NCBI GenBank assembly: GCA_030765065.1
Contig: CM060975.1
Span: 262,765,816 to 262,829,815, forward strand
Direction of reading: 5' to 3'
From: Deroplatys truncata
Lineage: Eukaryota > Arthropoda > Insecta > Mantodea > Mantidae
DNA: 64,000 nucleotides
The position numbers and the translations under genes were made by a program. The notes under the pieces are model-generated. The model searched no databases. It was not told where the DNA came from and worked only from the letters and a program-made list of their open reading frames with translations. Below are positions 1 through 64,000 of the stretch, piece by piece (position 1 is the stretch's first letter; each line of letters starts with the position of its first letter).

Positions 1-554
1 ACCCATCAAAGGTTCTCTCAAACTTTTAAATTTTGTACTCGACGTTTTGTTTCAAATTAATTATAACCTAGGGCAATTTCAATTAAATGCAAAAAGTAAT
101 TGCATTCCCGTAAAACGATATTTATTTGTGGTTTGATGAGGTTTGCCGATAAAAATGGTTTAAAAGGTCCTGGCTAACTAAATTAGATAGCGCTTTAAAG
201 CGATTTATTCAACACAAAGTACGATAAAGGATCCCAATCAACACATTTCAAACGGTTTTATAAGTGCTTTAAACACAGAAAAGAAAGGGAAGGAAATCTA
301 ACTAAAAGATGAGATCAAAATAAGTAACAGAGGAAAAGGTAGACAAGAAACCTTGGCCAACTTTGATCTAAATCCGGATATTGAAATAAGAGTGTGGAAA
401 GTGCATTATTGTAGAATCGAGGAATAATTTGAAAAGACGAGACGTAGTCGAGTCCTATTTCTCGGCTTCTTTTAAAACTTCGTCTTCCATCCCCTATTTT
501 TAGTATCAGCGTTACTAATGTCGCTGTAATTATATGATGATCATTTTGGAAAAA
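1..554. other. Anonymous AT-rich DNA
   Basis: No coding, RNA or repeat signature that I can recognise. Short open frames here lack any family resemblance and have low-complexity AT-rich composition. Confidence 0.5.
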
Positions 555-557
555 CAA

Positions 558-1160
558 TTATATGCATTCCACCCCAAAAGTGGATACGGTGATTTCACCG
601 TAAATACGTGTTTTGAGGTACCCTGATTCAAAAAAAGGATTTTAGGAAAAGGTCCATGTATGTATGTCTATGTGTGTGTCTGTGAACAGCATAACTCAAA
701 AACGAAAGTCGAATAAATACCAAACTTGATATTAAAGTTCACTGTATCTCAAAGATGCGACACAAAGATATACAGAAAAATCCCCCACCCACAACTACCC
801 TTACGTGGTACATTTTTCTAAATTTCTTGTTTTCTCAAAAATGGCTCTAAACATTTTGATTAAAACACCAAACAGTAAAGATATTTACATAAAAAATAAA
901 TTGTATATCTTGGATTTTCTTGGAATGCCTTGTATACCTTGTGAACGTTAAGCAATAGAAGAAAACGCACTATACAAAATGAAGGTCTCTGTGAAATAAA
1001 AAGCAATTTATTTTCAAAAGTTTTTTTGTAGCAGAGGCCATTTCTGAAAAATTCGTTGTTAATGGTTCGAAATGCTCGATACTTTGTCATTCTTTTCAAG
1101 TCTTGTCGGGTTTCAGTTGTTTCTCGCGATTGCATGGAAAGAGTATGACCAGGCAATTCC
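558..1160 (+). repeat. Family A dispersed repeat, copy 1
   Basis: Shares the ordered landmarks of the repeat called family A here: a GCATTCCACCC-like start, a GATTTCACCG block, a TGTGTGTCTGTGAACAGCATA tract, AACTCAAAAACGAAAGTCG, TGCGACACAAAGAT, a CCCCCACCC block, CTCAAAAATGGCTCTAA, a TGTATATCTTGGATTTTC block and TTTCTCGCGATTGCATGGAA near its end. No protein is encoded. The same landmarks recur in the same order at many other places in the window, which is the evidence for a family. Moderately diverged from the palindrome-arm copies. Confidence 0.8.
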
Positions 1161-1668
1161 TCATATGTGTGAACTGACACCCCAATTGTAATGCTTGCAA
1201 TAGCTTGTGAAAATACCCTTGAGATCGTGAATATCCACGTTCACTGTGCACAAAACTATATTCACCAAGCTCCAAAGAAAGAAGTTAGATGACGCTAAAT
1301 TTCGAGCCCCGACAGACAGTTCAACTCGGTCACACCATTTATTGCCGAGAACTTCATGATAACCATGTACCTATTTTGTCCAATGAGATAGTGCACCATC
1401 GTATTGGAAATAATATTCATGTACCTTGATACATCTCAATAATCAACAGAGGGTTGGTTGTACGAAGCATGGAGCAGCAAAAGCACTAAGCCCACCTTTT
1501 TCTATTCAAAACATCTTTTGAGTTTCTCAGTAGTTTCTTCTCGTCAATATCGCAGCTAAAAGTGTTTCATCACTTATTTTTGACGATAATGTTCTTTGGG
1601 GCCACTTGCCGTTCATGTGATCATGGTGTAAAGTTGAGTTTCCGCCATTCCGTGCTGGTAACCTAACC
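1161..1668. other. Anonymous DNA before the Tc1 element
   Basis: No recognisable gene. Its right end is the TA dinucleotide into which the Tc1-like element at 1,671 inserted. Confidence 0.4.
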
Positions 1669-1670
1669 TA

Positions 1671-2896
1671 CACTATGTGATAAAGGTATACGGACACCCC
1701 CACAAACATACGTTTTTCATCTTAGGTGCATTGTCCTGCCACCTGCTGCCTGGTACTCATTACCTGCGACCTCAATAGTCATTAGACATCGTGAAACAGC
1801 AGAATGGGACGCTCCGTGGAACTCGCGGACTTCGAACGTGGTCAGGTGATTGGGTGTCACTTGTGTCAAAAGTCTGTACGCGAGATTTCTACACTCCTAA
1901 ACATCCCTAGGTACACTTTTTATGTGATAGTGAAGTGGAAACGTGATGGGACATGCACAGCACAAAAGCTTATAAGCCGACCTCACCTGTTGACTGACAG
2001 AGACCGCCGACATTTGAAGAGGGTCGTAAAGAGAAATAGGCAGACATCTATACAGACCATCACACAGGAATTCCAAACTGCATCAGGATCCACTCCAAGT
2101 ACTATGACAGTTAGGCGTGAGGTGAGAAACCTTGGATTCCATGGTCGAGCGACTGCTTATAAGCCACACATCACGCTTGGTGTAAGAAGCGTCAACATTT
2201 CACGATTGAACAGTGGCAAAATGTTGTGTGGAGTGACGAATCACGGTACACAATGTGACGATCCGATGGCAGGGTGTAGATATGGCGAATGCCCGGTGAA
2301 CGTCATCTGCTAGCGTGTGTAGTGCCAACAGTGAAATTCGGAGGTGGTGGTGGTATGGTGTGGTCGTGTTCTTCCTGGAGGGGGCTTGCACCCGTTGTTG
2401 TTTTGCGCGGCACGATCACAGCGCAGACCTACATTGATATTTTAAGCACCTTCTTGCTTCCCACTGTTGAAGAGCAATTCGGGGATGGCGATTGCATCTT
2501 TCAACACGATCGAGCACCTTTTTATACTGCACGGGCTGTGGCGGTGTGGTTACACGAAAATATCATCCCTACATCCCTGTAATGGATTGGCCTGCACAGA
2601 GTCCTGACTTGAATCCTATAGAACATCTTTGGGATGTTTTGGAACGCCGACTTCGTGCCAGGCCTCACCGACCTACATCGATACCTCTCCTCAGCTCCGC
2701 ACTCCGTGAAGAATGGGCTGCCATTCCCCAAAAAACCTTCCACCATCTGATTGAAAGTATGCCTGCGAGAGTGAACGCTGTCATCAAGGCTAAGGTGGGC
2801 CGACACCATATTGACTTCCAGCATTACCGATGGAGGGCGCCACGAACTTGTACGTCATTTTCAGCCAGGTGTCCGGATACTTTTGATCACTTGGTG
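1671..2896 (+). mobile_element. Tc1-like DNA transposon, decayed but with both ends
   Basis: A 1,226-bp element flanked by TA on both sides (1,669-1,670 and 2,897-2,898), the usual Tc1/mariner target duplication. The ends form imperfect terminal inverted repeats of about 30 bp: the left begins CACTATGTGATAAAGG and the complement of the right begins CACCAAGTGATCAAAAG, and both continue into GTATMCGGACACC. The interior holds one degraded transposase gene on the + strand. Confidence 0.9.
1804..2860 (+). pseudogene. Tc1-like transposase pseudogene (DD34E type)
   Basis: Encodes a cut-and-paste transposase in pieces. The N-terminal part (1,804 to about 2,170) has the paired helix-turn-helix layout of Tc1 transposases (MGRSVELADFERGQVIG, later REISTLLNIPRYTFY). 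The catalytic part follows in another frame: a WSDES motif near 2,235 (first Asp), FQHDRAP near 2,500 (second Asp) and PDLNPIEHLWD near 2,610 (Glu). A frameshift lies around 2,170-2,200, in-frame stops lie in the MW-R and V-I-W contexts near 2,252 and 2,279, and a further shift is near 2,570. The start at 1,804 is chosen because MGRSVEL matches the usual beginning of the family. It cannot make an active protein. Confidence 0.88.
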
Positions 2897-2898
2897 TA

Positions 2899-4470
2899 CC
2901 TACGTGTTTTGTCTTTTTTACTGCACCTATGTGCATGAACTATATTACATCTAACCTTTGATAGTTATTATTGCACGTGGTATATAATCAATTTTGTAAC
3001 TGAATTTTACGTTTAAATCTTGCCTGGGTGTTTTCCTTGTTTTACTAGTTAATATTTACTTACGATTTTATACATGCAGTATTTAAGTATGAGCTGCAAG
3101 TGACTTGTGTTTCGAAGCTCAACAACCAGGTATGTTAATCGATAGTCACTTTGCCACCAAGATTAATTTGGTGACTTGCTACTGCAACCACCTTGCGGAA
3201 CAGCTGTGAGTTAAATATTAGGTTTGTTTTATTGTAATGCTATTTCTATTAGTCATTGTTAAAAAAATAGTATACATTCACGTGCGTTAAGTGCATTGGA
3301 GAATCTCGGAACCCCTCCTCGTTCTACAAGGATGCACTTACCTCGCTTGTATAGCATTATACTATTTCCCACGATAATACGCAAAACCTTCATTTACCAT
3401 TGGTAGTTCTTGAAGTGAACTTTATGAACGCGTGAAGTAAGCAGGTATGCATATTTACAGTGGATGTTGGCCGGTTTAGATCGCCATGAAATTGTTATTT
3501 TATAACTGCTATGCCTTGAAATATTTACTCAATGTACATTTGTGCTATTGTAGAAAATTAGCTGAACTGACACGCATTCGCATCTTTGTTTTCGTCTGCT
3601 TGAAAAGCAAATCGAAGACGATAAAAAAATCTCTTAAAATATAAACGAACTTTTAACATCAGTAACATCTTACCTTACCATTTCATATGTGTTCTCCAAA
3701 TGTAAAATTTAAATTCTCCCAATTTTGTTTTCTTTATTTACGTCGCAACTTCAAAGTTTCCGCAACACATACTGCCACACAAGAAGTTCATGTTCTGTTA
3801 TAAATAAACATTTAAAAATATTTTAGTTTGCTCTGTTATCCACAGTTCACATTATTGACAAGAGGTGAATTTACCGCTTATACGTCACATTTAAGGTATC
3901 TAAGGCTGTCTGCTTACGCAACTGGGCTTCTAAGTGTAACTGATTTTCCCCCAATAACCAGAGCGTTTCCCTGATTTCCTTTTTTTTTCTTTCTTTCTTT
4001 GATGTGTTTCTTCTTACAATCACCCTCTTCGTACGTATTCTCATTAATACTCTTTTAGTACATTTTTTTCTTCTTACAGTAGAATTGAAAATACTGGATA
4101 TTTATTTTTCTTCCTCCACCCCAATTTCACGTTTTCTGACAATTACTCGTCTAATGTTCCAAAATGGTTTGACGGGGTAGGTAAAAAAGCGACGTTCCTA
4201 TCATAGGTCTCCCTATATCGTCCTTCCCTCTGACTTAGGAAAGATTGGTTGCTTCAGAGATCCCCTCTAAGTGGTCTCTCCCTCCAGTTCACATCAATTT
4301 TGTTTAGACAGTCCACAAGTTTCTTCACTCTAGTCTGTTAAATGCCTTTTTATGATACACAAATCTCATGTGCTTCACCTTTAAGTAGCATTCGCCGAGT
4401 GTACTCAACGCCCTGTGGTTTTCCGGGAAAATGTAAGCCATTTTGGGAATTTAATGTCCTACCGGAATGT
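2899..4470. other. Anonymous DNA
   Basis: About 1.5 kb with no recognisable gene or repeat. A T-rich stretch lies near 3,980-4,010. Confidence 0.4.
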
Positions 4471-4472
4471 TA

Positions 4473-4540
4473 CTCTGATAGCTCAATTGGTTAGAGAAGC
4501 GGCACAGAAAGTCGAGGATACGTGGTTCAAATCGAATTAT
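4473..4540 (+). repeat. tRNA-like sequence, probably a SINE head
   Basis: Contains an A-box-like segment (TAGCTCAATTGGTTAGAG, 4,479-4,496) and, 28 bp further on, a B-box-like GGTTCAAATCG (4,524-4,534), in the order and roughly the spacing of a polymerase III internal promoter. The acceptor and T stems do not pair convincingly, so this is not a functional tRNA gene. A tRNA-derived SINE head or tRNA pseudogene is the best reading. No 3' SINE boundary can be set. Confidence 0.5.
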
Positions 4541-4650
4541 GATAACGAATTTTTCAGTCTGATTCTATCTTTCCAACTTGAGCTTATACATGGAATGTGT
4601 AGAAGAAAAATTAATACTCCGTCTTTTGGTTTCATGCTCTAAACTTTTCC

Positions 4651-6730
4651 TCGACTAAAGCTTTACTCCATTTACAAGGGATATACTATGTTAATTTACA
4701 CTCTACTTTTATCCATAATATCCTGCTTTGTCATCCATGGTCATTGGAAATTAGGTGAAAGAATGGGACATAAGGCTGCTATGTGAAAGCATTATACAGT
4801 ACACGTTTTTGAAGGGGGATGGTAAAATAAATGTATAAGTGAAATTAATATTAACATGAAACTTCTTAATATGTACTATTAACTTCATATGCATGCAAGC
4901 AGAATACACATATACTGTACAGTAGTAGGTGCAGTAGTTCAATATAGACTTATACTTAATTTATGGACAATTAAAGCTACTTAGGCCGAAGGACTGAATC
5001 AGTTGTTTGTTTTTTGGTAGCAACACTACATTCATAGATAAAGTGTTCATATGCAATTACTGTGCACTTATTGTCATCACTAATGTTTCTTGATCTTATA
5101 TGACGTTGTTACTTCCAATGCAGTAAGTGGGAGGGTCCACAGATTCACCATCCGATTCTTCGGATTCCTGAGAACTACTTTTTCAACTGATGGTCTTTAA
5201 TTATTTCATAATTTTGCACACAACACACGGCAATATCAGCATCACAATTAACAAAATCATCAAAATTAATTCCATTTGAAACACGAACCCAGTCTGGTAC
5301 GTCGAAATCCACATCAATATCAAAATTTTCAGGCTCAGCCTCGGTTTTATCCTTTGTGTTGCCAGATTTTCGAAAGCACTTTCGTATTCTGTTTGACTTC
5401 AACTGATCCAAAAGCAGTCTTTATGAACTGCGTTGCCTGGATAAAAATAAATTAAATATCTATTATCCATGTACTGTATTGTATTTTCACTGGTCCATGT
5501 ATAGAAGACAAAAACTGTACTGTAATTTAATTTATAGATCTATTCTAAAAATGTTAATGAGGTTCAGAAGGCAATTACAGGGAATATTATATGCAGTGTA
5601 TGTGTAAATAGTACCCTAATCTACAATGCGATTATTAGATTTGCTAGCAACACGTCCCGCAATAATGATGCAGTCAGCAAACCAACAATCACCTGGCCAC
5701 ACCATATACGAAAAGTTTCCTGACGAATGTTTGGTCTTTATAATGTGTAAGTATGACAAATGACTCTGCGGGGGATAAAAATAATAGCCTAAAATGCGAA
5801 AACGTGAAAGTGGGGTAACATTTCGTGCAAAATCAAAAAAGTGCACAATATACAGCGTATAAGTGCAAAAACCGTAGATGTGAGAAACATATAAATGCAG
5901 TTTCACTGTAGTGCTTTCCTCCAGTATAATGAAGATATCTTGGAGGTTGAACGTGTAGAAAACTCTGTAGAAAAATATGTGAGCCTTGCAGAGATTGACA
6001 GGCGTTAAGTGGTGGTGTTTGAGTAGTGTTAAACATCACAGAAATGCATGCGCAACTAGGAGGAAGGCAAAGGGGGAGAACGCACTTTAGCAGAAGGGGC
6101 CAATTCCCGGAGAGTGAGTGACAGAGACGTTACTGAGATGCGACTTCAGGTACTACAAAAACCCGTCCCCAGGAAACCTTGGCGTCATCAGATAATCACA
6201 TTTCAGGATTTTGAAGACAGCCCTGCGAGGACTTTATTTCGAGTTTGAAACAAGAAGCTGGAATTGTCCTTTGCTGGTTAACACATTTTGAGGAAGTGTT
6301 TCTCTGGTGCTAGTAAAGGCTACCACACTCGCGGCGTAAGTGAATACAACTAAAAGACTATATGAGAAGGATGGGCCTTTCTATCAGGCTGTAAATCCTG
6401 CAATAATAAGCGTATAAATTACGAGTGTTGCATAAAATGACCTTCTCTCCTCACTCTTCTACAAACTTTTCCTACCAAAGCTCATTCTTTTGTGCACTTA
6501 TTGTTAATCGATGTAAACCTTCATTACATATTTACATGTTCGTTGTAGGCATAAGGAGATTAAGTAGGCTAAGGGGATATTTGGGCTTCTAAATCGGAGT
6601 TTATCTGATTGCTTTAAAATTCCATGCTTATTGCATGATCGTGAGAAAAAACGAATAGCGACTTACCACTTGAAAATAGGTTAGGTATTTGAAACTTCAA
6701 ACGAATAACAAAGAATATCTCTGTTAAAAG
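4651..6730. other. Mostly anonymous DNA
   Basis: No gene recognised apart from the doubtful fragment at 5,175-5,411. Nothing else in this stretch matches the other repeats of the window. Confidence 0.4.
5175..5411 (-). pseudogene. Unrecognised 78-residue ORF, possibly a transposase tail
   Basis: An open frame whose C-terminal half is acidic and contains FDDFVNCDADIAVCCVQNYE. An acidic tail with a phrase of the type 'NxDxDVxV...' followed by a short D/E-rich end is seen in pogo/Tigger (CENP-B-like) transposases, so a remnant of such an element is possible. This rests on weak pattern memory only. The upstream DDE domain is not visible. Confidence 0.2.
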
Positions 6731-6744
6731 CACAAACATTTTGA

Positions 6745-6761
6745 CACAAAGAGGTGTGTGT

Positions 6762-6805
<44 letters not shown>

Positions 6806-6890
6806 ATGGGGGGGGTGGGGTCTCGAAATGTGTTTTACTGATGAAATCTCCGTATCGAATTTTTGGATTAGAATATTGTGACCTTATTCA
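6745..6890 (-). repeat. Family A fragment with (TG)n tract
   Basis: On the minus strand this matches the beginning of family A: TCGATACGGAGATTTC, then an 'AAAACACATTTCGAGA' block, then the CA/TG tract. On the + strand the tract is a (TG)n microsatellite at 6,754-6,804. The remainder of the family is missing. Confidence 0.6.
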
Positions 6891-7200
6891 GCTTTTCTCT
6901 CAGTTCTCACTGTCACTGTTTCCTTTTCATTTAGTTCGCCTTCACTGAGAATTCACCTTCACTTCACTAGGATAAACTAGTTCAATTCTCTCGCTTCACT
7001 TCTTCTTTCGAGAGGTAGCTTCTTCTTTCGGAGTCAAAAGCAAAACCTCAAAAAAACCGTCTCTCCGTTTTAGCAATCTCTGAACGTTACAATAGCCGTC
7101 ATAAGCTTGCTCGGAGAATCCCTCTTGATGAGCATCGGAAAGCAGTCGCTTACTCGCTCCCACACTGACTCAGCTCCACTCGGTCGCACCCGACTCGCAA

Positions 7201-7503
7201 CAATAATATAATAATTATAATAATAGTTTTATTTATGGACGCTCTTCGGCTGCTGTGGCGCTTAGCATCTCATTCTATATTGGGGTGAAAGACCGATAAT
7301 TTTGCTCAGGCCTCTCTATCAGGCTTGAGGTTCTTTTACGTGCCGTAAATCTACGACACGGGACAACCGGCTTTGCTTCTCTTTCGAAGGAAGCCATGCT
7401 AAGGAAGTTTACGCCCGAAAAAATCCATCGCCCTCCGCAGGGTTTGAACCCGCAACCTCGGGAACCGGAAGGTACCATGGTACTCCTAGACTACAAAGGA
7501 CAC
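7201..7503 (-). mobile_element. tRNA-derived SINE with target-site duplication
   Basis: A 303-bp SINE on the minus strand. Its head (complement of about 7,440-7,503) has a degenerate A-box and a clear B-box, GGGTTCAAACCC (complement of 7,439-7,450). The body runs through AGATTTACGGCACGT and TCGGTCTTTCACCCC. It ends in a short AT repeat (AATAAAACTATTATTATAAT). A 12-bp direct repeat CCCGACTCGCAA flanks it at 7,189-7,200 and 7,504-7,515, a typical target-site duplication. A related copy is split by the LTR element (14.6 and 19.4 kb). Confidence 0.85.
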
Positions 7504-7515
7504 CCCGACTCGCAA

Positions 7516-9470
7516 GCCGACACGCACTGAGCCAGTGCCCGCAAGAGCGCTCGCTTAAATGGGTAGTGGAATCTTCCAGAGAGATTCTCGAACGTTCTAG
7601 AAGTATTTCGATACACTTTCTGGAAAAGGGAGAGAAGCTTCTTGTTATCTCCCGATATCGCGCCCGGTGTTTACGCTGGTAAGTGGCCGTTTTCTTGTTT
7701 ACTCCGATCGCTCGGCGCCAACTCTCGCTAACCTTGGACATAGCCGCTGCGTCACAATATGTACTTCCTCTGCTTACTGCAGGTACTCGTATGTCGTATA
7801 AATGAAGTGTAAATCAATATAATACAACCCTCGTAGTTGTTTTATCTTTGGCTACATAGTATCTTAGTAGTGGCATGAGTGAGTTATATTTATGTTGCTA
7901 TGGTGATTGGATTCAGATTCGGAAGGAATTGCTCAAAGAATTGCCTGTGGATTAATTTTCTCTAACATCACTTCGCATTTCAAGTCCCTTAATATTTCAT
8001 ATTTATTTAGCACCTTGTCGTATGTCTTTCTTACACACTTGAATAAAATATTTTCAAACTTCAGTATTATATATCAACGCTATATTATACCAGAAAGCAA
8101 CGCGGATGTCTACTAGCACACCTTAGGGTAAAGCAAGCAATTGTAAGACTGAATAAGACAACAGCTAAGCTCTAATTTATGTCTTGAAGAGAAGGGACAA
8201 GCTAGATTCTACGAAGATATACGTACATGGTAGTCAACCGAGTGTTACAAATATTTCAAACAATATGCGTTTAATGGTTTGCTGGGCCCCACATTAGCAC
8301 TTATGGGGAGCATTTTTCGCCTATCTCGAATAAAATTTCCACTTTACTCTTAAACCTTTTTCGTTGCATCTCCTGTGAATATGTTGTACTGAACATTCAT
8401 CCAGCTTTTATGAAAAATTGTTTTTAAGTTTGTATCTAATATGTTATCGGTTTGAATTTCTCAGAAAATTTTGCATTTACTTCTAGTAACATTTAAATGC
8501 ATGATATACACAAGTGGTGTAAGCTATTATGTTACTGTTCTTGTACGTTTCTGCAAAAAGTATGCTAATATGGCACAAAAAACAAGAATTAAAGTTCAGT
8601 ACAAATTTTGCACGTATTCAACCGTAGCCGGTACACTTTTTACTATTTTTTAATTTGGATAGTTTGATCCATGAATTTCAAACGATAATATAAAGCTATT
8701 TTTATTATTGTTTTTAAAATCCTGTGCAATTGACTTAGTGGTAAGCTTACCGCAAAGTTGAAGCCTTTTAGCCGAGCTGTTTTAAAATGCAAAGCTTATT
8801 TAGAAAAATGTTTTCATAAATACGTTTTAAAAGCTCAGATCGGGGTTCTTCCAAGATTTTTTTCCTATAGAAATTTTCATACTGTGTTTTAAGGCATTCG
8901 TGATGGATTTAGCTCTGCCAATTGATTTAAAAAAAAAGAAAAATTTCGACTACATTAATGGGCAGGAAATCCCTGCCATACAGGACCTTGAGAATAAATG
9001 AAAGAATTTAACTTTACAGCAGGCTGGAAGCCAACACAAGAGGAGGAAGACAAATTAGCTTAATTCATAAATCGGAATAGCAAAATTTGCAAACTACATT
9101 TTGAGCAGCCTTTTAATACATCATACCTTCACAAGCTCGTATTTCTCTGTTGGATGTTGAGTGGACAGTGGATGTTGTCAGTATACAAGAAGGAAACCAC
9201 AGAACTCGCCCAGCCCTTAGGTGTCATGCGATCCAAGACAGATCTTCAGGGATACAAGGCGACCTCTCTAAGCAATTAGCCTTGCATCAGAGATTACCCC
9301 AGTACTCGTTGGAACATTGGTTACACGAAATCCTAATTTACAGACTGAGGCAAAGGAGGGACTGGGTGAACAAAATACCTCGATATCCCGGCCTGCAACA
9401 CCGGGAGTCAAATAGAAGGAAACAGACTCAGGTTTATCAACTAAGGATAAGACTCTAGAGAATACAGCTG
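7516..9470. other. Anonymous DNA
   Basis: No recognised gene. The short open frames show no family motif. Confidence 0.4.
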
Positions 9471-9489
9471 GGGAATAGTCGAACAATCA

Positions 9490-10060
9490 GACCTGGTTAA
9501 GATTAAACGCTTAACAGGGGCTCAAAGAAACGTCTTAAGGAACGGAGACTTAAGAAAGGAAAAATAACGGTTCCTTCAACAAGAATGGAGGGCAAAGCAC
9601 GGAATTCCATTCAAGTCCTCCAAAATATCCAAAACAAACTCCCTCAAAATCTACTGGGAGTAAAAGATCCAGAGAGGACAGGAACCTGGATACCTCGAGC
9701 TCAGGAGAGAAACTGCCTTCGAAGAAACTTAGACAGGAAATACGGAAAAAGAACTATACTATACACCCAGAAACTGTGGCCCCGACTCTTCGAATGGCGG
9801 TAGTTCAGCAGGGATATCCGTTGTGTTCAAATAACACAACTCTAAGTAGTTCTTTTTAAAAGATTGGGGAAGGTATATGACCCCAATTAGGAAAAAATCT
9901 ATCTTGATAAAGGAGCAGCCATCTTCGTCTGGGGGGTAGAGACAACTTAATGGCTTGAGGAAATGTACCCAAGAAATCCCCGTTGTGGTTGACATTGATG
10001 AAAAGTCCCTGAAAGCCCTGCAAACACATGGCCTGAAGGTATCTCATGGATTTTCACAGG
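9490..10060 (+). pseudogene. LINE ORF1 relic
   Basis: Read with frameshifts, the + strand contains KRLTGAQRNVLRNGDLRK (about 9,500), then RMAVVQQGYP (about 9,790) and GAAIFV near 9,915. I associate such phrases with the first ORF of insect LINEs of the I/R1 group, which precedes the endonuclease/RT ORF. It lies directly upstream of and in line with the endonuclease relic. Stops and shifts are frequent. The start is unknown. Confidence 0.45.
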
Positions 10061-10099
10061 TAAATGTTTCGGTGATAAAAATATTAAAGATGACAGCAA

Positions 10100-13000
10100 G
10101 GTGGAAACTGAAAGTGTTGCAGATAAGCCTTCAACACAGTAAATGGGGATCAGCCGCGCTGCAAAGACTGCTGCTGAAGGAGCAGAGGACGTGGAACCTG
10201 ATGCAAGAGTCTTATGTAGTTAGGGAAGAGTATCAGATTTATGGATGACTGGAGATAAAATAACTTATGCCGGAAATGAACAGAAACACAGAACGTGCAT
10301 ACATGTAAGGAATGAGGTTTCATGCATACCAATGGTAAAGTTTTGTTCAAGGGATTTGGTGACCATTCGGCTCAACGTATGGAAGGTAGCACCAGGGAGT
10401 TTGCCTTGGCCTCAGCATACCTTCCTTATACGCATAGTTCTCCTCCTCCGCACGAAGTAAGAGAACTGGTTAACAGCTGTGAAGGGCTGAATGAACAACT
10501 TTTGGTGGGGTGTGATGCGAATGCTTACAACTTGGTGTGGGGGAGCAGACAAGCAAACATCAGAGGCGAGTGTTAGTTGAACAAAGGAGACATTCAACAA
10601 AATATACCCAACAATTTCTGGGCCAGGAGGCCATCTTCCGCAATGCAATAAGGCCGGAAGCCATTGACATTTTATTTGGGACAAATTCGATGGGAGACCA
10701 TGTGAAACTCTGAAATGTGTCAAAAGAACCATCTCTTTCTGATCACATGTACATTATGTTTTAAATTTGTATGTATTGAGATACACATATATAAATATAT
10801 ATATATATATATCAATACATACAAATTTAATATATATATATATATATGATAAAAACTAACCCTAATCTATAGGAATCCCAGGAAAATGCCCTGGGCCTCA
10901 TATAGAACAAATCTTACTCGATATATAAATGAAAGGAAGAGTTCATCTAGAAAAATGGTAGTTATAGAGGATGTAGCTGATCAGCTTTGGACAGCTATCA
11001 TTACCTCGTATCTGCGAGATAATTGTCCTATTAAAAGGAAAACTACCAACAGGAATTTGTCCTGGTGGAACAATGACCTAGAAGAGAAAAGGAAACAGAT
11101 AAAAATGTTCAATAAAGCAAAAAGAACTAGAAAATGGGTAGAACATTGGAATGTCCTGGGCGAATATAATAGAGCAACCAGAATGGTAAATCAGCTTCCT
11201 GTGAGCATTTTGTGAGGGAGTAGATGATCTTCCTGCAAGAGCCTGACTCCAAAAGATCCTTGCCAAGGGGCCAACAAATCCAGGAGTTACTGTACATCAG
11301 GGAATACACCAGATCAGCATATGATACGCCGAAAGTGCTCCTCGATGCTCATTTTCTGTAATACACTGAAAAGAGAATGTAGACTAATCTAGAGACAGCC
11401 TAGGGAGTTGTCTTGTGGCATCGAGACAAAAATATTGGGAAGTAGCTAAGCAGTATGTTGATTTTCAGAATATCCTGTGGGATTTGGGTTCTCTTCAATC
11501 GTATAAGCCGCGGGGTTTGGACGAAATATTTCTAGTTCTACTCAGCAAGCGGGAATTGAACTAAGCTGATATTTGTGCAGGCTCTTTAGAGCAAGTCTGG
11601 CTACAGGACATATTTCAAGTTCGTGAATGTAGTCTTCATCCCGAAGCCGGGGAAACTTGATTATACCACGGCCAAATGTGTAAGACCAATTAGTCTAACG
11701 TTTTTTCTATTAAAGATGTTAGAAAAAGTGATTGGTAGACATATAAGGGAAGTGAGGTTAACAGTGGGCTCACCTCGCAAAAACAAACGTGCCTATCAGA
11801 AAGGAAAGTCATGTGAGACTGACTGCCCTTCATCGCTTGTTGGGAAGGTAGAAAGGGAACTATACTTAAAAGAGCGTGCTCTAGCAATATTTTTATATAT
11901 CGAAGGGGCTTTCAACAATACGATTTTCGAAGCTACGGAAAGGTATGGTGTAGATACCACTCTGTGTAGATGGATTGAGACAATGCTAAAAAGCCGCAGA
12001 ATTGTGGCTACCATCTTAGGGTCTTAGTTTGGTAGTCAGTGTCATAAAAAGATGTCCATATGGGGAGTTTTATTCCCGTTATTGTGAATCCTCGTGGTTA
12101 ATGACCTCATTGAGGAGTTAAATAGCAACTGGTTATATTGTCAAGGGCAAGCAGATAACTTGATCATTCTGGTTCTAGGCAAATATGAAAACACCGTTAA
12201 AATACTGGCACAATGTGCTTTAAATATTGTACGGAGGTGGTGCCAAAAACGATCTTGGAGTCAACCCCAAGGAGGTTATGATGGTACCATTTACGAAGAT
12301 CCCAGAAACGTACTGGTAGGTTAAATTATTTGGTGAAATGCTGCCGTGAAAGGGTAGGTGAGGTACCTGGAACTAATACTAGATTCTGGACTCGCTTGGA
12401 ATCCTGGCCTTAAAGCAACATGTACCAAAACTAAAGTGGCACTAACGAGTACTAAAAGAGGCTGCGGTAGAACCTAGGGTTTAAGCCCCAAATGCATTTA
12501 ACGGATTTATACCACCATAGTGAGGCCATAGTTTCCTGTGGTTCACGGTCCGGTGGAAAAAGACTGAGCAGGTAGAAGCTTTCAAGGAACTGGGGAAGGT
12601 ACAGAGATTAGCCTATAGTCATAACCGGTTGAATTGACAGCACACCTACAGCCTAAATGGAAACTATGCTTAGTTTGACTCCGTTGCATCTATGGGTTGA
12701 AATGGAGGAAATAGCTGGAGCATATAGATTAAAGACTGGGGTCAACTGGAAACTTATGGCATATCTGGGACGTCATACCAGAATATTGCTTGACGTGAAG
12801 TTAAATCCAGTTGCAGGAATGCCTTGAGACTTTATGAAGCCGTTTCACTGCTTTAATAAGTCCTTCGATGTTATAACTGAAGGTAGAGAGCATTGGAAGG
12901 CTAATGAACAACACCGATCAACGGACATTGTATGTTTCACTGACGGATCCCAAAACAAAAGTTGGAATAGGAGCTGGTGTATATGGAAAGCTGGAGAAGT

Positions 13001-13690
13001 GATACATATTGGAAGCTTTCACCACTATTCCAGGCAGAATTATGTGCTATCAGGCTTGTATAGAGGCGAGTGCGGACAGGTGCTACAGGAATTGTATCTG
13101 TATACACTCGGATAACCAGGCAGCACTGCGGGCATTAACAGCACCCTTCATGAGATCAAAGATCGTTAAGGAATGTCGAGAAGCCCTAAAAAGGCTAGGG
13201 AAATGCAATAAACTTACTCTAACAAGGATCCTTGGCCTCATTGGGATATTGGAAATGAAAATGCACAGAGGCTGGCTAAAATGGGAGCGCAGGCCCCATT
13301 TATAGGACCAGAACCGATCTTGGGTATCACCAAATTAATGGTAAAGACAAGTCTATTAAACTGGATTCTAAGACAGCATATAGAATACTCGAAACATATC
13401 AAGGAAAAAAGACACGGAAAGTTAATGATGCCACAGCCATGTCTTAAAACGAGTACTGTAGTCCTTAAATTAAGTAGGAAGCGGATGAGGTTCATGCTGG
13501 GTTTGAGGACTGGTCATGGAAATTTTAAAAAACACCTGCAGATAATGGGGCTTTCAGAAGACCTAAGATGGAGGATGTGTGGTGCAGAGGAAGAAACGGT
13601 CTTGCACTTGATACAATATACAATAAATTTGGGACTGTTAACCCAAATGAGACAGTATCTAATAAAAACCTAACCAATGAACTGAGACTA
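10100..13690 (+). pseudogene. LINE ORF2 pseudogene (endonuclease, RT, RNase H)
   Basis: A non-LTR retrotransposon polyprotein in fragments over several frames. Endonuclease: LQISLQHSKWGSAALQRLL (about 10,117), LLVGCDANAYNLVWGS (about 10,500) and SLSDH (about 10,728). Reverse transcriptase: VVFIPKPGKLDY (11,626), AYQKGKSCET, FLYIEGAFNN at motif A (about 11,892) and QADN at motif C (about 12,150). RNase H: CFTDGS (about 12,932), HSDNQAALRAL (about 13,103), then GNENAQRLAKMGA. A Cys/His-type tail follows (MCGAEEETVLHLI, about 13,578). The domain order and the RNase H suggest the I/R1 group. Both Asp of motif A and one of motif C are lost, and stops and shifts abound: long dead. Confidence 0.88.
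10763..10848. repeat. AT microsatellite with 17-bp hairpin arms inside the LINE
   Basis: AAATTTGTATGTATTGA (10,763-10,779) is perfectly inverted at 10,812-10,828 around an (AT)n core, followed by a second (TA)n run to 10,847. It falls between the endonuclease and RT parts of the LINE, so it arose in or was inserted into the LINE copy. Confidence 0.7.
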
Positions 13691-13880
13691 ATTGCAGTTT
13701 AGGGAGGTGATGATTAAAACGATACGGAGGAAACTGTACAATAAACCTATGGTTCAGTGCGGACAGGTAGGAGTGTGTCCTTTCTGTTCATTTCCTTGTC
13801 AAAAAATGAAAACAAAAAACTACGTCATAATGTTAATGCAACATTGGTATTCCTTGTTCTTTTTTAATTTTCTTCCATAA

Positions 13881-14625
13881 TTATAACGTCTTTAATAATC
13901 TTATGGATGAGTAATATAACAATGGATTAAGAACAATCTACCCTGTTAAAATATAAGGTTCATCAACCAAATTTGCATTTATGTTTACTCTAAGTGTTGA
14001 CTCTTATGTTTTATCTTGGTTAAATTATTTTATTATACGCTACCAAATTTGAAGAACGCCACCATTTAGTACATTCCGGTTTTTAAATCCCTGAAGACTG
14101 TTTTTATTTACAGTACATCAAAGATTTCTCGTAAATAAAACTTTAATATTCATATATGTCTGTATACACAAATATTTAAAACCTGCAAAAACAGCGTTTC
14201 TTATCTTATAGGACGCTTCAAGCCTTTGTACTAAAATAAAAATGTCATCTTTGCTAAACATTCATCGCATGAGTTCTAACTTCAGTAAATTTTATGCTAT
14301 AATTTTTGTAGTTAGTGTTGGCAGTGAAATTACGCCTCCGTGGTTTTCAGACTTAACTTAACCCTCTTTTTAAAACATTTGCAAAAATTTAGTTTTGCAC
14401 AAAGGGAACGTATGATTTGTTAAATATTTATTTTATAATGTCGGTGCTCCTAAATGTAATACATTTCTATCATATAGTACTTAAGGCACCATAATGCCCT
14501 TAATATATATGACCTTCTTTTACCTTTAAGATGGCTGCATGGACTGCAGAAACCTATGATTGAAATTCACCACAAGTTTCTGAGGTTTTAGTATTGCTAC
14601 TTGTTACTTTCTTTACCCCTTTTTT
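13881..14625. other. Anonymous DNA between LINE and SINE
   Basis: No gene or known repeat visible. It may include the LINE 3' untranslated region, whose end cannot be placed. Confidence 0.35.
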
Positions 14626-14631
14626 ATTTGA

Positions 14632-14721
14632 ATTTTTTATTTATGTACGCTCTTTATCTGCTGTGGTCCTTAGCGTCCCATTCTATATTGGGCGTGAAAG
14701 ATCGGTAATTTTGTTCATAGG
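14632..14721 (-). mobile_element. 3' part of a SINE split by the LTR element
   Basis: Matches the 3' half of the SINE at 7,201-7,503 (complement: GATCTTTCACGCCC, then AATGGGACGCTAAGGACC, then an ATAAATAAAA tail). The SINE is interrupted at the TAGG (14,718-14,721) that begins the LTR insertion, and its 5' half resumes at 19,373. Confidence 0.8.
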
Positions 14722-15865
14722 TGCGGCGATCACCTCCTCATCCGTTGCTGTTAGGCTTACCTTGATGCTTCTCCCGTTGCTTCCAGAAGTTCTCAGTGGG
14801 TTGGTTCTCTTCAATTTATCCTCGGCTAGCTGCAGTAATTTTTCTTAAACTATATGGGAGCATGGACTTATCCTCGGTAAAGGAAAACGTAGATCTCGGG
14901 TGGTGATATAGGAAGACATAGACTTGCTTTGTTTATGAAAAGATGACACTGCCGTTTCTTTTTATTTAATTAACACTCGTAGTATACAAAACTGGTATTG
15001 CCGCTGTAAAATACTGTCCACCGCTGTTAAACTATGGCGTGGATATGGCACGAAATATAACTATTCTTATTGTCGCTTTCAGAGTAGCGGATCTTAGGTG
15101 TGTTGCTAAAACTATTTTGATTCCCTGTTTTGGCGCGATATCTCACATATCCTGCAGCATCTCTCCCTGACCACACATGACAAAAACTGCCGAATAAAAC
15201 GCAATGCTAAAATTCCATGATAAAACTGTTGACAATACTGTCTTTTTGGCGCGATATCTCACACATCCTGCAGCATCTCTCCCTGACCACACCTGACATA
15301 AACTGTCCCGAATTTTCCCCAAACAGATCCATTTATAGTCTCAGGCTTCTGAGGCTGCTTCCTTTCCTATTGGTCCATTTTTAGCGCGACTCGACGCGTC
15401 TAACTATTTCGAATAAACTTTCAGGGATCTCATTGGTCCAAGTTTAATATAAATCGCGGCTTTTCCTACATTTACCGTTAGGTTGTCTGTCTCACTCACT
15501 TGGTCACGGCGAATTATCAAATAATGGGACAAAGGCTCTACACCCTCGCTGTAGGAATAATAGCACTGCGACCGAAGAGAGGTAATAAAACTAGGTTTTC
15601 TGCCTTCGAAAGCACTATTCCTGTAGCTAAAACATTCCCTCGTGGACAGTATTTTAACATAGCGCTTAAATTATTTACATTAAACCATTTATAACTACTA
15701 ATATTAGTAACCTAGATAGATACATAACGTTAAATCACCCTTCTTAAAATATACAAGCAGTATGAGAAAAAGATATTTACATAATACGATTTAACATCAA
15801 TAAAAGTTAATTAATAAATTATCTGCAATTACAGTTCTTGGGCTCGGCCTAGAGTTGCCGTTTCA
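14722..15865 (-). repeat. Downstream (3') LTR of the gypsy-type element
   Basis: 1,144 bp. Holds an internal imperfect duplication with 116-bp spacing (TGGCGCGATATCTCACA at 15,131 and 15,247, each followed by TCCTGCAGCATCTCTCCC). In minus reading it begins TGAAACGGCAACTCTAGG and ends GGTGATCGCCGCA. Confidence 0.92.
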
Positions 15866-16279
15866 AATTGCCCTGTTCTGGAAAAGAATAAATTTTTCAG
15901 CACTTGATACAATTTTCTTTTCCAGAATAATTCCTCTGATTATGGCCTTTGTTGGTTTGTTTTGTTGACAGAGACCCTTCGCTATACTGTTCCTTCACAA
16001 GGGTTCTGACAAACCGGTGGTGTTTACATTTGGGTCATTCACTCTACACTTTGTTATGGTTGACCCCCTCTCACCATTTAAAAACAAGTTTTCCGAGAGA
16101 CATTCTTATACACAATACACTTCGCGCACACGAATAACTTGTAACGCAAACAAATACTCTAATACCCAAATTAAGTTCTAAAATTAAATCTATTTACATA
16201 CATATTGGTACATAATTATTATGGATTTATTTATTTCTTTACATCCTTATTTATCGGGTGTATTACCTTTACTATTTAT

Positions 16280-16489
16280 TCACAGGGTTGCTACCTCATT
16301 TCGAGTAACACTAACCTGATTCTTTTCATTACATTCTTCACCCTTCTCATTCTCTAAACATTTGTATGGTTTGAGCAACTGTTTATGATATCTCCCTACG
16401 ATCTTGGAATTCTTTATTTCTTGTAACTCAAATGTATCCGAGCCAAAAATGTTAATCACCCGGTATGGACCTTTAAATAAATTTTCCAT
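16280..16489 (-). pseudogene. Integrase GPY/F tail remnant
   Basis: The 69-residue frame begins MENLFKGPYRVINIFG and continues DTFELQEIKNSKIVGRYHKQLLKPY. The GPYRV signature followed by a TFEL strand and an (H/Y)xxQLKPY-like end is the C-terminal GPY/F module of Ty3/gypsy integrases, thought to help multimerisation and target DNA contact. It is the last coding piece before the 3' LTR, as expected for a pol end. The ATG is just the first Met of a broken frame; upstream integrase is absent. Confidence 0.85.
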
Positions 16490-16549
16490 TCTATGATACC
16501 TCTTATTTTATAATTAATAAAACTAATTTATATGTTTAAAGAAAACTGT

Positions 16550-16891
16550 CAGCATATTGCTAGCATATCAACCAATTAATAATTTACAAATATTGCTAAA
16601 TATAAAAAAAATAATAAATATTCTGACAACAAAAGCTGTTTCAACCTTAAGACAAACTTATTCAAGCAGAAAGAAACTGAAACATATTAATGGCAAAGGT
16701 GTTTCTTGTTCTTCTTCACTATCACTAATGAGCATTTAATACTCAAGTCTCTTTAGTAATGAAAAAAAATGTTCTGCACAACTGCTTAAGATAATTCATT
16801 AATTCACATGGGAAAGCTCTCCTTTCCAGGCACTGTAGAGTCAGGATCAATGATATTATGTCTTTCTTTTTTTTTTTTTCTTTCTTTTTTT
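16550..16891 (-). other. AT-rich non-coding interval between Gag-integrase fusion and GPY/F tail
   Basis: About 340 bp of AT-rich sequence, including an A/G-rich run (plus-strand T/C run at 16,860-16,892), separates two parts of what is normally one continuous integrase C-terminus. It therefore looks like inserted or strongly degraded DNA. The A/G run may also have grown by slippage. Confidence 0.5.
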
Positions 16892-17950
16892 TTATACCCA
16901 TACTAATTCTCCAAGTTCGATCAACCATTTCTTTCGCTTCTTTGTTTTAAATTCCTGCTTTCTTTTCTGCGCCCTCTTTGACATTCTTTCAAAAGCTTCC
17001 TTTAACGTCTCTTCTTCCGTTAGTGTTTTCGGATCTTTAGTTTCTAGTGTCTGTGGTAATTTCCCTTCAAGTGTTTCTATTAACTTCCCCTTCATCAGCT
17101 CAACTAATTTCCCCTCTACATTCTTATCTTGTTCACTTAAGTTTCTTTCTGAGCCCTTAATCTGCTTATTTACGATTCTTTCTAAGTTCTTATTATGCTC
17201 ATTTGATTTCCCTTCTAGATTCTTATCTTGTTCCCTTACGATTCTTTCTAAGTCTTTACTCTGCTCATTTACGATTCTTTCTAAGTCTTTACTCTGCTTA
17301 TTTGATTTCCCTTCTAAATTCTTATCTTGTTCCCTTATGATTCTTTCTAAGTCTTTACTCTGCTTACTTACGATTCTTTCTACGTCCATATTATGCTCAT
17401 TTGATTCCCCTTCTAAATTCTTATCTAGTTCACTTACGACTCTTTCTAAGCCCTTACTCTGCTCCTTTAATTTCCCTTCGAAATTCTTACCTTGTTCACT
17501 TACGATTCTTTCTAAGTTCTTACTATGTTCACTTAAGATCTTACCCCGCTCATCTAAGATTCTTTCTAAGTTTTTATTTTGTTCACTTAAATTTTTTAAG
17601 TTTTTACTCTGCTCATCTATGATTCTTTCTAAGTTCTTACTATGTTCATTTAAACTTCTTTTTGACTCCTTACTCTGCTCATCTATCTTTGCGCTCAACT
17701 GTTGAAGCAATATTAGCAGCTGGTTTTGACCTGCGTCAATGACCTGCTCAATCGGTGATTGCCTTTCTAGCCTAACTTCTACCTCTGCTGCACCCATATT
17801 TTTTCCATCTGTTGTTATGCTGACAATAGCCTCCCCATCCAGTTCTTTCAAATCTTCCCTTGACCTACTCATGGTTCCGTTAGTAAGTTCTACCTCCCTA
17901 GTAATGACTTTACCCCCTCTCAATAACATGTGTTCACAAAACTGAATCAC
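16892..17950 (-). CDS. Gag-like coiled-coil ORF fused to an integrase C-terminal segment
   Basis: A 352-residue open frame, the only long undamaged frame of the LTR element. Residues 1-85 are a non-repetitive N-terminus. About 90-285 are a long coiled coil built from 11-residue repeats of the form EQSKNLERIVx (33 bp at DNA level). The last about 50 residues (SKRAQKRKQEFKTKKRKKW...ELGELVWV) resemble the basic stretch before the GPY/F module of gypsy integrases (K/R-rich, then 'GDxVWV'). The capsid, zinc knuckle, protease, RT, RNase H and integrase core are missing. The simplest reading is an internal deletion joining Gag to the integrase tail in frame. It is probably made from the LTR promoter, and its role, if any, is unknown. 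Start: first Met, 273 bp downstream of the upstream LTR. Confidence 0.75.
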   Translation of the reverse strand: MIQFCEHMLLRGGKVITREVELTNGTMSRSREDLKELDGEAIVSITTDGKNMGAAEVEVRLERQSPIEQVIDAGQNQLLILLQQLSAKIDEQSKESKRSLNEHSKNLERIIDEQSKNLKNLSEQNKNLERILDERGKILSEHSKNLERIVSEQGKNFEGKLKEQSKGLERVVSELDKNLEGESNEHNMDVERIVSKQSKDLERIIREQDKNLEGKSNKQSKDLERIVNEQSKDLERIVREQDKNLEGKSNEHNKNLERIVNKQIKGSERNLSEQDKNVEGKLVELMKGKLIETLEGKLPQTLETKDPKTLTEEETLKEAFERMSKRAQKRKQEFKTKKRKKWLIELGELVWV

Positions 17951-18203
17951 TACTCTGCATGCCTTTTTGTTTGTTTTTGAATAAAAGTTCTAACCTGTAT
18001 TTTTTTCAATGTTAACTGATGCGTTCCGGGTTCGAATCCTGGTGAAGTTCTAGAAGCGATGTTCTCAGCTGTTTTGTTGTCCCACGTAGGTAGACTAGAA
18101 GTTCGCGTTGTAATTTTGTTCTGCTGTGCCCCTTTCCTCTGAAGATTCTTCGTCTGTTCGTTGTTTCCTAGTTCTCCGTTTGTGTCGTTCTTCCCTTCGA
18201 GCT

Positions 18204-18219
18204 CCACGTTATGGCGCCA
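18204..18219 (-). other. Candidate primer-binding site
   Basis: On the minus strand, TGGCGCCATAACGTGG starts 3 bases after the LTR end. A leading TGG complements the CCA of a tRNA 3' end, and TGGCGCC is common in retroelement primer sites. The priming tRNA cannot be named from this alone. Confidence 0.7.
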
Positions 18220-18222
18220 GTT

Positions 18223-19368
18223 TGCGGCGATCACCTCCTCATCCGTTGCTGTTAGGCTTACCTTGATGCTTCTCCCGTTGCTTCCAGAAGTTCTCAGTGG
18301 GTTGGTTCTCTTCAATTTATCCTCGGCTAGCTGCAGTAATTTTTCTTAAACTATATGGGAGCATGGACTTATCCTCGGTAAAGGAAAACGTAGATCTCGG
18401 GTGGTGATATAGGAAGACATAGACTTGCTTTGTTTATGAAAAGATGACACTGCCGTTTCTTTTTATTTAATTAACACTCGTAGTATACAAAACTGGTATT
18501 GCCGCTGTAAAATACTGTCCACCGCTGTTAAACTATGGCGTGGATATGGCACGAAATATAACTATTCTTATTGTCGCTTTCAGAGTAGCGGATCTTAGGT
18601 GTGTTGCTAAAACTATTTTGATTCCCTGTTTTGGCGCGATATCTCACATATCCTGCAGCATCTCTCCCTGACCACACATGACAAAAACTGCCGAATAAAA
18701 CGCAATGCTAAAATTCCATGATAAAACTGTTGACAATACTGTCTTTTTGGCGCGATATCTCACACATCCTGCAGCATCTCTCCCTGACCACACCTGACAT
18801 AAACTGTCCCGAATTTTCCCCAAACAGATCCATTTATAGTCTCAGGCTTCTGAGGCTGCTTCCTTTCCTATTGGTCCATTTTTAGCGCGACTCGACGCGT
18901 CTAACTATTTCGAATAAACTTTCAGGGATCTCATTGGTCCAAGTTTAATATAAATCGCGGCTTTTCCTACATTTACCGTTAGGTTGTCTGTCTCACTCAC
19001 TTGGTCACGGCGAATTATCAAATAATGGGACAAAGGCTCTACACCCTCGCTGTAGGAATAATAGCACTGCGACCGAAGAGAGGTAATAAAACTAGGTTTT
19101 CTGCCTTCGAAAGCACTATTCCTGTAGCTAAAACATTCCCTCGTGGACAGTATTTTAACATAGCGCTTAAATTATTTACATTAAACCATTTATAACTCTA
19201 CTAATATTAGTAACCTAGATAGATACATAACGTTAAATCACCCTTCTTAAAATATACAAGCAGTATGAGAAAAAGATATTTACATAATACGATTTAACAT
19301 CAATAAAAGTTAATTAATAAATTATCTGTAATTACAGTTCTTGGGCTCGGCCTAGAGTTGCCGTTTCA
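18223..19368 (-). repeat. Upstream (5') LTR of the gypsy-type element
   Basis: 1,146 bp, almost identical to 14,722-15,865. It should carry the promoter of the element. CCAAT-type sites (ATTGG on +) lie in both LTRs (15,374 and 15,432 in the other copy). A plus-strand TATAAAT (15,448-15,454 there) points the opposite way from the coding strand and is probably fortuitous or antisense. Confidence 0.92.
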
Positions 19369-19372
19369 TAGG

Positions 19373-19557
19373 CCACTTCATCAGGCTTGAGGTTCTTTCC
19401 CTTGCCGTAAATCTACAACACGGGACAACCGGATTTACTCTCCTTCCGAAGGAAGTCATACTAAGCATTCTTTACGAAAGAAAAAAAAATCCATCGCCCT
19501 CCACTCGCGACCTCTGGAACTAGAGGATAGCATGGTAACCACTACACCATGGAGGAC
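19373..19557 (-). mobile_element. 5' part (tRNA head) of the SINE split by the LTR element
   Basis: On the minus strand starts TTGTCCTCCATGGTGTAGTGG, a clear A-box context of a tRNA-derived SINE. It passes through the B-box region (damaged here) and continues AGATTTACGGCAAGG...CCTCAAGCCTGATG, where the LTR element interrupts. Colinear with the SINE at 7,201-7,503. Confidence 0.85.
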
Positions 19558-19587
19558 AACTTCTGTACCACGTACTAGTGGGTAGAG

Positions 19588-20360
19588 GCAATATTGTATT
19601 CCACCCAACAATTTTGATATAGTTATTTTCACGGAAGTATAAAAAAAATCACTTTTGGGTAAAAGGTCCAAATGAATTTTGTGTAAAAAGAAAGAGAGAG
19701 AGAGACAGCTCAAAAACGAAACGTCGGGTAAATATCCGGTTTTTAAGTTTTGGATCTTCCAAAGATACGATACCACGATTTTCAAGAAAACCCCCTATTC
19801 AAAACTCCGCTTTACATAGAACATTATTCTAAACATTTTCTCAAAAATGGCTCTAATGATATGATTAAAGTAGCATTCATCAAAGAGATTGACACGCTAA
19901 ATAAAATGTGTATCTTGAATTTTTTGGGAATAGCCTATTAAGTCCTAAGTCGGAAAGAATATTGTATAACGTATAACCGGTAAATCATAATAGAAAAAAA
20001 AATTCGACACAAAAGTATAGAAACCCTTAACACACAAGTCATTATCAAATTAGTTTGATTGTGGCATCAACCATTTCAAACACTTCTAAGGTATTTCTCG
20101 TATTGTTTGAGTTTTTAAATCGTTAATTTTTCAAATGCTGTCGCCATTTAGTCTTTTCTCGCGATATTATGGAAAAGAGACCCGCCTTAAACATTTGACT
20201 ATGGTTTTTTTTCTGTATGCCTTTTGTATCTACAACGAAATGTGCAATGAAACTAATCCTACAAAAGTTTATAACAAGAAGACGATAAAAAACATAAGGG
20301 TTTGTAAGAATAGACTGTAGAAAATAAAGTGGATAGAAAATATCACGTGAATGTACGCAT
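19588..20360 (+). repeat. Family A dispersed repeat, near-complete copy
   Basis: Begins GTATTCCACCCAACAATTTTG and carries the family landmarks in order: CAGCTCAAAAACGAAACGTCG, GATCTTCCAAAGATACGAT, CCCCCTATTCAAAACT, CTCAAAAATGGCTCTAATG, TGTGTATCTTGAATTTTTTG and TTTCTCGCGATATTATGGAA. It ends near a TCACGTGAATGTAC block, the counterpart of TCATGTGAGTGTAAC in other copies. About 770 bp, diverged. Confidence 0.75.
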
Positions 20361-22190
20361 ATTTTCATTTTAGTTACAGTAAAACGGATAAGCTTTAGGG
20401 TAGTGCGAGTGCACAGTCATAACATTTCACTACTAGCCGCCACAGGTTCCACAACTAGATGACATATTTACGGTAGTAATTTATATTTTTATTGGTTACA
20501 CTGAAGCATTATTTTCTTGCAAGCCACGAAAAAAGGGCAGGCGGTTTATAACATATACTTGGTATTTTGAGAGATGAAAGCTAAACACAAAAGAAACAAA
20601 ATACAACCCTATGCATAAAGGCTGACTGAGAGCCAATGAACCATAATTTTATTTTCATTCCCTTTTATTTTGTGGCACCGTTCGATACGCCATGAGGCAA
20701 AGGGAGAAAAGGCTTCGGGTTTCTTCAGGTGGAAGGCAAGGGCGCCCTTTTGATTCTGTCTGTACATGTGTGGCTTTACTCTGAAAGCGAAAACAGAGAG
20801 CTGGGATAAACAAGAAGTGACTACATTAGCCTGTCATTCCATGCATTCGTGCATTCTGCGAAGTTTCTCATACTTCGTTGCACTACAAAAGGCATTCTGC
20901 GTCGGCATATATCTTCTGCAAACGAACACCAACAAAATATGCGATACAAAGAACAATGCAACCTATATGTGCTTAGAGGTTTAAAACGACAGAATACTAA
21001 TACATGGCTTTCTCTATCCTTTACTGTCACGGGAAGTATACACATTTATACAAATGAGTTCATGTCTCGATTTACTTTTTAGGGATGGTAAAACATTCCC
21101 AAGAAACAATTATTTAGGAGAATCTTCAGTTGCATTTTTTCCTGATTACCGAAGGGAACCCGGACTGCTTCAGTGAGGATATTTTACCTATCCCCCATAA
21201 GGGGGCATCCCTGGGAGGGAGGAGAAGAAGAGAGTAGACAGGGCGGCCGGAACCAAGAGTGACAGCACAGCAATGACAGGGTCCATACATCTTCTGTCAA
21301 TTCCATTTAATGGTAACATTTTAAGCTTTTCTATAGAACTACTGCACGTGTGACTTCACAGTATATCTATTCGACTCCTTATTAAATGCATTTTTTATTA
21401 AAGCATTAAAGTCTTTCATGGTAAAAGATGTATATGTATAATAAAACTCCAATAAAAAGTTTTCTGTAAAGGTTTTATTTTGTTTAATTCTACCTACCAA
21501 CGTAGGTATATAACTTATTCTGCATCACTGACTTAATTTGTTGTACAACCGTGTACACTCCCATTAAGAAGTAAAGACGGGAAAATGAAACCCTTAGCAA
21601 TTACGCTTCTACTAGTTACGCGCCAAGGAGGGGCAGTACAGGGTTCACATTATTATCATTCTCAATAGCAGAGACTTGAATTGGTACAAGTACGTCGTTC
21701 AAAGATCACAATTGACAAAACGGGCATAAAAATCATTTTAGATGGAATCGGTTTTCCGTCTTTAATGTTTTGGTGGAGTGTACATGCATGAAGTTTCATT
21801 AGCATGTACAGCCTAAGACAAAATCAATTGGCAGGCTCTTGAAGTTTTTGTCTATGGTTAAATCGTTGCCGCGACCAGTTCATAATGGTGTCTCGGGACG
21901 CGTGCTTTTAGCTTCGTTCTATTCTCAACTTTCATATTGAGTTCCAGCCACCAAGCATGCGCTGACAGCCGAGCGGTTATAAGCCGATATGTAGTAATGA
22001 GGCCTACTGAGGTTTGTATCTCAAGCATAGTTTTATTTTTCCACAAAATCCAATGTTTATTATGGATACAATAACATAATGTTCAATTGCTAAGCCTTAT
22101 TTGATTTTATGCCCACATAAAAGCTAACACACATTCCTTTTCGTTTCAAAACTAAATAAGAAATAAGTAAACATTATAGTCCTAAATGAA
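20361..22190. other. Anonymous DNA with a tRNA-like fragment
   Basis: No gene recognised. Around 21,957-22,030, GACAGCCGAGCGGTTATAAG resembles a tRNA-Ser/Leu-type A-box, and a degenerate B-box-like GGTTTGTATCTCAA follows, suggesting an old SINE head. No other structure stands out. Confidence 0.35.
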
Positions 22191-22194
22191 AAAT

Positions 22195-22415
22195 TGAATG
22201 ATACATTTACGCGACTTCCTCTGCCCTCTATGTTTATAAGTGGGAACACAAATTATTCTTATTAAAGCTTAATTTTCTATCCACTACATTTCAATCCAAA
22301 TAAATCTTTGCAGAAATAGCTGCATTACATATTTCGTTATCAATACAAAGAGAAGTGCGACAGTCAGATGCTTAAGAATTGGACGCTATACGCCGGTCTT
22401 AAAATTTATTGTTCT
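22195..22415 (-). repeat. Family A fragment (3' part)
   Basis: Colinear with the 3' part of the family A copy at 60,690-61,500: AATAAATCTTTGCAGAAATAGC, CATTACATATTTCG and GAATTGGACGCTATACGCCGG correspond to AATAAACCTTTGCAAAGATAGC, CATTACACATTTAG and GAACTGCACGCTATGTGCTGA there. Confidence 0.65.
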
Positions 22416-22657
22416 AAACTATAACAGACATAAGCCCAATTACTATGTTCATTAAAAAAATATAGTAACACACAATCATTTACAAATCTAACATACACAA
22501 GAAATAAACAAAAATTATAAGTAGCAATTAAAGTTCCGGAGAAGAGGTACGAAATGAGAAAAAGCAATAAGGAACAAAAACAACTAGAGAAGAAAAGGTG
22601 GCAGGGTAATCATACAATTATTTCTAACTTAAATATTTTTATTATAATTCTATACTA

Positions 22658-24051
22658 CACTGCCGTCTGTGAAAATTGCCACACCAAGAAAGAATTTCCC
22701 GAATAACTCCAAACTTGGTGGAAGTGTAGAAGAGTGTGCAAGCAATAAGTGATTAGGTTTGCAGAGAGATGGGATACACTTAGGCCAAATCGAGCCATAT
22801 CGTGTCGGTCCGACAAGGTTAGTGATACGCACAGTGTAGTCAGTGCACAACTGTCAAACAAGGTGGAAACAATGAAGTTATTGCCAGTATGCCTCGTCGA
22901 CGTCAAATGGAGCCATATGGGCATGTGAGCGAGGTCGAACGGGGCAGAATGACCGGTCTTCGGGAAGCGGGTTTGTCATACCCTGACATTTCGGCTCGTA
23001 CAGGGCATGCTGCTACGACAGTGATACGTGTATGATAGCATTCAATAGATAAAGGTCGTACTCAGCAAGGAGCGGGTACTGGACCACGAAACATGACCAC
23101 AGCGCGGGATGACCGTCATCTTGCCCGCATGGCCATAACGGACCATACAACTACATCCACAGTGTTGCCTCGACGCTGGAGCACTGCAGCAGGTGTGAAC
23201 TTGTCTGCATCAACGGTTCCTCGCCGTCTGCTGCAGGTTGGACTGGTTGCATGTATGCCATTACGTCGACTTCCATTGTCCAGAAACCACAAGCTCCTCC
23301 GACTGCAATGGGCACGTGAACACCGTCAGTGGGGTGCTGAGTGGCAAAATGTAGTCTTTTCGGACGAGTCCCGCTTCAACTTGTCCTACAGTGATGGCCA
23401 CATAGTGTCCGGTGGTACTGTGGTAAGCGCAACCTGGAGGACTGCATTGTTGAGCGGCATAGCGAACAAACACCAGGTGTGATGGTTTGGGGCGCCATTG
23501 GTTACAACAACCGATCTTGCCTCCTACGAATTGAGGGCACTTTGAACAGCAACCGGTACCTAACGGTGGTTGTAACCCCCCCTGCTTCAGGCATCTCCAC
23601 AGACCACATTTCAACAGGACAATGCCCCGCCACATATTGCGAGGAATGTACAAGCCTTCTTTGAAGAGCGACGGGTACCATTGCTTCCCTGGCATTTACG
23701 TTCGCCTGACATGTCGCCCATTGAACATGTCTGTGATATGGTTAGTTGGCACCTGGTGTGACACGTCCCTAGGTAACCAGTGTCATGGATTTGTGGGCTC
23801 AAATACAAACTGCGTGGAGGGAAATCCCTCAGGAAGATATTCGGAACCTTTTTGATTCAATGCCGCGGCGTATAGCAGCTCTAATTGCAGCGCATGGAGG
23901 CCACACCAAATACTGAGTATTAGAGCTCAAAGTCATGTACAGATTTAAAAAGTTTATCATTTGTTACTTGTCATGTACCTAACCTATGGTATTAAATTCA
24001 TTGAAATCATGCGTTTCCTTCTTGGTCTTGCAATTTTCATGCAATCGCATG
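22658..24051 (+). mobile_element. Second Tc1-like DNA transposon, decayed but with both ends
   Basis: A 1,394-bp element flanked by TA (22,656-22,657 and 24,052-24,053). The left end begins CACTGCCGTCTGTGAAAATT and the complement of the right end begins CATGCGATTGCATGAAAATT; both continue into GCMASACCAAGAA, giving about 35 bp of imperfect inverted repeat. A different Tc1 subfamily from the one at 1,671. Confidence 0.9.
22888..23915 (+). pseudogene. Tc1-like transposase pseudogene
   Basis: Read across frames: MPRRRQMEPYGHVSEVERG (about 22,890) and GLREAGLSYPDISARTGHA in the first helix-turn-helix region, a second DNA-binding part (about 23,093-23,300), VVFSDESRFNLSYSDG (first Asp, about 23,352), VMVWGAIGYNNRS, an FNRTMPRHI region corresponding to the QQDNAPPH second Asp, and SPDMSPIEHVCDM (Glu, about 23,710). 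Stops and frameshifts interrupt it at several points, for example near 23,032, 23,430-23,480 and 23,575. Non-functional. Confidence 0.88.
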
Positions 24052-24053
24052 TA

Positions 24054-26100
24054 GAATGCACTTTAGGATTCTTATTAGTATGTCGCTTATTTTGAAAACG
24101 AATAGAGTAATGTGTTTGTGTTTTTGTGCATGAAAGTTTTAAAGTTAATAGATATATTGTGCATGGAAAATATACGGCATTACCATATATTTAAAAAATA
24201 ATAATAAAAGCATTTACCCCGAGGTTGCTTCAATTACGAGACTCGCGCGTTTCTCCGCTCGGCTATCGTGCACACAAGCAAACTAAAGGCATCTTCGTAG
24301 TTACCGCACAGCTTTGAAATGAACGCAGGGTTGTATTAAATCGTGTATTGTGAACGCAGCGTCAGCGAATGCTTCCGACGCTTTCCGAATCGAACTCCCT
24401 CTCTGGCAGTTGCTCATTTATTTTCTCTTAGGTTGTACTGTTTCTGCATCTAAAGAAAACTCTTAACTCAAAATTGGGCATGGTCAAATATGGATAATCT
24501 TAATCTCAAAGATCACATTTTAAAATATTGAATGTTTGTGTGGTGACATCTTAAAAGCAAATTATAAAGCTGTCCAACTGATACATCTGAAGAAATGAAA
24601 CAGAAAATTAGCGATACTTTTAGAGTTCCAGAATCTACGAGGGTGTTCAAAAGAATTCGACTCGGTGTTGCATCAAAGGTCATAATACAAAAATTTGTGT
24701 ATGTAGCAACAATTACTTTACCTGTACTTAATGAAAGCTATTTTATTAATATTCGCATTTTTCCTTCGTTATCTCTTACCAGCTAGGTCAACGGAGCCTG
24801 GTGTTCATAAATTCTCCCGCTCTCTCTCTCTCTCTCTCTCTCTCTCATACACGTACTCACACGCACACGCACCAAAGGACATTTTTCTATAGCTGGTGTG
24901 TTTTTAGAATCAGGAAAATTAGGTTTCGAATTGTTGGGCTAAATTCAATGCAGTAGTTATATTTAAGTTATCTGTTAAGTTACTGTCTATTCAGCTATGT
25001 TCTAGCTATGGGTGAGTGCTTCCTTCCAAGTAGATATGGGTTTAGCTCCTGGAAGGAGGTAGTGTTTACTTTGTCTGAGGCAAGTGAGAAGTAAAGACGT
25101 GCAATAGTAAGACTTCATTGCTTTCCACTGTACATGCCACTAGTGGCACGAATTCAGCATACTGTGCAACCCTTACACCGGTTAAGGCTTTACCTGAGAG
25201 ATGAGCCACCCCACTAGCTAAAACGTCATTGAAGAGGCAGTATATCTGAATTCGTAGATAAAGTAAACAGTGTTGTGACGATTATAAATGCCCAATATTA
25301 AAACAATAAACTCCAATCTTAATAAAATTATTAGGAAATTAGCTGTTTCACACATTTTCTGTAGGCTTAAGTTGGAAAGGTAGAATCAGAGTGAAGAACT
25401 CAATAGCCAGAATTTTAACCAAGATCTGCAGTTTACCGTGTCGCTGCTTTGAACATTTAGTCAGATCAGACTATGGCATTCATGTTTTCAGTGTGATTAT
25501 TAAGAACCGGTTTGAAAATAAGCAAACCATTCTCTATTTCCCTCAGTCTGGAAGTGTAAATGTAAGAGTGGCTGTTAATGTGTTTAATGCAACGTTAAAG
25601 GAACCTTCAGTTCACCGAGTAATAACACCAGCGGTTGTTTCTCAAGTCAAAGCCCTCACCGTGACCAAAGTAGTTAAAGGGGCTGTACAAATAAAGCAAT
25701 TAAAATTCTTAATAAATATAAAGCATCAAAGCGTAGTTTAAATACATTATTAGCTTTGGAAACTAACGATAAGGTTTTCTTTCCTTTGCAAGAAATATAA
25801 ATAAAACTTGCTTAATAAGATCTTAAACATTTAAAATATAGTTGCATTTCTTTTGTCATTACTGCAGGCTGTACTGTTTAACGCTGGTCCTTCCAATTAG
25901 TTTCGAGATGCAAAATAATTAAATGCGGACTTTTTCGAAATAGAAGTGAGCGGAATAATTCTGAAAAAAGAAAGGTGATGTGTAGATAATATAACCTCAC
26001 GTCAGTGCACATAGACATTTTTACTGTAGCAGTATGATCTACATAAATAAGGTTTAGAAACAATGAATGCTCAATGGCAAGTCTCTAAAGTCATTGAAGT
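24054..26100. other. Anonymous DNA with a (CT)n microsatellite
   Basis: (CT)n at 24,820-24,846. Near 24,235-24,310 the minus strand has GATAGCCGAGCGGAG, again like a tRNA A-box, possibly a SINE remnant. An unplaced ORF is listed separately. Otherwise nothing recognised. Confidence 0.4.
25391..25741 (+). CDS. Unrecognised 116-residue ORF
   Basis: Open frame from ATG to TAA with fairly even amino-acid composition (basic, V/K/S-rich; ends KHQSVV). AT-rich sequence with an ATAAATAAA motif follows 55 bp downstream and could serve as a poly(A) signal. No family motif, signal peptide or membrane segment is evident. It could be a chance ORF. Confidence 0.15.
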   Translation: MKNSIARILTKICSLPCRCFEHLVRSDYGIHVFSVIIKNRFENKQTILYFPQSGSVNVRVAVNVFNATLKEPSVHRVITPAVVSQVKALTVTKVVKGAVQIKQLKFLINIKHQSVV

Positions 26101-26106
26101 ATCTAT

Positions 26107-28035
26107 TGATGCCTTCGCGTTCTCCTAGTACCCCTGGAATCCATTTACACCTTCACTTTCTCACAGTACTCCTGGAATCCATCGACGCCTTTACTTTCTC
26201 ACAGTACCCCTGGAATCCATCGATGCATTCACTTTCTCATAGTAGCCCTGGAATCCATTGATGCATTCACTTTCTCATAGTAGCCCTGGAATCCATCGAT
26301 GCATTCACTTTCTCATAGTACCCCTGGAATCCATTGATGCATTCACTTTCTCACAGTACCCCTGGAATCCATCGACGCCTTTACTTTATCACAGTACTCC
26401 TGGAATCCATCGACGCCTTTACTTTCTCACAGTACCCCTGGAATCTATCGACGCCTTCACTTCCTCATAGTAGCCCTGGAATCCATCGATGCATTCACTT
26501 TCTCATAGTAGCCCTGGAATCCATCGATGCATTCACTTTCTCATAGTAGCCCTGGAATCCATTGATGCATTCACTTTCTCATAGTAGCCCTGGAATCCAT
26601 CGATGCATTCACTTTCTCATAGTAGCCCTGGAATCCATTGATGCATTCACTTTCTCATAGTAGCCCTGGAATCCATCGATGCATTCACTTTCTCACAGTA
26701 GCCCTGGAATCCATCGATGCATTCACTTTCTCATAGTACCCCTGGAATCCATTGATGCATTCACTTTCTCACAGTACCCCTGGAATCCATCGACGCCTTT
26801 ACTTTATCACAGTACTCCTGGAATCCATCGACGCCTTTACTTTCTCACAGTACCCCTGGAATCCATCGACGCCTTTACTTTCTCACAGTACCCCTGGAAT
26901 CCATCGACGCCTTCACTTCCTCATAGTAGCCCTGGAATCCATCGATGCATTCACTTTCTCATAGTAGCCCTGGAATCCATCGATGCATTCACTTTCTCAT
27001 AGTAGCCCTGGAATCCATTGATGCATTCACTTTCTCATAGTAGCCCTGGAATCCATCGATGCATTCACTTTCTCATAGTAGCCCTGGAATCCATTGATGC
27101 ATTCACTTTCTCATAGTATCCCTGGAATCCATTGATGCATTCACTTTCTCGTAGTAGCCCTGGAATCCATCGACGCCTTTACTTTCTCACAGTACTCCTG
27201 AAATCCATTGACACCTTCACTTTCTCACAGTACTCCTGAAATCCATTGACACCTTCACTTTCTCACAGTACTCCTGAAATCCATTGACACCTTCACTTTC
27301 TCACAGTACTCCTGAAATCCATTGACACCTTCACTTTCTCACAGTACTCCTGAAATCCATCGACACCTTCACTTTCTCACAGTACTCCTGGAACCCATCG
27401 ATACCTTCGCATTCTCATAGTAGCCCTGGAATCTATCAATGCCTTCATGTTCGCATAGTACCCCTGGAATCCATTGACGCCATCACGTTCTTATAGTAGC
27501 TCTGGAATCCATTGACGCCATCACCTTCTTATAGTAGCTCTGGAATCCATTGCTGCCATCACGTTCTTAGTGTCCCAGGAATCCAGTGACGCCACCATGT
27601 CCTCATAATACCGCTGAACTGCACTGATAGCATCACGTTCTCATATAACTCCTGTACCCTAGCGATGCCATCACGTTATACCCATGGAAACCATCGGTGT
27701 CTTCATGTTGTCATTATACCCCTGGAATCCGATGAATCACATTATAGTAGCATCACGGAAAACCATTAATAGCTTAGCGTTCTCATAGTACCCCAGAAAG
27801 TCATCGATGCCACCACGTTATGTAGTATCCGTGGAAACCATCGATGCCTTCGTATTATCATTATACCCCTGGGGTCCAACGATGCATCACATTATAGTAG
27901 TACCCTGGAAACCATTAATACCTTCACTTTCTCATAGTACCCCTGAAATTCTTTGATACCATGTTATACATTACCTCCGGAAACCATCGATGCCTTCACG
28001 TTATCATTGTACTCTTGGAATTCATCGTGCTCCAT
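26107..28035. repeat. 38-bp minisatellite, about 50 units
   Basis: Tandem units of 38 bp, typical core CCCTGGAATCCATCGATGCA followed by TTCACTTTCTCATAGTAG. Units are uniform from about 26,140 to 27,400 and degenerate progressively towards 28,035. Variant units (C-G-A-C-G-C-C-T versus C-G-A-T-G-C-A-T types) recur in blocks: the order at about 26,258-26,470 is repeated at about 26,679-26,930, roughly 11 units apart, so multi-unit blocks were duplicated. Because 38 is not divisible by three, the open frames across it are by-products with a 114-bp period. Confidence 0.95.
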
Positions 28036-28905
28036 CGGACTGTTTCGTTATTTTCAAGCGATTTCCGATTCTTCCCAACAATTTCCATCAATCCATCGGT
28101 CGACGAGTGAGATGCCCACTACCGTTTCTGTGCGTGAACCTACTGAAGTAACATAAAAGTGCAAAGATTTTAAAGGCGTCGTGGGTTATAGGCCACTTGG
28201 GTTAAGCTCATAGAACAACAAATATAACTGAATTGCACTTCTACTTTATTTTAAGGATTGTTTATGCAAATTTTGCTAAATCTGAGTAACTTTTTAGAGT
28301 TTGCAAGCTACCACCTGTCTACAATAAAAACGCCACAAATAAAATAAACACAATTCTTGTTTCCTATGCTGCTCTCCTCATCTACTCAATTTTTAACGTT
28401 TTTGGCAGTTTTCTTAGCGAAATGCATTTTAACATGCATTGAAATTGAGCATGGCTCCCAACGTTCTCCGCTACAGTGAAACCTTCTGGGCTGGAAAGGG
28501 ATGTTGAAGACATATTAATAGCGAATAAAAAAACCTATGTAACGTCGTATCTAAAGAAAAGAGTTTAAATGATAAGAGGGGTTTTTTAAAAGTAAAATAG
28601 AAATCAAAGATAGCTTCGCTACCTCATGTAAACAGTACAAAGAACGTTTCAAACAATATAAACCAACTTCATTCAGTAATGTTGAGCATTGCTTAAATCA
28701 TATGTTGAACCATTGTAACTGTTCTTCATTCACGTAAAACACAAGTGTACCTGAATTTTGGGGCATTATCGGAATAACAATCGGCACAATCCATGTTCCA
28801 TCGTTCCGATGAATTTATAAACTGACTAACCAATTGAAATATCTTATCTTACATTTGTTCACCGTGTCACACAGACATTTCATTTTCGATAATACGTGAA
28901 TTTTA
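28036..28905. other. Anonymous DNA
   Basis: Nothing recognised between the minisatellite and the mariner-like relic. Confidence 0.4.
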
Positions 28906-28907
28906 TA

Positions 28908-29968
28908 GAATGGTTTCTCTTTCACACTGCGGCAATGGCACGGCGGCTTGCGCGCCGACCGCTACAGCATGGACCCCCGCCGAAACAGTTATGTACGTGC
29001 AACCTCACATCTCATAGTTATTTACAATTACAATGATAATAAACACAATTTTTTTTGGAAATGTTATACACTTTTACCCACATATTTCTGACATCTCAGA
29101 AAATATTCATTTACACTTGAAAATTTAATATCCCAAATAGAGTGAATTTCTCGTCTGATGTTTTCTTTCAGTTCTCCCAATATATAGTGTACTTAAAATG
29201 CGCTTTATTTTTCCCGTGATTATCAGAGTTGGGTAAATTTCTGTAATTGGCTTTTGCATTGAAATTTCAGTGATGGAGTAATTGACCCAAGCTTAATATT
29301 CTTCTCTGATGAACCATGGTTCCATTTAGATGATTGTTCCGTAGTAAAACAACGGATATTGCAGCACTGAGGACCCTGAGTTTACACACCAGATTCCCTT
29401 GCATGACGCTAACAATGTGCAGTAATTCACACATAATAATAATAGGACGTATATTTTCTGAACAAACAATAAATGTAAAGCAGTACACGAACGAATTAAA
29501 CGATTTTTTGAAAAGCTGACCGCTGAATGTCAGTCTAGATTTTTCCAACAAGACTGTTGCATACAGCCGATGAACTCATTAACTTTAATTCGGAAGTTTT
29601 TGAAGACAGGGTAACTGGTAAAGGATTATGGCCCTCAAGTTACCCTGATTTAACTACACGCGATTTTCATTTATAGAACTTAAAAAATAAAGTGTTTCCA
29701 ACAAATGTCCAAACATTTGAATAATAAAAGAAAATATCAGCTGATAAATTCACTCAATTTCAGGTATTGAGCTCTCGACTGTAAATGGATATTTCATGAC
29801 AGGGACAACATTTACAACATCCCTTATTATAAGGTTTGTATTTGTTGTTATTGTAATTGTAACTGAAGCGGTTGCCGGGATATTACGTTTCTTTCGTCGG
29901 TAGTGCGAGTTGCGGCGGCCGACGTGCGAACCGCGCTGCGGTGGTCACAGTATGAAAGAAAGGTACTG
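28908..29968 (+). mobile_element. Mariner-like (IS630-Tc1-mariner) element relic
   Basis: TA flanks at 28,906-28,907 and 29,969-29,970. The ends are imperfect inverted repeats: left GAATGGTTTCTCTTTCACAC, complement of right CAGTACCTTTCTTTCATACT. About 1,061 bp. GC-rich patches just inside both ends stand out from the AT-rich surroundings. The interior carries transposase fragments on the + strand; the N-terminal third is not recognisable. Confidence 0.75.
29265..29700 (+). pseudogene. Mariner-like transposase fragment
   Basis: Conceptual reading with shifts gives FFSDEPWFHLDD (first catalytic Asp, about 29,299), an 'IIIGRIFSEQTINVKQY' stretch (about 29,435), FFQQDCCIQP region (second Asp, damaged, about 29,540) and GLWPSSYPDLTTRDFHL (third acidic position, about 29,625). 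The wording FSDExWF and GLWPxxxPDLxxxDFxL is characteristic of a group of arthropod mariner-like transposases. Multiple stops. The relic at 58.7-60.0 kb belongs to the same broad group. Confidence 0.75.
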
Positions 29969-29970
29969 TA

Positions 29971-32300
29971 TTTTTGTTGTGCAAGAAACAGGATTTAATT
30001 TCATATTGCTATTAAACGAGCAAACAGCATTAATAATAATCATAATAATAATAATAATAATAATTAATATTAATAATTTGTTATAAATATTGTCCCTGTG
30101 TTCCTGGCAATAACAGAGAATGCCAAGAAAGCTCTTCTCTAAGAAATATGCGGACACTTGTTTCAACAGCATGAAACAATGAAATTGTTTCACTTGCTAA
30201 TCGAAGTGACGAGGTCACATAATGATCGTTCTAACTTACACTGCAAAAACTGGCACGGAAGACGTTATTGTTATATGCATTAAAGTGAAAGTGATACGAC
30301 ATATGATCATTATGACCTTCACTTCAACGTATCAGACTTCTTCAAAACATAATTTAAATAAGAATAATCATTGCAAATATTGATACATTTAAATATTAGA
30401 GGTTGCATTTTTATATAAATATAACAAAATATTCAACTTGATGAGGGTCAAAAACAGGGTGAACCATTTATGTTAAGCCTCCAACTCCAACTCTCTCAAA
30501 TTAAACTTTGTAGAAAGAAATGTCTTTGATAAAAGTTTCTTGATGTTATGGGGGAAAGTAAATGCCATTGGAAATGATGTTTGTTTTGTTTGGAGGACGT
30601 TATTATAGTCATTTTACTATCAATTTAATTTTTTAAAACGGGAACCTACAATTACGGTGAAATTACCTATCATGGGATAGTAGCTACATACAGCTTATAC
30701 TATTCAGCTTTTGCGAAATTTTGACGTTTTTTTCTTTCTATATTAGTGTTGTAGTTAAATCCATGATAGTAAAACAATATTCTCTCTTTTTAAAAAAACA
30801 GATACTTTTATAACGAAGAACGTCACTGTAGTAAGTTGTTTTTTAAATATGCAAAACGCCATTAGTATTATGCATACCTTGATAATTCAGCTGTTTTATT
30901 ATACTAAAGTTAATGTTCATTGTATGTTGTATTACTCAAATACATTAGTAAATATTGTTTTTAATTTTGTATCAAAATGATATTGTGCTTTAAGAATAGA
31001 TTTAGTGATAATCGTTTATTGATAAAAATAACAGATGATTTGGGAAGATGTGTTGGCATCATTTTGAAGATATAACTGGCATAAAGAAGTAAAAGGTCAT
31101 AAAATGGAGTGGAGATATAAGGAAATAACCAAAGCTATAAATAGCTGGTCTTTTATGCCAATAGCTTTGTTTTTAAGTGCACGCTTCATAATTTCCGAAA
31201 TATGACAAGTTTAAACAAACGCATGGCGACGTATTCCGTAGATGTGATACACTTTTGATACCGTCTCCAATATCTCCTTCGTTGATGAATCTGCTGCCGG
31301 CTGCTACAGTGCTGGGCTGTGGGATGTTTCTATGAGAGTACGCGCGGATGGGTGTAATAATAGACAACACCAGTTAGTTGAGTGATAAATTTAATGGAGG
31401 CTAGTACATGAACTATCTGAGCGCGAGTTGCCTACAGTTTGAGGATGGAGAATTAAACTGTTTATGAATCTTAGCACGGGATAAAGTAACTGAGTTACTA
31501 ACTTCTGAAGTATCGAGAAATTTACGGTTTCAAATAACTGTTTCTGTAATAACGACGAGAAGCGTAAGTTGACGTGAATCGCCTTGCGCTACCGCCAAGT
31601 ATGCGAGAACCCGAGCGCGGCCTTTAGGCGCTACGGACTGTCAATAGTAGTCGATCACAGTAACACACTTCTGTAAAATGTAAGAATACTGAAACCCTAA
31701 TTTTAGAAATACACGCTGTTTATCAATTTAAGTCTCGCCTACTTTGTGACTACCCCACCAAGGTTCCTACGTGCTTATTCACACCTGAAACACAAATTTT
31801 ACTCTCCAGTGAGCGAGTTCACTGGAACATGTGATTGACTTAGCTACTCTTGGCTTCTAACTAATAGTTTTGTCTCAACACGTAACTTTCCTGATAATGG
31901 CTTCTTATCCAGTGGCAGAATTGTAACTCTTTCTTCTTACATTATGCATAGATTTTAATATATGTAAGTTATTTATTACAATTATTTATCTAATACTCTA
32001 TCATGTCTTTATAAAATTATTAATCGTACAATTTAGTAATTTCGGTATCAATTTTTACCGAAATATCCCTTAACTACCTTATAAAATAAGAAGTAGTCAG
32101 AAAGCTTGATTTTTTTAAAAATATTAAGCTACATCTACTAGATTGACTTTTGCAAAATAAATTGATACAGCATTATATCATACCAGAATTTGGCTGTGAA
32201 ATTTCCGAACATTTTATATTTTAAGCTTTAGCGTCCCCGCATGGCGGTCGCGCAAGAATGGGAAAGCAGGTTTCGATTTCCGGTAGCAGCAAGGCTGCTT
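29971..32300. other. Anonymous DNA with an (AAT)n microsatellite
   Basis: (AAT)n-like run at about 30,031-30,076. The rest is AT-rich without recognisable genes or shared repeats. Confidence 0.4.
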
Positions 32301-32309
32301 TTAGCTCTG

Positions 32310-32510
32310 TGATATCCTTGTGGAACCAATTGAAGGGCTACTTGATGGAGAGGTAAGTGGCTTCTGGTCACGAGAATGGGGTAGTTTCAGCACACTGATC
32401 ACGTATCACTGTCCTCTGATAATCATATCCTGTGTGGACGGATGCAGAGGTACACTTTGGTGTACATCAGGCTGCTGCACAGATATGTCAAGGTACTACC
32501 ACGAATCTGT
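32310..32510 (+). repeat. Probable old interspersed repeat
   Basis: The string AATTGAAGGGCTACTTGATGG followed by GAGGTAAGTGGCTTCTGGTC and CACGAGAATGG resembles, from memory, a common interspersed repeat of orthopteroid insects (a 'GGTCACGAAAA' block after 'CTACTTGA'). I cannot confirm by search. No protein motif. Confidence 0.3.
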
Positions 32511-32519
32511 TTTGGGCTC

Positions 32520-34872
32520 GCTATACTGAACACATTCATTGGTATCTATTTCACGGGCGGCGTTTACAAAATTGTTTTATATGCATTCATAGAAAAAGCT
32601 TTTGGCACAGTAACCTAACAGCGCTATCGCCATGTGATGTTTTGAAAGGGGTATAAGCTGAGGTGTTAATGAGGAGGTTCAATAGAAATATTGAAAATTC
32701 CTGTCTTACATTTTCTTCCTCCGCTGGATCAAAATCCAGCTTCACAGCAAATTCCTGTATTATGTTACAAACTTTGATTTGTAAAGGCCTGTAAAATCCT
32801 TTTATAAACGCCAAAAGTTGAAAGAGTTGAAAAATAATTGCAATTTTCAAAAACTTATAAAGAATGATAAAATGAAAATCAACATCAGAACACACAAACT
32901 GTAATATCGTTTGTGTATTCTGAAAATTAAAACTGAGAATTCGGCTACTAGAGCCGTTTAAAGTAGAAACGAATGCTTTCTGGAGTCCTTTAACCATTTT
33001 TTTCACAATTACTTGGTAGATACCTCCTTTCATGTTGTTCGACAGTTGACATATTGTGGCGCATCAGTAAGTGCATTGTCATTACCGGATGTATTATTGT
33101 GTTGCATTGTCGATAGCATTATTGGGTTCCTTGATTATTTTTTCGGCCTAACGATCCCTCCTTTGGCGCGGAACGCTCCAGAGAAATGGTGTGGTATGAC
33201 GCTAACACTGGCTAGCTTGGCTAGACACGATTGGAGGGGGGATATAGTTAGCATCACGTGTATGTGAGAGTTGAAGCAACAAGTTGCATGTGTGGTCAGT
33301 CCTCGACTTCGGGGTATCTCCCCATCCTGTTTTCCTAAGTGCAAAATGTACAGTCGCCAAACATTCGTCAATAAATTCCAGATAATGTGTTATGCAATGC
33401 TTTTGTGTAATGTAAAACCCCAGGGGGGTCTCTTCCCGCACCGTTTTCGCTTGTACTGCTTTCGGTCCGCCTGCTGCATGACGTCATCGAGAGTGAAGTT
33501 TTAGCTAGCCAGTATTCTGCACCGTACTTTTCGGCATGAAAGTTCGTATAATATTCTCGTTATACGATCTGTTCGACCCTATACTACTTGAAACAAAATC
33601 GCATCTATAACTAGACTTAGTCTTGGAAATAATAAACACAAACCTGTCTTTTTACAGCTAAATACCCAACTGGCGCCAATTTCATTTCTCCTTGAAATAT
33701 TCACTAAAAAGCTGTCGATATATGAAATTTGGTCTCGAGGGATGACTTACAGCATATATGTTATTCAAAGAAAGAGAGATATGTAGATATAAAGCAGATA
33801 TTTGTTTTATTAAAGTTGTTCAGAAGCTCTAAGTTGCAAGCTTTAAAACCATTTTCTTAGTTTATGCTATTGCTTGACTTTAATTATATTATGTTAAAGA
33901 AAACCAATAACACATTATTCGGCCAATTTTAGCAACGAAAATAAAATACGTTATATGCTATATAAAATTCAAGGTTATACGCTATCGGGTCTTAAACTTT
34001 GATTCGAAATTAAATTGTATTGTTTGTTTATGGATTGTGAAAAACGCAGCTTAATGAGAGAAACTGTATGTTGATCATGCTATTATGTAATATGACTTAA
34101 ACATAACAATTTTAAAAGTCATGATAGCTGAACACTTGATATATGCGCATTTTTTCCGAGACTTTTTTTTCGCGTCTAGGTAAAAGCATGAATAATCGAC
34201 ATGCATATTTAAAATAATTTTTTTAAAAAGAATTCTATTAATATAACTATTTTGGCAGAAGAGAGTAACTCCACAAAATGAATTAAATTCACATAACATT
34301 TGACTACTTGAAGTAGATAATCGACACATGCTGAAAAACAGCAAGTCTTGCAAATATCCTCCAATTTTCAAATAAACCAAATTTACAGAGTAGTGCACAT
34401 TCGAATGATGTGTTCAGAATTTGGATATTGGATATTTTGGCTTCATTATTTAGGCTGAGAATGTGCTTATATAAACCTAGTTTCTTAATTATTTCTAGTA
34501 TAAAGTTGTTTTAATTTTTTAATTATTGAATAATTAATTGTACATAGTTCCCATTTGATCCTTCGTACTTGAAAGAGTAAGAACAAGGATGCGTCTAGCC
34601 TTAATATTTTGGAGATATTAATTTTAGAACAACCTTTCCTGTATGCTTTAGTATACGCTCGCAACCAATACCCTTAAAAGCACACAAATGCAATGCTTTC
34701 GCCCAAGGGAAAGTGGGTGTTGTTAAAAGGAGGTGTATTAGTGTATTGCACTGGCGATCATTGAAACATATTACACTGATCTTTTTAAAAGGAGGTAGAT
34801 CTAAGGAACTTGCCAATTGTAATTAGGTGCCTATATTATTTAGTATTTATTCAAGGAAAGTGCAATAACTTA
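32520..34872. other. Anonymous DNA left of the palindrome
   Basis: No gene recognised. A minus-strand 148-residue frame (32,587-33,033) and a 71-residue one (34,601-34,816) show no motif. The stretch ends at the CTCGTA that flanks the palindromic element. Confidence 0.4.
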
Positions 34873-34878
34873 CTCGTA
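34873..34878. other. Left target-site duplication of the palindromic element (CTCGTA)
   Basis: CTCGTA here is repeated directly at 52,761-52,766, exactly at both outer boundaries of the palindrome. The sequences beyond are unrelated to each other. Confidence 0.8.
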
Positions 34879-34888
34879 AGTAGTAATA

Positions 34889-35037
34889 GTCCCGGATGAG
34901 CCAATTGTTTTAACGATAATCCTGCCGCTAGGGGCGCTAGTGTCGCTAGTGTCGCTGCGTGCGACGGCGGCGGCGGTAAGTTTGAAAAGCGCCCTGAGCG
35001 TTAGGATTATCGTTAAATCGGTTGGCTCATCCGGGAC
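34889..35037. repeat. Terminal hairpin module, left
   Basis: A 149-bp imperfect inverted repeat. The first 41 bases (from GTCCCGGATGAGCCAA through TTTAACGATAATCCT) are inverted at its right end with about five mismatches. The middle is GC-rich with GGGGCGCTAGTGTCGCTAGT and a CGGCGG run. It sits 10 bp from the tip of the giant element and could be a MITE captured at the tip or a structural terminus. No direct repeat flanks it. Confidence 0.85.
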
Positions 35038-35235
35038 GAGTTGAAAGAATTGAGGAAGTGACGTGGAGTGTTTTGATTGGTTCGTTAATTTGGGGTGGGA
35101 GATGGAGGAAGGGAGATGGAGGAGTATGGAGGTCGCGTGATGGAGAGGAGCTGGGTGGCGAGGTGTTGTGTGTGCGGAGGTCGGTACTGAAATGGGGGAA
35201 AAGATGGGTAGCGAGGGATAAAAAGTGTAACAGAA

Positions 35236-35345
35236 AGTGACGTGTGAAGTTGTGATTGGTGGGAATAAGAAGTGATTTTATTGGTGGAAAGGAGCAAATG
35301 AGAGTTGTTGATTGGTAAGAATAAGAGGGATTATGATTGGTGGAA
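35236..35345 (-). promoter_or_regulatory. CCAAT cluster with CRE-like site
   Basis: Four CCAAT boxes spaced 25, 31 and 25 bp, followed in minus reading by CACGTCACTTTC. Recurs in the next two units at about 36,311-36,420 and 37,437-37,545, and is mirrored in the right arm. NF-Y and CREB-type factors bind such sites in general; function here is inference. Confidence 0.5.
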
Positions 35346-35857
35346 AGAAAAAGGTGTGGGAGTGGGGTATGTTGGAGGTGATGGGAAAGGTGAGTGTTGC
35401 TAGCAGCAAGATTTGCAAAAGCCTGTCTTGAACTGATCAGCAATTTTTGAACGTCGGATGGTAGTTTTCTTGAGTGGATAGAGAGATGGGGGCGATATGA
35501 GATGCGGTGGCGAAAATGGGAACTAGACAAGGTTGTTGAGACAAGAGGTTTAAGGACGAGGAAATTTGGAGGTTAGTGGTGAACACGGCTGTCGCAAGAG
35601 GTGGGGGTAAGGAGACGCAGTGGTGAGAATGGGAACTAAAAGAAGATGGGGGTAGCAAGAGTTTTAGAAGAGTAGATTTTGAGGTTAAAATAGTGGGAAC
35701 TAAAAATGGCGGAGGGTCTGCGACAAGGAGATGCGGTGAGAACTAAACAAGATGGCGGTCGCAAGAGGAGGGTAAGGAGATTTGAGGTTACAGTACGAAA
35801 ACACGAAAGGATATATTCCTACGCCAAGCAGGTCCGAAAAATAATTATGCGTGTGGT

Positions 35858-35866
35858 ACTTACCTG
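35858..35866 (-). promoter_or_regulatory. Strong 5' splice-site match (CAG|GTAAGT)
   Basis: On the minus strand ACAGGTAAGT matches the donor consensus perfectly. The homologous unit has the same at 36,924-36,932, and both are mirrored in the right arm (about 50,708 and 51,774). It lies about 100 bp downstream of a short frame, as in a first exon. Confidence 0.4.
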
Positions 35867-35957
35867 TTACCGGTGTGGATGCGTCACCAAAAGCGCGGCA
35901 CGCGAGGCGGAAAAATAAAAGCAAACTGTTTTTGAAAATGCTTAACCAGCTTTAAGA

Positions 35958-36188
35958 TCAACCAACATCACTACGCACTGATATACCTAGGTTTTTAAAG
36001 CGGTACAGACACCCTTTGCAGAGGCGTAATTTAACTATACCAAAAACCTGGTACTGGACCATCGTGATGGTCGCTAGCGTACGTAGGAGCAGGGTTCTCA
36101 TAGCCGGTCGAAAGCGGTCAAAAACAAGTACGACGTAGGTGTTGACAGTAGCTGCTGTCGAGTCAACGGTCGAGGTGTGAATAAACAA
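35958..36188 (-). CDS. Short ORF of the promoter-like unit (76 residues)
   Basis: Ends FDRFRPAMRTLLLRTLATITM...NLGISVRSDVG. The same ending terminates a 143-residue frame in the next unit (37,024-37,455), and both are mirrored in the right arm (51,451-51,681 and 50,184-50,615, + strand). Persistence of the frame follows from DNA identity and is no proof of coding. No family recognised. Confidence 0.2.
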   Translation of the reverse strand: MFIHTSTVDSTAATVNTYVVLVFDRFRPAMRTLLLRTLATITMVQYQVFGIVKLRLCKGCLYRFKNLGISVRSDVG

Positions 36189-37605
36189 GATCTGTTCTCG
36201 CCGGCAATTTGGTTCGGAGATGTGAGCAGCGGCGAGGTGTTGTCTGTGCGGAGGTCGGGACTGAAAGAGGGAAAAGATGGGGAGCGAGGGATAAATAGTG
36301 TAACAGAAAGTGACGTGTGAAGTTGTGATTGGTGGGAATAAGAAGTGATTTTATTGGTGGAAAGGAGCAAATGAAAGTTGTTGATTGGTAAGAATAAGAG
36401 AGGTTATGATTGGTGGAAAGAAAAAGGAGTGGGGTATGTTGGAGGTGATGGGAAAGGTAAGTTTTGCTAGCAACAAGATTTGCAAAAGCCTGTCGTGAAC
36501 TGATCAGCAATTTTTTGAACGTTGGATGGTAGTTTTCTTGAGTGGATAGAGAGATGGGGCGATATGAGATGCGGTGGCGAAAATGGGAACTAAACAAGGT
36601 GGTTGAGACAAGAGGTTTAAGGACGAGGAAATTTGGAGGTTAGTGGTGAACATGGCGGTCGCAAGAGGTGGGGGTAAGGAGACGCGGTGGTGAGAATGGG
36701 AACTAAAAGAAGATGGCGGTAGCAAGAGGTTAGAAGAGTAGATTTTGAGGTTAAAATAGCGGGAACTAAAAATGGCGGAGGGTCTGCGACAAGGAGATGC
36801 GGTGAGAACTAAACAAGATGGCGGACGCAAGAGGTGGGTAAGGAGGTTTGAGGTTACAGTACCAAAACACGAAAGGATATATTCCTACGCCAAGCAGGTC
36901 CGAAAAATAATTATGCGTGTGTTACTTACCTGTTACCGGTGTGGATGCGTCACCAAAAGCGCGGCACGCGAGACGGAAAAATAAAAGCAAACTGTTTTTG
37001 AAAATGCTTAACCAGCTTTAAGATCAACCAACATCACTACGCACTGATATACCTAGGTTTTTAAAGCGGTACAGACACCCTTTGCAGAGGCGTAATTTAA
37101 CTATACCAAAAACCTGGTACTGGACCATCGTGATGGTCGCTAGCGTACGTAGCAGCAGGGTTCTCATAGCCGGTCGAAAGCGGTCAAAAACGTGTACGAC
37201 GTAGGTGTTGGCAGTAGCTGCTGCCGAGGCAACCGTCGAGGTGCGAATGAACGAGATCTGTTCTTGCAGGCAATCTGGTTGAGAGATGAGAGGCGCGGTG
37301 GTAAAAATGTGAACTAAATAAGATGGCGGAGGCACGAAGTTGAGGTTAAGGAGCGGCGAGGTGTTGACTGTGCGGCGGTTGGGGTCTGAAAGAGGGGGAA
37401 AGATGGCGAACGAGGGATAAAAAGTATAACAGAAAGTGACGTGTGAAGTTGTCATTGGTGGGAATAAGAAGTGATGTTATTGGTGGAAAGGAACAAATGA
37501 AAGTTGCTGATTGGCGAGAATAAGAGAGCTTATGATTGGTGGAAAGAAAAAAAGGTGTGGGAGTGGGGTATGTTGGAGGTGATGGAAAAGGCAAGTTTTG
37601 CTACC

Positions 37606-37974
37606 AACAACATTTGCAAAAGCCTATCCAGAACTCATCAGCAATTTTAAATAACTAGTGTTTCGGGGGTTTTCTCTGGTTGGTAGACGAATGCAAGCTG
37701 TTTCTACCATACTTATATTATTCGTCTTTTTCCTTTTTTTTTTTTTAAAATGACTAGTTTTTTTTTTTTTTGGGAGTTTTCTGCGGATGGTAAACAAATG
37801 CAAGCTCTTTCTGCTTTTTCATAGGTTTTCCCTGGTTGGTAGGCGTTTTCTGTACTGGTTGACGAAGGCGTTTCTAATTTTGGAGGTTTTCTCAGGTTTT
37901 TAGCGGTTGTCCCTGCCCGGTAGGCAAATGATGAAGTTTTACCTTGTCGGCGCACGGATACTAGGCACGTACTG
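37606..37974. repeat. Degenerate short repeats around GGTTTTCTCTGGTTGGTAG
   Basis: Several imperfect copies of a 50-60-bp motif (GGTTTTCYCTGGTTGGTAG, then CAAATGCAAGCT) with T-runs at about 37,734 and 37,758. Related copies recur at 38,260-38,345. Mirrored in the right arm at about 49,665-50,040. Confidence 0.6.
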
Positions 37975-38005
<31 letters not shown>

Positions 38006-41000
38006 GAGAGAGACAGACAGACACACAGACAGGCACACACACACGGACATGTTTCCAAAAATGCTTTTTTTTTTTTTTTTTTTTTGATTCAGGAGGTCTC
38101 AAAACGTGTATTTCCGGTGAAATCTCGGTATCGAATTTTTGGGCGGAATGCAATACTTCCCCTACTTACTATACGTAGTAGAGAAAGTAAAAAAGTATTG
38201 AAAAATTTAAGGAAATAACAAGCAATATCTCAAAAGTGTACTATCTTGTTTTCAAGGGTTTTCCAGATCGGTAAGCGTTAGAATACTCTTAGAGCTTTTT
38301 TCAGGTTTTTTAGCGGTTGTCCCTGGCCGGTAGGCAAATGATAAAGTTTTTCTATAACGTCGTCGTTTTGGCTTGTGGCGCACGGTTCCTAGGCACGTAC
38401 TCGCGCGCGCGCACACACACACACACACACACTAAAATAGTAGCGTATAAAAAAAACTGATTTGTTACACTCACATGACTTTCTCTACTCTTGTACAATC
38501 TAATTGGTAGCTTTTAAGCGATAGTCAAATATTTTAACGCTGGTTGCTATGTGGCGAATTCCATTCTGTTTGCATGTTCAGGACATAAAAAAAATGAATA
38601 AACGAATTTGAGAAAAAGTATAAGTATTGGAAAATTTAAGGAAATAACAAGCAATATCTCGAAAACGGTTCACTCAACAAAAGAAACGTATATGACATAA
38701 GTTGTGTATTTTAACGCGATCTACATTTTTTGTGTAGTAAAATTTTGTCTATCTCTTATGGTTTACCAGTTATGCAAAAAAGTCGTTCACAATGAAGAAT
38801 ATTTTTAGAGACATTCCCAGAAAATTCGAGATATACATTTTATTTGACATGACAATATCTTAAACATATGATGTTTTAATCAAAATCGTTAGAGCCGTTT
38901 TTGAGAAAATTAAAATTTTCGAAAAATGTTCCATGTAAAGGGTAGTCTGGGGTGGGGGGATTTTCTTGAAAACCTTCGTGTCGCATCTCTGGAAGATACT
39001 GAACCTAAATACCAAGTTTGGTGTTTATCCGACTGTTCGTTTTTGAGTTATGCTGTTCACAGACACACAGACACACAGACACACAGACAGACACACACAC
39101 GGACATGTTTCCAAAAATGCTTTTTTTTTTTTGGATTCAGAGATTCTCAAAACATGTATTTCCAGTGAAATCTCGGTAACGAATTTTTGGGTGGAATGCA
39201 ATACTTCCCCTACTTACTATACGTAGTAGAGAAAGTAAAAATGAATAACGCATTTGAGAAAAAGTATAAGTATTGGAAAATTTAAGGAAATAACAAGCAA
39301 TATCTCGAAAATGGTTCACTCAACTAAAAAAAAATGTATATGACATAAATTGTGTATTTTAACGCGATCTACATTTTTTGTGTAGTAAAATTTTGGCTAT
39401 CTCTTATGGTTTACCAGTTATGCATACTGAACCTAAATACCAAGTTTGGTGTTTATCCGACTGTTCGTTTTTGAGTTATGCTGTTCACAGACACACAGAC
39501 GCACAGACAGACAGACACACAGACACACAGACACACAGACAGACACACACACGGACATGTTTCCAAAAATGCTTTTTTTTTCTGGATTCAGTGATTCTCA
39601 AAACATGTATTTCCAGTGAAATCTCGGTATCGAATTTTTGGGTGGAATGCAATACTTCCCCTACTTACTATACGTAGTAGAGAAAGTAAAAATGAATAAC
39701 GCATTTGAGAAAAGGTATAAGTATTGGAAAATTTAAAGGAAATAACAAGCAATATCTCGAAAAACGGTTCACTCAACAAAATAAATGTATATGGCATAAG
39801 TTGTGTATTTTAACGCGATCTACATTTTTTGTGTAGCAAACTTTTGTCTATCTCTTACGGTTTATCAGTTATGAAAAAGTCGTTCACAATGAAGAATTCT
39901 TTTGGAGACATTCCCAGAAAATTCGAGATATACATTTCATTTCTCTCGACATTATCTTAAATATATGATATTTTCATCAAAATCGTTAGAGCCATTTTTT
40001 AATACAAAGAGAACGGGATTTCACAAGTGAAACAGTACTGTGATAACGATACCACTGAAACAAAAAAAAAAAATCTGATGTGTAACACTCACATGACTTT
40101 CTCAACTCTTGTACAAAGTATTTTTACAAACGCTTATTCCCCATCTAGTTCATGTTAATCGAGATAAACATTTGCAAAATCTATTTTATTGCTAATTTTG
40201 TTGTATAAAAAAAAATCTGATGTGTAACACTCACATGACGTTCTCTACTCTTGTACAAAGTATTTTTACAAACGCTTATGCTCCATCTAGTTCATGTTAA
40301 TCGAGATAAACATTTGCAAACTCTATTTTATTGCTAATTTTCTTGTAGATGTAGGGGAAAATATATTTACAAGGGGAATATAGAAAAACAGTAGCCTTTA
40401 AGCACATACATATCTCTTAATAGCTGGTTGCTATGTGCAACACCATTCTTTTTGCCACAGATTAATACTGTTTGCATATCAAAGACAAAAAAAAATGAAT
40501 AACGAAGTCCCATTTGAGAAAATAAATATTGGAAAATTAACAAACAATATCTCGAAAACGGTTCACTCAACAACAAAAATGTATATTACATAAGATGTGT
40601 ATTTTAACGCGATCTACATTTTTGTGTAGTAAAATTTTGTCTATCTCTTACGGTTTTTCAGTTATGAAAAAGACGTTCACAATGAAGAATACTTTTGGAG
40701 ACATTCCCAGAAAATTCGAGATATACATTTCATTTCTCACGACATTATATTAAACATACGATATTTTTCATCAAAATCGTTAGAGCCATTTTTTTTAATA
40801 CAAAGAGAACGGGATTTCACAAGTGAAACAGTACTGTGATAACGATACCAACAAAACTAATTATTATTCACCCACTGAAACACATAAAAAAAATCTGATG
40901 TGTAACACTCACATGACTTTTCTCATCTCTTGTACAAAGTATTTTTACAAACGCTTATTCCCCATCTAGTTCATGTTAATCGAGATAAACATTTGCAAAC

Positions 41001-41310
41001 TCTGTTTTATTGCTAATTTTGTTGTAGATGTAGGGAAAATATATTTACAAGGGGAATATAGAAAAACAGTAGCCTTTAAGCACATACATATCTCTTAATA
41101 GCTGGTTGCTATGTGCAGTACCATTCTTTTTGCCACAGATTAATACTCTTTGCATATCAAAGACAAAAAAAAAATGAATAACGAATTCCCATTTGAGAAA
41201 ATAACTATTGGAAAATTTAAGCAAATAACAAGCAATATCTCGAAAACGGTTCACTCAACAATAAAGATGTATATGACATAAGTTGTGTATTTTAACGCGA
41301 TCTACATACT
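37975..41310 (-). repeat. Family A array in the left arm
   Basis: At least three or four partial copies of family A in minus orientation, each with the block TCTCAAAACRTGTATTTCC, GTGAAATCTCGGTAWCGAAT, TACTATACGTAGTAGAGAAAG or the inner landmarks CGATCTACATTTTTTGTG and GACATTCCCAGAAAATTCG. CA/CAGA tracts occur at 37,979-38,040, 38,409-38,432, 39,060-39,100 and 39,487-39,552. Copies are much closer to each other than to single copies elsewhere, so they amplified inside the element. Confidence 0.85.
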
Positions 41311-41768
41311 TTCGTACTCACCTATAAGATATAGAGGGTAGAGGTCGTACGAACGTAGCACTTTGAGAATTTATATTCAACAGTTGGTGTTACTCCTTAG
41401 AAAGGAAGTATCTGCTGATTTTTATTTAATTCTTTACATTTTACATAACACGTATGCACTGGCACAACACAAAAGCACTACACACGATACTCAGTTTTAA
41501 TATTTGCACTAATAACATCAGGAATAACTGAAGTCTGCAAACAGTCATTTCCCATGTGCAGCCTTACGTACAGAGAACGTGTGTGGCTGATCTATGTGTA
41601 AAAAGAGCCTGAGAGCGGATGTACGTCAGCGGTAAAATCTTTTAAATGCATTTTTATTGGCGATGGTAGAAATCGTGCAGTGGTGGATCGTGAAAATTCA
41701 TATAAATGGATGTATCACCTCATAATAAGCCTCTATATACCAAGAATATTGAGTTTTTAAAAAGTCAG
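41311..41768. other. Single-copy segment of the left arm
   Basis: Unique within the arm. On the minus strand, ATAGGTGAGTACG at its left end is another good splice-donor match (mirrored near 46,328). No ORF of note. Confidence 0.4.
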
Positions 41769-43250
41769 CAACTGTACCTGTGTTTCTATACGTGAACGTC
41801 AGATGGCAGCTTCGATACGTGTCCACGTAGACCTTAGTGCTAGGCAACTGTACCTCTGTTTCTATACGTGAACGGCAGATTGCAGCTTCGATACGTGTCC
41901 ACGGAGACCTTAGTGCTAGGCAACTGTACCTCTGTTTCTATACGTGAACGGCAGATTGCAGCTTCGATACGTGTCCACGGAGACCTTAGTGCTAGGCAAC
42001 TGCACCTCTGTTTCTATACGTGAACGGCAGATTGCAGCTTCGATACGTGTCCACGGAGACCTTAGCGCTAGGCAACTGCACCTCTGTTTCTATACGTGAA
42101 CGGCAGATTGCAGCTTCGATACGTGTCCACGGAGACCTTAGTGCTAGGCAACTGTACCTCTGTTTCTATACGTGAACGGCAGATTGCAGCTTCGATACGT
42201 GTCCACGGAGACCTTAGTGCTAGGCAACTGTACCTCTGTTTCTATACGTGAACGGCAGATTGCAGCTTCGATACGTGTCCACGGAGACCTTAGTGCTAGG
42301 CAACTGCACCTCTGTTTCTATACGTGAACAGCAGATTGCAGCTTCGATACGTGTCCACGGAGACCTTAGTGCTAGGCAACTGTACCTCTGTTTCTATACG
42401 TGAACGGGAGATTGCAGCTTCGATACGTGTCCACGGAGACCTTAGTGCTAGGCAACTGCACCTCTGTTTCTATACGTGAACGTCAGATTGCAGCTTCGAT
42501 ACGTGTCCACGGAGACCTTAGTGCTAGGCAACTGCACCTCTGTTTCTATACGTGAACGGCAGATTGCAGCTTCGATACGTATCCACGGGGACCTTAGTGC
42601 TAGGGAACTGCACCTCTGTTTCTATACGTGAACGGCAGATTGCAGCTTCAATACGTGTCCACGGAGACCTTAGTGCTAGGCAGCTGTACCTCTGTTTCTA
42701 TACGTGAACGGCAGATTGCAGCTTCGATACGTGTCCACGGAGATCTTAGTGCTAGGCAGCTATACCTGTTTCTATACGTCAACGGCAGATTGCAGCTTCG
42801 ATACGTGTTCACGGAGACCTTAGTGCTAGGCAACTGTACCTGTGTTTCTATACGTGTCCACGGAGACAGTGCTAGACAACTGTACCTCTGTTTCTATACG
42901 TGAACGGCAGATTGCAGCTTCAATACGTGTCCACGGAGACCTTAGTGCTAGTGCTAGGCAACTATACCTCTGTTTCTATACGTGAACGGCAGATTGCAGG
43001 TTCGATACGTGTCCACGGAGATCTTAGTGCTAGGCAACTATACCTGTTTCTATACGTGAACGGCAGATTGCAGCTTCGATACGTGTCCACGGAGACCTTA
43101 GTGCTAGGCAACTGTACCTGTGTTTCTATACGTGAACGTCAGATGGCAGCTTCGATACGTGTCCACGGAGACCTTAGTGTTAGGCAACTGTACCTCTGTT
43201 TCTATACGTGAACGGCAGATTGCAGCTTCGATACGTGTCCACGGAGACCT
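41769..43250. repeat. 76-bp minisatellite, left arm (about 19-20 units)
   Basis: Units contain CTGTTTCTATACGTGAACGG, CAGATTGCAGCTTCGATACG, TGTCCACGGAGACCTTAGTG and CTAGGCAACTG. Some units are shortened. Mirrored at 44,400-45,880 with matching unit order, so the arms did not diverge by unequal exchange after duplication. 76 is not divisible by three; frames across it are by-products. Confidence 0.95.
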
Positions 43251-43315
43251 TTCGCTTCAGGTGACAAAATAACACTAGGCACTTGTGTGCCGTGGTGTAA
43301 GCCGCAATCACGGTA

Positions 43316-43564
43316 TTGGTAGCGTGGATCTCCTTGGGGCTCTCCTCGGAGTTACCTCAACACCACGTACATGACCTGGTTCGTCACGGGTACGCAGGTC
43401 TGCACTACCACTTCCTCGGCGTTGAGCAGGCCCAGGAGGCGATCGTACCGGTACACCAGCTAGCACGTGGACATGTTATCGCGCTGTGGTGTTGCGTGTG
43501 CGAGGTATGGAAACTCAAGGACGCAAAACATGCACGACCGAGGGTTAAAAAGCAGAACAAGTAG
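43316..43564 (+). CDS. GC-rich short ORF near the palindrome loop
   Basis: 82 residues if a TTG start is allowed (no ATG; a stop lies a few codons upstream). Segment LHYHFLGVEQAQEAIVPVHQLARGHVIALWCCVCEVW has G/C-rich third positions, unlike neighbouring DNA, and reads like part of a real globular protein. No family recognised. The exact mirror is at 44,085-44,333 on the minus strand. It may be a remnant of a captured or ancestral gene of the element. Confidence 0.35.
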   Translation: MVAWISLGLSSELPQHHVHDLVRHGYAGLHYHFLGVEQAQEAIVPVHQLARGHVIALWCCVCEVWKLKDAKHARPRVKKQNK

Positions 43565-43740
43565 TGACGTGGAGCGTTGTGATTGGTGTAAATAAGACGA
43601 TCTCTGATAGGTGGACAAATTGAAATAACGTGATGTGATAGGCGAAAATAAAATCAAAGGTGATTGGATGAAAAATGACGAGAAGGAATTAGCGGTGAAT
43701 TTGTGAACTAAGATGGCGAAGATTTTTTTTTTTAAAAAAA
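43560..43740. promoter_or_regulatory. Loop-proximal promoter-like module
   Basis: Repeats the vocabulary of the outer units: GTGACGTGGAGCG (CRE-like), GTGATTGG (CCAAT inverted) twice, and AAGATGGCG (YY1-like) at about 43,710. Mirrored at about 43,905-44,090. Suggests the arm is bounded on both sides by related regulatory DNA. Confidence 0.4.
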
Positions 43741-43809
43741 GGATAATATAAGTACGGCAACTGTAACGGTTTACGGCAAACGCGCGCCGCGCAATGCGTC
43801 ACGCCGGGC

Positions 43810-43838
43810 ATCTTGCTCAATATGATTTTTGTTTTATT
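43810..43838. other. Loop of the giant palindrome
   Basis: A 29-bp AT-rich non-palindromic spacer between GCGTCACGCCGGGC and GCCCGGGCGTGACGC. The innermost arms are extremely CpG-rich (ACGGCAAACGCGCGCCGCGC) and differ by one C. Confidence 0.9.
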
Positions 43839-46329
43839 GCCCGGGCGTGACGCATTGCGCGGCGCGCGTTTGCCGTAAACCGTTACAGTTGCCGTACTTA
43901 TATTATCCTTTTTTTAAAAAAAAAAATCTTCGCCATCTTAGTTCACAAATTCACCGCTAATTCCTTCTCGTCATTTTTCATCCAATCACCTTTGATTTTA
44001 TTTTCGCCTATCACATCACGTTATTTCAATTTGTCCACCTATCAGAGATCGTCTTATTTACACCAATCACAACGCTCCACGTCACTACTTGTTCTGCTTT
44101 TTAACCCTCGGTCGTGCATGTTTTGCGTCCTTGAGTTTCCATACCTCGCACACGCAACACCACAGCGCGATAACATGTCCACGTGCTAGCTGGTGTACCG
44201 GTACGATCGCCTCCTGGGCCTGCTCAACGCCGAGGAAGTGGTAGTGCAGACCTGCGTACCCGTGACGAACCAGGTCATGTACGTGGTGTTGAGGTAACTC
44301 CGAGGAGAGCCCCAAGGAGATCCACGCTACCAATACCGTGATTGCGGCTTACACCACGGCACACAAGTGCCTAGTGTTATTTTGTCACCTGAAGCGAAAG
44401 GTCTCCGTGGACACGTATCGAAGCTGCAATCTGCCGTTCACGTATAGAAACAGAGGTACAGTTGCCTAACACTAAGGTCTCCGTGGACACGTATCGAAGC
44501 TGCCATCTGACGTTCACGTATAGAAACACAGGTACAGTTGCCTAGCACTAAGGTCTCCGTGGACACGTATCGAAGCTGCAATCTGCCGTTCACGTATAGA
44601 AACAGGTATAGTTGCCTAGCACTAAGATCTCCGTGGACACGTATCGAACCTGCAATCTGCCGTTCACGTATAGAAACAGAGGTATAGTTGCCTAGCACTA
44701 GCACTAAGGTCTCCGTGGACACGTATTGAAGCTGCAATCTGCCGTTCACGTATAGAAACAGAGGTACAGTTGTCTAGCACTGTCTCCGTGGACACGTATA
44801 GAAACACAGGTACAGTTGCCTAGCACTAAGGTCTCCGTGAACACGTATCGAAGCTGCAATCTGCCGTTGACGTATAGAAACAGGTATAGCTGCCTAGCAC
44901 TAAGATCTCCGTGGACACGTATCGAAGCTGCAATCTGCCGTTCACGTATAGAAACAGAGGTACAGCTGCCTAGCACTAAGGTCTCCGTGGACACGTATTG
45001 AAGCTGCAATCTGCCGTTCACGTATAGAAACAGAGGTGCAGTTCCCTAGCACTAAGGTCCCCGTGGATACGTATCGAAGCTGCAATCTGCCGTTCACGTA
45101 TAGAAACAGAGGTGCAGTTGCCTAGCACTAAGGTCTCCGTGGACACGTATCGAAGCTGCAATCTGACGTTCACGTATAGAAACAGAGGTGCAGTTGCCTA
45201 GCACTAAGGTCTCCGTGGACACGTATCGAAGCTGCAATCTCCCGTTCACGTATAGAAACAGAGGTACAGTTGCCTAGCACTAAGGTCTCCGTGGACACGT
45301 ATCGAAGCTGCAATCTGCTGTTCACGTATAGAAACAGAGGTGCAGTTGCCTAGCACTAAGGTCTCCGTGGACACGTATCGAAGCTGCAATCTGCCGTTCA
45401 CGTATAGAAACAGAGGTACAGTTGCCTAGCACTAAGGTCTCCGTGGACACGTATCGAAGCTGCAATCTGCCGTTCACGTATAGAAACAGAGGTACAGTTG
45501 CCTAGCACTAAGGTCTCCGTGGACACGTATCGAAGCTGCAATCTGCCGTTCACGTATAGAAACAGAGGTGCAGTTGCCTAGCGCTAAGGTCTCCGTGGAC
45601 ACGTATCGAAGCTGCAATCTGCCGTTCACGTATAGAAACAGAGGTGCAGTTGCCTAGCACTAAGGTCTCCGTGGACACGTATCGAAGCTGCAATCTGCCG
45701 TTCACGTATAGAAACAGAGGTACAGTTGCCTAGCACTAAGGTCTCCGTGGACACGTATCGAAGCTGCAATCTGCCGTTCACGTATAGAAACAGAGGTACA
45801 GTTGCCTAGCACTAAGGTCTCCGTGGACACGTATCGAAGCTGCCATCTGACGTTCACGTATAGAAACACAGGTACAGTTGCTGACTTTTTAAAAACTCAA
45901 TATTCTTGGTATATAGAGGCTTATTATGAGGTGATACATCCATTTATATGAATTTTCACGATCCACCACTGCACGATTTCTACCATCGCCAATAAAAATG
46001 CATTTAAAAGATTTTACCGCTGACGTACATCCGCTCTCAGGCTCTTTTTACACATAGATCAGCCACACACGTTCTCTGTACGTAAGGCTGCACATGGGAA
46101 ATGACTGTTTGCAGACTTCAGTTATTCCTGATGTTATTAGTGCAAATATTAAAACTGAGTATCGTGTGTAGTGCTTTTGTGTTGTGCCAGTGCATACGTG
46201 TTATGTAAAATGTAAAGAATTAAATAAAAATCAGCAGATACTTCCTTTCTAAGGAGTAACACCAACTGTTGAATATAAATTCTCAAAGTGCTACGTTCGT
46301 ACGACCTCTACCCTCTATATCTTATAGGT

Positions 46330-49300
46330 GAGTACGAAAGTATGTAGATCGCGTTAAAATACACAACTTATGTCATATACATCTTTATTGTTGAGTGAAC
46401 CGTTTTCGAGATATTGCTTGTTATTTGCTTAAATTTTCCAATAGTTATTTTCTCAAATGGGAATTCGTTATTCATTTTTTTTTTGTCTTTGATATGCAAA
46501 GAGTATTAATCTGTGGCAAAAAGAATGGTACTGCACATAGCAACCAGCTATTAAGAGATATGTATGTGCTTAAAGGCTACTGTTTTTCTATATTCCCCTT
46601 GTAAATATATTTTCCCTACATCTACAACAAAATTAGCAATAAAACAGAGTTTGCAAATGTTTATCTCGATTAACATGAACTAGATGGGGAATAAGCGTTT
46701 GTAAAAATACTTTGTACAAGAGATGAGAAAAGTCATGTGAGTGTTACACATCAGATTTTTTTTATGTGTTTCAGTGGGTGAATAATAATTAGTTTTGTTG
46801 GTATCGTTATCACAGTACTGTTTCACTTGTGAAATCCCGTTCTCTTTGTATTAAAAAAAATGGCTCTAACGATTTTGATGAAAAATATCGTATGTTTAAT
46901 ATAATGTCGTGAGAAATGAAATGTATATCTCGAATTTTCTGGGAATGTCTCCAAAAGTATTCTTCATTGTGAACGTCTTTTTCATAACTGAAAAACCGTA
47001 AGAGATAGACAAAATTTTACTACACAAAAAATGTAGATCGCGTTAAAATACACATCTTATGTAATATACATTTTTGTTGTTGAGTGAACCGTTTTCGAGA
47101 TATTGTTTGTTAATTTTCCAATATTTATTTTCTCAAATGGGACTTCGTTATTCATTTTTTTTTGTCTTTGATATGCAAACAGTATTAATCTGTGGCAAAA
47201 AGAATGGTGTTGCACATAGCAACCAGCTATTAAGAGATATGTATGTGCTTAAAGGCTACTGTTTTTCTATATTCCCCTTGTAAATATATTTTCCCCTACA
47301 TCTACAAGAAAATTAGCAATAAAATAGAGTTTGCAAATGTTTATCTCGATTAACATGAACTAGATGGAGCATAAGCGTTTGTAAAAATACTTTGTACAAG
47401 AGTAGAGAACGTCATGTGAGTGTTACACATCAGATTTTTTTTTATACAACAAAATTAGCAATAAAATAGATTTTGCAAATGTTTATCTCGATTAACATGA
47501 ACTAGATGGGGAATAAGCGTTTGTAAAAATACTTTGTACAAGAGTTGAGAAAGTCATGTGAGTGTTACACATCAGATTTTTTTTTTTTGTTTCAGTGGTA
47601 TCGTTATCACAGTACTGTTTCACTTGTGAAATCCCGTTCTCTTTGTATTAAAAAATGGCTCTAACGATTTTGATGAAAATATCATATATTTAAGATAATG
47701 TCGAGAGAAATGAAATGTATATCTCGAATTTTCTGGGAATGTCTCCAAAAGAATTCTTCATTGTGAACGACTTTTTCATAACTGATAAACCGTAAGAGAT
47801 AGACAAAAGTTTGCTACACAAAAAATGTAGATCGCGTTAAAATACACAACTTATGCCATATACATTTATTTTGTTGAGTGAACCGTTTTTCGAGATATTG
47901 CTTGTTATTTCCTTTAAATTTTCCAATACTTATACTTTTTCTCAAATGCGTTATTCATTTTTACTTTCTCTACTACGTATAGTAAGTAGGGGAAGTATTG
48001 CATTCCACCCAAAAATTCGATACCGAGATTTCACTGGAAATACATGTTTTGAGAATCACTGAATCCAGAAAAAAAAAGCATTTTTGGAAACATGTCCGTG
48101 TGTGTGTCTGTCTGTGTGTCTGTGTGTCTGTCTGTCTGTGCGTCTGTGTGTCTGTGAACAGCATAACTCAAAAACGAACAGTCGGATAAACACCAAACTT
48201 GGTATTTAGGTTCAGTATGCATAACTGGTAAACCATAAGAGATAGCCAAAATTTTACTACACAAAAAATGTAGATCGCGTTAAAATACACAATTTATGTC
48301 ATATACATTTTTTTTTAGTTGAGTGAACCATTTTCGAGATATTGCTTGTTATTTCCTTAAATTTTCCAATACTTATACTTTTTCTCAAATGCGTTATTCA
48401 TTTTTACTTTCTCTACTACGTATAGTAAGTAGGGGAAGTATTGCATTCCACCCAAAAATTCGTTACCGAGATTTCACTGGAAATACATGTTTTGAGAATC
48501 TCTGAATCCAAAAAAAAAAAAGCATTTTTGGAAACATGTCCGTGTGTGTGTCTGTCTGTGTGTCTGTGTGTCTGTGAACAGCATAACTCAAAAACGAACA
48601 GTCGGATAAACACCAAACTTGGTATTTAGGTTCAGTATCTTCCAGAGATGCGACACGAAGGTTTTCAAGAAAATCCCCCCACCCCAGACTACCCTTTACA
48701 TGGTACATTTTTCGAAAATTTTAATTTTCTCAAAAACGGCTCTAACGATTTTGATTAAAACATCATATGTTTAAGATATTGTCATGTCAAATAAAATGTA
48801 TATCTCGAATTTTCTGGGAATGTCTCCAAAAATATTCTTCATTGTGAACGACTTTTTTGCATAACTGGTAAACCATAAGAGATAGACAAAATTTTACTAC
48901 ACAAAAAATGTAGATCGCGTTAAAATACACAACTTATGTCATATACGTTTCTTTTGTTGAGTGAACCGTTTTCGAGATATTGCTTGTTATTTCCTTAAAT
49001 TTTCCAATACTTATACTTTTTCTCAAATTCGTTTATTCATTTTTTTTATGTCCTGAACATGCAAACAGAATGGAATTCGCCACATAGCAACCAGCGTTAA
49101 AATATTTGACTATCGCTTAAAAGCTACCAATTAGATTGTACAAGAGTAGAGAAAGTCATGTGAGTGTAACAAATCAGTTTTTTTTATACGCTACTATTTT
49201 AGTGTGTGTGTGTGTGTGTGCGCGCGCGCGAGTACGTGCCTAGGAACCGTGCGCCACAAGCCAAAACGACGACGTTATAGAAAAACTTTATCATTTGCCT

Positions 49301-49624
49301 ACCGGCCAGGGACAACCGCTAAAAAACCTGAAAAAAGCTCTAAGAGTATTCTAACGCTTACCGATCTGGAAAACCCTTGAAAACAAGATAGTACACTTTT
49401 GAGATATTGCTTGTTATTTCCTTAAATTTTTCAATACTTTTTTACTTTCTCTACTACGTATAGTAAGTAGGGGAAGTATTGCATTCCGCCCAAAAATTCG
49501 ATACCGAGATTTCACCGGAAATACACGTTTTGAGACCTCCTGAATCAAAAAAAAAAAAAAAAAAAAAAGCATTTTTGGAAACATGTCCGTGTGTGTGTGC
49601 CTGTCTGTGTGTCTGTCTGTCTCT

Positions 49625-49660
<36 letters not shown>

Positions 49661-49665
49661 CAGTA
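46330..49665 (+). repeat. Family A array in the right arm
   Basis: Mirror of 37,975-41,310, here in + orientation, which allows the family order to be read: CTTTCTCTACTACGTATAGT, then GAAGTATTGCATTCCACCC, the TGTGTGTCTGTCTG tract, AACTCAAAAACGAACAGTCG, ACCAAACTTGGTATTTAGG, TGCGACACGAAGG, CCCCCCACCCC, GGCTCTAACGATTTTGAT, CGAATTTTCTGGGAATG, GTAGATCGCGTTAAAATACA, TTTTCGAGATATTGC, and finally GTAGAGAAAGTCATGTGAG. TG-tract lengths differ slightly from the left arm. Confidence 0.9.
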
Positions 49666-50039
49666 CGTGCCTAGTATCCGTGCGCCGACAAGGTAAAACT
49701 TCATCATTTGCCTACCGGGCAGGGACAACCGCTAAAAACCTGAGAAAACCTCCAAAATTAGAAACGCCTTCGTCAACCAGTACAGAAAACGCCTACCAAC
49801 CAGGGAAAACCTATGAAAAAGCAGAAAGAGCTTGCATTTGTTTACCATCCGCAGAAAACTCCCAAAAAAAAAAAAAAAAAACTAGTCATTTTAAAAAAAA
49901 AAAAAGGAAAAAGACGAATAATATAAGTATGGTAGAAACAGCTTGCATTCGTCTACCAACCAGAGAAAACCCCCGAAACACTAGTTATTTAAAATTGCTG
50001 ATGAGTTCTGGATAGGCTTTTGCAAATGTTGTTGGTAGC

Positions 50040-52601
50040 AAAACTTGCCTTTTCCATCACCTCCAACATACCCCACTCCCACACCTTTTTTTCTTTCCAC
50101 CAATCATAAGCTCTCTTATTCTCGCCAATCAGCAACTTTCATTTGTTCCTTTCCACCAATAACATCACTTCTTATTCCCACCAATGACAACTTCACACGT
50201 CACTTTCTGTTATACTTTTTATCCCTCGTTCGCCATCTTTCCCCCTCTTTCAGACCCCAACCGCCGCACAGTCAACACCTCGCCGCTCCTTAACCTCAAC
50301 TTCGTGCCTCCGCCATCTTATTTAGTTCACATTTTTACCACCGCGCCTCTCATCTCTCAACCAGATTGCCTGCAAGAACAGATCTCGTTCATTCGCACCT
50401 CGACGGTTGCCTCGGCAGCAGCTACTGCCAACACCTACGTCGTACACGTTTTTGACCGCTTTCGACCGGCTATGAGAACCCTGCTGCTACGTACGCTAGC
50501 GACCATCACGATGGTCCAGTACCAGGTTTTTGGTATAGTTAAATTACGCCTCTGCAAAGGGTGTCTGTACCGCTTTAAAAACCTAGGTATATCAGTGCGT
50601 AGTGATGTTGGTTGATCTTAAAGCTGGTTAAGCATTTTCAAAAACAGTTTGCTTTTATTTTTCCGTCTCGCGTGCCGCGCTTTTGGTGACGCATCCACAC
50701 CGGTAACAGGTAAGTAACACACGCATAATTATTTTTCGGACCTGCTTGGCGTAGGAATATATCCTTTCGTGTTTTGGTACTGTAACCTCAAACCTCCTTA
50801 CCCACCTCTTGCGTCCGCCATCTTGTTTAGTTCTCACCGCATCTCCTTGTCGCAGACCCTCCGCCATTTTTAGTTCCCGCTATTTTAACCTCAAAATCTA
50901 CTCTTCTAACCTCTTGCTACCGCCATCTTCTTTTAGTTCCCATTCTCACCACCGCGTCTCCTTACCCCCACCTCTTGCGACCGCCATGTTCACCACTAAC
51001 CTCCAAATTTCCTCGTCCTTAAACCTCTTGTCTCAACCACCTTGTTTAGTTCCCATTTTCGCCACCGCATCTCATATCGCCCCATCTCTCTATCCACTCA
51101 AGAAAACTACCATCCAACGTTCAAAAAATTGCTGATCAGTTCACGACAGGCTTTTGCAAATCTTGTTGCTAGCAAAACTTACCTTTCCCATCACCTCCAA
51201 CATACCCCACTCCTTTTTCTTTCCACCAATCATAACCTCTCTTATTCTTACCAATCAACAACTTTCATTTGCTCCTTTCCACCAATAAAATCACTTCTTA
51301 TTCCCACCAATCACAACTTCACACGTCACTTTCTGTTACACTATTTATCCCTCGCTCCCCATCTTTTCCCTCTTTCAGTCCCGACCTCCGCACAGACAAC
51401 ACCTCGCCGCTGCTCACATCTCCGAACCAAATTGCCGGCGAGAACAGATCTTGTTTATTCACACCTCGACCGTTGACTCGACAGCAGCTACTGTCAACAC
51501 CTACGTCGTACTTGTTTTTGACCGCTTTCGACCGGCTATGAGAACCCTGCTCCTACGTACGCTAGCGACCATCACGATGGTCCAGTACCAGGTTTTTGGT
51601 ATAGTTAAATTACGCCTCTGCAAAGGGTGTCTGTACCGCTTTAAAAACCTAGGTATATCAGTGCGTAGTGATGTTGGTTGATCTTAAAGCTGGTTAAGCA
51701 TTTTCAAAAACAGTTTGCTTTTATTTTTCCGCCTCGCGTGCCGCGCTTTTGGTGACGCATCCACACCGGTAACAGGTAAGTACCACACGCATAATTATTT
51801 TTCGGACCTGCTTGGCGTAGGAATATATCCTTTCGTGTTTTCGTACTGTAACCTCAAATCTCCTTACCCTCCTCTTGCGACCGCCATCTTGTTTAGTTCT
51901 CACCGCATCTCCTTGTCGCAGACCCTCCGCCATTTTTAGTTCCCACTATTTTAACCTCAAAATCTACTCTTCTAAAACTCTTGCTACCCCCATCTTCTTT
52001 TAGTTCCCATTCTCACCACTGCGTCTCCTTACCCCCACCTCTTGCGACAGCCGTGTTCACCACTAACCTCCAAATTTCCTCGTCCTTAAACCTCTTGTCT
52101 CAACAACCTTGTCTAGTTCCCATTTTCGCCACCGCATCTCATATCGCCCCCATCTCTCTATCCACTCAAGAAAACTACCATCCGACGTTCAAAAATTGCT
52201 GATCAGTTCAAGACAGGCTTTTGCAAATCTTGCTGCTAGCAAAACTCACCTTTCCCATCACCTCCAACATACCCCACTCCCACACCTTTTTCTTTCCACC
52301 AATCATAATCCCTCTTATTCTTACCAATCAACAACTCTCATTTGCTCCTTTCCACCAATAAAATCACTTCTTATTCCCACCAATCACAACTTCACACGTC
52401 ACTTTCTGTTACACTTTTTATCCCTCGCTACCCATCTTTTCCCCCATTTCAGTACCGACCTCCGCACACACAACACCTCGCCACCCAGCTCCTCTCCATC
52501 ACGCGACCTCCATACTCCTCCATCTCCCTTCCTCCATCTCCCACCCCAAATTAACGAACCAATCAAAACACTCCACGTCACTTCCTCAATTCTTTCAACT
52601 C
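50040..52601 (+). repeat. Right promoter-like tandem repeat
   Basis: Units at 50,040-51,170 and 51,171-52,237 plus a truncated one at 52,238-52,601, reading outward (rightward). CCACCAATCA-type CCAAT clusters, CACGTCACTTTCTG, CCGCCATCTTGTTTAG motifs and the ACAGGTAAGT donor are in direct orientation here. Counterpart of 35,038-37,605. Confidence 0.8.
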
Positions 52602-52750
52602 GTCCCGGATGAGCCAACCGATTTAACGATAATCCTAACGCTCAGGGCGCTTTTCAAACTTACCGCCGCCGCCGTCGCACGCAGCGACACTAGCGACACT
52701 AGCGCCCCTAGCGGCAGGATTATCGTTAAAACAATTGGCTCATCCGGGAC
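52602..52750. repeat. Terminal hairpin module, right
   Basis: Mirror of 34,889-35,037, also 149 bp and 10 bp from the tip. Confidence 0.85.
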
Positions 52751-52760
52751 TATTACTACT

Positions 52761-52766
52761 CTCGTA
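52761..52766. other. Right target-site duplication (CTCGTA)
   Basis: Direct copy of 34,873-34,878, immediately outside the right tip. Confidence 0.8.
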
Positions 52767-52794
52767 TCTTAGTTTTCGTTATTTTGTATAAAAC

Positions 52795-52944
52795 ATGGAC
52801 ACATTTCACGCCAAACTGGCAGGAGAGGCTTTAGAAACAAATCAATATTATGTGAGCAAATACAGGGGAGATGAACGTAAATACATGAGAGAAAATAAGG
52901 TCAGAGCGGTGTTTTATAAGCAGGGCGCGGATTTTGATGACTAA
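52795..52944 (+). CDS. Unrecognised 49-residue ORF beside the palindrome
   Basis: MDTFHAKLAGEALETNQYYV continues to KVRAVFYKQGADFDD and a TAA. A TATAAAA stretch lies 8 bp before the ATG, too close to act as its TATA box for a normal leader. Balanced codon use and charged composition make it look more protein-like than neighbouring AT-rich frames. No family recognised; it may be an exon or a relic. Confidence 0.25.
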   Translation: MDTFHAKLAGEALETNQYYVSKYRGDERKYMRENKVRAVFYKQGADFDD

Positions 52945-53674
52945 TTTTTTTTTAAAATGACTACATTTGCTTTAAAATGACTTTTTAATTACAAAAAATT
53001 ATCTAAAATGAGATTTATTTGATTTACTAAAATTAGTGTACAGAAAGTTATAAATTAATTTATATATTGTTATAACTCCTATACAAGAAGAAAAAATAAG
53101 TAAAAGAGCAGTGAAAATGTTCTTCTTCAAAGAATCTGAAAAGAAAAGAAAATTTTCTTACTTTCCTTTTCAGATTCTTCAAACAAGTAAGAACATTATT
53201 TTCTTTGCTTTTCAGATTCTCCAAACAAGAACATAGAACAAATATATTTTCAATTAATTTTCTAACTTATTGTGTTTTTGAACAGGTCTTACAAAAGTGT
53301 AGCATTAACTCTTTTGAGAACTCGGAATATGCAATGTTTATTGCGAATGAAGAGGATTTCACAGTCCATGTCATACATAAATAAGAGCAATATAAGAGCA
53401 ATACGCACTTATTAAGCAAAAAAGGGAAAACTGACCTCCTCATCCCTAATTTTGGACATGAATTCATAACAGTAGTTATACCTGTTTCCCTGACAATAAC
53501 ATCTCTCCACCCACAGGCAACTCTTTACAGACCAACCAATAATCTTTATATACTCTATACTTATGCAAGGAAATTACCAAATAAAGCGGCAAAGGACAAA
53601 TAAATTACAAATTAACGATGTAATATCGACAAAAAGATTATCCAAAATAGAAAACTTGAAACTGTCAAAATGAC

Positions 53675-53711
<37 letters not shown>

Positions 53712-54358
53712 CTTAATATGGGACCCATGATAAGGATTTATGTACACTTAAGCAATACCTTTATTGCAAGAATTAAAAGATGGTATGTCATCAGAATCCG
53801 GATCATGCTTATATGATACTTGGTCTTCAAATAGCTTCTGCTCACAATAATATACTGTTTAATACGCATTCCTGAGGAATATAAAGAACTTACTTTTTGG
53901 CAGGTAGGCCGACTCATAACATGAAAACAGATGTAATGCGGGCCAAAGGTATTCTTCCCTGAAAATGGCAAGCTTTTCCAGGTATATAATCCTCTACAGA
54001 ACCACAGTGAATGGAAAAAGGTTGTTAAACTTTGGCTGTAAGAGCAAACAGCATTTCCTTTGAAATAATTATGCCGCTCAACTGCGTAAAAGGCAACAGA
54101 TATTAATCTGAGCTTCTCTTCGCTTTAAAAGTCACGCACAAGTGCAATAAATCAAGATGTACTCATATATCGGAAGGGAATATATGCTTCAATGTTGGCG
54201 GAAACTTCACAACTTAACAACAGATGTACGAAAGTCCTTATCACTCAGTCATATACCCCCCCACTTCAACAAATAAGTTGCACACACATATTTAAACTAG
54301 AATCTTGAATATAGATTCAGTTTTCTCGGCTTTGGTGAAGTGTTTAAGTCGGTGTGCA
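52945..54358. other. Anonymous AT-rich DNA with small repeats
   Basis: A local inverted repeat at about 53,118-53,187 (AGAATCTGAAAAGAAAAG and its complement CTTTCCTTTTCAGATTCT) with a further partial copy to 53,235, and (TA)n at 53,679-53,709. No gene recognised. Confidence 0.5.
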
Positions 54359-54700
54359 ATGAGTGAGAACGTTAAGAGTAGAATATATTGTGCTGTAGCA
54401 CAATACCGTAATTACGGTTTTAAAACGGTTGGTGTGAATTATCACACATTTCCAAAAAATGAGCAGTTAAAACGCGTGTGAGTGTCTCGCTGTAAGCGTA
54501 CTGACAAATTTAACGCTGATAATTCACGTGTATGTTGAGTGCACTTTCTTCCTAGTGACTATAAACGGGATTTGAAGAGTGAACTTTTAGGTTTGCCGGT
54601 TAAGAAAATTCTGCTCCCAGATGCAATTCCGTAGCAGTTCATTCCCGATTGGCATGGATATGCACTTAGTGAAGGTCCAAGTACAAGTGGAATGTTGCAG
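54359..54700 (+). pseudogene. THAP-type zinc-finger exon, inactivated
   Basis: One continuous frame from ATG reads as a THAP domain, a C2CH zinc-binding DNA-binding domain found in host transcription factors and P-element-like transposases. It shows a Cys at residue 11, NYGFKTVGVNYHTFPKNE, a V-SRCKRTDKF stretch, SRVC-VHFLPSDYKRDL (Cys...HF) and LLPDAIP as the C-terminal AVPTIF-like box. Damage: the second Cys is Tyr (CAVAQY), TGA replaces the conserved Trp after KRV, TGA follows VC, and TAG follows AIP. No frameshift occurs. The exon ends at GTTGCAG|GTATGT, a good splice donor. Later exons were not found. Confidence 0.7.
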
Positions 54701-54719
54701 GTATGTCTTTTTAATTTTT

Positions 54720-55335
54720 ACATCCTGTAACAAAATAATGTATTCTGGAATTATTGTTTTCATTTCTTACGGTAAAAAAATACACCAGCATATCCATTTA
54801 GCAATTCCTTTAGAGTAGTTGTAAATTTTCCTTTAGTACTAAAGTAATGTATGTATGAATCTCTTGTAGCGCCTACAGTTTACGTTGAAGTACTGGATGT
54901 GTTCCAGTAGTTTTGTTTATACGTAAATATATTACTAATGTAATGCAGTTTCCATTCGCTTTGCTTTATGGTTAGCCCACAATGTTTGTAGAATGCTCTG
55001 AAATAGTACACCTTTTAAAAAAACTGGAAGAATGCTAATATTAAACAATTGGGAGTTAATCGGGAGGAATTTAGTGTGTTCACTGCGCTGTGTATGTATT
55101 CCGCGCGCTCGTCTTCACTCTCACTTACGTCACAGGCGGGCAGCCAATGGCAGCTCCCACCCCGGAGTGGCTCACCTTAGTTATCTAGCCACATTGGTAA
55201 AACCCCACGTCTTCATATAAATCTAAACACCAAGTTCTCTGTCCTCTTGCCGTTAGCGAGTTACGTTCCCCCATGTGCATGTTGGGGTGATCGAAATTTA
55301 ATCATTTGTTGGAAATATTTTGGCCCCAGCATGTA
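54720..55335. other. Anonymous DNA with a promoter-like stretch
   Basis: Nothing coding recognised. The stretch 55,100-55,260 is GC-rich and promoter-like (listed separately). Confidence 0.4.
55125..55222 (+). promoter_or_regulatory. Promoter-like cluster (CRE, CCAAT, TATA)
   Basis: In order: TTACGTCA (55,125-55,132), CCAAT (55,144-55,148) and TATAAAT (55,216-55,222), in the spacing of a polymerase II promoter. A pyrimidine-rich TTCTCTGTCCTCTTGCC follows 15-30 bp after the TATA and could hold the start. No downstream gene is evident, so it may be an old LTR or an orphan promoter. Confidence 0.4.
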
Positions 55336-55830
55336 ACAATATGCTTAAGACATTATCCTAACCAAATCTGTATATATATTGAACTTTCTCGAATAGCGTA
55401 AGAAATCCTCTTCATTCTGAAGTAATTCTGTGTATTTTTTAGCTGGTAAACAGTAAGAGAATGACAAAGCTAACTTCACAAAAATGTAAGCACCTTAAAA
55501 CAGAATCTTATTTTAAATAAATTTTTCAGAGCATGAATCATTTCTGAGCTATTCGTTGTTATTGATAGAAATTTTCCAATGCTGTATACTTTTTTGAAGT
55601 ACTAAGTCGCCAGTCGTTTGTTTCTGTTGGGAGTTCCAAGATTAGAATGTGGAAGACAGCGCTTTGCGACCCGCTTTTGAAAGAGACGACTGTCGTTTCA
55701 TCCTCCTGTATTGCTCTTGTACCCACAAATGTGTAACCTGAAGGAGAAACAAGAAAAAAACTTTGCTAAGAAATGTTTGTAGAAGAACGGGTATAGAAAG
55801 TCATGCAAATGTAAAACATCGGGTTTTCTG
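55335..55830 (+). repeat. Family A fragment (3' part)
   Basis: Carries the inner and 3' landmarks: CTTCATTCTGAAG, AGCTGGTAAACAGTAAGAGA, CACAAAAATGTAAGC, TTTCTGAGCTATTCGTTG and finally GAAAGTCATGCAAATGTAAAAC. Confidence 0.7.
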
Positions 55831-55949
55831 TTTATATCTGGTTGTTACTATAGGTTACATCACAACCAAAATACTGGAAGTTTGACACTTGTTCTAAAAT
55901 GCTGCCTTCTGTTAAATCTTTACTTCTTACGGATATCTACCCTAATTCA

Positions 55950-56474
55950 ATTATTACTTTCTCTACCACGTACATAGTAGGTAGAGAAGTTATTACCTTC
56001 GGTCCGAGACTTCACCGGAAATACGTGTTTTGAGGCCTCCTAAATCCAAAAATAAGCATTTTTATAAAAAGTTCCGTGTGTATGTCTGTGAAAGCATAAC
56101 TCAAAAAAGAAAATTGAGATAAACACCAAACTTGGATTTAGGTTCAGTACGTTCCAAAGATGCGACACAAAGATTTCAAGAAAATCCCCCACCCCAAACT
56201 ACCGATGCATTTTCGAAATTTCAGATTTTCTAGAAAATGGCTCTAAAGATTTTGAGTAAAATAGTACCATATATTAAAGTTATTTACATGACAAATAGAA
56301 TGTATATCTTGAATATTCTGGGAATAGCCTGTGAAGTCCCCTTCATCTGGAATGAATTTGTGTATAATCTTGTGTAACTGTGAAAGTTAAGCGATAAACT
56401 AAAACGTGCTACACAAAAGAATGCAGATCTCCTTAAAACGCACAATTCATTTCAAATCCAAGTCATTTCCGAGG
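55950..56474 (+). repeat. Family A copy, first segment, interrupted by a MULE
   Basis: Begins ATTACTTTCTCTACCACGTA and carries landmarks through CACAATTCATTTCAAATCC to TCATTTCCGAGG, where the MULE interrupts. It resumes at 58,545-58,711 and again at 60,013-60,165, giving a total of about 845 bp. Confidence 0.85.
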
Positions 56475-58544
56475 GATGCGGGACCGAAGCCTCTCGCGGT
56501 CAGAAAAATAGCCCCGAAGCCTCCCGGACCTTTAAAGGTCCCTAATTACATAGCGCTAAGCCTCCATAAAGTAGGTAGCAGTTCCAGTCCCTGATTACAT
56601 ACGCCCAAAGCCTCCCGGTCGAAACAGGTAACAGTTCCAGTTTGGTGTTTATAACATTTGATGAAGTATTACATACGGGTGGAAAATGTTACATTTTTTG
56701 CGTGTATGATTAATAACAAACGAAACACGACTGTAGTACCAAAAGAAAATCAACCTCTAATGCTTAAATTTGAATTAGTGCTTCTAGTTAGTTTAGCGTT
56801 ACCCAGGGTGCACCACGAGGAGGCGAACTGGCTCGCACCCCAAAAGATTCCACATTTATCAGCTTCGTCATTATTTCTTTGTTTTCTGTAATTTACTCAC
56901 AATGGATCCGCATTTAGATAATTCGTTATTTTGACATTGTAAACCTATATCACATAGTAATATGTATTTTTGTCTTTAAAATAAGCGGTATATTTCCCTT
57001 TGGATTTTATTTCCATATATTTCCAGGTTTGTTCTATAAGAGATCGACTTCACGTATTCTTGAAATTTTTCCAAATTTGAAATTTTCTACTTGCTGCATC
57101 ACGAGTTTTAAATATGGATAAGACCTTTCCTTTTTTCACTTGTTGATGAATTAATTGCAATTTTAGTATCCAGCTGAATTTCTTTCAGTAGTTCAAGAAA
57201 TCTATACAGCTCTGGGCTGCAGGAGTAAAATTGATTGTATTTGTTGTGGAAACTTTCGCAAGCGTTGGTAGTTCTTTGTCTATTGCAACTTACTTCTGCC
57301 CACATGGAAGGAGGAAAGAGTGCATTTTCGTTGATGCAAGTTTCCACTAAATAGTCGCAAAACATCTGTAGTTTTTTCGAGACAGGCATCACTTCATCAC
57401 CCATGAAGTCTTCAGCAAAACAGTCGCCAACTATATCAGGATCCAGCATTGGCAAACCAAATGTGTAGTTCAGAAATTTTCCTATTTCATTTCTGCAATA
57501 GTGCAAGTCACAAGTTTTGTATCTTTCGCCACCAGCTTTGTGTTAGATGAAATTTACATCCTTGAATTTTAACATCAGTCCACACTTCTCTTCCAGCATC
57601 CATGATGCTTTCTTAAAAGTCAGAAAATATTGCTGATGGAGAGAATTTCAGACCTAACTTATTACATTTATCAACAACTGTGGAAAATACCTGCTGATAT
57701 AAGTTTTCTTGTCCTTCAACAAAGAAAATACCATTGGAATGTGATATCCATTAACGAGCCCATGGTTTGTAAATAGCTGGCAAAAAAACCTTGTGGAATA
57801 CTTGAAAGTTCCATCAACATATATTGTGTCACACTGGTTGAGTACTCTGAGGTTTCCGGATTCACAAAATGTTACAACGTTCTTCGCAGCATCATTGTGT
57901 AGCAACAACTCGGCTCCATTTACAGTTTTCACATTTAATGTGTTCAGAACATCATGAACCTCCTCTATACTTGTGGGTAATTTTGGCAGAATTTTCCGCC
58001 TAGCTTTGTATATACTTGTGTAAACTGTGGACAACTCCAGTGGTTTCTTCTTCCGTGTTTTCTCTCTTCAGTTGCTGGTATATTAGTTTTGATGGCCTTT
58101 CACATATGTCTTCCGTAGCTTTTCTCTTCAGATCACAAAGCACTTTCTGTCTCTGAATGTTGTCACTAAGTGATGCCGCGTGGTTATGTTCCTCTTGAAT
58201 ATCCAGGACATCTATTTCTTCAATGAAAATAGTTTTAATAAAACTTTCAACTTTTAACATTACACGTCCATCGCGCTACCCCACTTTTTAAACACTTCTG
58301 GAATCCGAAAGTGTGACCGTTCAGAAGTAGACTTTTCCTTTCTGTCCTACTCACCGTAATTTGAGTCTTGTCGGAAATCATGTTAACTGTGAACTAATTT
58401 GCCGTACACTGAAAGAAGTCAAGGGAAAAATTAGGTATACCCATTCCACCCCACCTGCTGGATAATTACACCGGTTTCGCAGGAGGCTTGGGGATTGTTG
58501 CCTGCTAAGCTTACCTGGGTACCGGAGGCTTCGGTTCTGCGCTC
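56475..58544 (-). mobile_element. MULE (Mutator-like) DNA transposon, decayed
   Basis: 2,070 bp. Flanked by a 9-bp near-repeat, TTTCCGAGG (56,466-56,474) and TTTCTAAGG (58,545-58,553), the usual Mutator duplication length with two transitions. Left end GATGCGGGACCGAAGCCTC, complement of right end GAGCGCAGAACCGAAGCCTC. Further AAGCCTCC motifs are repeated just inside both ends (about 56,514, 56,550, 56,607; 58,484). The transposase is on the minus strand. Confidence 0.85.
57108..58260 (-). pseudogene. MULE transposase pseudogene
   Basis: Minus-strand pieces in order: an N-terminal part with EEHNHAASLSDNIQRQKVLC (58,260-58,000), typical of the region before the MULE domain, then ILPKLPTSIEEVHDVLNTL, NVVTFCESGNLRVLNQCDTI, YVDGTFKYSTRFFCQLFTNH (DGTFK holds the first catalytic Asp, about 57,825) and GYHIPMVFSLLKDKKT. 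A shifted part follows with FSDF then a stop (second catalytic Asp, about 57,630), CKFHLTQSWWRKIQ (conserved CxFHxxQ) and NEIGKFLNYTFGLPML to LFPPSMWAE and TTNACESFHNKYN. Frameshifts and stops around 57,500-57,660 inactivate it. Confidence 0.88.
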
Positions 58545-58711
58545 TTTCTAAGGTTCGAATTGTTCATTACTTGGCCAATCTCTTGAAATTCTATCAACAT
58601 TCAGTTTTTTTTTTGTTTTTTTTTTGCGATTGCATGGAAGTTGTATGGACTTCTAGAGCAGCATATAGCGTCCAGTTCTTAAACATTTGACTATCGCTGT
58701 TCCCTTTATCT
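58545..58711 (+). repeat. Family A copy, second segment
   Basis: Between MULE and mariner-like insertions: TTGCGATTGCATGGAAG, CAGCATATAGCGTCCAG and TTGACTATCGCTGTTCCC continue the copy begun at 55,950. Confidence 0.8.
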
Positions 58712-60012
58712 ACTGGATGAGCATAGAGCAGAACAGGTTTCGTGGCTCTTAGCCGGCCGGGGGTGCTGCTTGCTATGCGAGCTGAGCGGGTGATAACACG
58801 TCCCAGTATGTATACTACGGTTTGTCGCGTACGTTATTTCTAACATAGAAACAAAAAGTAAACACTTAAAAATAAAAGTACTCTTGTATATTGAGTCAGA
58901 AGATGTTGGAAGTGGCTCCCTTCGTTGTTAAAGCAATTCTGGCGCTTGATTAGAAAATTGGTCATTACACGCCGCAGCTCCCTCTGAGAAATGCCAACAG
59001 TTTCTTGACGAATGCTATTTTTAAGTTTCCCTATACCTTGTGGGTTTGTTTTGTAAACTTTCTTTTAATCCCCAGAGATAAAAGCCGTAAGAGTTTAAAT
59101 CGGAGGGAACGCGGGGACCCTATATTAGTGATAACTATCTTCAAACACTTCATGGATTTTCTGCAAGAAGTTGACTGTATGTGTTCTCGCACAGTCCTGC
59201 TGGAAAGTTACATTATCTCTTTCCCTCTCAGTTAATTCGCAACAAATGGCCGTAAAATATTTTGTCTATATCTAACACTTGTTTCCACAAAAAAATTGCC
59301 TATTCTATCGCTGCTAATGGTGCATCACACACCTATTTTTTATCATATAGGAGCTCCTGGTGAAGGAGGTTAGGCTTTTCAGCGCTTCATTAGCGATTGT
59401 TTTAGGTATTAATATATCCACTTAGGTGGAATCACGATTCGTCCGAAAAGATAATCATATACCCGATTCAAAACCCATTCATAAAATCGCAACCCTAATG
59501 TATGGTTACCCGATTTAAGTTGTTGCACTAGAGTAATTTTATAAGCTTTAACTAGAGTAACTTTGGGGCCATTTGAACGGAGCCATAAGAAATTTCCATT
59601 TACTGGGAAAGCCGTCGAAGTGATTTTTCTAGAAGATCTTTCCGGATCGTGTCCATTGTTATCCAGAATTTCTTCTGTGATTACTGTACATGTTTTCTTA
59701 TCAAAATGACTTCCCGTTTAACTAATTTGTTTACTAATCTATGGATCCTAGTACGATGGAACTTGAACTTCAGGAAATCTCGCTTGAAATAATCTCCTTA
59801 CGGCACTCGCCGATTCTGTACGGATGTACGAATCGTAGATGAATAGTTTTTGGGGAACAGAATATCGGTACCCTAAGAGTCATTTCACTTAATACTCGCT
59901 GTATTGTGTCAACTAACAAACATGTGCCAGTTTGCAAGAATTCAACTCGCCTAGCGCTTCACCGCCGGCCGTCTAAGAGTCGTGAAACCTGTTTTGCTCT
60001 ATGCTGATCATT
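58712..60012 (-). mobile_element. Mariner-like element nested in family A
   Basis: TA flanks at 58,710-58,711 and 60,013-60,014. Inverted ends of about 50 bp: left AGCATAGAGCAGAACAGG (58,719), complement of right AGCATAGAGCAAAACAGG, then TTTCRYGRCTCTTAGMCGG in both. About 1.3 kb. Removing it rejoins the family A sequence around CTTTATC|TATAACGAAATG, which confirms the boundaries. Confidence 0.85.
58860..59830 (-). pseudogene. Mariner-like transposase pseudogene
   Basis: Minus-strand reading gives an N-terminal helix-turn-helix region (QARFPEVQVPSY near 59,790; TEEILDN near 59,665; SSRKITSTA near 59,615), then catalytic-domain phrases (ISSDRIGNFFVE near 59,310; SLRFKLLRLLSLGIK near 59,090 in a shifted frame, matching the PxSPDLNxxDFYLWG box) and a C-terminal RETVGISQREL near 59,000. 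Many stops and shifts. Same broad group as 28,908-29,968. Confidence 0.75.
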
Positions 60013-60165
60013 TAGTATAACGAAATGTGTAATGTAGCTGTTTCTACAAAGGTTTAGTTGGATTAAAATGTCGTAGATAGAAAAATAGGTGTTAGCAAGA
60101 ATAGTTTGCATAAACCAACCAATAAACCTTATAGGGCCGAGAAAGTCATGCGAATGTACCAAATC
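60013..60165 (+). repeat. Family A copy, third segment
   Basis: AACGAAATGTGTAATGTAGC, AAGGTTTAGTTGGATTAAAA and GCCGAGAAAGTCATGCGAAT end the copy begun at 55,950. Confidence 0.8.
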
Positions 60166-60689
60166 AGATGCATTTTTATCCTATTCCTAGAGATTTTCAT
60201 ATTTCTTCCATATTTTATTCAACTAGTATGTGCTTTCGTAGCCTATTCTCGTTATCAAAAATTAAAACTCCATCATCTGCATGAAAATTCATTCTCCATT
60301 CTTAGATATTCTATATTAAAAGGAATTAGGGATATGCTACATTCCTGTTACTATGAGACTGGTAAGAAATTAGCGTTATACATAATACTCCCAACTCAGG
60401 GGATCAGAGACTTCTATAGTCCGTACGGGCTCGGGCCAAGATCTCGGGCTTAGACCCGGCCCGGACGACGGGCCGTTTTCCGGTTTAATTTGAAAAATGC
60501 TTTGTCAACCACGGGTCGGGCTTAGGCTTGAAAATAAAGACAATCAATTAGTTTTATCAGATTCAGGATAATATGCATTTTATATGCTATGTAAATATCT
60601 AAACATTTGGTATGTTAATGAAAATCACTAGCGCCATTTTTGACAAAATAAAAAAATAACGTCATTTTTTACAATTAAACCGAAAGTAA
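60166..60689. other. Anonymous DNA with a GC-rich CGGGC-repeat patch
   Basis: Between two family A copies. At 60,424-60,480 a run rich in CGGGCT/GGGCC (for example GGGCTCGGGCC, GACCCGGCCCGGACGACGGG) stands in AT-rich DNA. Meaning unknown. Confidence 0.4.
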
Positions 60690-61500
60690 AAACAAATTCT
60701 TATGTGATACATTCACATGACATTCTCTACCTCTATCTTTATTAGTGGGTATACAAACTATTATGACTAAGGCTTATTTTTATATCTACTATATTTAATC
60801 TAAATAAACCTTTGCAAAGATAGCTACATTACACATTTAGTTTTAAATACAAAGAGAACAGCGATAGTCAATGTTTTTAAGAACTGCACGCTATGTGCTG
60901 ACCTTAAAATTCCACACTATTTCCATGCCATCGCGAGAAACAACTAAAAATCGCATGGACTTGCATATGCCGCAAAAAGCTTAGTTTAAGCAAATTGTTG
61001 TGTTTTAAACAGATCCACATTTTTTGTGTGGTACATTTTCGTCCATCGCTTAAAGTTTATAAGTTATACAAGATTATACAAAATTCCTTCCGAATAAAAA
61101 ACTACCTAGGCTATTTCCAGAAAATTTAAGATATACATTTTATTTGACATGTAAATATCTTTAAAGTATAGTATTTTAATCAAAATCGTTAGGCTCATTT
61201 TTAGACAACAATTCTTTCCAAAAATGTTCCATGTAAAGGGTAGTTTGGGGTGGAGCTTTTTCTTGAAAATCTGGTGCCACTTCCTTGGAAGATACAAACT
61301 TCGATTATAGTTTAGTATTTATCCGACTTTTCGTTTTTGAGTTATGCTGTTCACAGATACTCAAGACACGCACACAGACATGTTTCCAAAAATGCCTTAT
61401 TTGGATCACGGCGCCTCAAAACATGTATTTTCGGTGAAATCGCGGTATCGAACTTGTGGGTGTATGTATTCTTGCTGTATGTATTAGAGAGAGTAAAAAT
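60690..61500 (-). repeat. Family A copy, near-complete, minus orientation
   Basis: Minus-strand landmarks from TTTACTCTCTCTAATAC (61,500) through the shortened TGTCTGTGTGCGTGTC tract, AACTCAAAAACGAAAAGTCG, CTACCCTTTACATGGAACA, CGATTTTGATTAAAATAC, GCGATGGCATGGAAATAG and TAGAGAATGTCATGTGAATG at about 60,712. About 810 bp. With the + copy ending at 60,165 it forms a convergent pair. Confidence 0.85.
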
Positions 61501-61779
61501 AATTGCTTACATTTTTGGTCCACGATGTTTAGATTCCATGAATAGCATAATTATCGTAATATACACACATTCTTCTCAGCAGCCAGAGAAACAATAATAA
61601 ATAAATGCTCACTTCGGGCAATTTAGGATAACTGCTACAACACGGCAGCTGTAAACTTCGCCTCCCTCTGTCCGTGTACTCCCAGCATCCTTGGCAGAAT
61701 GCATTAATATGGGTGGTATGTGGTCGACAAGTCAGTGTGCCGTCAACATGCCGCCTACTACATGAAGATTCTAGGACCT
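61501..61779. other. Anonymous DNA
   Basis: No feature recognised. Confidence 0.3.
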
Positions 61780-62270
61780 GAGACGCCACTGTTTCTGTAA
61801 AGTGGGTCCTTTATTGGTACCAGGACCTGAGTAAATCCCTTACCAGGCCTCTTTCGTCTTCTCCACTTCATGGATTAGGCTACTGCCTGTTCATCTGTAG
61901 TGTCTCGTTCCATCTCCTCGGCCTTCCCACTTCTCTCTTTCCTTTAGGGGCACAGTGGAAAGCTAGTTTTGCTAGTAAGGTATCTTCATCCTCCTAACAT
62001 GTTCTGATAAGTGCTGACATTGGCTCATCCAGTTCTGTACCTATTCATTCCTGAGTTAACAGCATCTACTTCTAATTCTTTTCTTATTTCCTCATTCCTA
62101 ATTGTCTTCTCTTTACAACCTTTCGTTTTCCTCAAATTTCATCTCACCACTGTGTATTCTACTTATTGTCCTTCGTGTAGGTAGCCAGCTTTCACAACTA
62201 TAAAGTAATGTAGGGGTTGGCAAAGTGTTATCAAATATCATCTTTGTTTCGGGCCTTGTTTTACTCTTTA
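61780..62270 (-). pseudogene. LINE reverse-transcriptase C-terminal relic
   Basis: Minus-strand reading with shifts: LPTLHYFI...KAGYL near 62,210 (counterpart of 'LxYGSExW'), IRNEEIRKELEVDAVNS near 62,080, RYRTG near 62,040, then a GRPRRW-like stretch near 61,920 (EGRGDGTRHYR in the broken frame; VGRPRRRWNET in another) and NPWS-like words at about 61,870. This order is the tail downstream of the RT domain in several arthropod LINE clades. The RT core itself is absent, as expected for a 5'-truncated copy. Confidence 0.6.
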
Positions 62271-63514
62271 AGGTATTGTGTATTGTTCCATAAATTGTTT
62301 ACAATAATATATATAATATCCGATTTTACAATGTGCAAAAATTTTTCCGGCACCCAAGACTTCAGTTTTTACCATCCTAATATCACTTTTCTCCATTCTT
62401 GTCTATTGGACCATAAATCTTTCCCAATTTCCCGAATCCATTATTACTCCTCCATGTCTTTTGGCATAGACTCCATTATTCTTTTGAATAATCTTTCATC
62501 TTTCTGTTAGCATGTCGGGACGGGTAGGGCCTAAGAATTTCTGCTGGTACAGGCCTCTTAACAGCCAAGGAGCCCCATCTACCTAATTCCTTCATTCATA
62601 GTTCAAATCAAACTACAAGGGAATAAAATCGTATCTCGCACACTCTGGGGTTCACGCATCCTGGGTTAAATACCACCGCTCCAGCATGTGATATGTTTAT
62701 GCATCATATGCAATAGAATGCCTCTTTTTGCAAGCCTCAATGAAAGAGCTAAAAACGATGATGTTACTTCTTTGTTTGGTTTTGCAAAGCTACACACATG
62801 TTTGTGTGTTCGCGTAGCTGATAGCTTCAGTCTTTTCTACTTTTTTCATTTCTCACAAATGCAATTGTTTTATCAGTATTGTTGTCAGTGTCGCATTCAT
62901 GACCATCGAGGCTGAAAGTCGATATGTTTGGATATGATAACCTAGCGTACATCTGCATAAAAATAACATATTTGGAAAACCAAGAAAAATAACCGGTATA
63001 CAAATGATAAAATTAATGGACCAACACTAAGCCCCATGTGTATTTCATAGCTCTTTTTGGTTGACATCAGAATTACGGATACTACCATAAAAGAAACATT
63101 TTTGTTTTCTCTTGAAAAACATATCTATCCTGATCAACATAATGTTTTTGTCAGTTTTTAGTTTTTGCATCTACTCTAACAAAAATATTGTTATATATGC
63201 TTTAAGTCCCTTAACTACAGAGGCCTTATTGCAACAAACATGAATGAAGTATACGGAGTGTACATGACAATTTCTGTTTGGAAGTCACAATACACATTAA
63301 AGATACAATATTGTTCATTACATTTGATAGCACATAACTCAGAGGACAGTTGTGTAACCCTATTTGGAATGTAGTAAACATTTGGTTATTGCGTGTCTGA
63401 TGGTCTGTCTTGTGTTGCAGCGGGTACGTTGCGAAGGTTCATTCTTGGTGACTAATTGTTTATTTTATGAATTAAAATCCTGTGGTAAAATTTCGCTATG
63501 CCCAACTGTTTTAT
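62271..63514. other. Anonymous DNA
   Basis: No gene recognised. Near 62,660, TGGGTTAAATACC is weakly B-box-like. Nothing else. Confidence 0.35.
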
Positions 63515-64000
63515 TAACTTCTCTACTATGTATAGTAAGTAGGAGAAGTATTATTTTCCACCTATAAAGTTGTATATTGAGATTTCACCGGAAATATTAT
63601 GTTTTAATACTCCCTAAATCCAAAAAAAAAGCATTTTAGAAAAAGGTCCGTGTGTGTGTCTGTGGATAGCATAACTCAAAAACGAGAAGTCGGATAAGTA
63701 CAAAACTTGGTATTTAAGTTCAATATCCTGCAAGAATGAGAAGATTTTCAAGAAAATCCCACATCTGCAACTACTCTTTACCTGAGCTTTTTCGAAAAGT
63801 TTCGTTTCCTAAAAAACGTCTAACGATTTTATTAAAATACCATATATTACAGATATTTAAAAGGAAATAAAATGTGTATCTTGAATTTTCAAAAGTAGCC
63901 TGTGAAGTTCACTTCATTTGGAAGAAATTTTGTACAATCTTGTATAACTGGTGAACGTTAAGCGACAGACGAAAGCATACTACACAAAAAACTGTAGATC
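63515..64000 (+). repeat. Family A copy, cut by the window end
   Basis: Begins ACTTCTCTACTATGTATAGT, then GAGAAGTATTATTTTCCACC, the short TGTGTGTGTCTGTGGATAGC tract, AACTCAAAAACGAGAAGTCG, TTGGTATTTAAGTTCAATAT and ACACAAAAAACTGTAGATC at the window end. The 3' part is outside. Confidence 0.85.

What the first reader, a model, noticed from the sequence alone, without database searches (positions are those of the whole stretch)
34879..52760. A 17.9-kb near-perfect palindrome that is itself a mobile element
Seen directly: 8.9-kb arms that are reverse complements, a 29-bp loop, and a 6-bp direct repeat (CTCGTA) touching both outer tips while the outside flanks differ. A fold-back sequencing or assembly error would mirror the flanks as well and would not create a direct repeat there. 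So the palindrome appears to have been inserted as one unit. Arms this long that fill almost the whole element are far beyond ordinary terminal inverted repeats. No coding capacity for movement is visible, so it would depend on another element.
Basis: partly seen in the sequence, partly recalled or inferred. Interest (0 to 1): 0.96.

Follow-up and report, generated by a model that had tools for sequence, protein, structure and literature searches.

The report
Palindromic non-coding Polinton parasite
An 18-kb mirror-image stretch of DNA is one of hundreds of copies of a gene-less mobile element that appears to ride on virus-like Polinton transposons, and its two halves look as if they are copied from one another as it spreads.

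Summary
Window 34879-52760 is a 17,882-bp palindrome (arms 8,927 and 8,918 bp, 99.64% identical; 37-bp centre) between two CTCGTA repeats. It went in as a unit: the same repeat without the insertion, with one CTCGTA, was read base by base in two other places and matched in 40 of 40 scored copies. 20 of 21 elements with these tips have different perfect 6-bp duplications. The centre has 833 matches in this 4.29-Gb genome.

What it is: a gene-less derivative of a Polinton/Maverick. Its tips, AGTAGT...ACTACT, are the commonest vertebrate Maverick end motif. A relative with the same tips carries integrase, PolB and protease genes. The outer ~6.6 kb of each arm corresponds to that relative's right flank: right end - centre - right end.

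How it works: relatives' integrase and PolB probably mobilise it (inferred). The arms are homogenised as it spreads. In a tree of 20 arms, the two arms of a copy are sisters in 9 of 10 copies; array changes private to a copy occur in both its arms, while most private point changes are in one arm. The likeliest cause is fold-back copying at the central hairpin; gene conversion is the main rival.

Not shown: movement in action, helper dependence, any extrachromosomal form.

The parts
34873..34878 (.). left target-site duplication CTCGTA
   Evidence: single CTCGTA in empty-site copies
34879..43805 (+). left arm (8,927 bp), starting AGTAGTAATAGT
34879..35037 (.). 159-bp terminal segment shared with both ends of the gene-bearing Polinton relative; bases 11-159 fold into one long hairpin leaving AGTAGTAATA unpaired
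   Evidence: relative's own TIR, 159 bp, 96.9%; -57.4 kcal/mol, z -12.8
34879..41513 (.). part of left arm whose matching pieces (arm 1-6635) lie in the same order and orientation as in the non-coding right flank of two left/right-ended relatives; the palindrome has extra internal repeats
41768..43251 (.). 76-bp tandem array of left arm
43273..43486 (-). ~213-bp segment 75-76% identical to the presumed PolB region of two relatives, inverted relative to the outer arm
   Evidence: assignment to PolB is by position only
43779..43870 (.). G+C-rich central hairpin
   Evidence: -49.3 kcal/mol, z -11.1
43806..43842 (.). 37-bp asymmetric centre (loop); identical in 8 of 9 readable copies, two changes in the ninth (E10); 833 genome matches with up to 3 mismatches
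43843..52760 (-). right arm (8,918 bp), reverse complement of the left arm
44162..44375 (+). mirror copy of the inverted PolB-region segment (coordinates approximate, by mirroring)
44398..45881 (.). 76-bp tandem array of right arm; same unit order as the left array except the first unit
52602..52760 (.). mirror 159-bp terminal segment ending ACTATTACTACT (coordinates by mirroring)
52761..52766 (.). right target-site duplication CTCGTA

Best explanation
The palindrome is a non-autonomous Polinton/Maverick derivative made of two copies of a Polinton's right end, head to head around a G+C-rich hairpin (right end - centre - right end). SHOWN: it inserts as a unit with a 6-bp target duplication, at hundreds of places; a gene-bearing relative has the same tips; the outer arm corresponds to that relative's right flank; arms are homogenised along the lineages that spread, while most variants private to one copy are in one arm. 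INFERRED: a Polinton integrase inserts it, recognising the AGTAGT tips; a protein-primed PolB copies it from the same tips while it is outside the chromosome; when copying runs from a tip through the central hairpin, the new strand folds back there and copies its own arm, so both arms of the next insertion come from one arm. That would keep the palindrome near-perfect, keep the short asymmetric centre, and let array changes appear in both arms at once.
For: Insertion unit: empty sites, 40 of 40 scored copies for each of two insertions, two of each read base by base; TSDs 20 of 21. Polinton identity: AGTAGT//ACTACT is the commonest vertebrate Maverick end motif and 6-bp duplications mark intact ones (PMC8097293, passages, section 7). 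A 27.6-kb relative with a TSD and a 159-bp TIR has integrase core (1.2e-14) plus chromodomain (6.1e-7), DNA_pol_B_2 (9.9e-13) and a protease ORF matching ASFV S273R (9.5e-6). A second left/right-ended element (18,978 bp) is 97-98% identical to it over its right 9.6 kb, PolB stretch included, though four of its own ORFs had no Pfam match. Right-end homodimer: of 44 tip pairs on C1, by exact end markers, 21 are right/right, 10 left/right, 2 right/unclear, 3 left/unclear, 8 unclear, 0 left/left; 19 of 19 pairs holding an exact centre are right/right (from the listings). Homogenisation: sister arms in 9 of 10 copies. Variants carried by more than one copy: 23 in both arms, 4 in one arm, 5 mixed; private: 22 in both arms, 74 in one; Fisher p 1.1e-6. 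Array changes found in one copy only but in both its arms: W, E04, E05; a ~1,067-bp gain in both arms of E04. 9 of 19 loop-bearing C1 pairs have arms equal within 15 bp, although these nine arm lengths run from 8,546 to 9,289 (20,000 shuffles: mean 1.0, maximum 6).
Against: No movement, extrachromosomal DNA or helper dependence was observed. E09 is an exception: its arms are not sisters; it looks like one E06-like arm and one that shares a variant with E04/E07, so a cycle can pass without homogenisation. E06 and E09 share three one-arm variants. Large changes in one arm only occur in four copies (E03, E05, E06, E10), which I read as post-insertion. In 800-bp segments of five further copies the sibling arm was nearest in two, tied in one and not nearest in two; in the last two most differences sit at microsatellite edges. 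The inner PolB-region segment is inverted relative to the outer arm, so the first palindrome did not arise by one simple fold-back of a gene-bearing element. 17 of 36 exact centres examined on C1 lie outside tip pairs, so 833 centre matches need not all be whole palindromes.
Confidence: 0.62

Rival explanations
1. Same element (non-autonomous right-end Polinton palindrome moved by gene-bearing relatives), but the arms are kept alike by ordinary arm-to-arm gene conversion in the chromosome, as in sex-chromosome palindromes, and are copied unchanged when the element moves.
For: Arm-to-arm conversion of chromosomal palindromes is well known (recalled). Shared variants are older on average than private ones, so slow conversion would also make them more symmetric. 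22 private variants are in both arms, most in E07 (6) and E10 (5); they may be conversions or may predate the insertion.
Against: Private variants in one arm / both arms per copy: E04 14/0, E09 11/0, E07 10/6, E05 9/3, E06 8/2, E01 7/2, E08 6/1, W 4/2, E03 4/1, E10 1/5. Of 14 variants carried by all of E04, E06, E07 and E09, 13 are in both arms of all four (one of them also in one arm of E05) and one is in both arms of three and one arm of E07. Three of ten copies carry an array change at the same place in both arms.
Confidence: 0.28
2. A classical FoldBack / MULE / P-type (Galileo-like) DNA transposon with very long repeat-rich terminal inverted repeats, unrelated to Polintons.
For: Long inverted repeats with internal tandem arrays resemble FoldBack and Galileo elements (abstract starts in the listing, and recall).
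Against: 6-bp duplications and AGTAGT ends fit Mavericks; the same tips and right flank are shared with an element bearing Polinton-type integrase and PolB.
Confidence: 0.03
3. Assembly or sequencing fold-back artefact, or unrelated local inverted duplication.
For: Long palindromes are a typical artefact of long-read libraries (recalled). Reads were not available.
Against: Direct, not mirrored, target duplications at 20 of 21 elements; exact empty sites; arms differ by copy-specific variants; many copies on many chromosomes.
Confidence: 0.02
4. Each palindrome formed anew and independently from a gene-bearing Polinton.
For: Right-end duplication is what independent fold-backs of a linear genome would give.
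Against: The 37-bp centre is identical in 8 of 9 readable copies and has 833 near matches, so the centre has one origin; only the arms are renewed.
Confidence: 0.03

Closest known systems
Polinton / Maverick self-synthesising transposons
   Same: (AGT)2//(ACT)2 end motif, 6-bp target duplications, length in the 15-20 kb class (PMC8097293 passages and section 7; PMC5718144 passages); same tips and right flank as a gene-bearing member in this genome
   Different: No genes; arms fill almost the whole element, against TIRs of 46-1,447 bp in vertebrate Mavericks; two right ends and no left end
Snapback defective-interfering genomes of adeno-associated virus (PMC8235507, abstract and passages) and symmetric defective adenovirus genomes (recalled)
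   Same: Self-complementary molecules holding one moiety of the parent; template switching was proposed for non-unit-length AAV genomes
   Different: Those are particles in virus populations; here the form is fixed in chromosomes at hundreds of places, with one common centre. Interference with the parent was not tested
FoldBack, Galileo and other long-TIR elements (listing, and recall)
   Same: Very long inverted repeats with internal repeats
   Different: Different ends, target duplication and source family; no transposase of those families was seen linked to these tips
Sex-chromosome palindromes with arm-to-arm gene conversion (recalled)
   Same: Arms within one copy more alike than between copies
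   Different: Those are static chromosomal duplications; here homogenisation seems tied to spreading copies and one-arm variants persist

Membership tests
Polinton/Maverick | 6-bp target-site duplication | tested here: met
   20 of 21 elements; also the 27.6-kb and 5.9-kb relatives; empty sites
Polinton/Maverick | end motif (AGT)2//(ACT)2 or (AG)3//(CT)3 | tested here: met
   AGTAGT...ACTACT against PMC8097293 section 7
Polinton/Maverick | retroviral-type integrase gene | tested here: not met
   None seen in the palindrome (four ORFs by Pfam, one by homology). Present in the 27.6-kb relative: rve 1.2e-14 and Chromo 6.1e-7
Polinton/Maverick | protein-primed PolB gene | tested here: not met
   Only a ~213-bp inverted segment matching the presumed PolB region. 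Relative: DNA_pol_B_2 9.9e-13
Polinton/Maverick | capsid, ATPase and protease genes | tested here: not met
   None seen in the palindrome. In the relative, protease supported (9.5e-6); capsid and ATPase assignments inconclusive
Polinton/Maverick | TIR of tens to about 1,400 bp | tested here: not met
   Arms 8.9 kb; the relative has 159 bp
Non-autonomous derivative of a Polinton | shares tips and flank with a gene-bearing Polinton of the same genome, lacks its genes | tested here: met
Non-autonomous derivative of a Polinton | mobilised in trans by the gene-bearing element | not testable with these tools
   Needs experiment or population data
Snapback/defective-interfering genome | one end of the parent duplicated as a self-complementary molecule | tested here: met
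   right/right 21 of 44 pairs, left/left 0 of 44 by exact markers, 13 of 44 with one or both ends unclassified
Snapback/defective-interfering genome | interferes with or is packaged by the parent | not testable with these tools
   No particle or expression data
FoldBack/MULE | 8-10 bp target duplication (recalled) | tested here: not met
   6 bp

The most novel reading that the evidence does not exclude
The palindrome is a satellite replicon of a virus-like Polinton: it exists outside the chromosome as a linear, self-complementary molecule, is copied by the Polinton's protein-primed polymerase, and is rebuilt from a single arm by fold-back at its central hairpin in nearly every round before being re-inserted by the Polinton's integrase. 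Its length (19 loop-bearing C1 pairs: mean 17.7 kb, SD 0.6; ten left/right-ended pairs: median 19.8 kb) may be held near the parent's by packaging. The genome would then be a fossil record of Polinton replication intermediates.
Probability: 0.42. Interest if true: 0.9.

Novelty: new variant of a known kind. Interest (0 to 1): 0.8.

Why it matters
Polintons are thought to copy themselves by protein-primed, adenovirus-like replication, but as far as I recall this rests mainly on gene content. A family of hundreds of mirror-image derivatives whose arms are homogenised as they spread offers indirect evidence about that replication step, left in the genome and testable by counting variants. It also shows that an 18-kb near-perfect palindrome, a structure usually held to be unstable (recalled), can be a successful mobile element, and it gives each insertion its own clock: the differences between its two arms. 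My searches of the open-access library (judged from the listed titles and abstract starts only, and one search listed 12 of 8,533) listed no palindromic or non-autonomous Polinton derivative; most subscription papers are not in that library.

Tried and rejected
Artefact: rejected on direct TSDs and empty sites. FoldBack/MULE: rejected on ends, TSD and the gene-bearing relative. Independent formation of each palindrome: rejected on the shared centre. Simple one-step fold-back of a gene-bearing Polinton as the first origin: weakened by the inverted PolB-region segment; the origin of the centre stays open. A protein search with an arm ORF found nothing. The tip pattern was not found in the viral contigs (that tool may leave out records of this genome). 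Rfam and tRNA scans of the window were empty. The first symmetric/asymmetric count had a bug that left out the window copy; the first rewrite crashed; one search replaces both. E02 was left out of the arm comparison because its right tip is damaged and it has no TSD; 927 bp in the middle of E05 were not fetched, so its centre was not read. E01-E10 were chosen among the copies closest to the window copy; the ten are the first ten tip pairs on C1, taken in order.
Full report
OBSERVATION. The palindrome is at the stated coordinates. A comparison without gaps fails after about 2.9 kb because of small indels; with gaps the arms are 99.64% identical over 8,941 columns, with 5 mismatches and 27 gap columns. 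CTCGTA abuts AGTAGTAATAGT on the left and ACTATTACTACT on the right.

GENOME. The window lies in an unnamed 4.29-Gb genome in 818 contigs. I did not identify the species. The first 1,622 bp of the element gave 40 (near-)full-length matches among the 40 scored of 2,629 first-look candidates, many as inverted pairs about 14-20 kb apart. A 24-base tip pattern with up to one mismatch occurs 1,847 + 1,830 times, control 0 + 0. The first 100 places, all on C1, form 44 convergent pairs (5.9-27.6 kb, median 17,966 bp) and 12 unpaired tips. The 37-bp centre with up to three mismatches occurs 412 + 421 times, control 0 + 0. Of 36 exact centres examined on C1 (39 are listed there), 19 lie in tip pairs and 17 do not, so 833 is not a count of whole palindromes.

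MOBILITY. Ten further elements near the top of the first search were fetched: nine have perfect, different 6-bp duplications; the tenth, E02, has a damaged right tip and none. In the first ten pairs on C1, taken in order, ten of ten have perfect, different 6-bp duplications; at least three of these have one left and one right end. With the window copy this is 20 of 21. Joining the flanks of E09 with one copy of the duplication matched 40 of 40 scored copies (of 1,860 candidates) at 95-96%; the same for the window copy matched 40 of 40 (of 777) at 98%. Two of each were fetched: each reads through the junction with a single CTCGTA or TACAAT. Both insertions thus interrupt dispersed repeats whose other copies show the empty site.

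FAMILY. The longest of the 44 pairs (27.6 kb) has the same tips, its own 6-bp duplication CTCGCC and a 159-bp terminal inverted repeat at 96.9%. Its ORFs match an integrase core with chromodomain and DNA_pol_B_2, and a protease ORF matches African swine fever virus S273R at 9.5e-6. Capsid and ATPase genes are my guess from ORF order and have no convincing library match. The integrase is 48-57% identical to the 120 proteins listed of 6,062, two of them named 'transposon-derived protein F54H12.3'. A second left/right-ended element (C1:14994612-15013589, 18,978 bp) is 97-98% identical to the first over its right 9.6 kb, except for a stretch that only the first has; four of its ORFs had no Pfam match. 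Other left/right-ended elements were classed by end markers alone, and their genes were not read. The genome has 152 DNA_pol_B_2 matches from 76 scored of 11,882 candidates, many in open frames of about 1,260-1,280 aa; I did not tie these to the same tips. A study of vertebrate Mavericks gives 5'-(AGT)2//(ACT)2-3' as the commonest end motif, with 6-bp duplications, TIRs of 46-1,447 bp and sizes of 12.7-24.6 kb (PMC8097293; passages, section 7). Tips and duplications here fit; the 8.9-kb arms do not.

RIGHT END TWICE. Beyond the 159-bp TIR, the arm matches the right end of the 27.6-kb element; its left end gives only one further short match of about 50 bp. In two left/right-ended elements the pieces matching arm 1-6635 lie in the same order and orientation as in the right flank, at about 95% in the outer 3 kb, less and more patchily further in. 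With up to three mismatches a right-end pattern has 2,068 matches and a left-end pattern 991, controls 0. By exact matches the 44 C1 pairs are 21 right/right, 10 left/right, 2 right/unclear, 3 left/unclear, 8 unclear and 0 left/left; 19 of 19 pairs holding an exact centre are right/right. The near-centre segment at 43273-43486 matches the presumed PolB region in inverted orientation, which I cannot explain.

ARMS ARE HOMOGENISED. I aligned the outer ~6.9 kb (7.9 kb in E04) of both arms of ten copies and, after masking gaps and simple repeats, used 6,258 columns. The sibling arm is nearest or tied for 18 of 20 arms, strictly nearest for 15. Variants carried by more than one copy: 23 in both arms of every carrier, 4 in one arm, 5 mixed. 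Private variants: 22 in both arms, 74 in one (Fisher p 1.1e-6; sites are not fully independent). A maximum-likelihood tree puts the two arms of a copy together in 9 of 10 copies, support 52-100 where given; E09 is the exception. The 76-bp arrays agree: W, E04 and E05 each carry an array change seen in no other copy but in both of its arms, while E03 and E06 have large array changes in one arm only. E04 has a ~1,067-bp gain in both arms. In 19 loop-bearing C1 pairs, 9 have arms equal within 15 bp; 20,000 shuffles reached at most 6. Against this, in 800-bp segments of five more copies the sibling was nearest in two, tied in one and not nearest in two, in the last two mostly through microsatellite edges.

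MECHANISM. Variants shared between copies are mostly in both arms; variants private to a copy are mostly in one. This fits homogenisation in the spreading lineage rather than steadily in resident copies. A protein-primed polymerase that starts at a tip, runs through the central hairpin and folds back would do this. Snapback genomes of adeno-associated virus are a known parallel (PMC8235507, abstract and passages); symmetric defective adenovirus genomes are recalled. Gene conversion remains possible. Arm differences of 1-17 per 6,258 columns would mean about 28,000-470,000 generations at a recalled rate of 2.9e-9; this is only a scale.

VERDICT. A real, recent, multi-copy mobile palindrome; a new variant of a known kind (non-autonomous Polinton), with an unusual way of keeping its symmetry.

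Noticed in passing
window 14722-15865 and 18223-19368: 1,146-bp direct repeats, 99.7% identical, in the layout of the two LTRs of a young LTR retrotransposon; the ORF between them (16892-17989) covers tandemly repeated DNA and has no Pfam match.
   Followed up: no
window 26101-28027: About 51 copies of a 38-bp tandem repeat.
   Followed up: no
window 1795-2313 and 23039-23482: Tc1/mariner-type transposase fragments (HTH_Tnp_Tc3_2).
   Followed up: partly
L032 (C1:233586282-233592204): A 5.9-kb relative with the same tips and a 6-bp duplication GGCGGC shares the central hairpin region but does not look like a full palindrome; it may be a step towards, or away from, the palindrome.
   Followed up: partly
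E09 (L025, L026): A palindrome whose arms are not sisters: one arm groups with E06, the other shares a variant with E04/E07, as if two parents had been joined.
   Followed up: partly
window 43273-43486 and mirror: PolB-region segment inverted relative to the outer arm: unexplained origin of the centre.
   Followed up: partly
window 38.0-41.2 kb against flanks near 0.6-0.9, 6.6-6.9, 19.6-20.0, 55.3-56.5, 60.1-61.5 and 63.5-64.0 kb: The arms share dispersed repeats with several places outside the element (matches over 300 bp are 70-77% identical).
   Followed up: no
L030 from about 6636 to L031 about 5556: The 27.6-kb relative has a stretch that its 18,978-bp sister lacks, with a zinc-knuckle ORF at L031:2863-4272: probably a nested retroelement that explains its extra length.
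   Followed up: partly
window 34889-35037: The 159-bp terminal segment is itself a long hairpin (z -12.8) leaving AGTAGTAATA single-stranded; the segment is present at both ends of the gene-bearing relative.
   Followed up: partly
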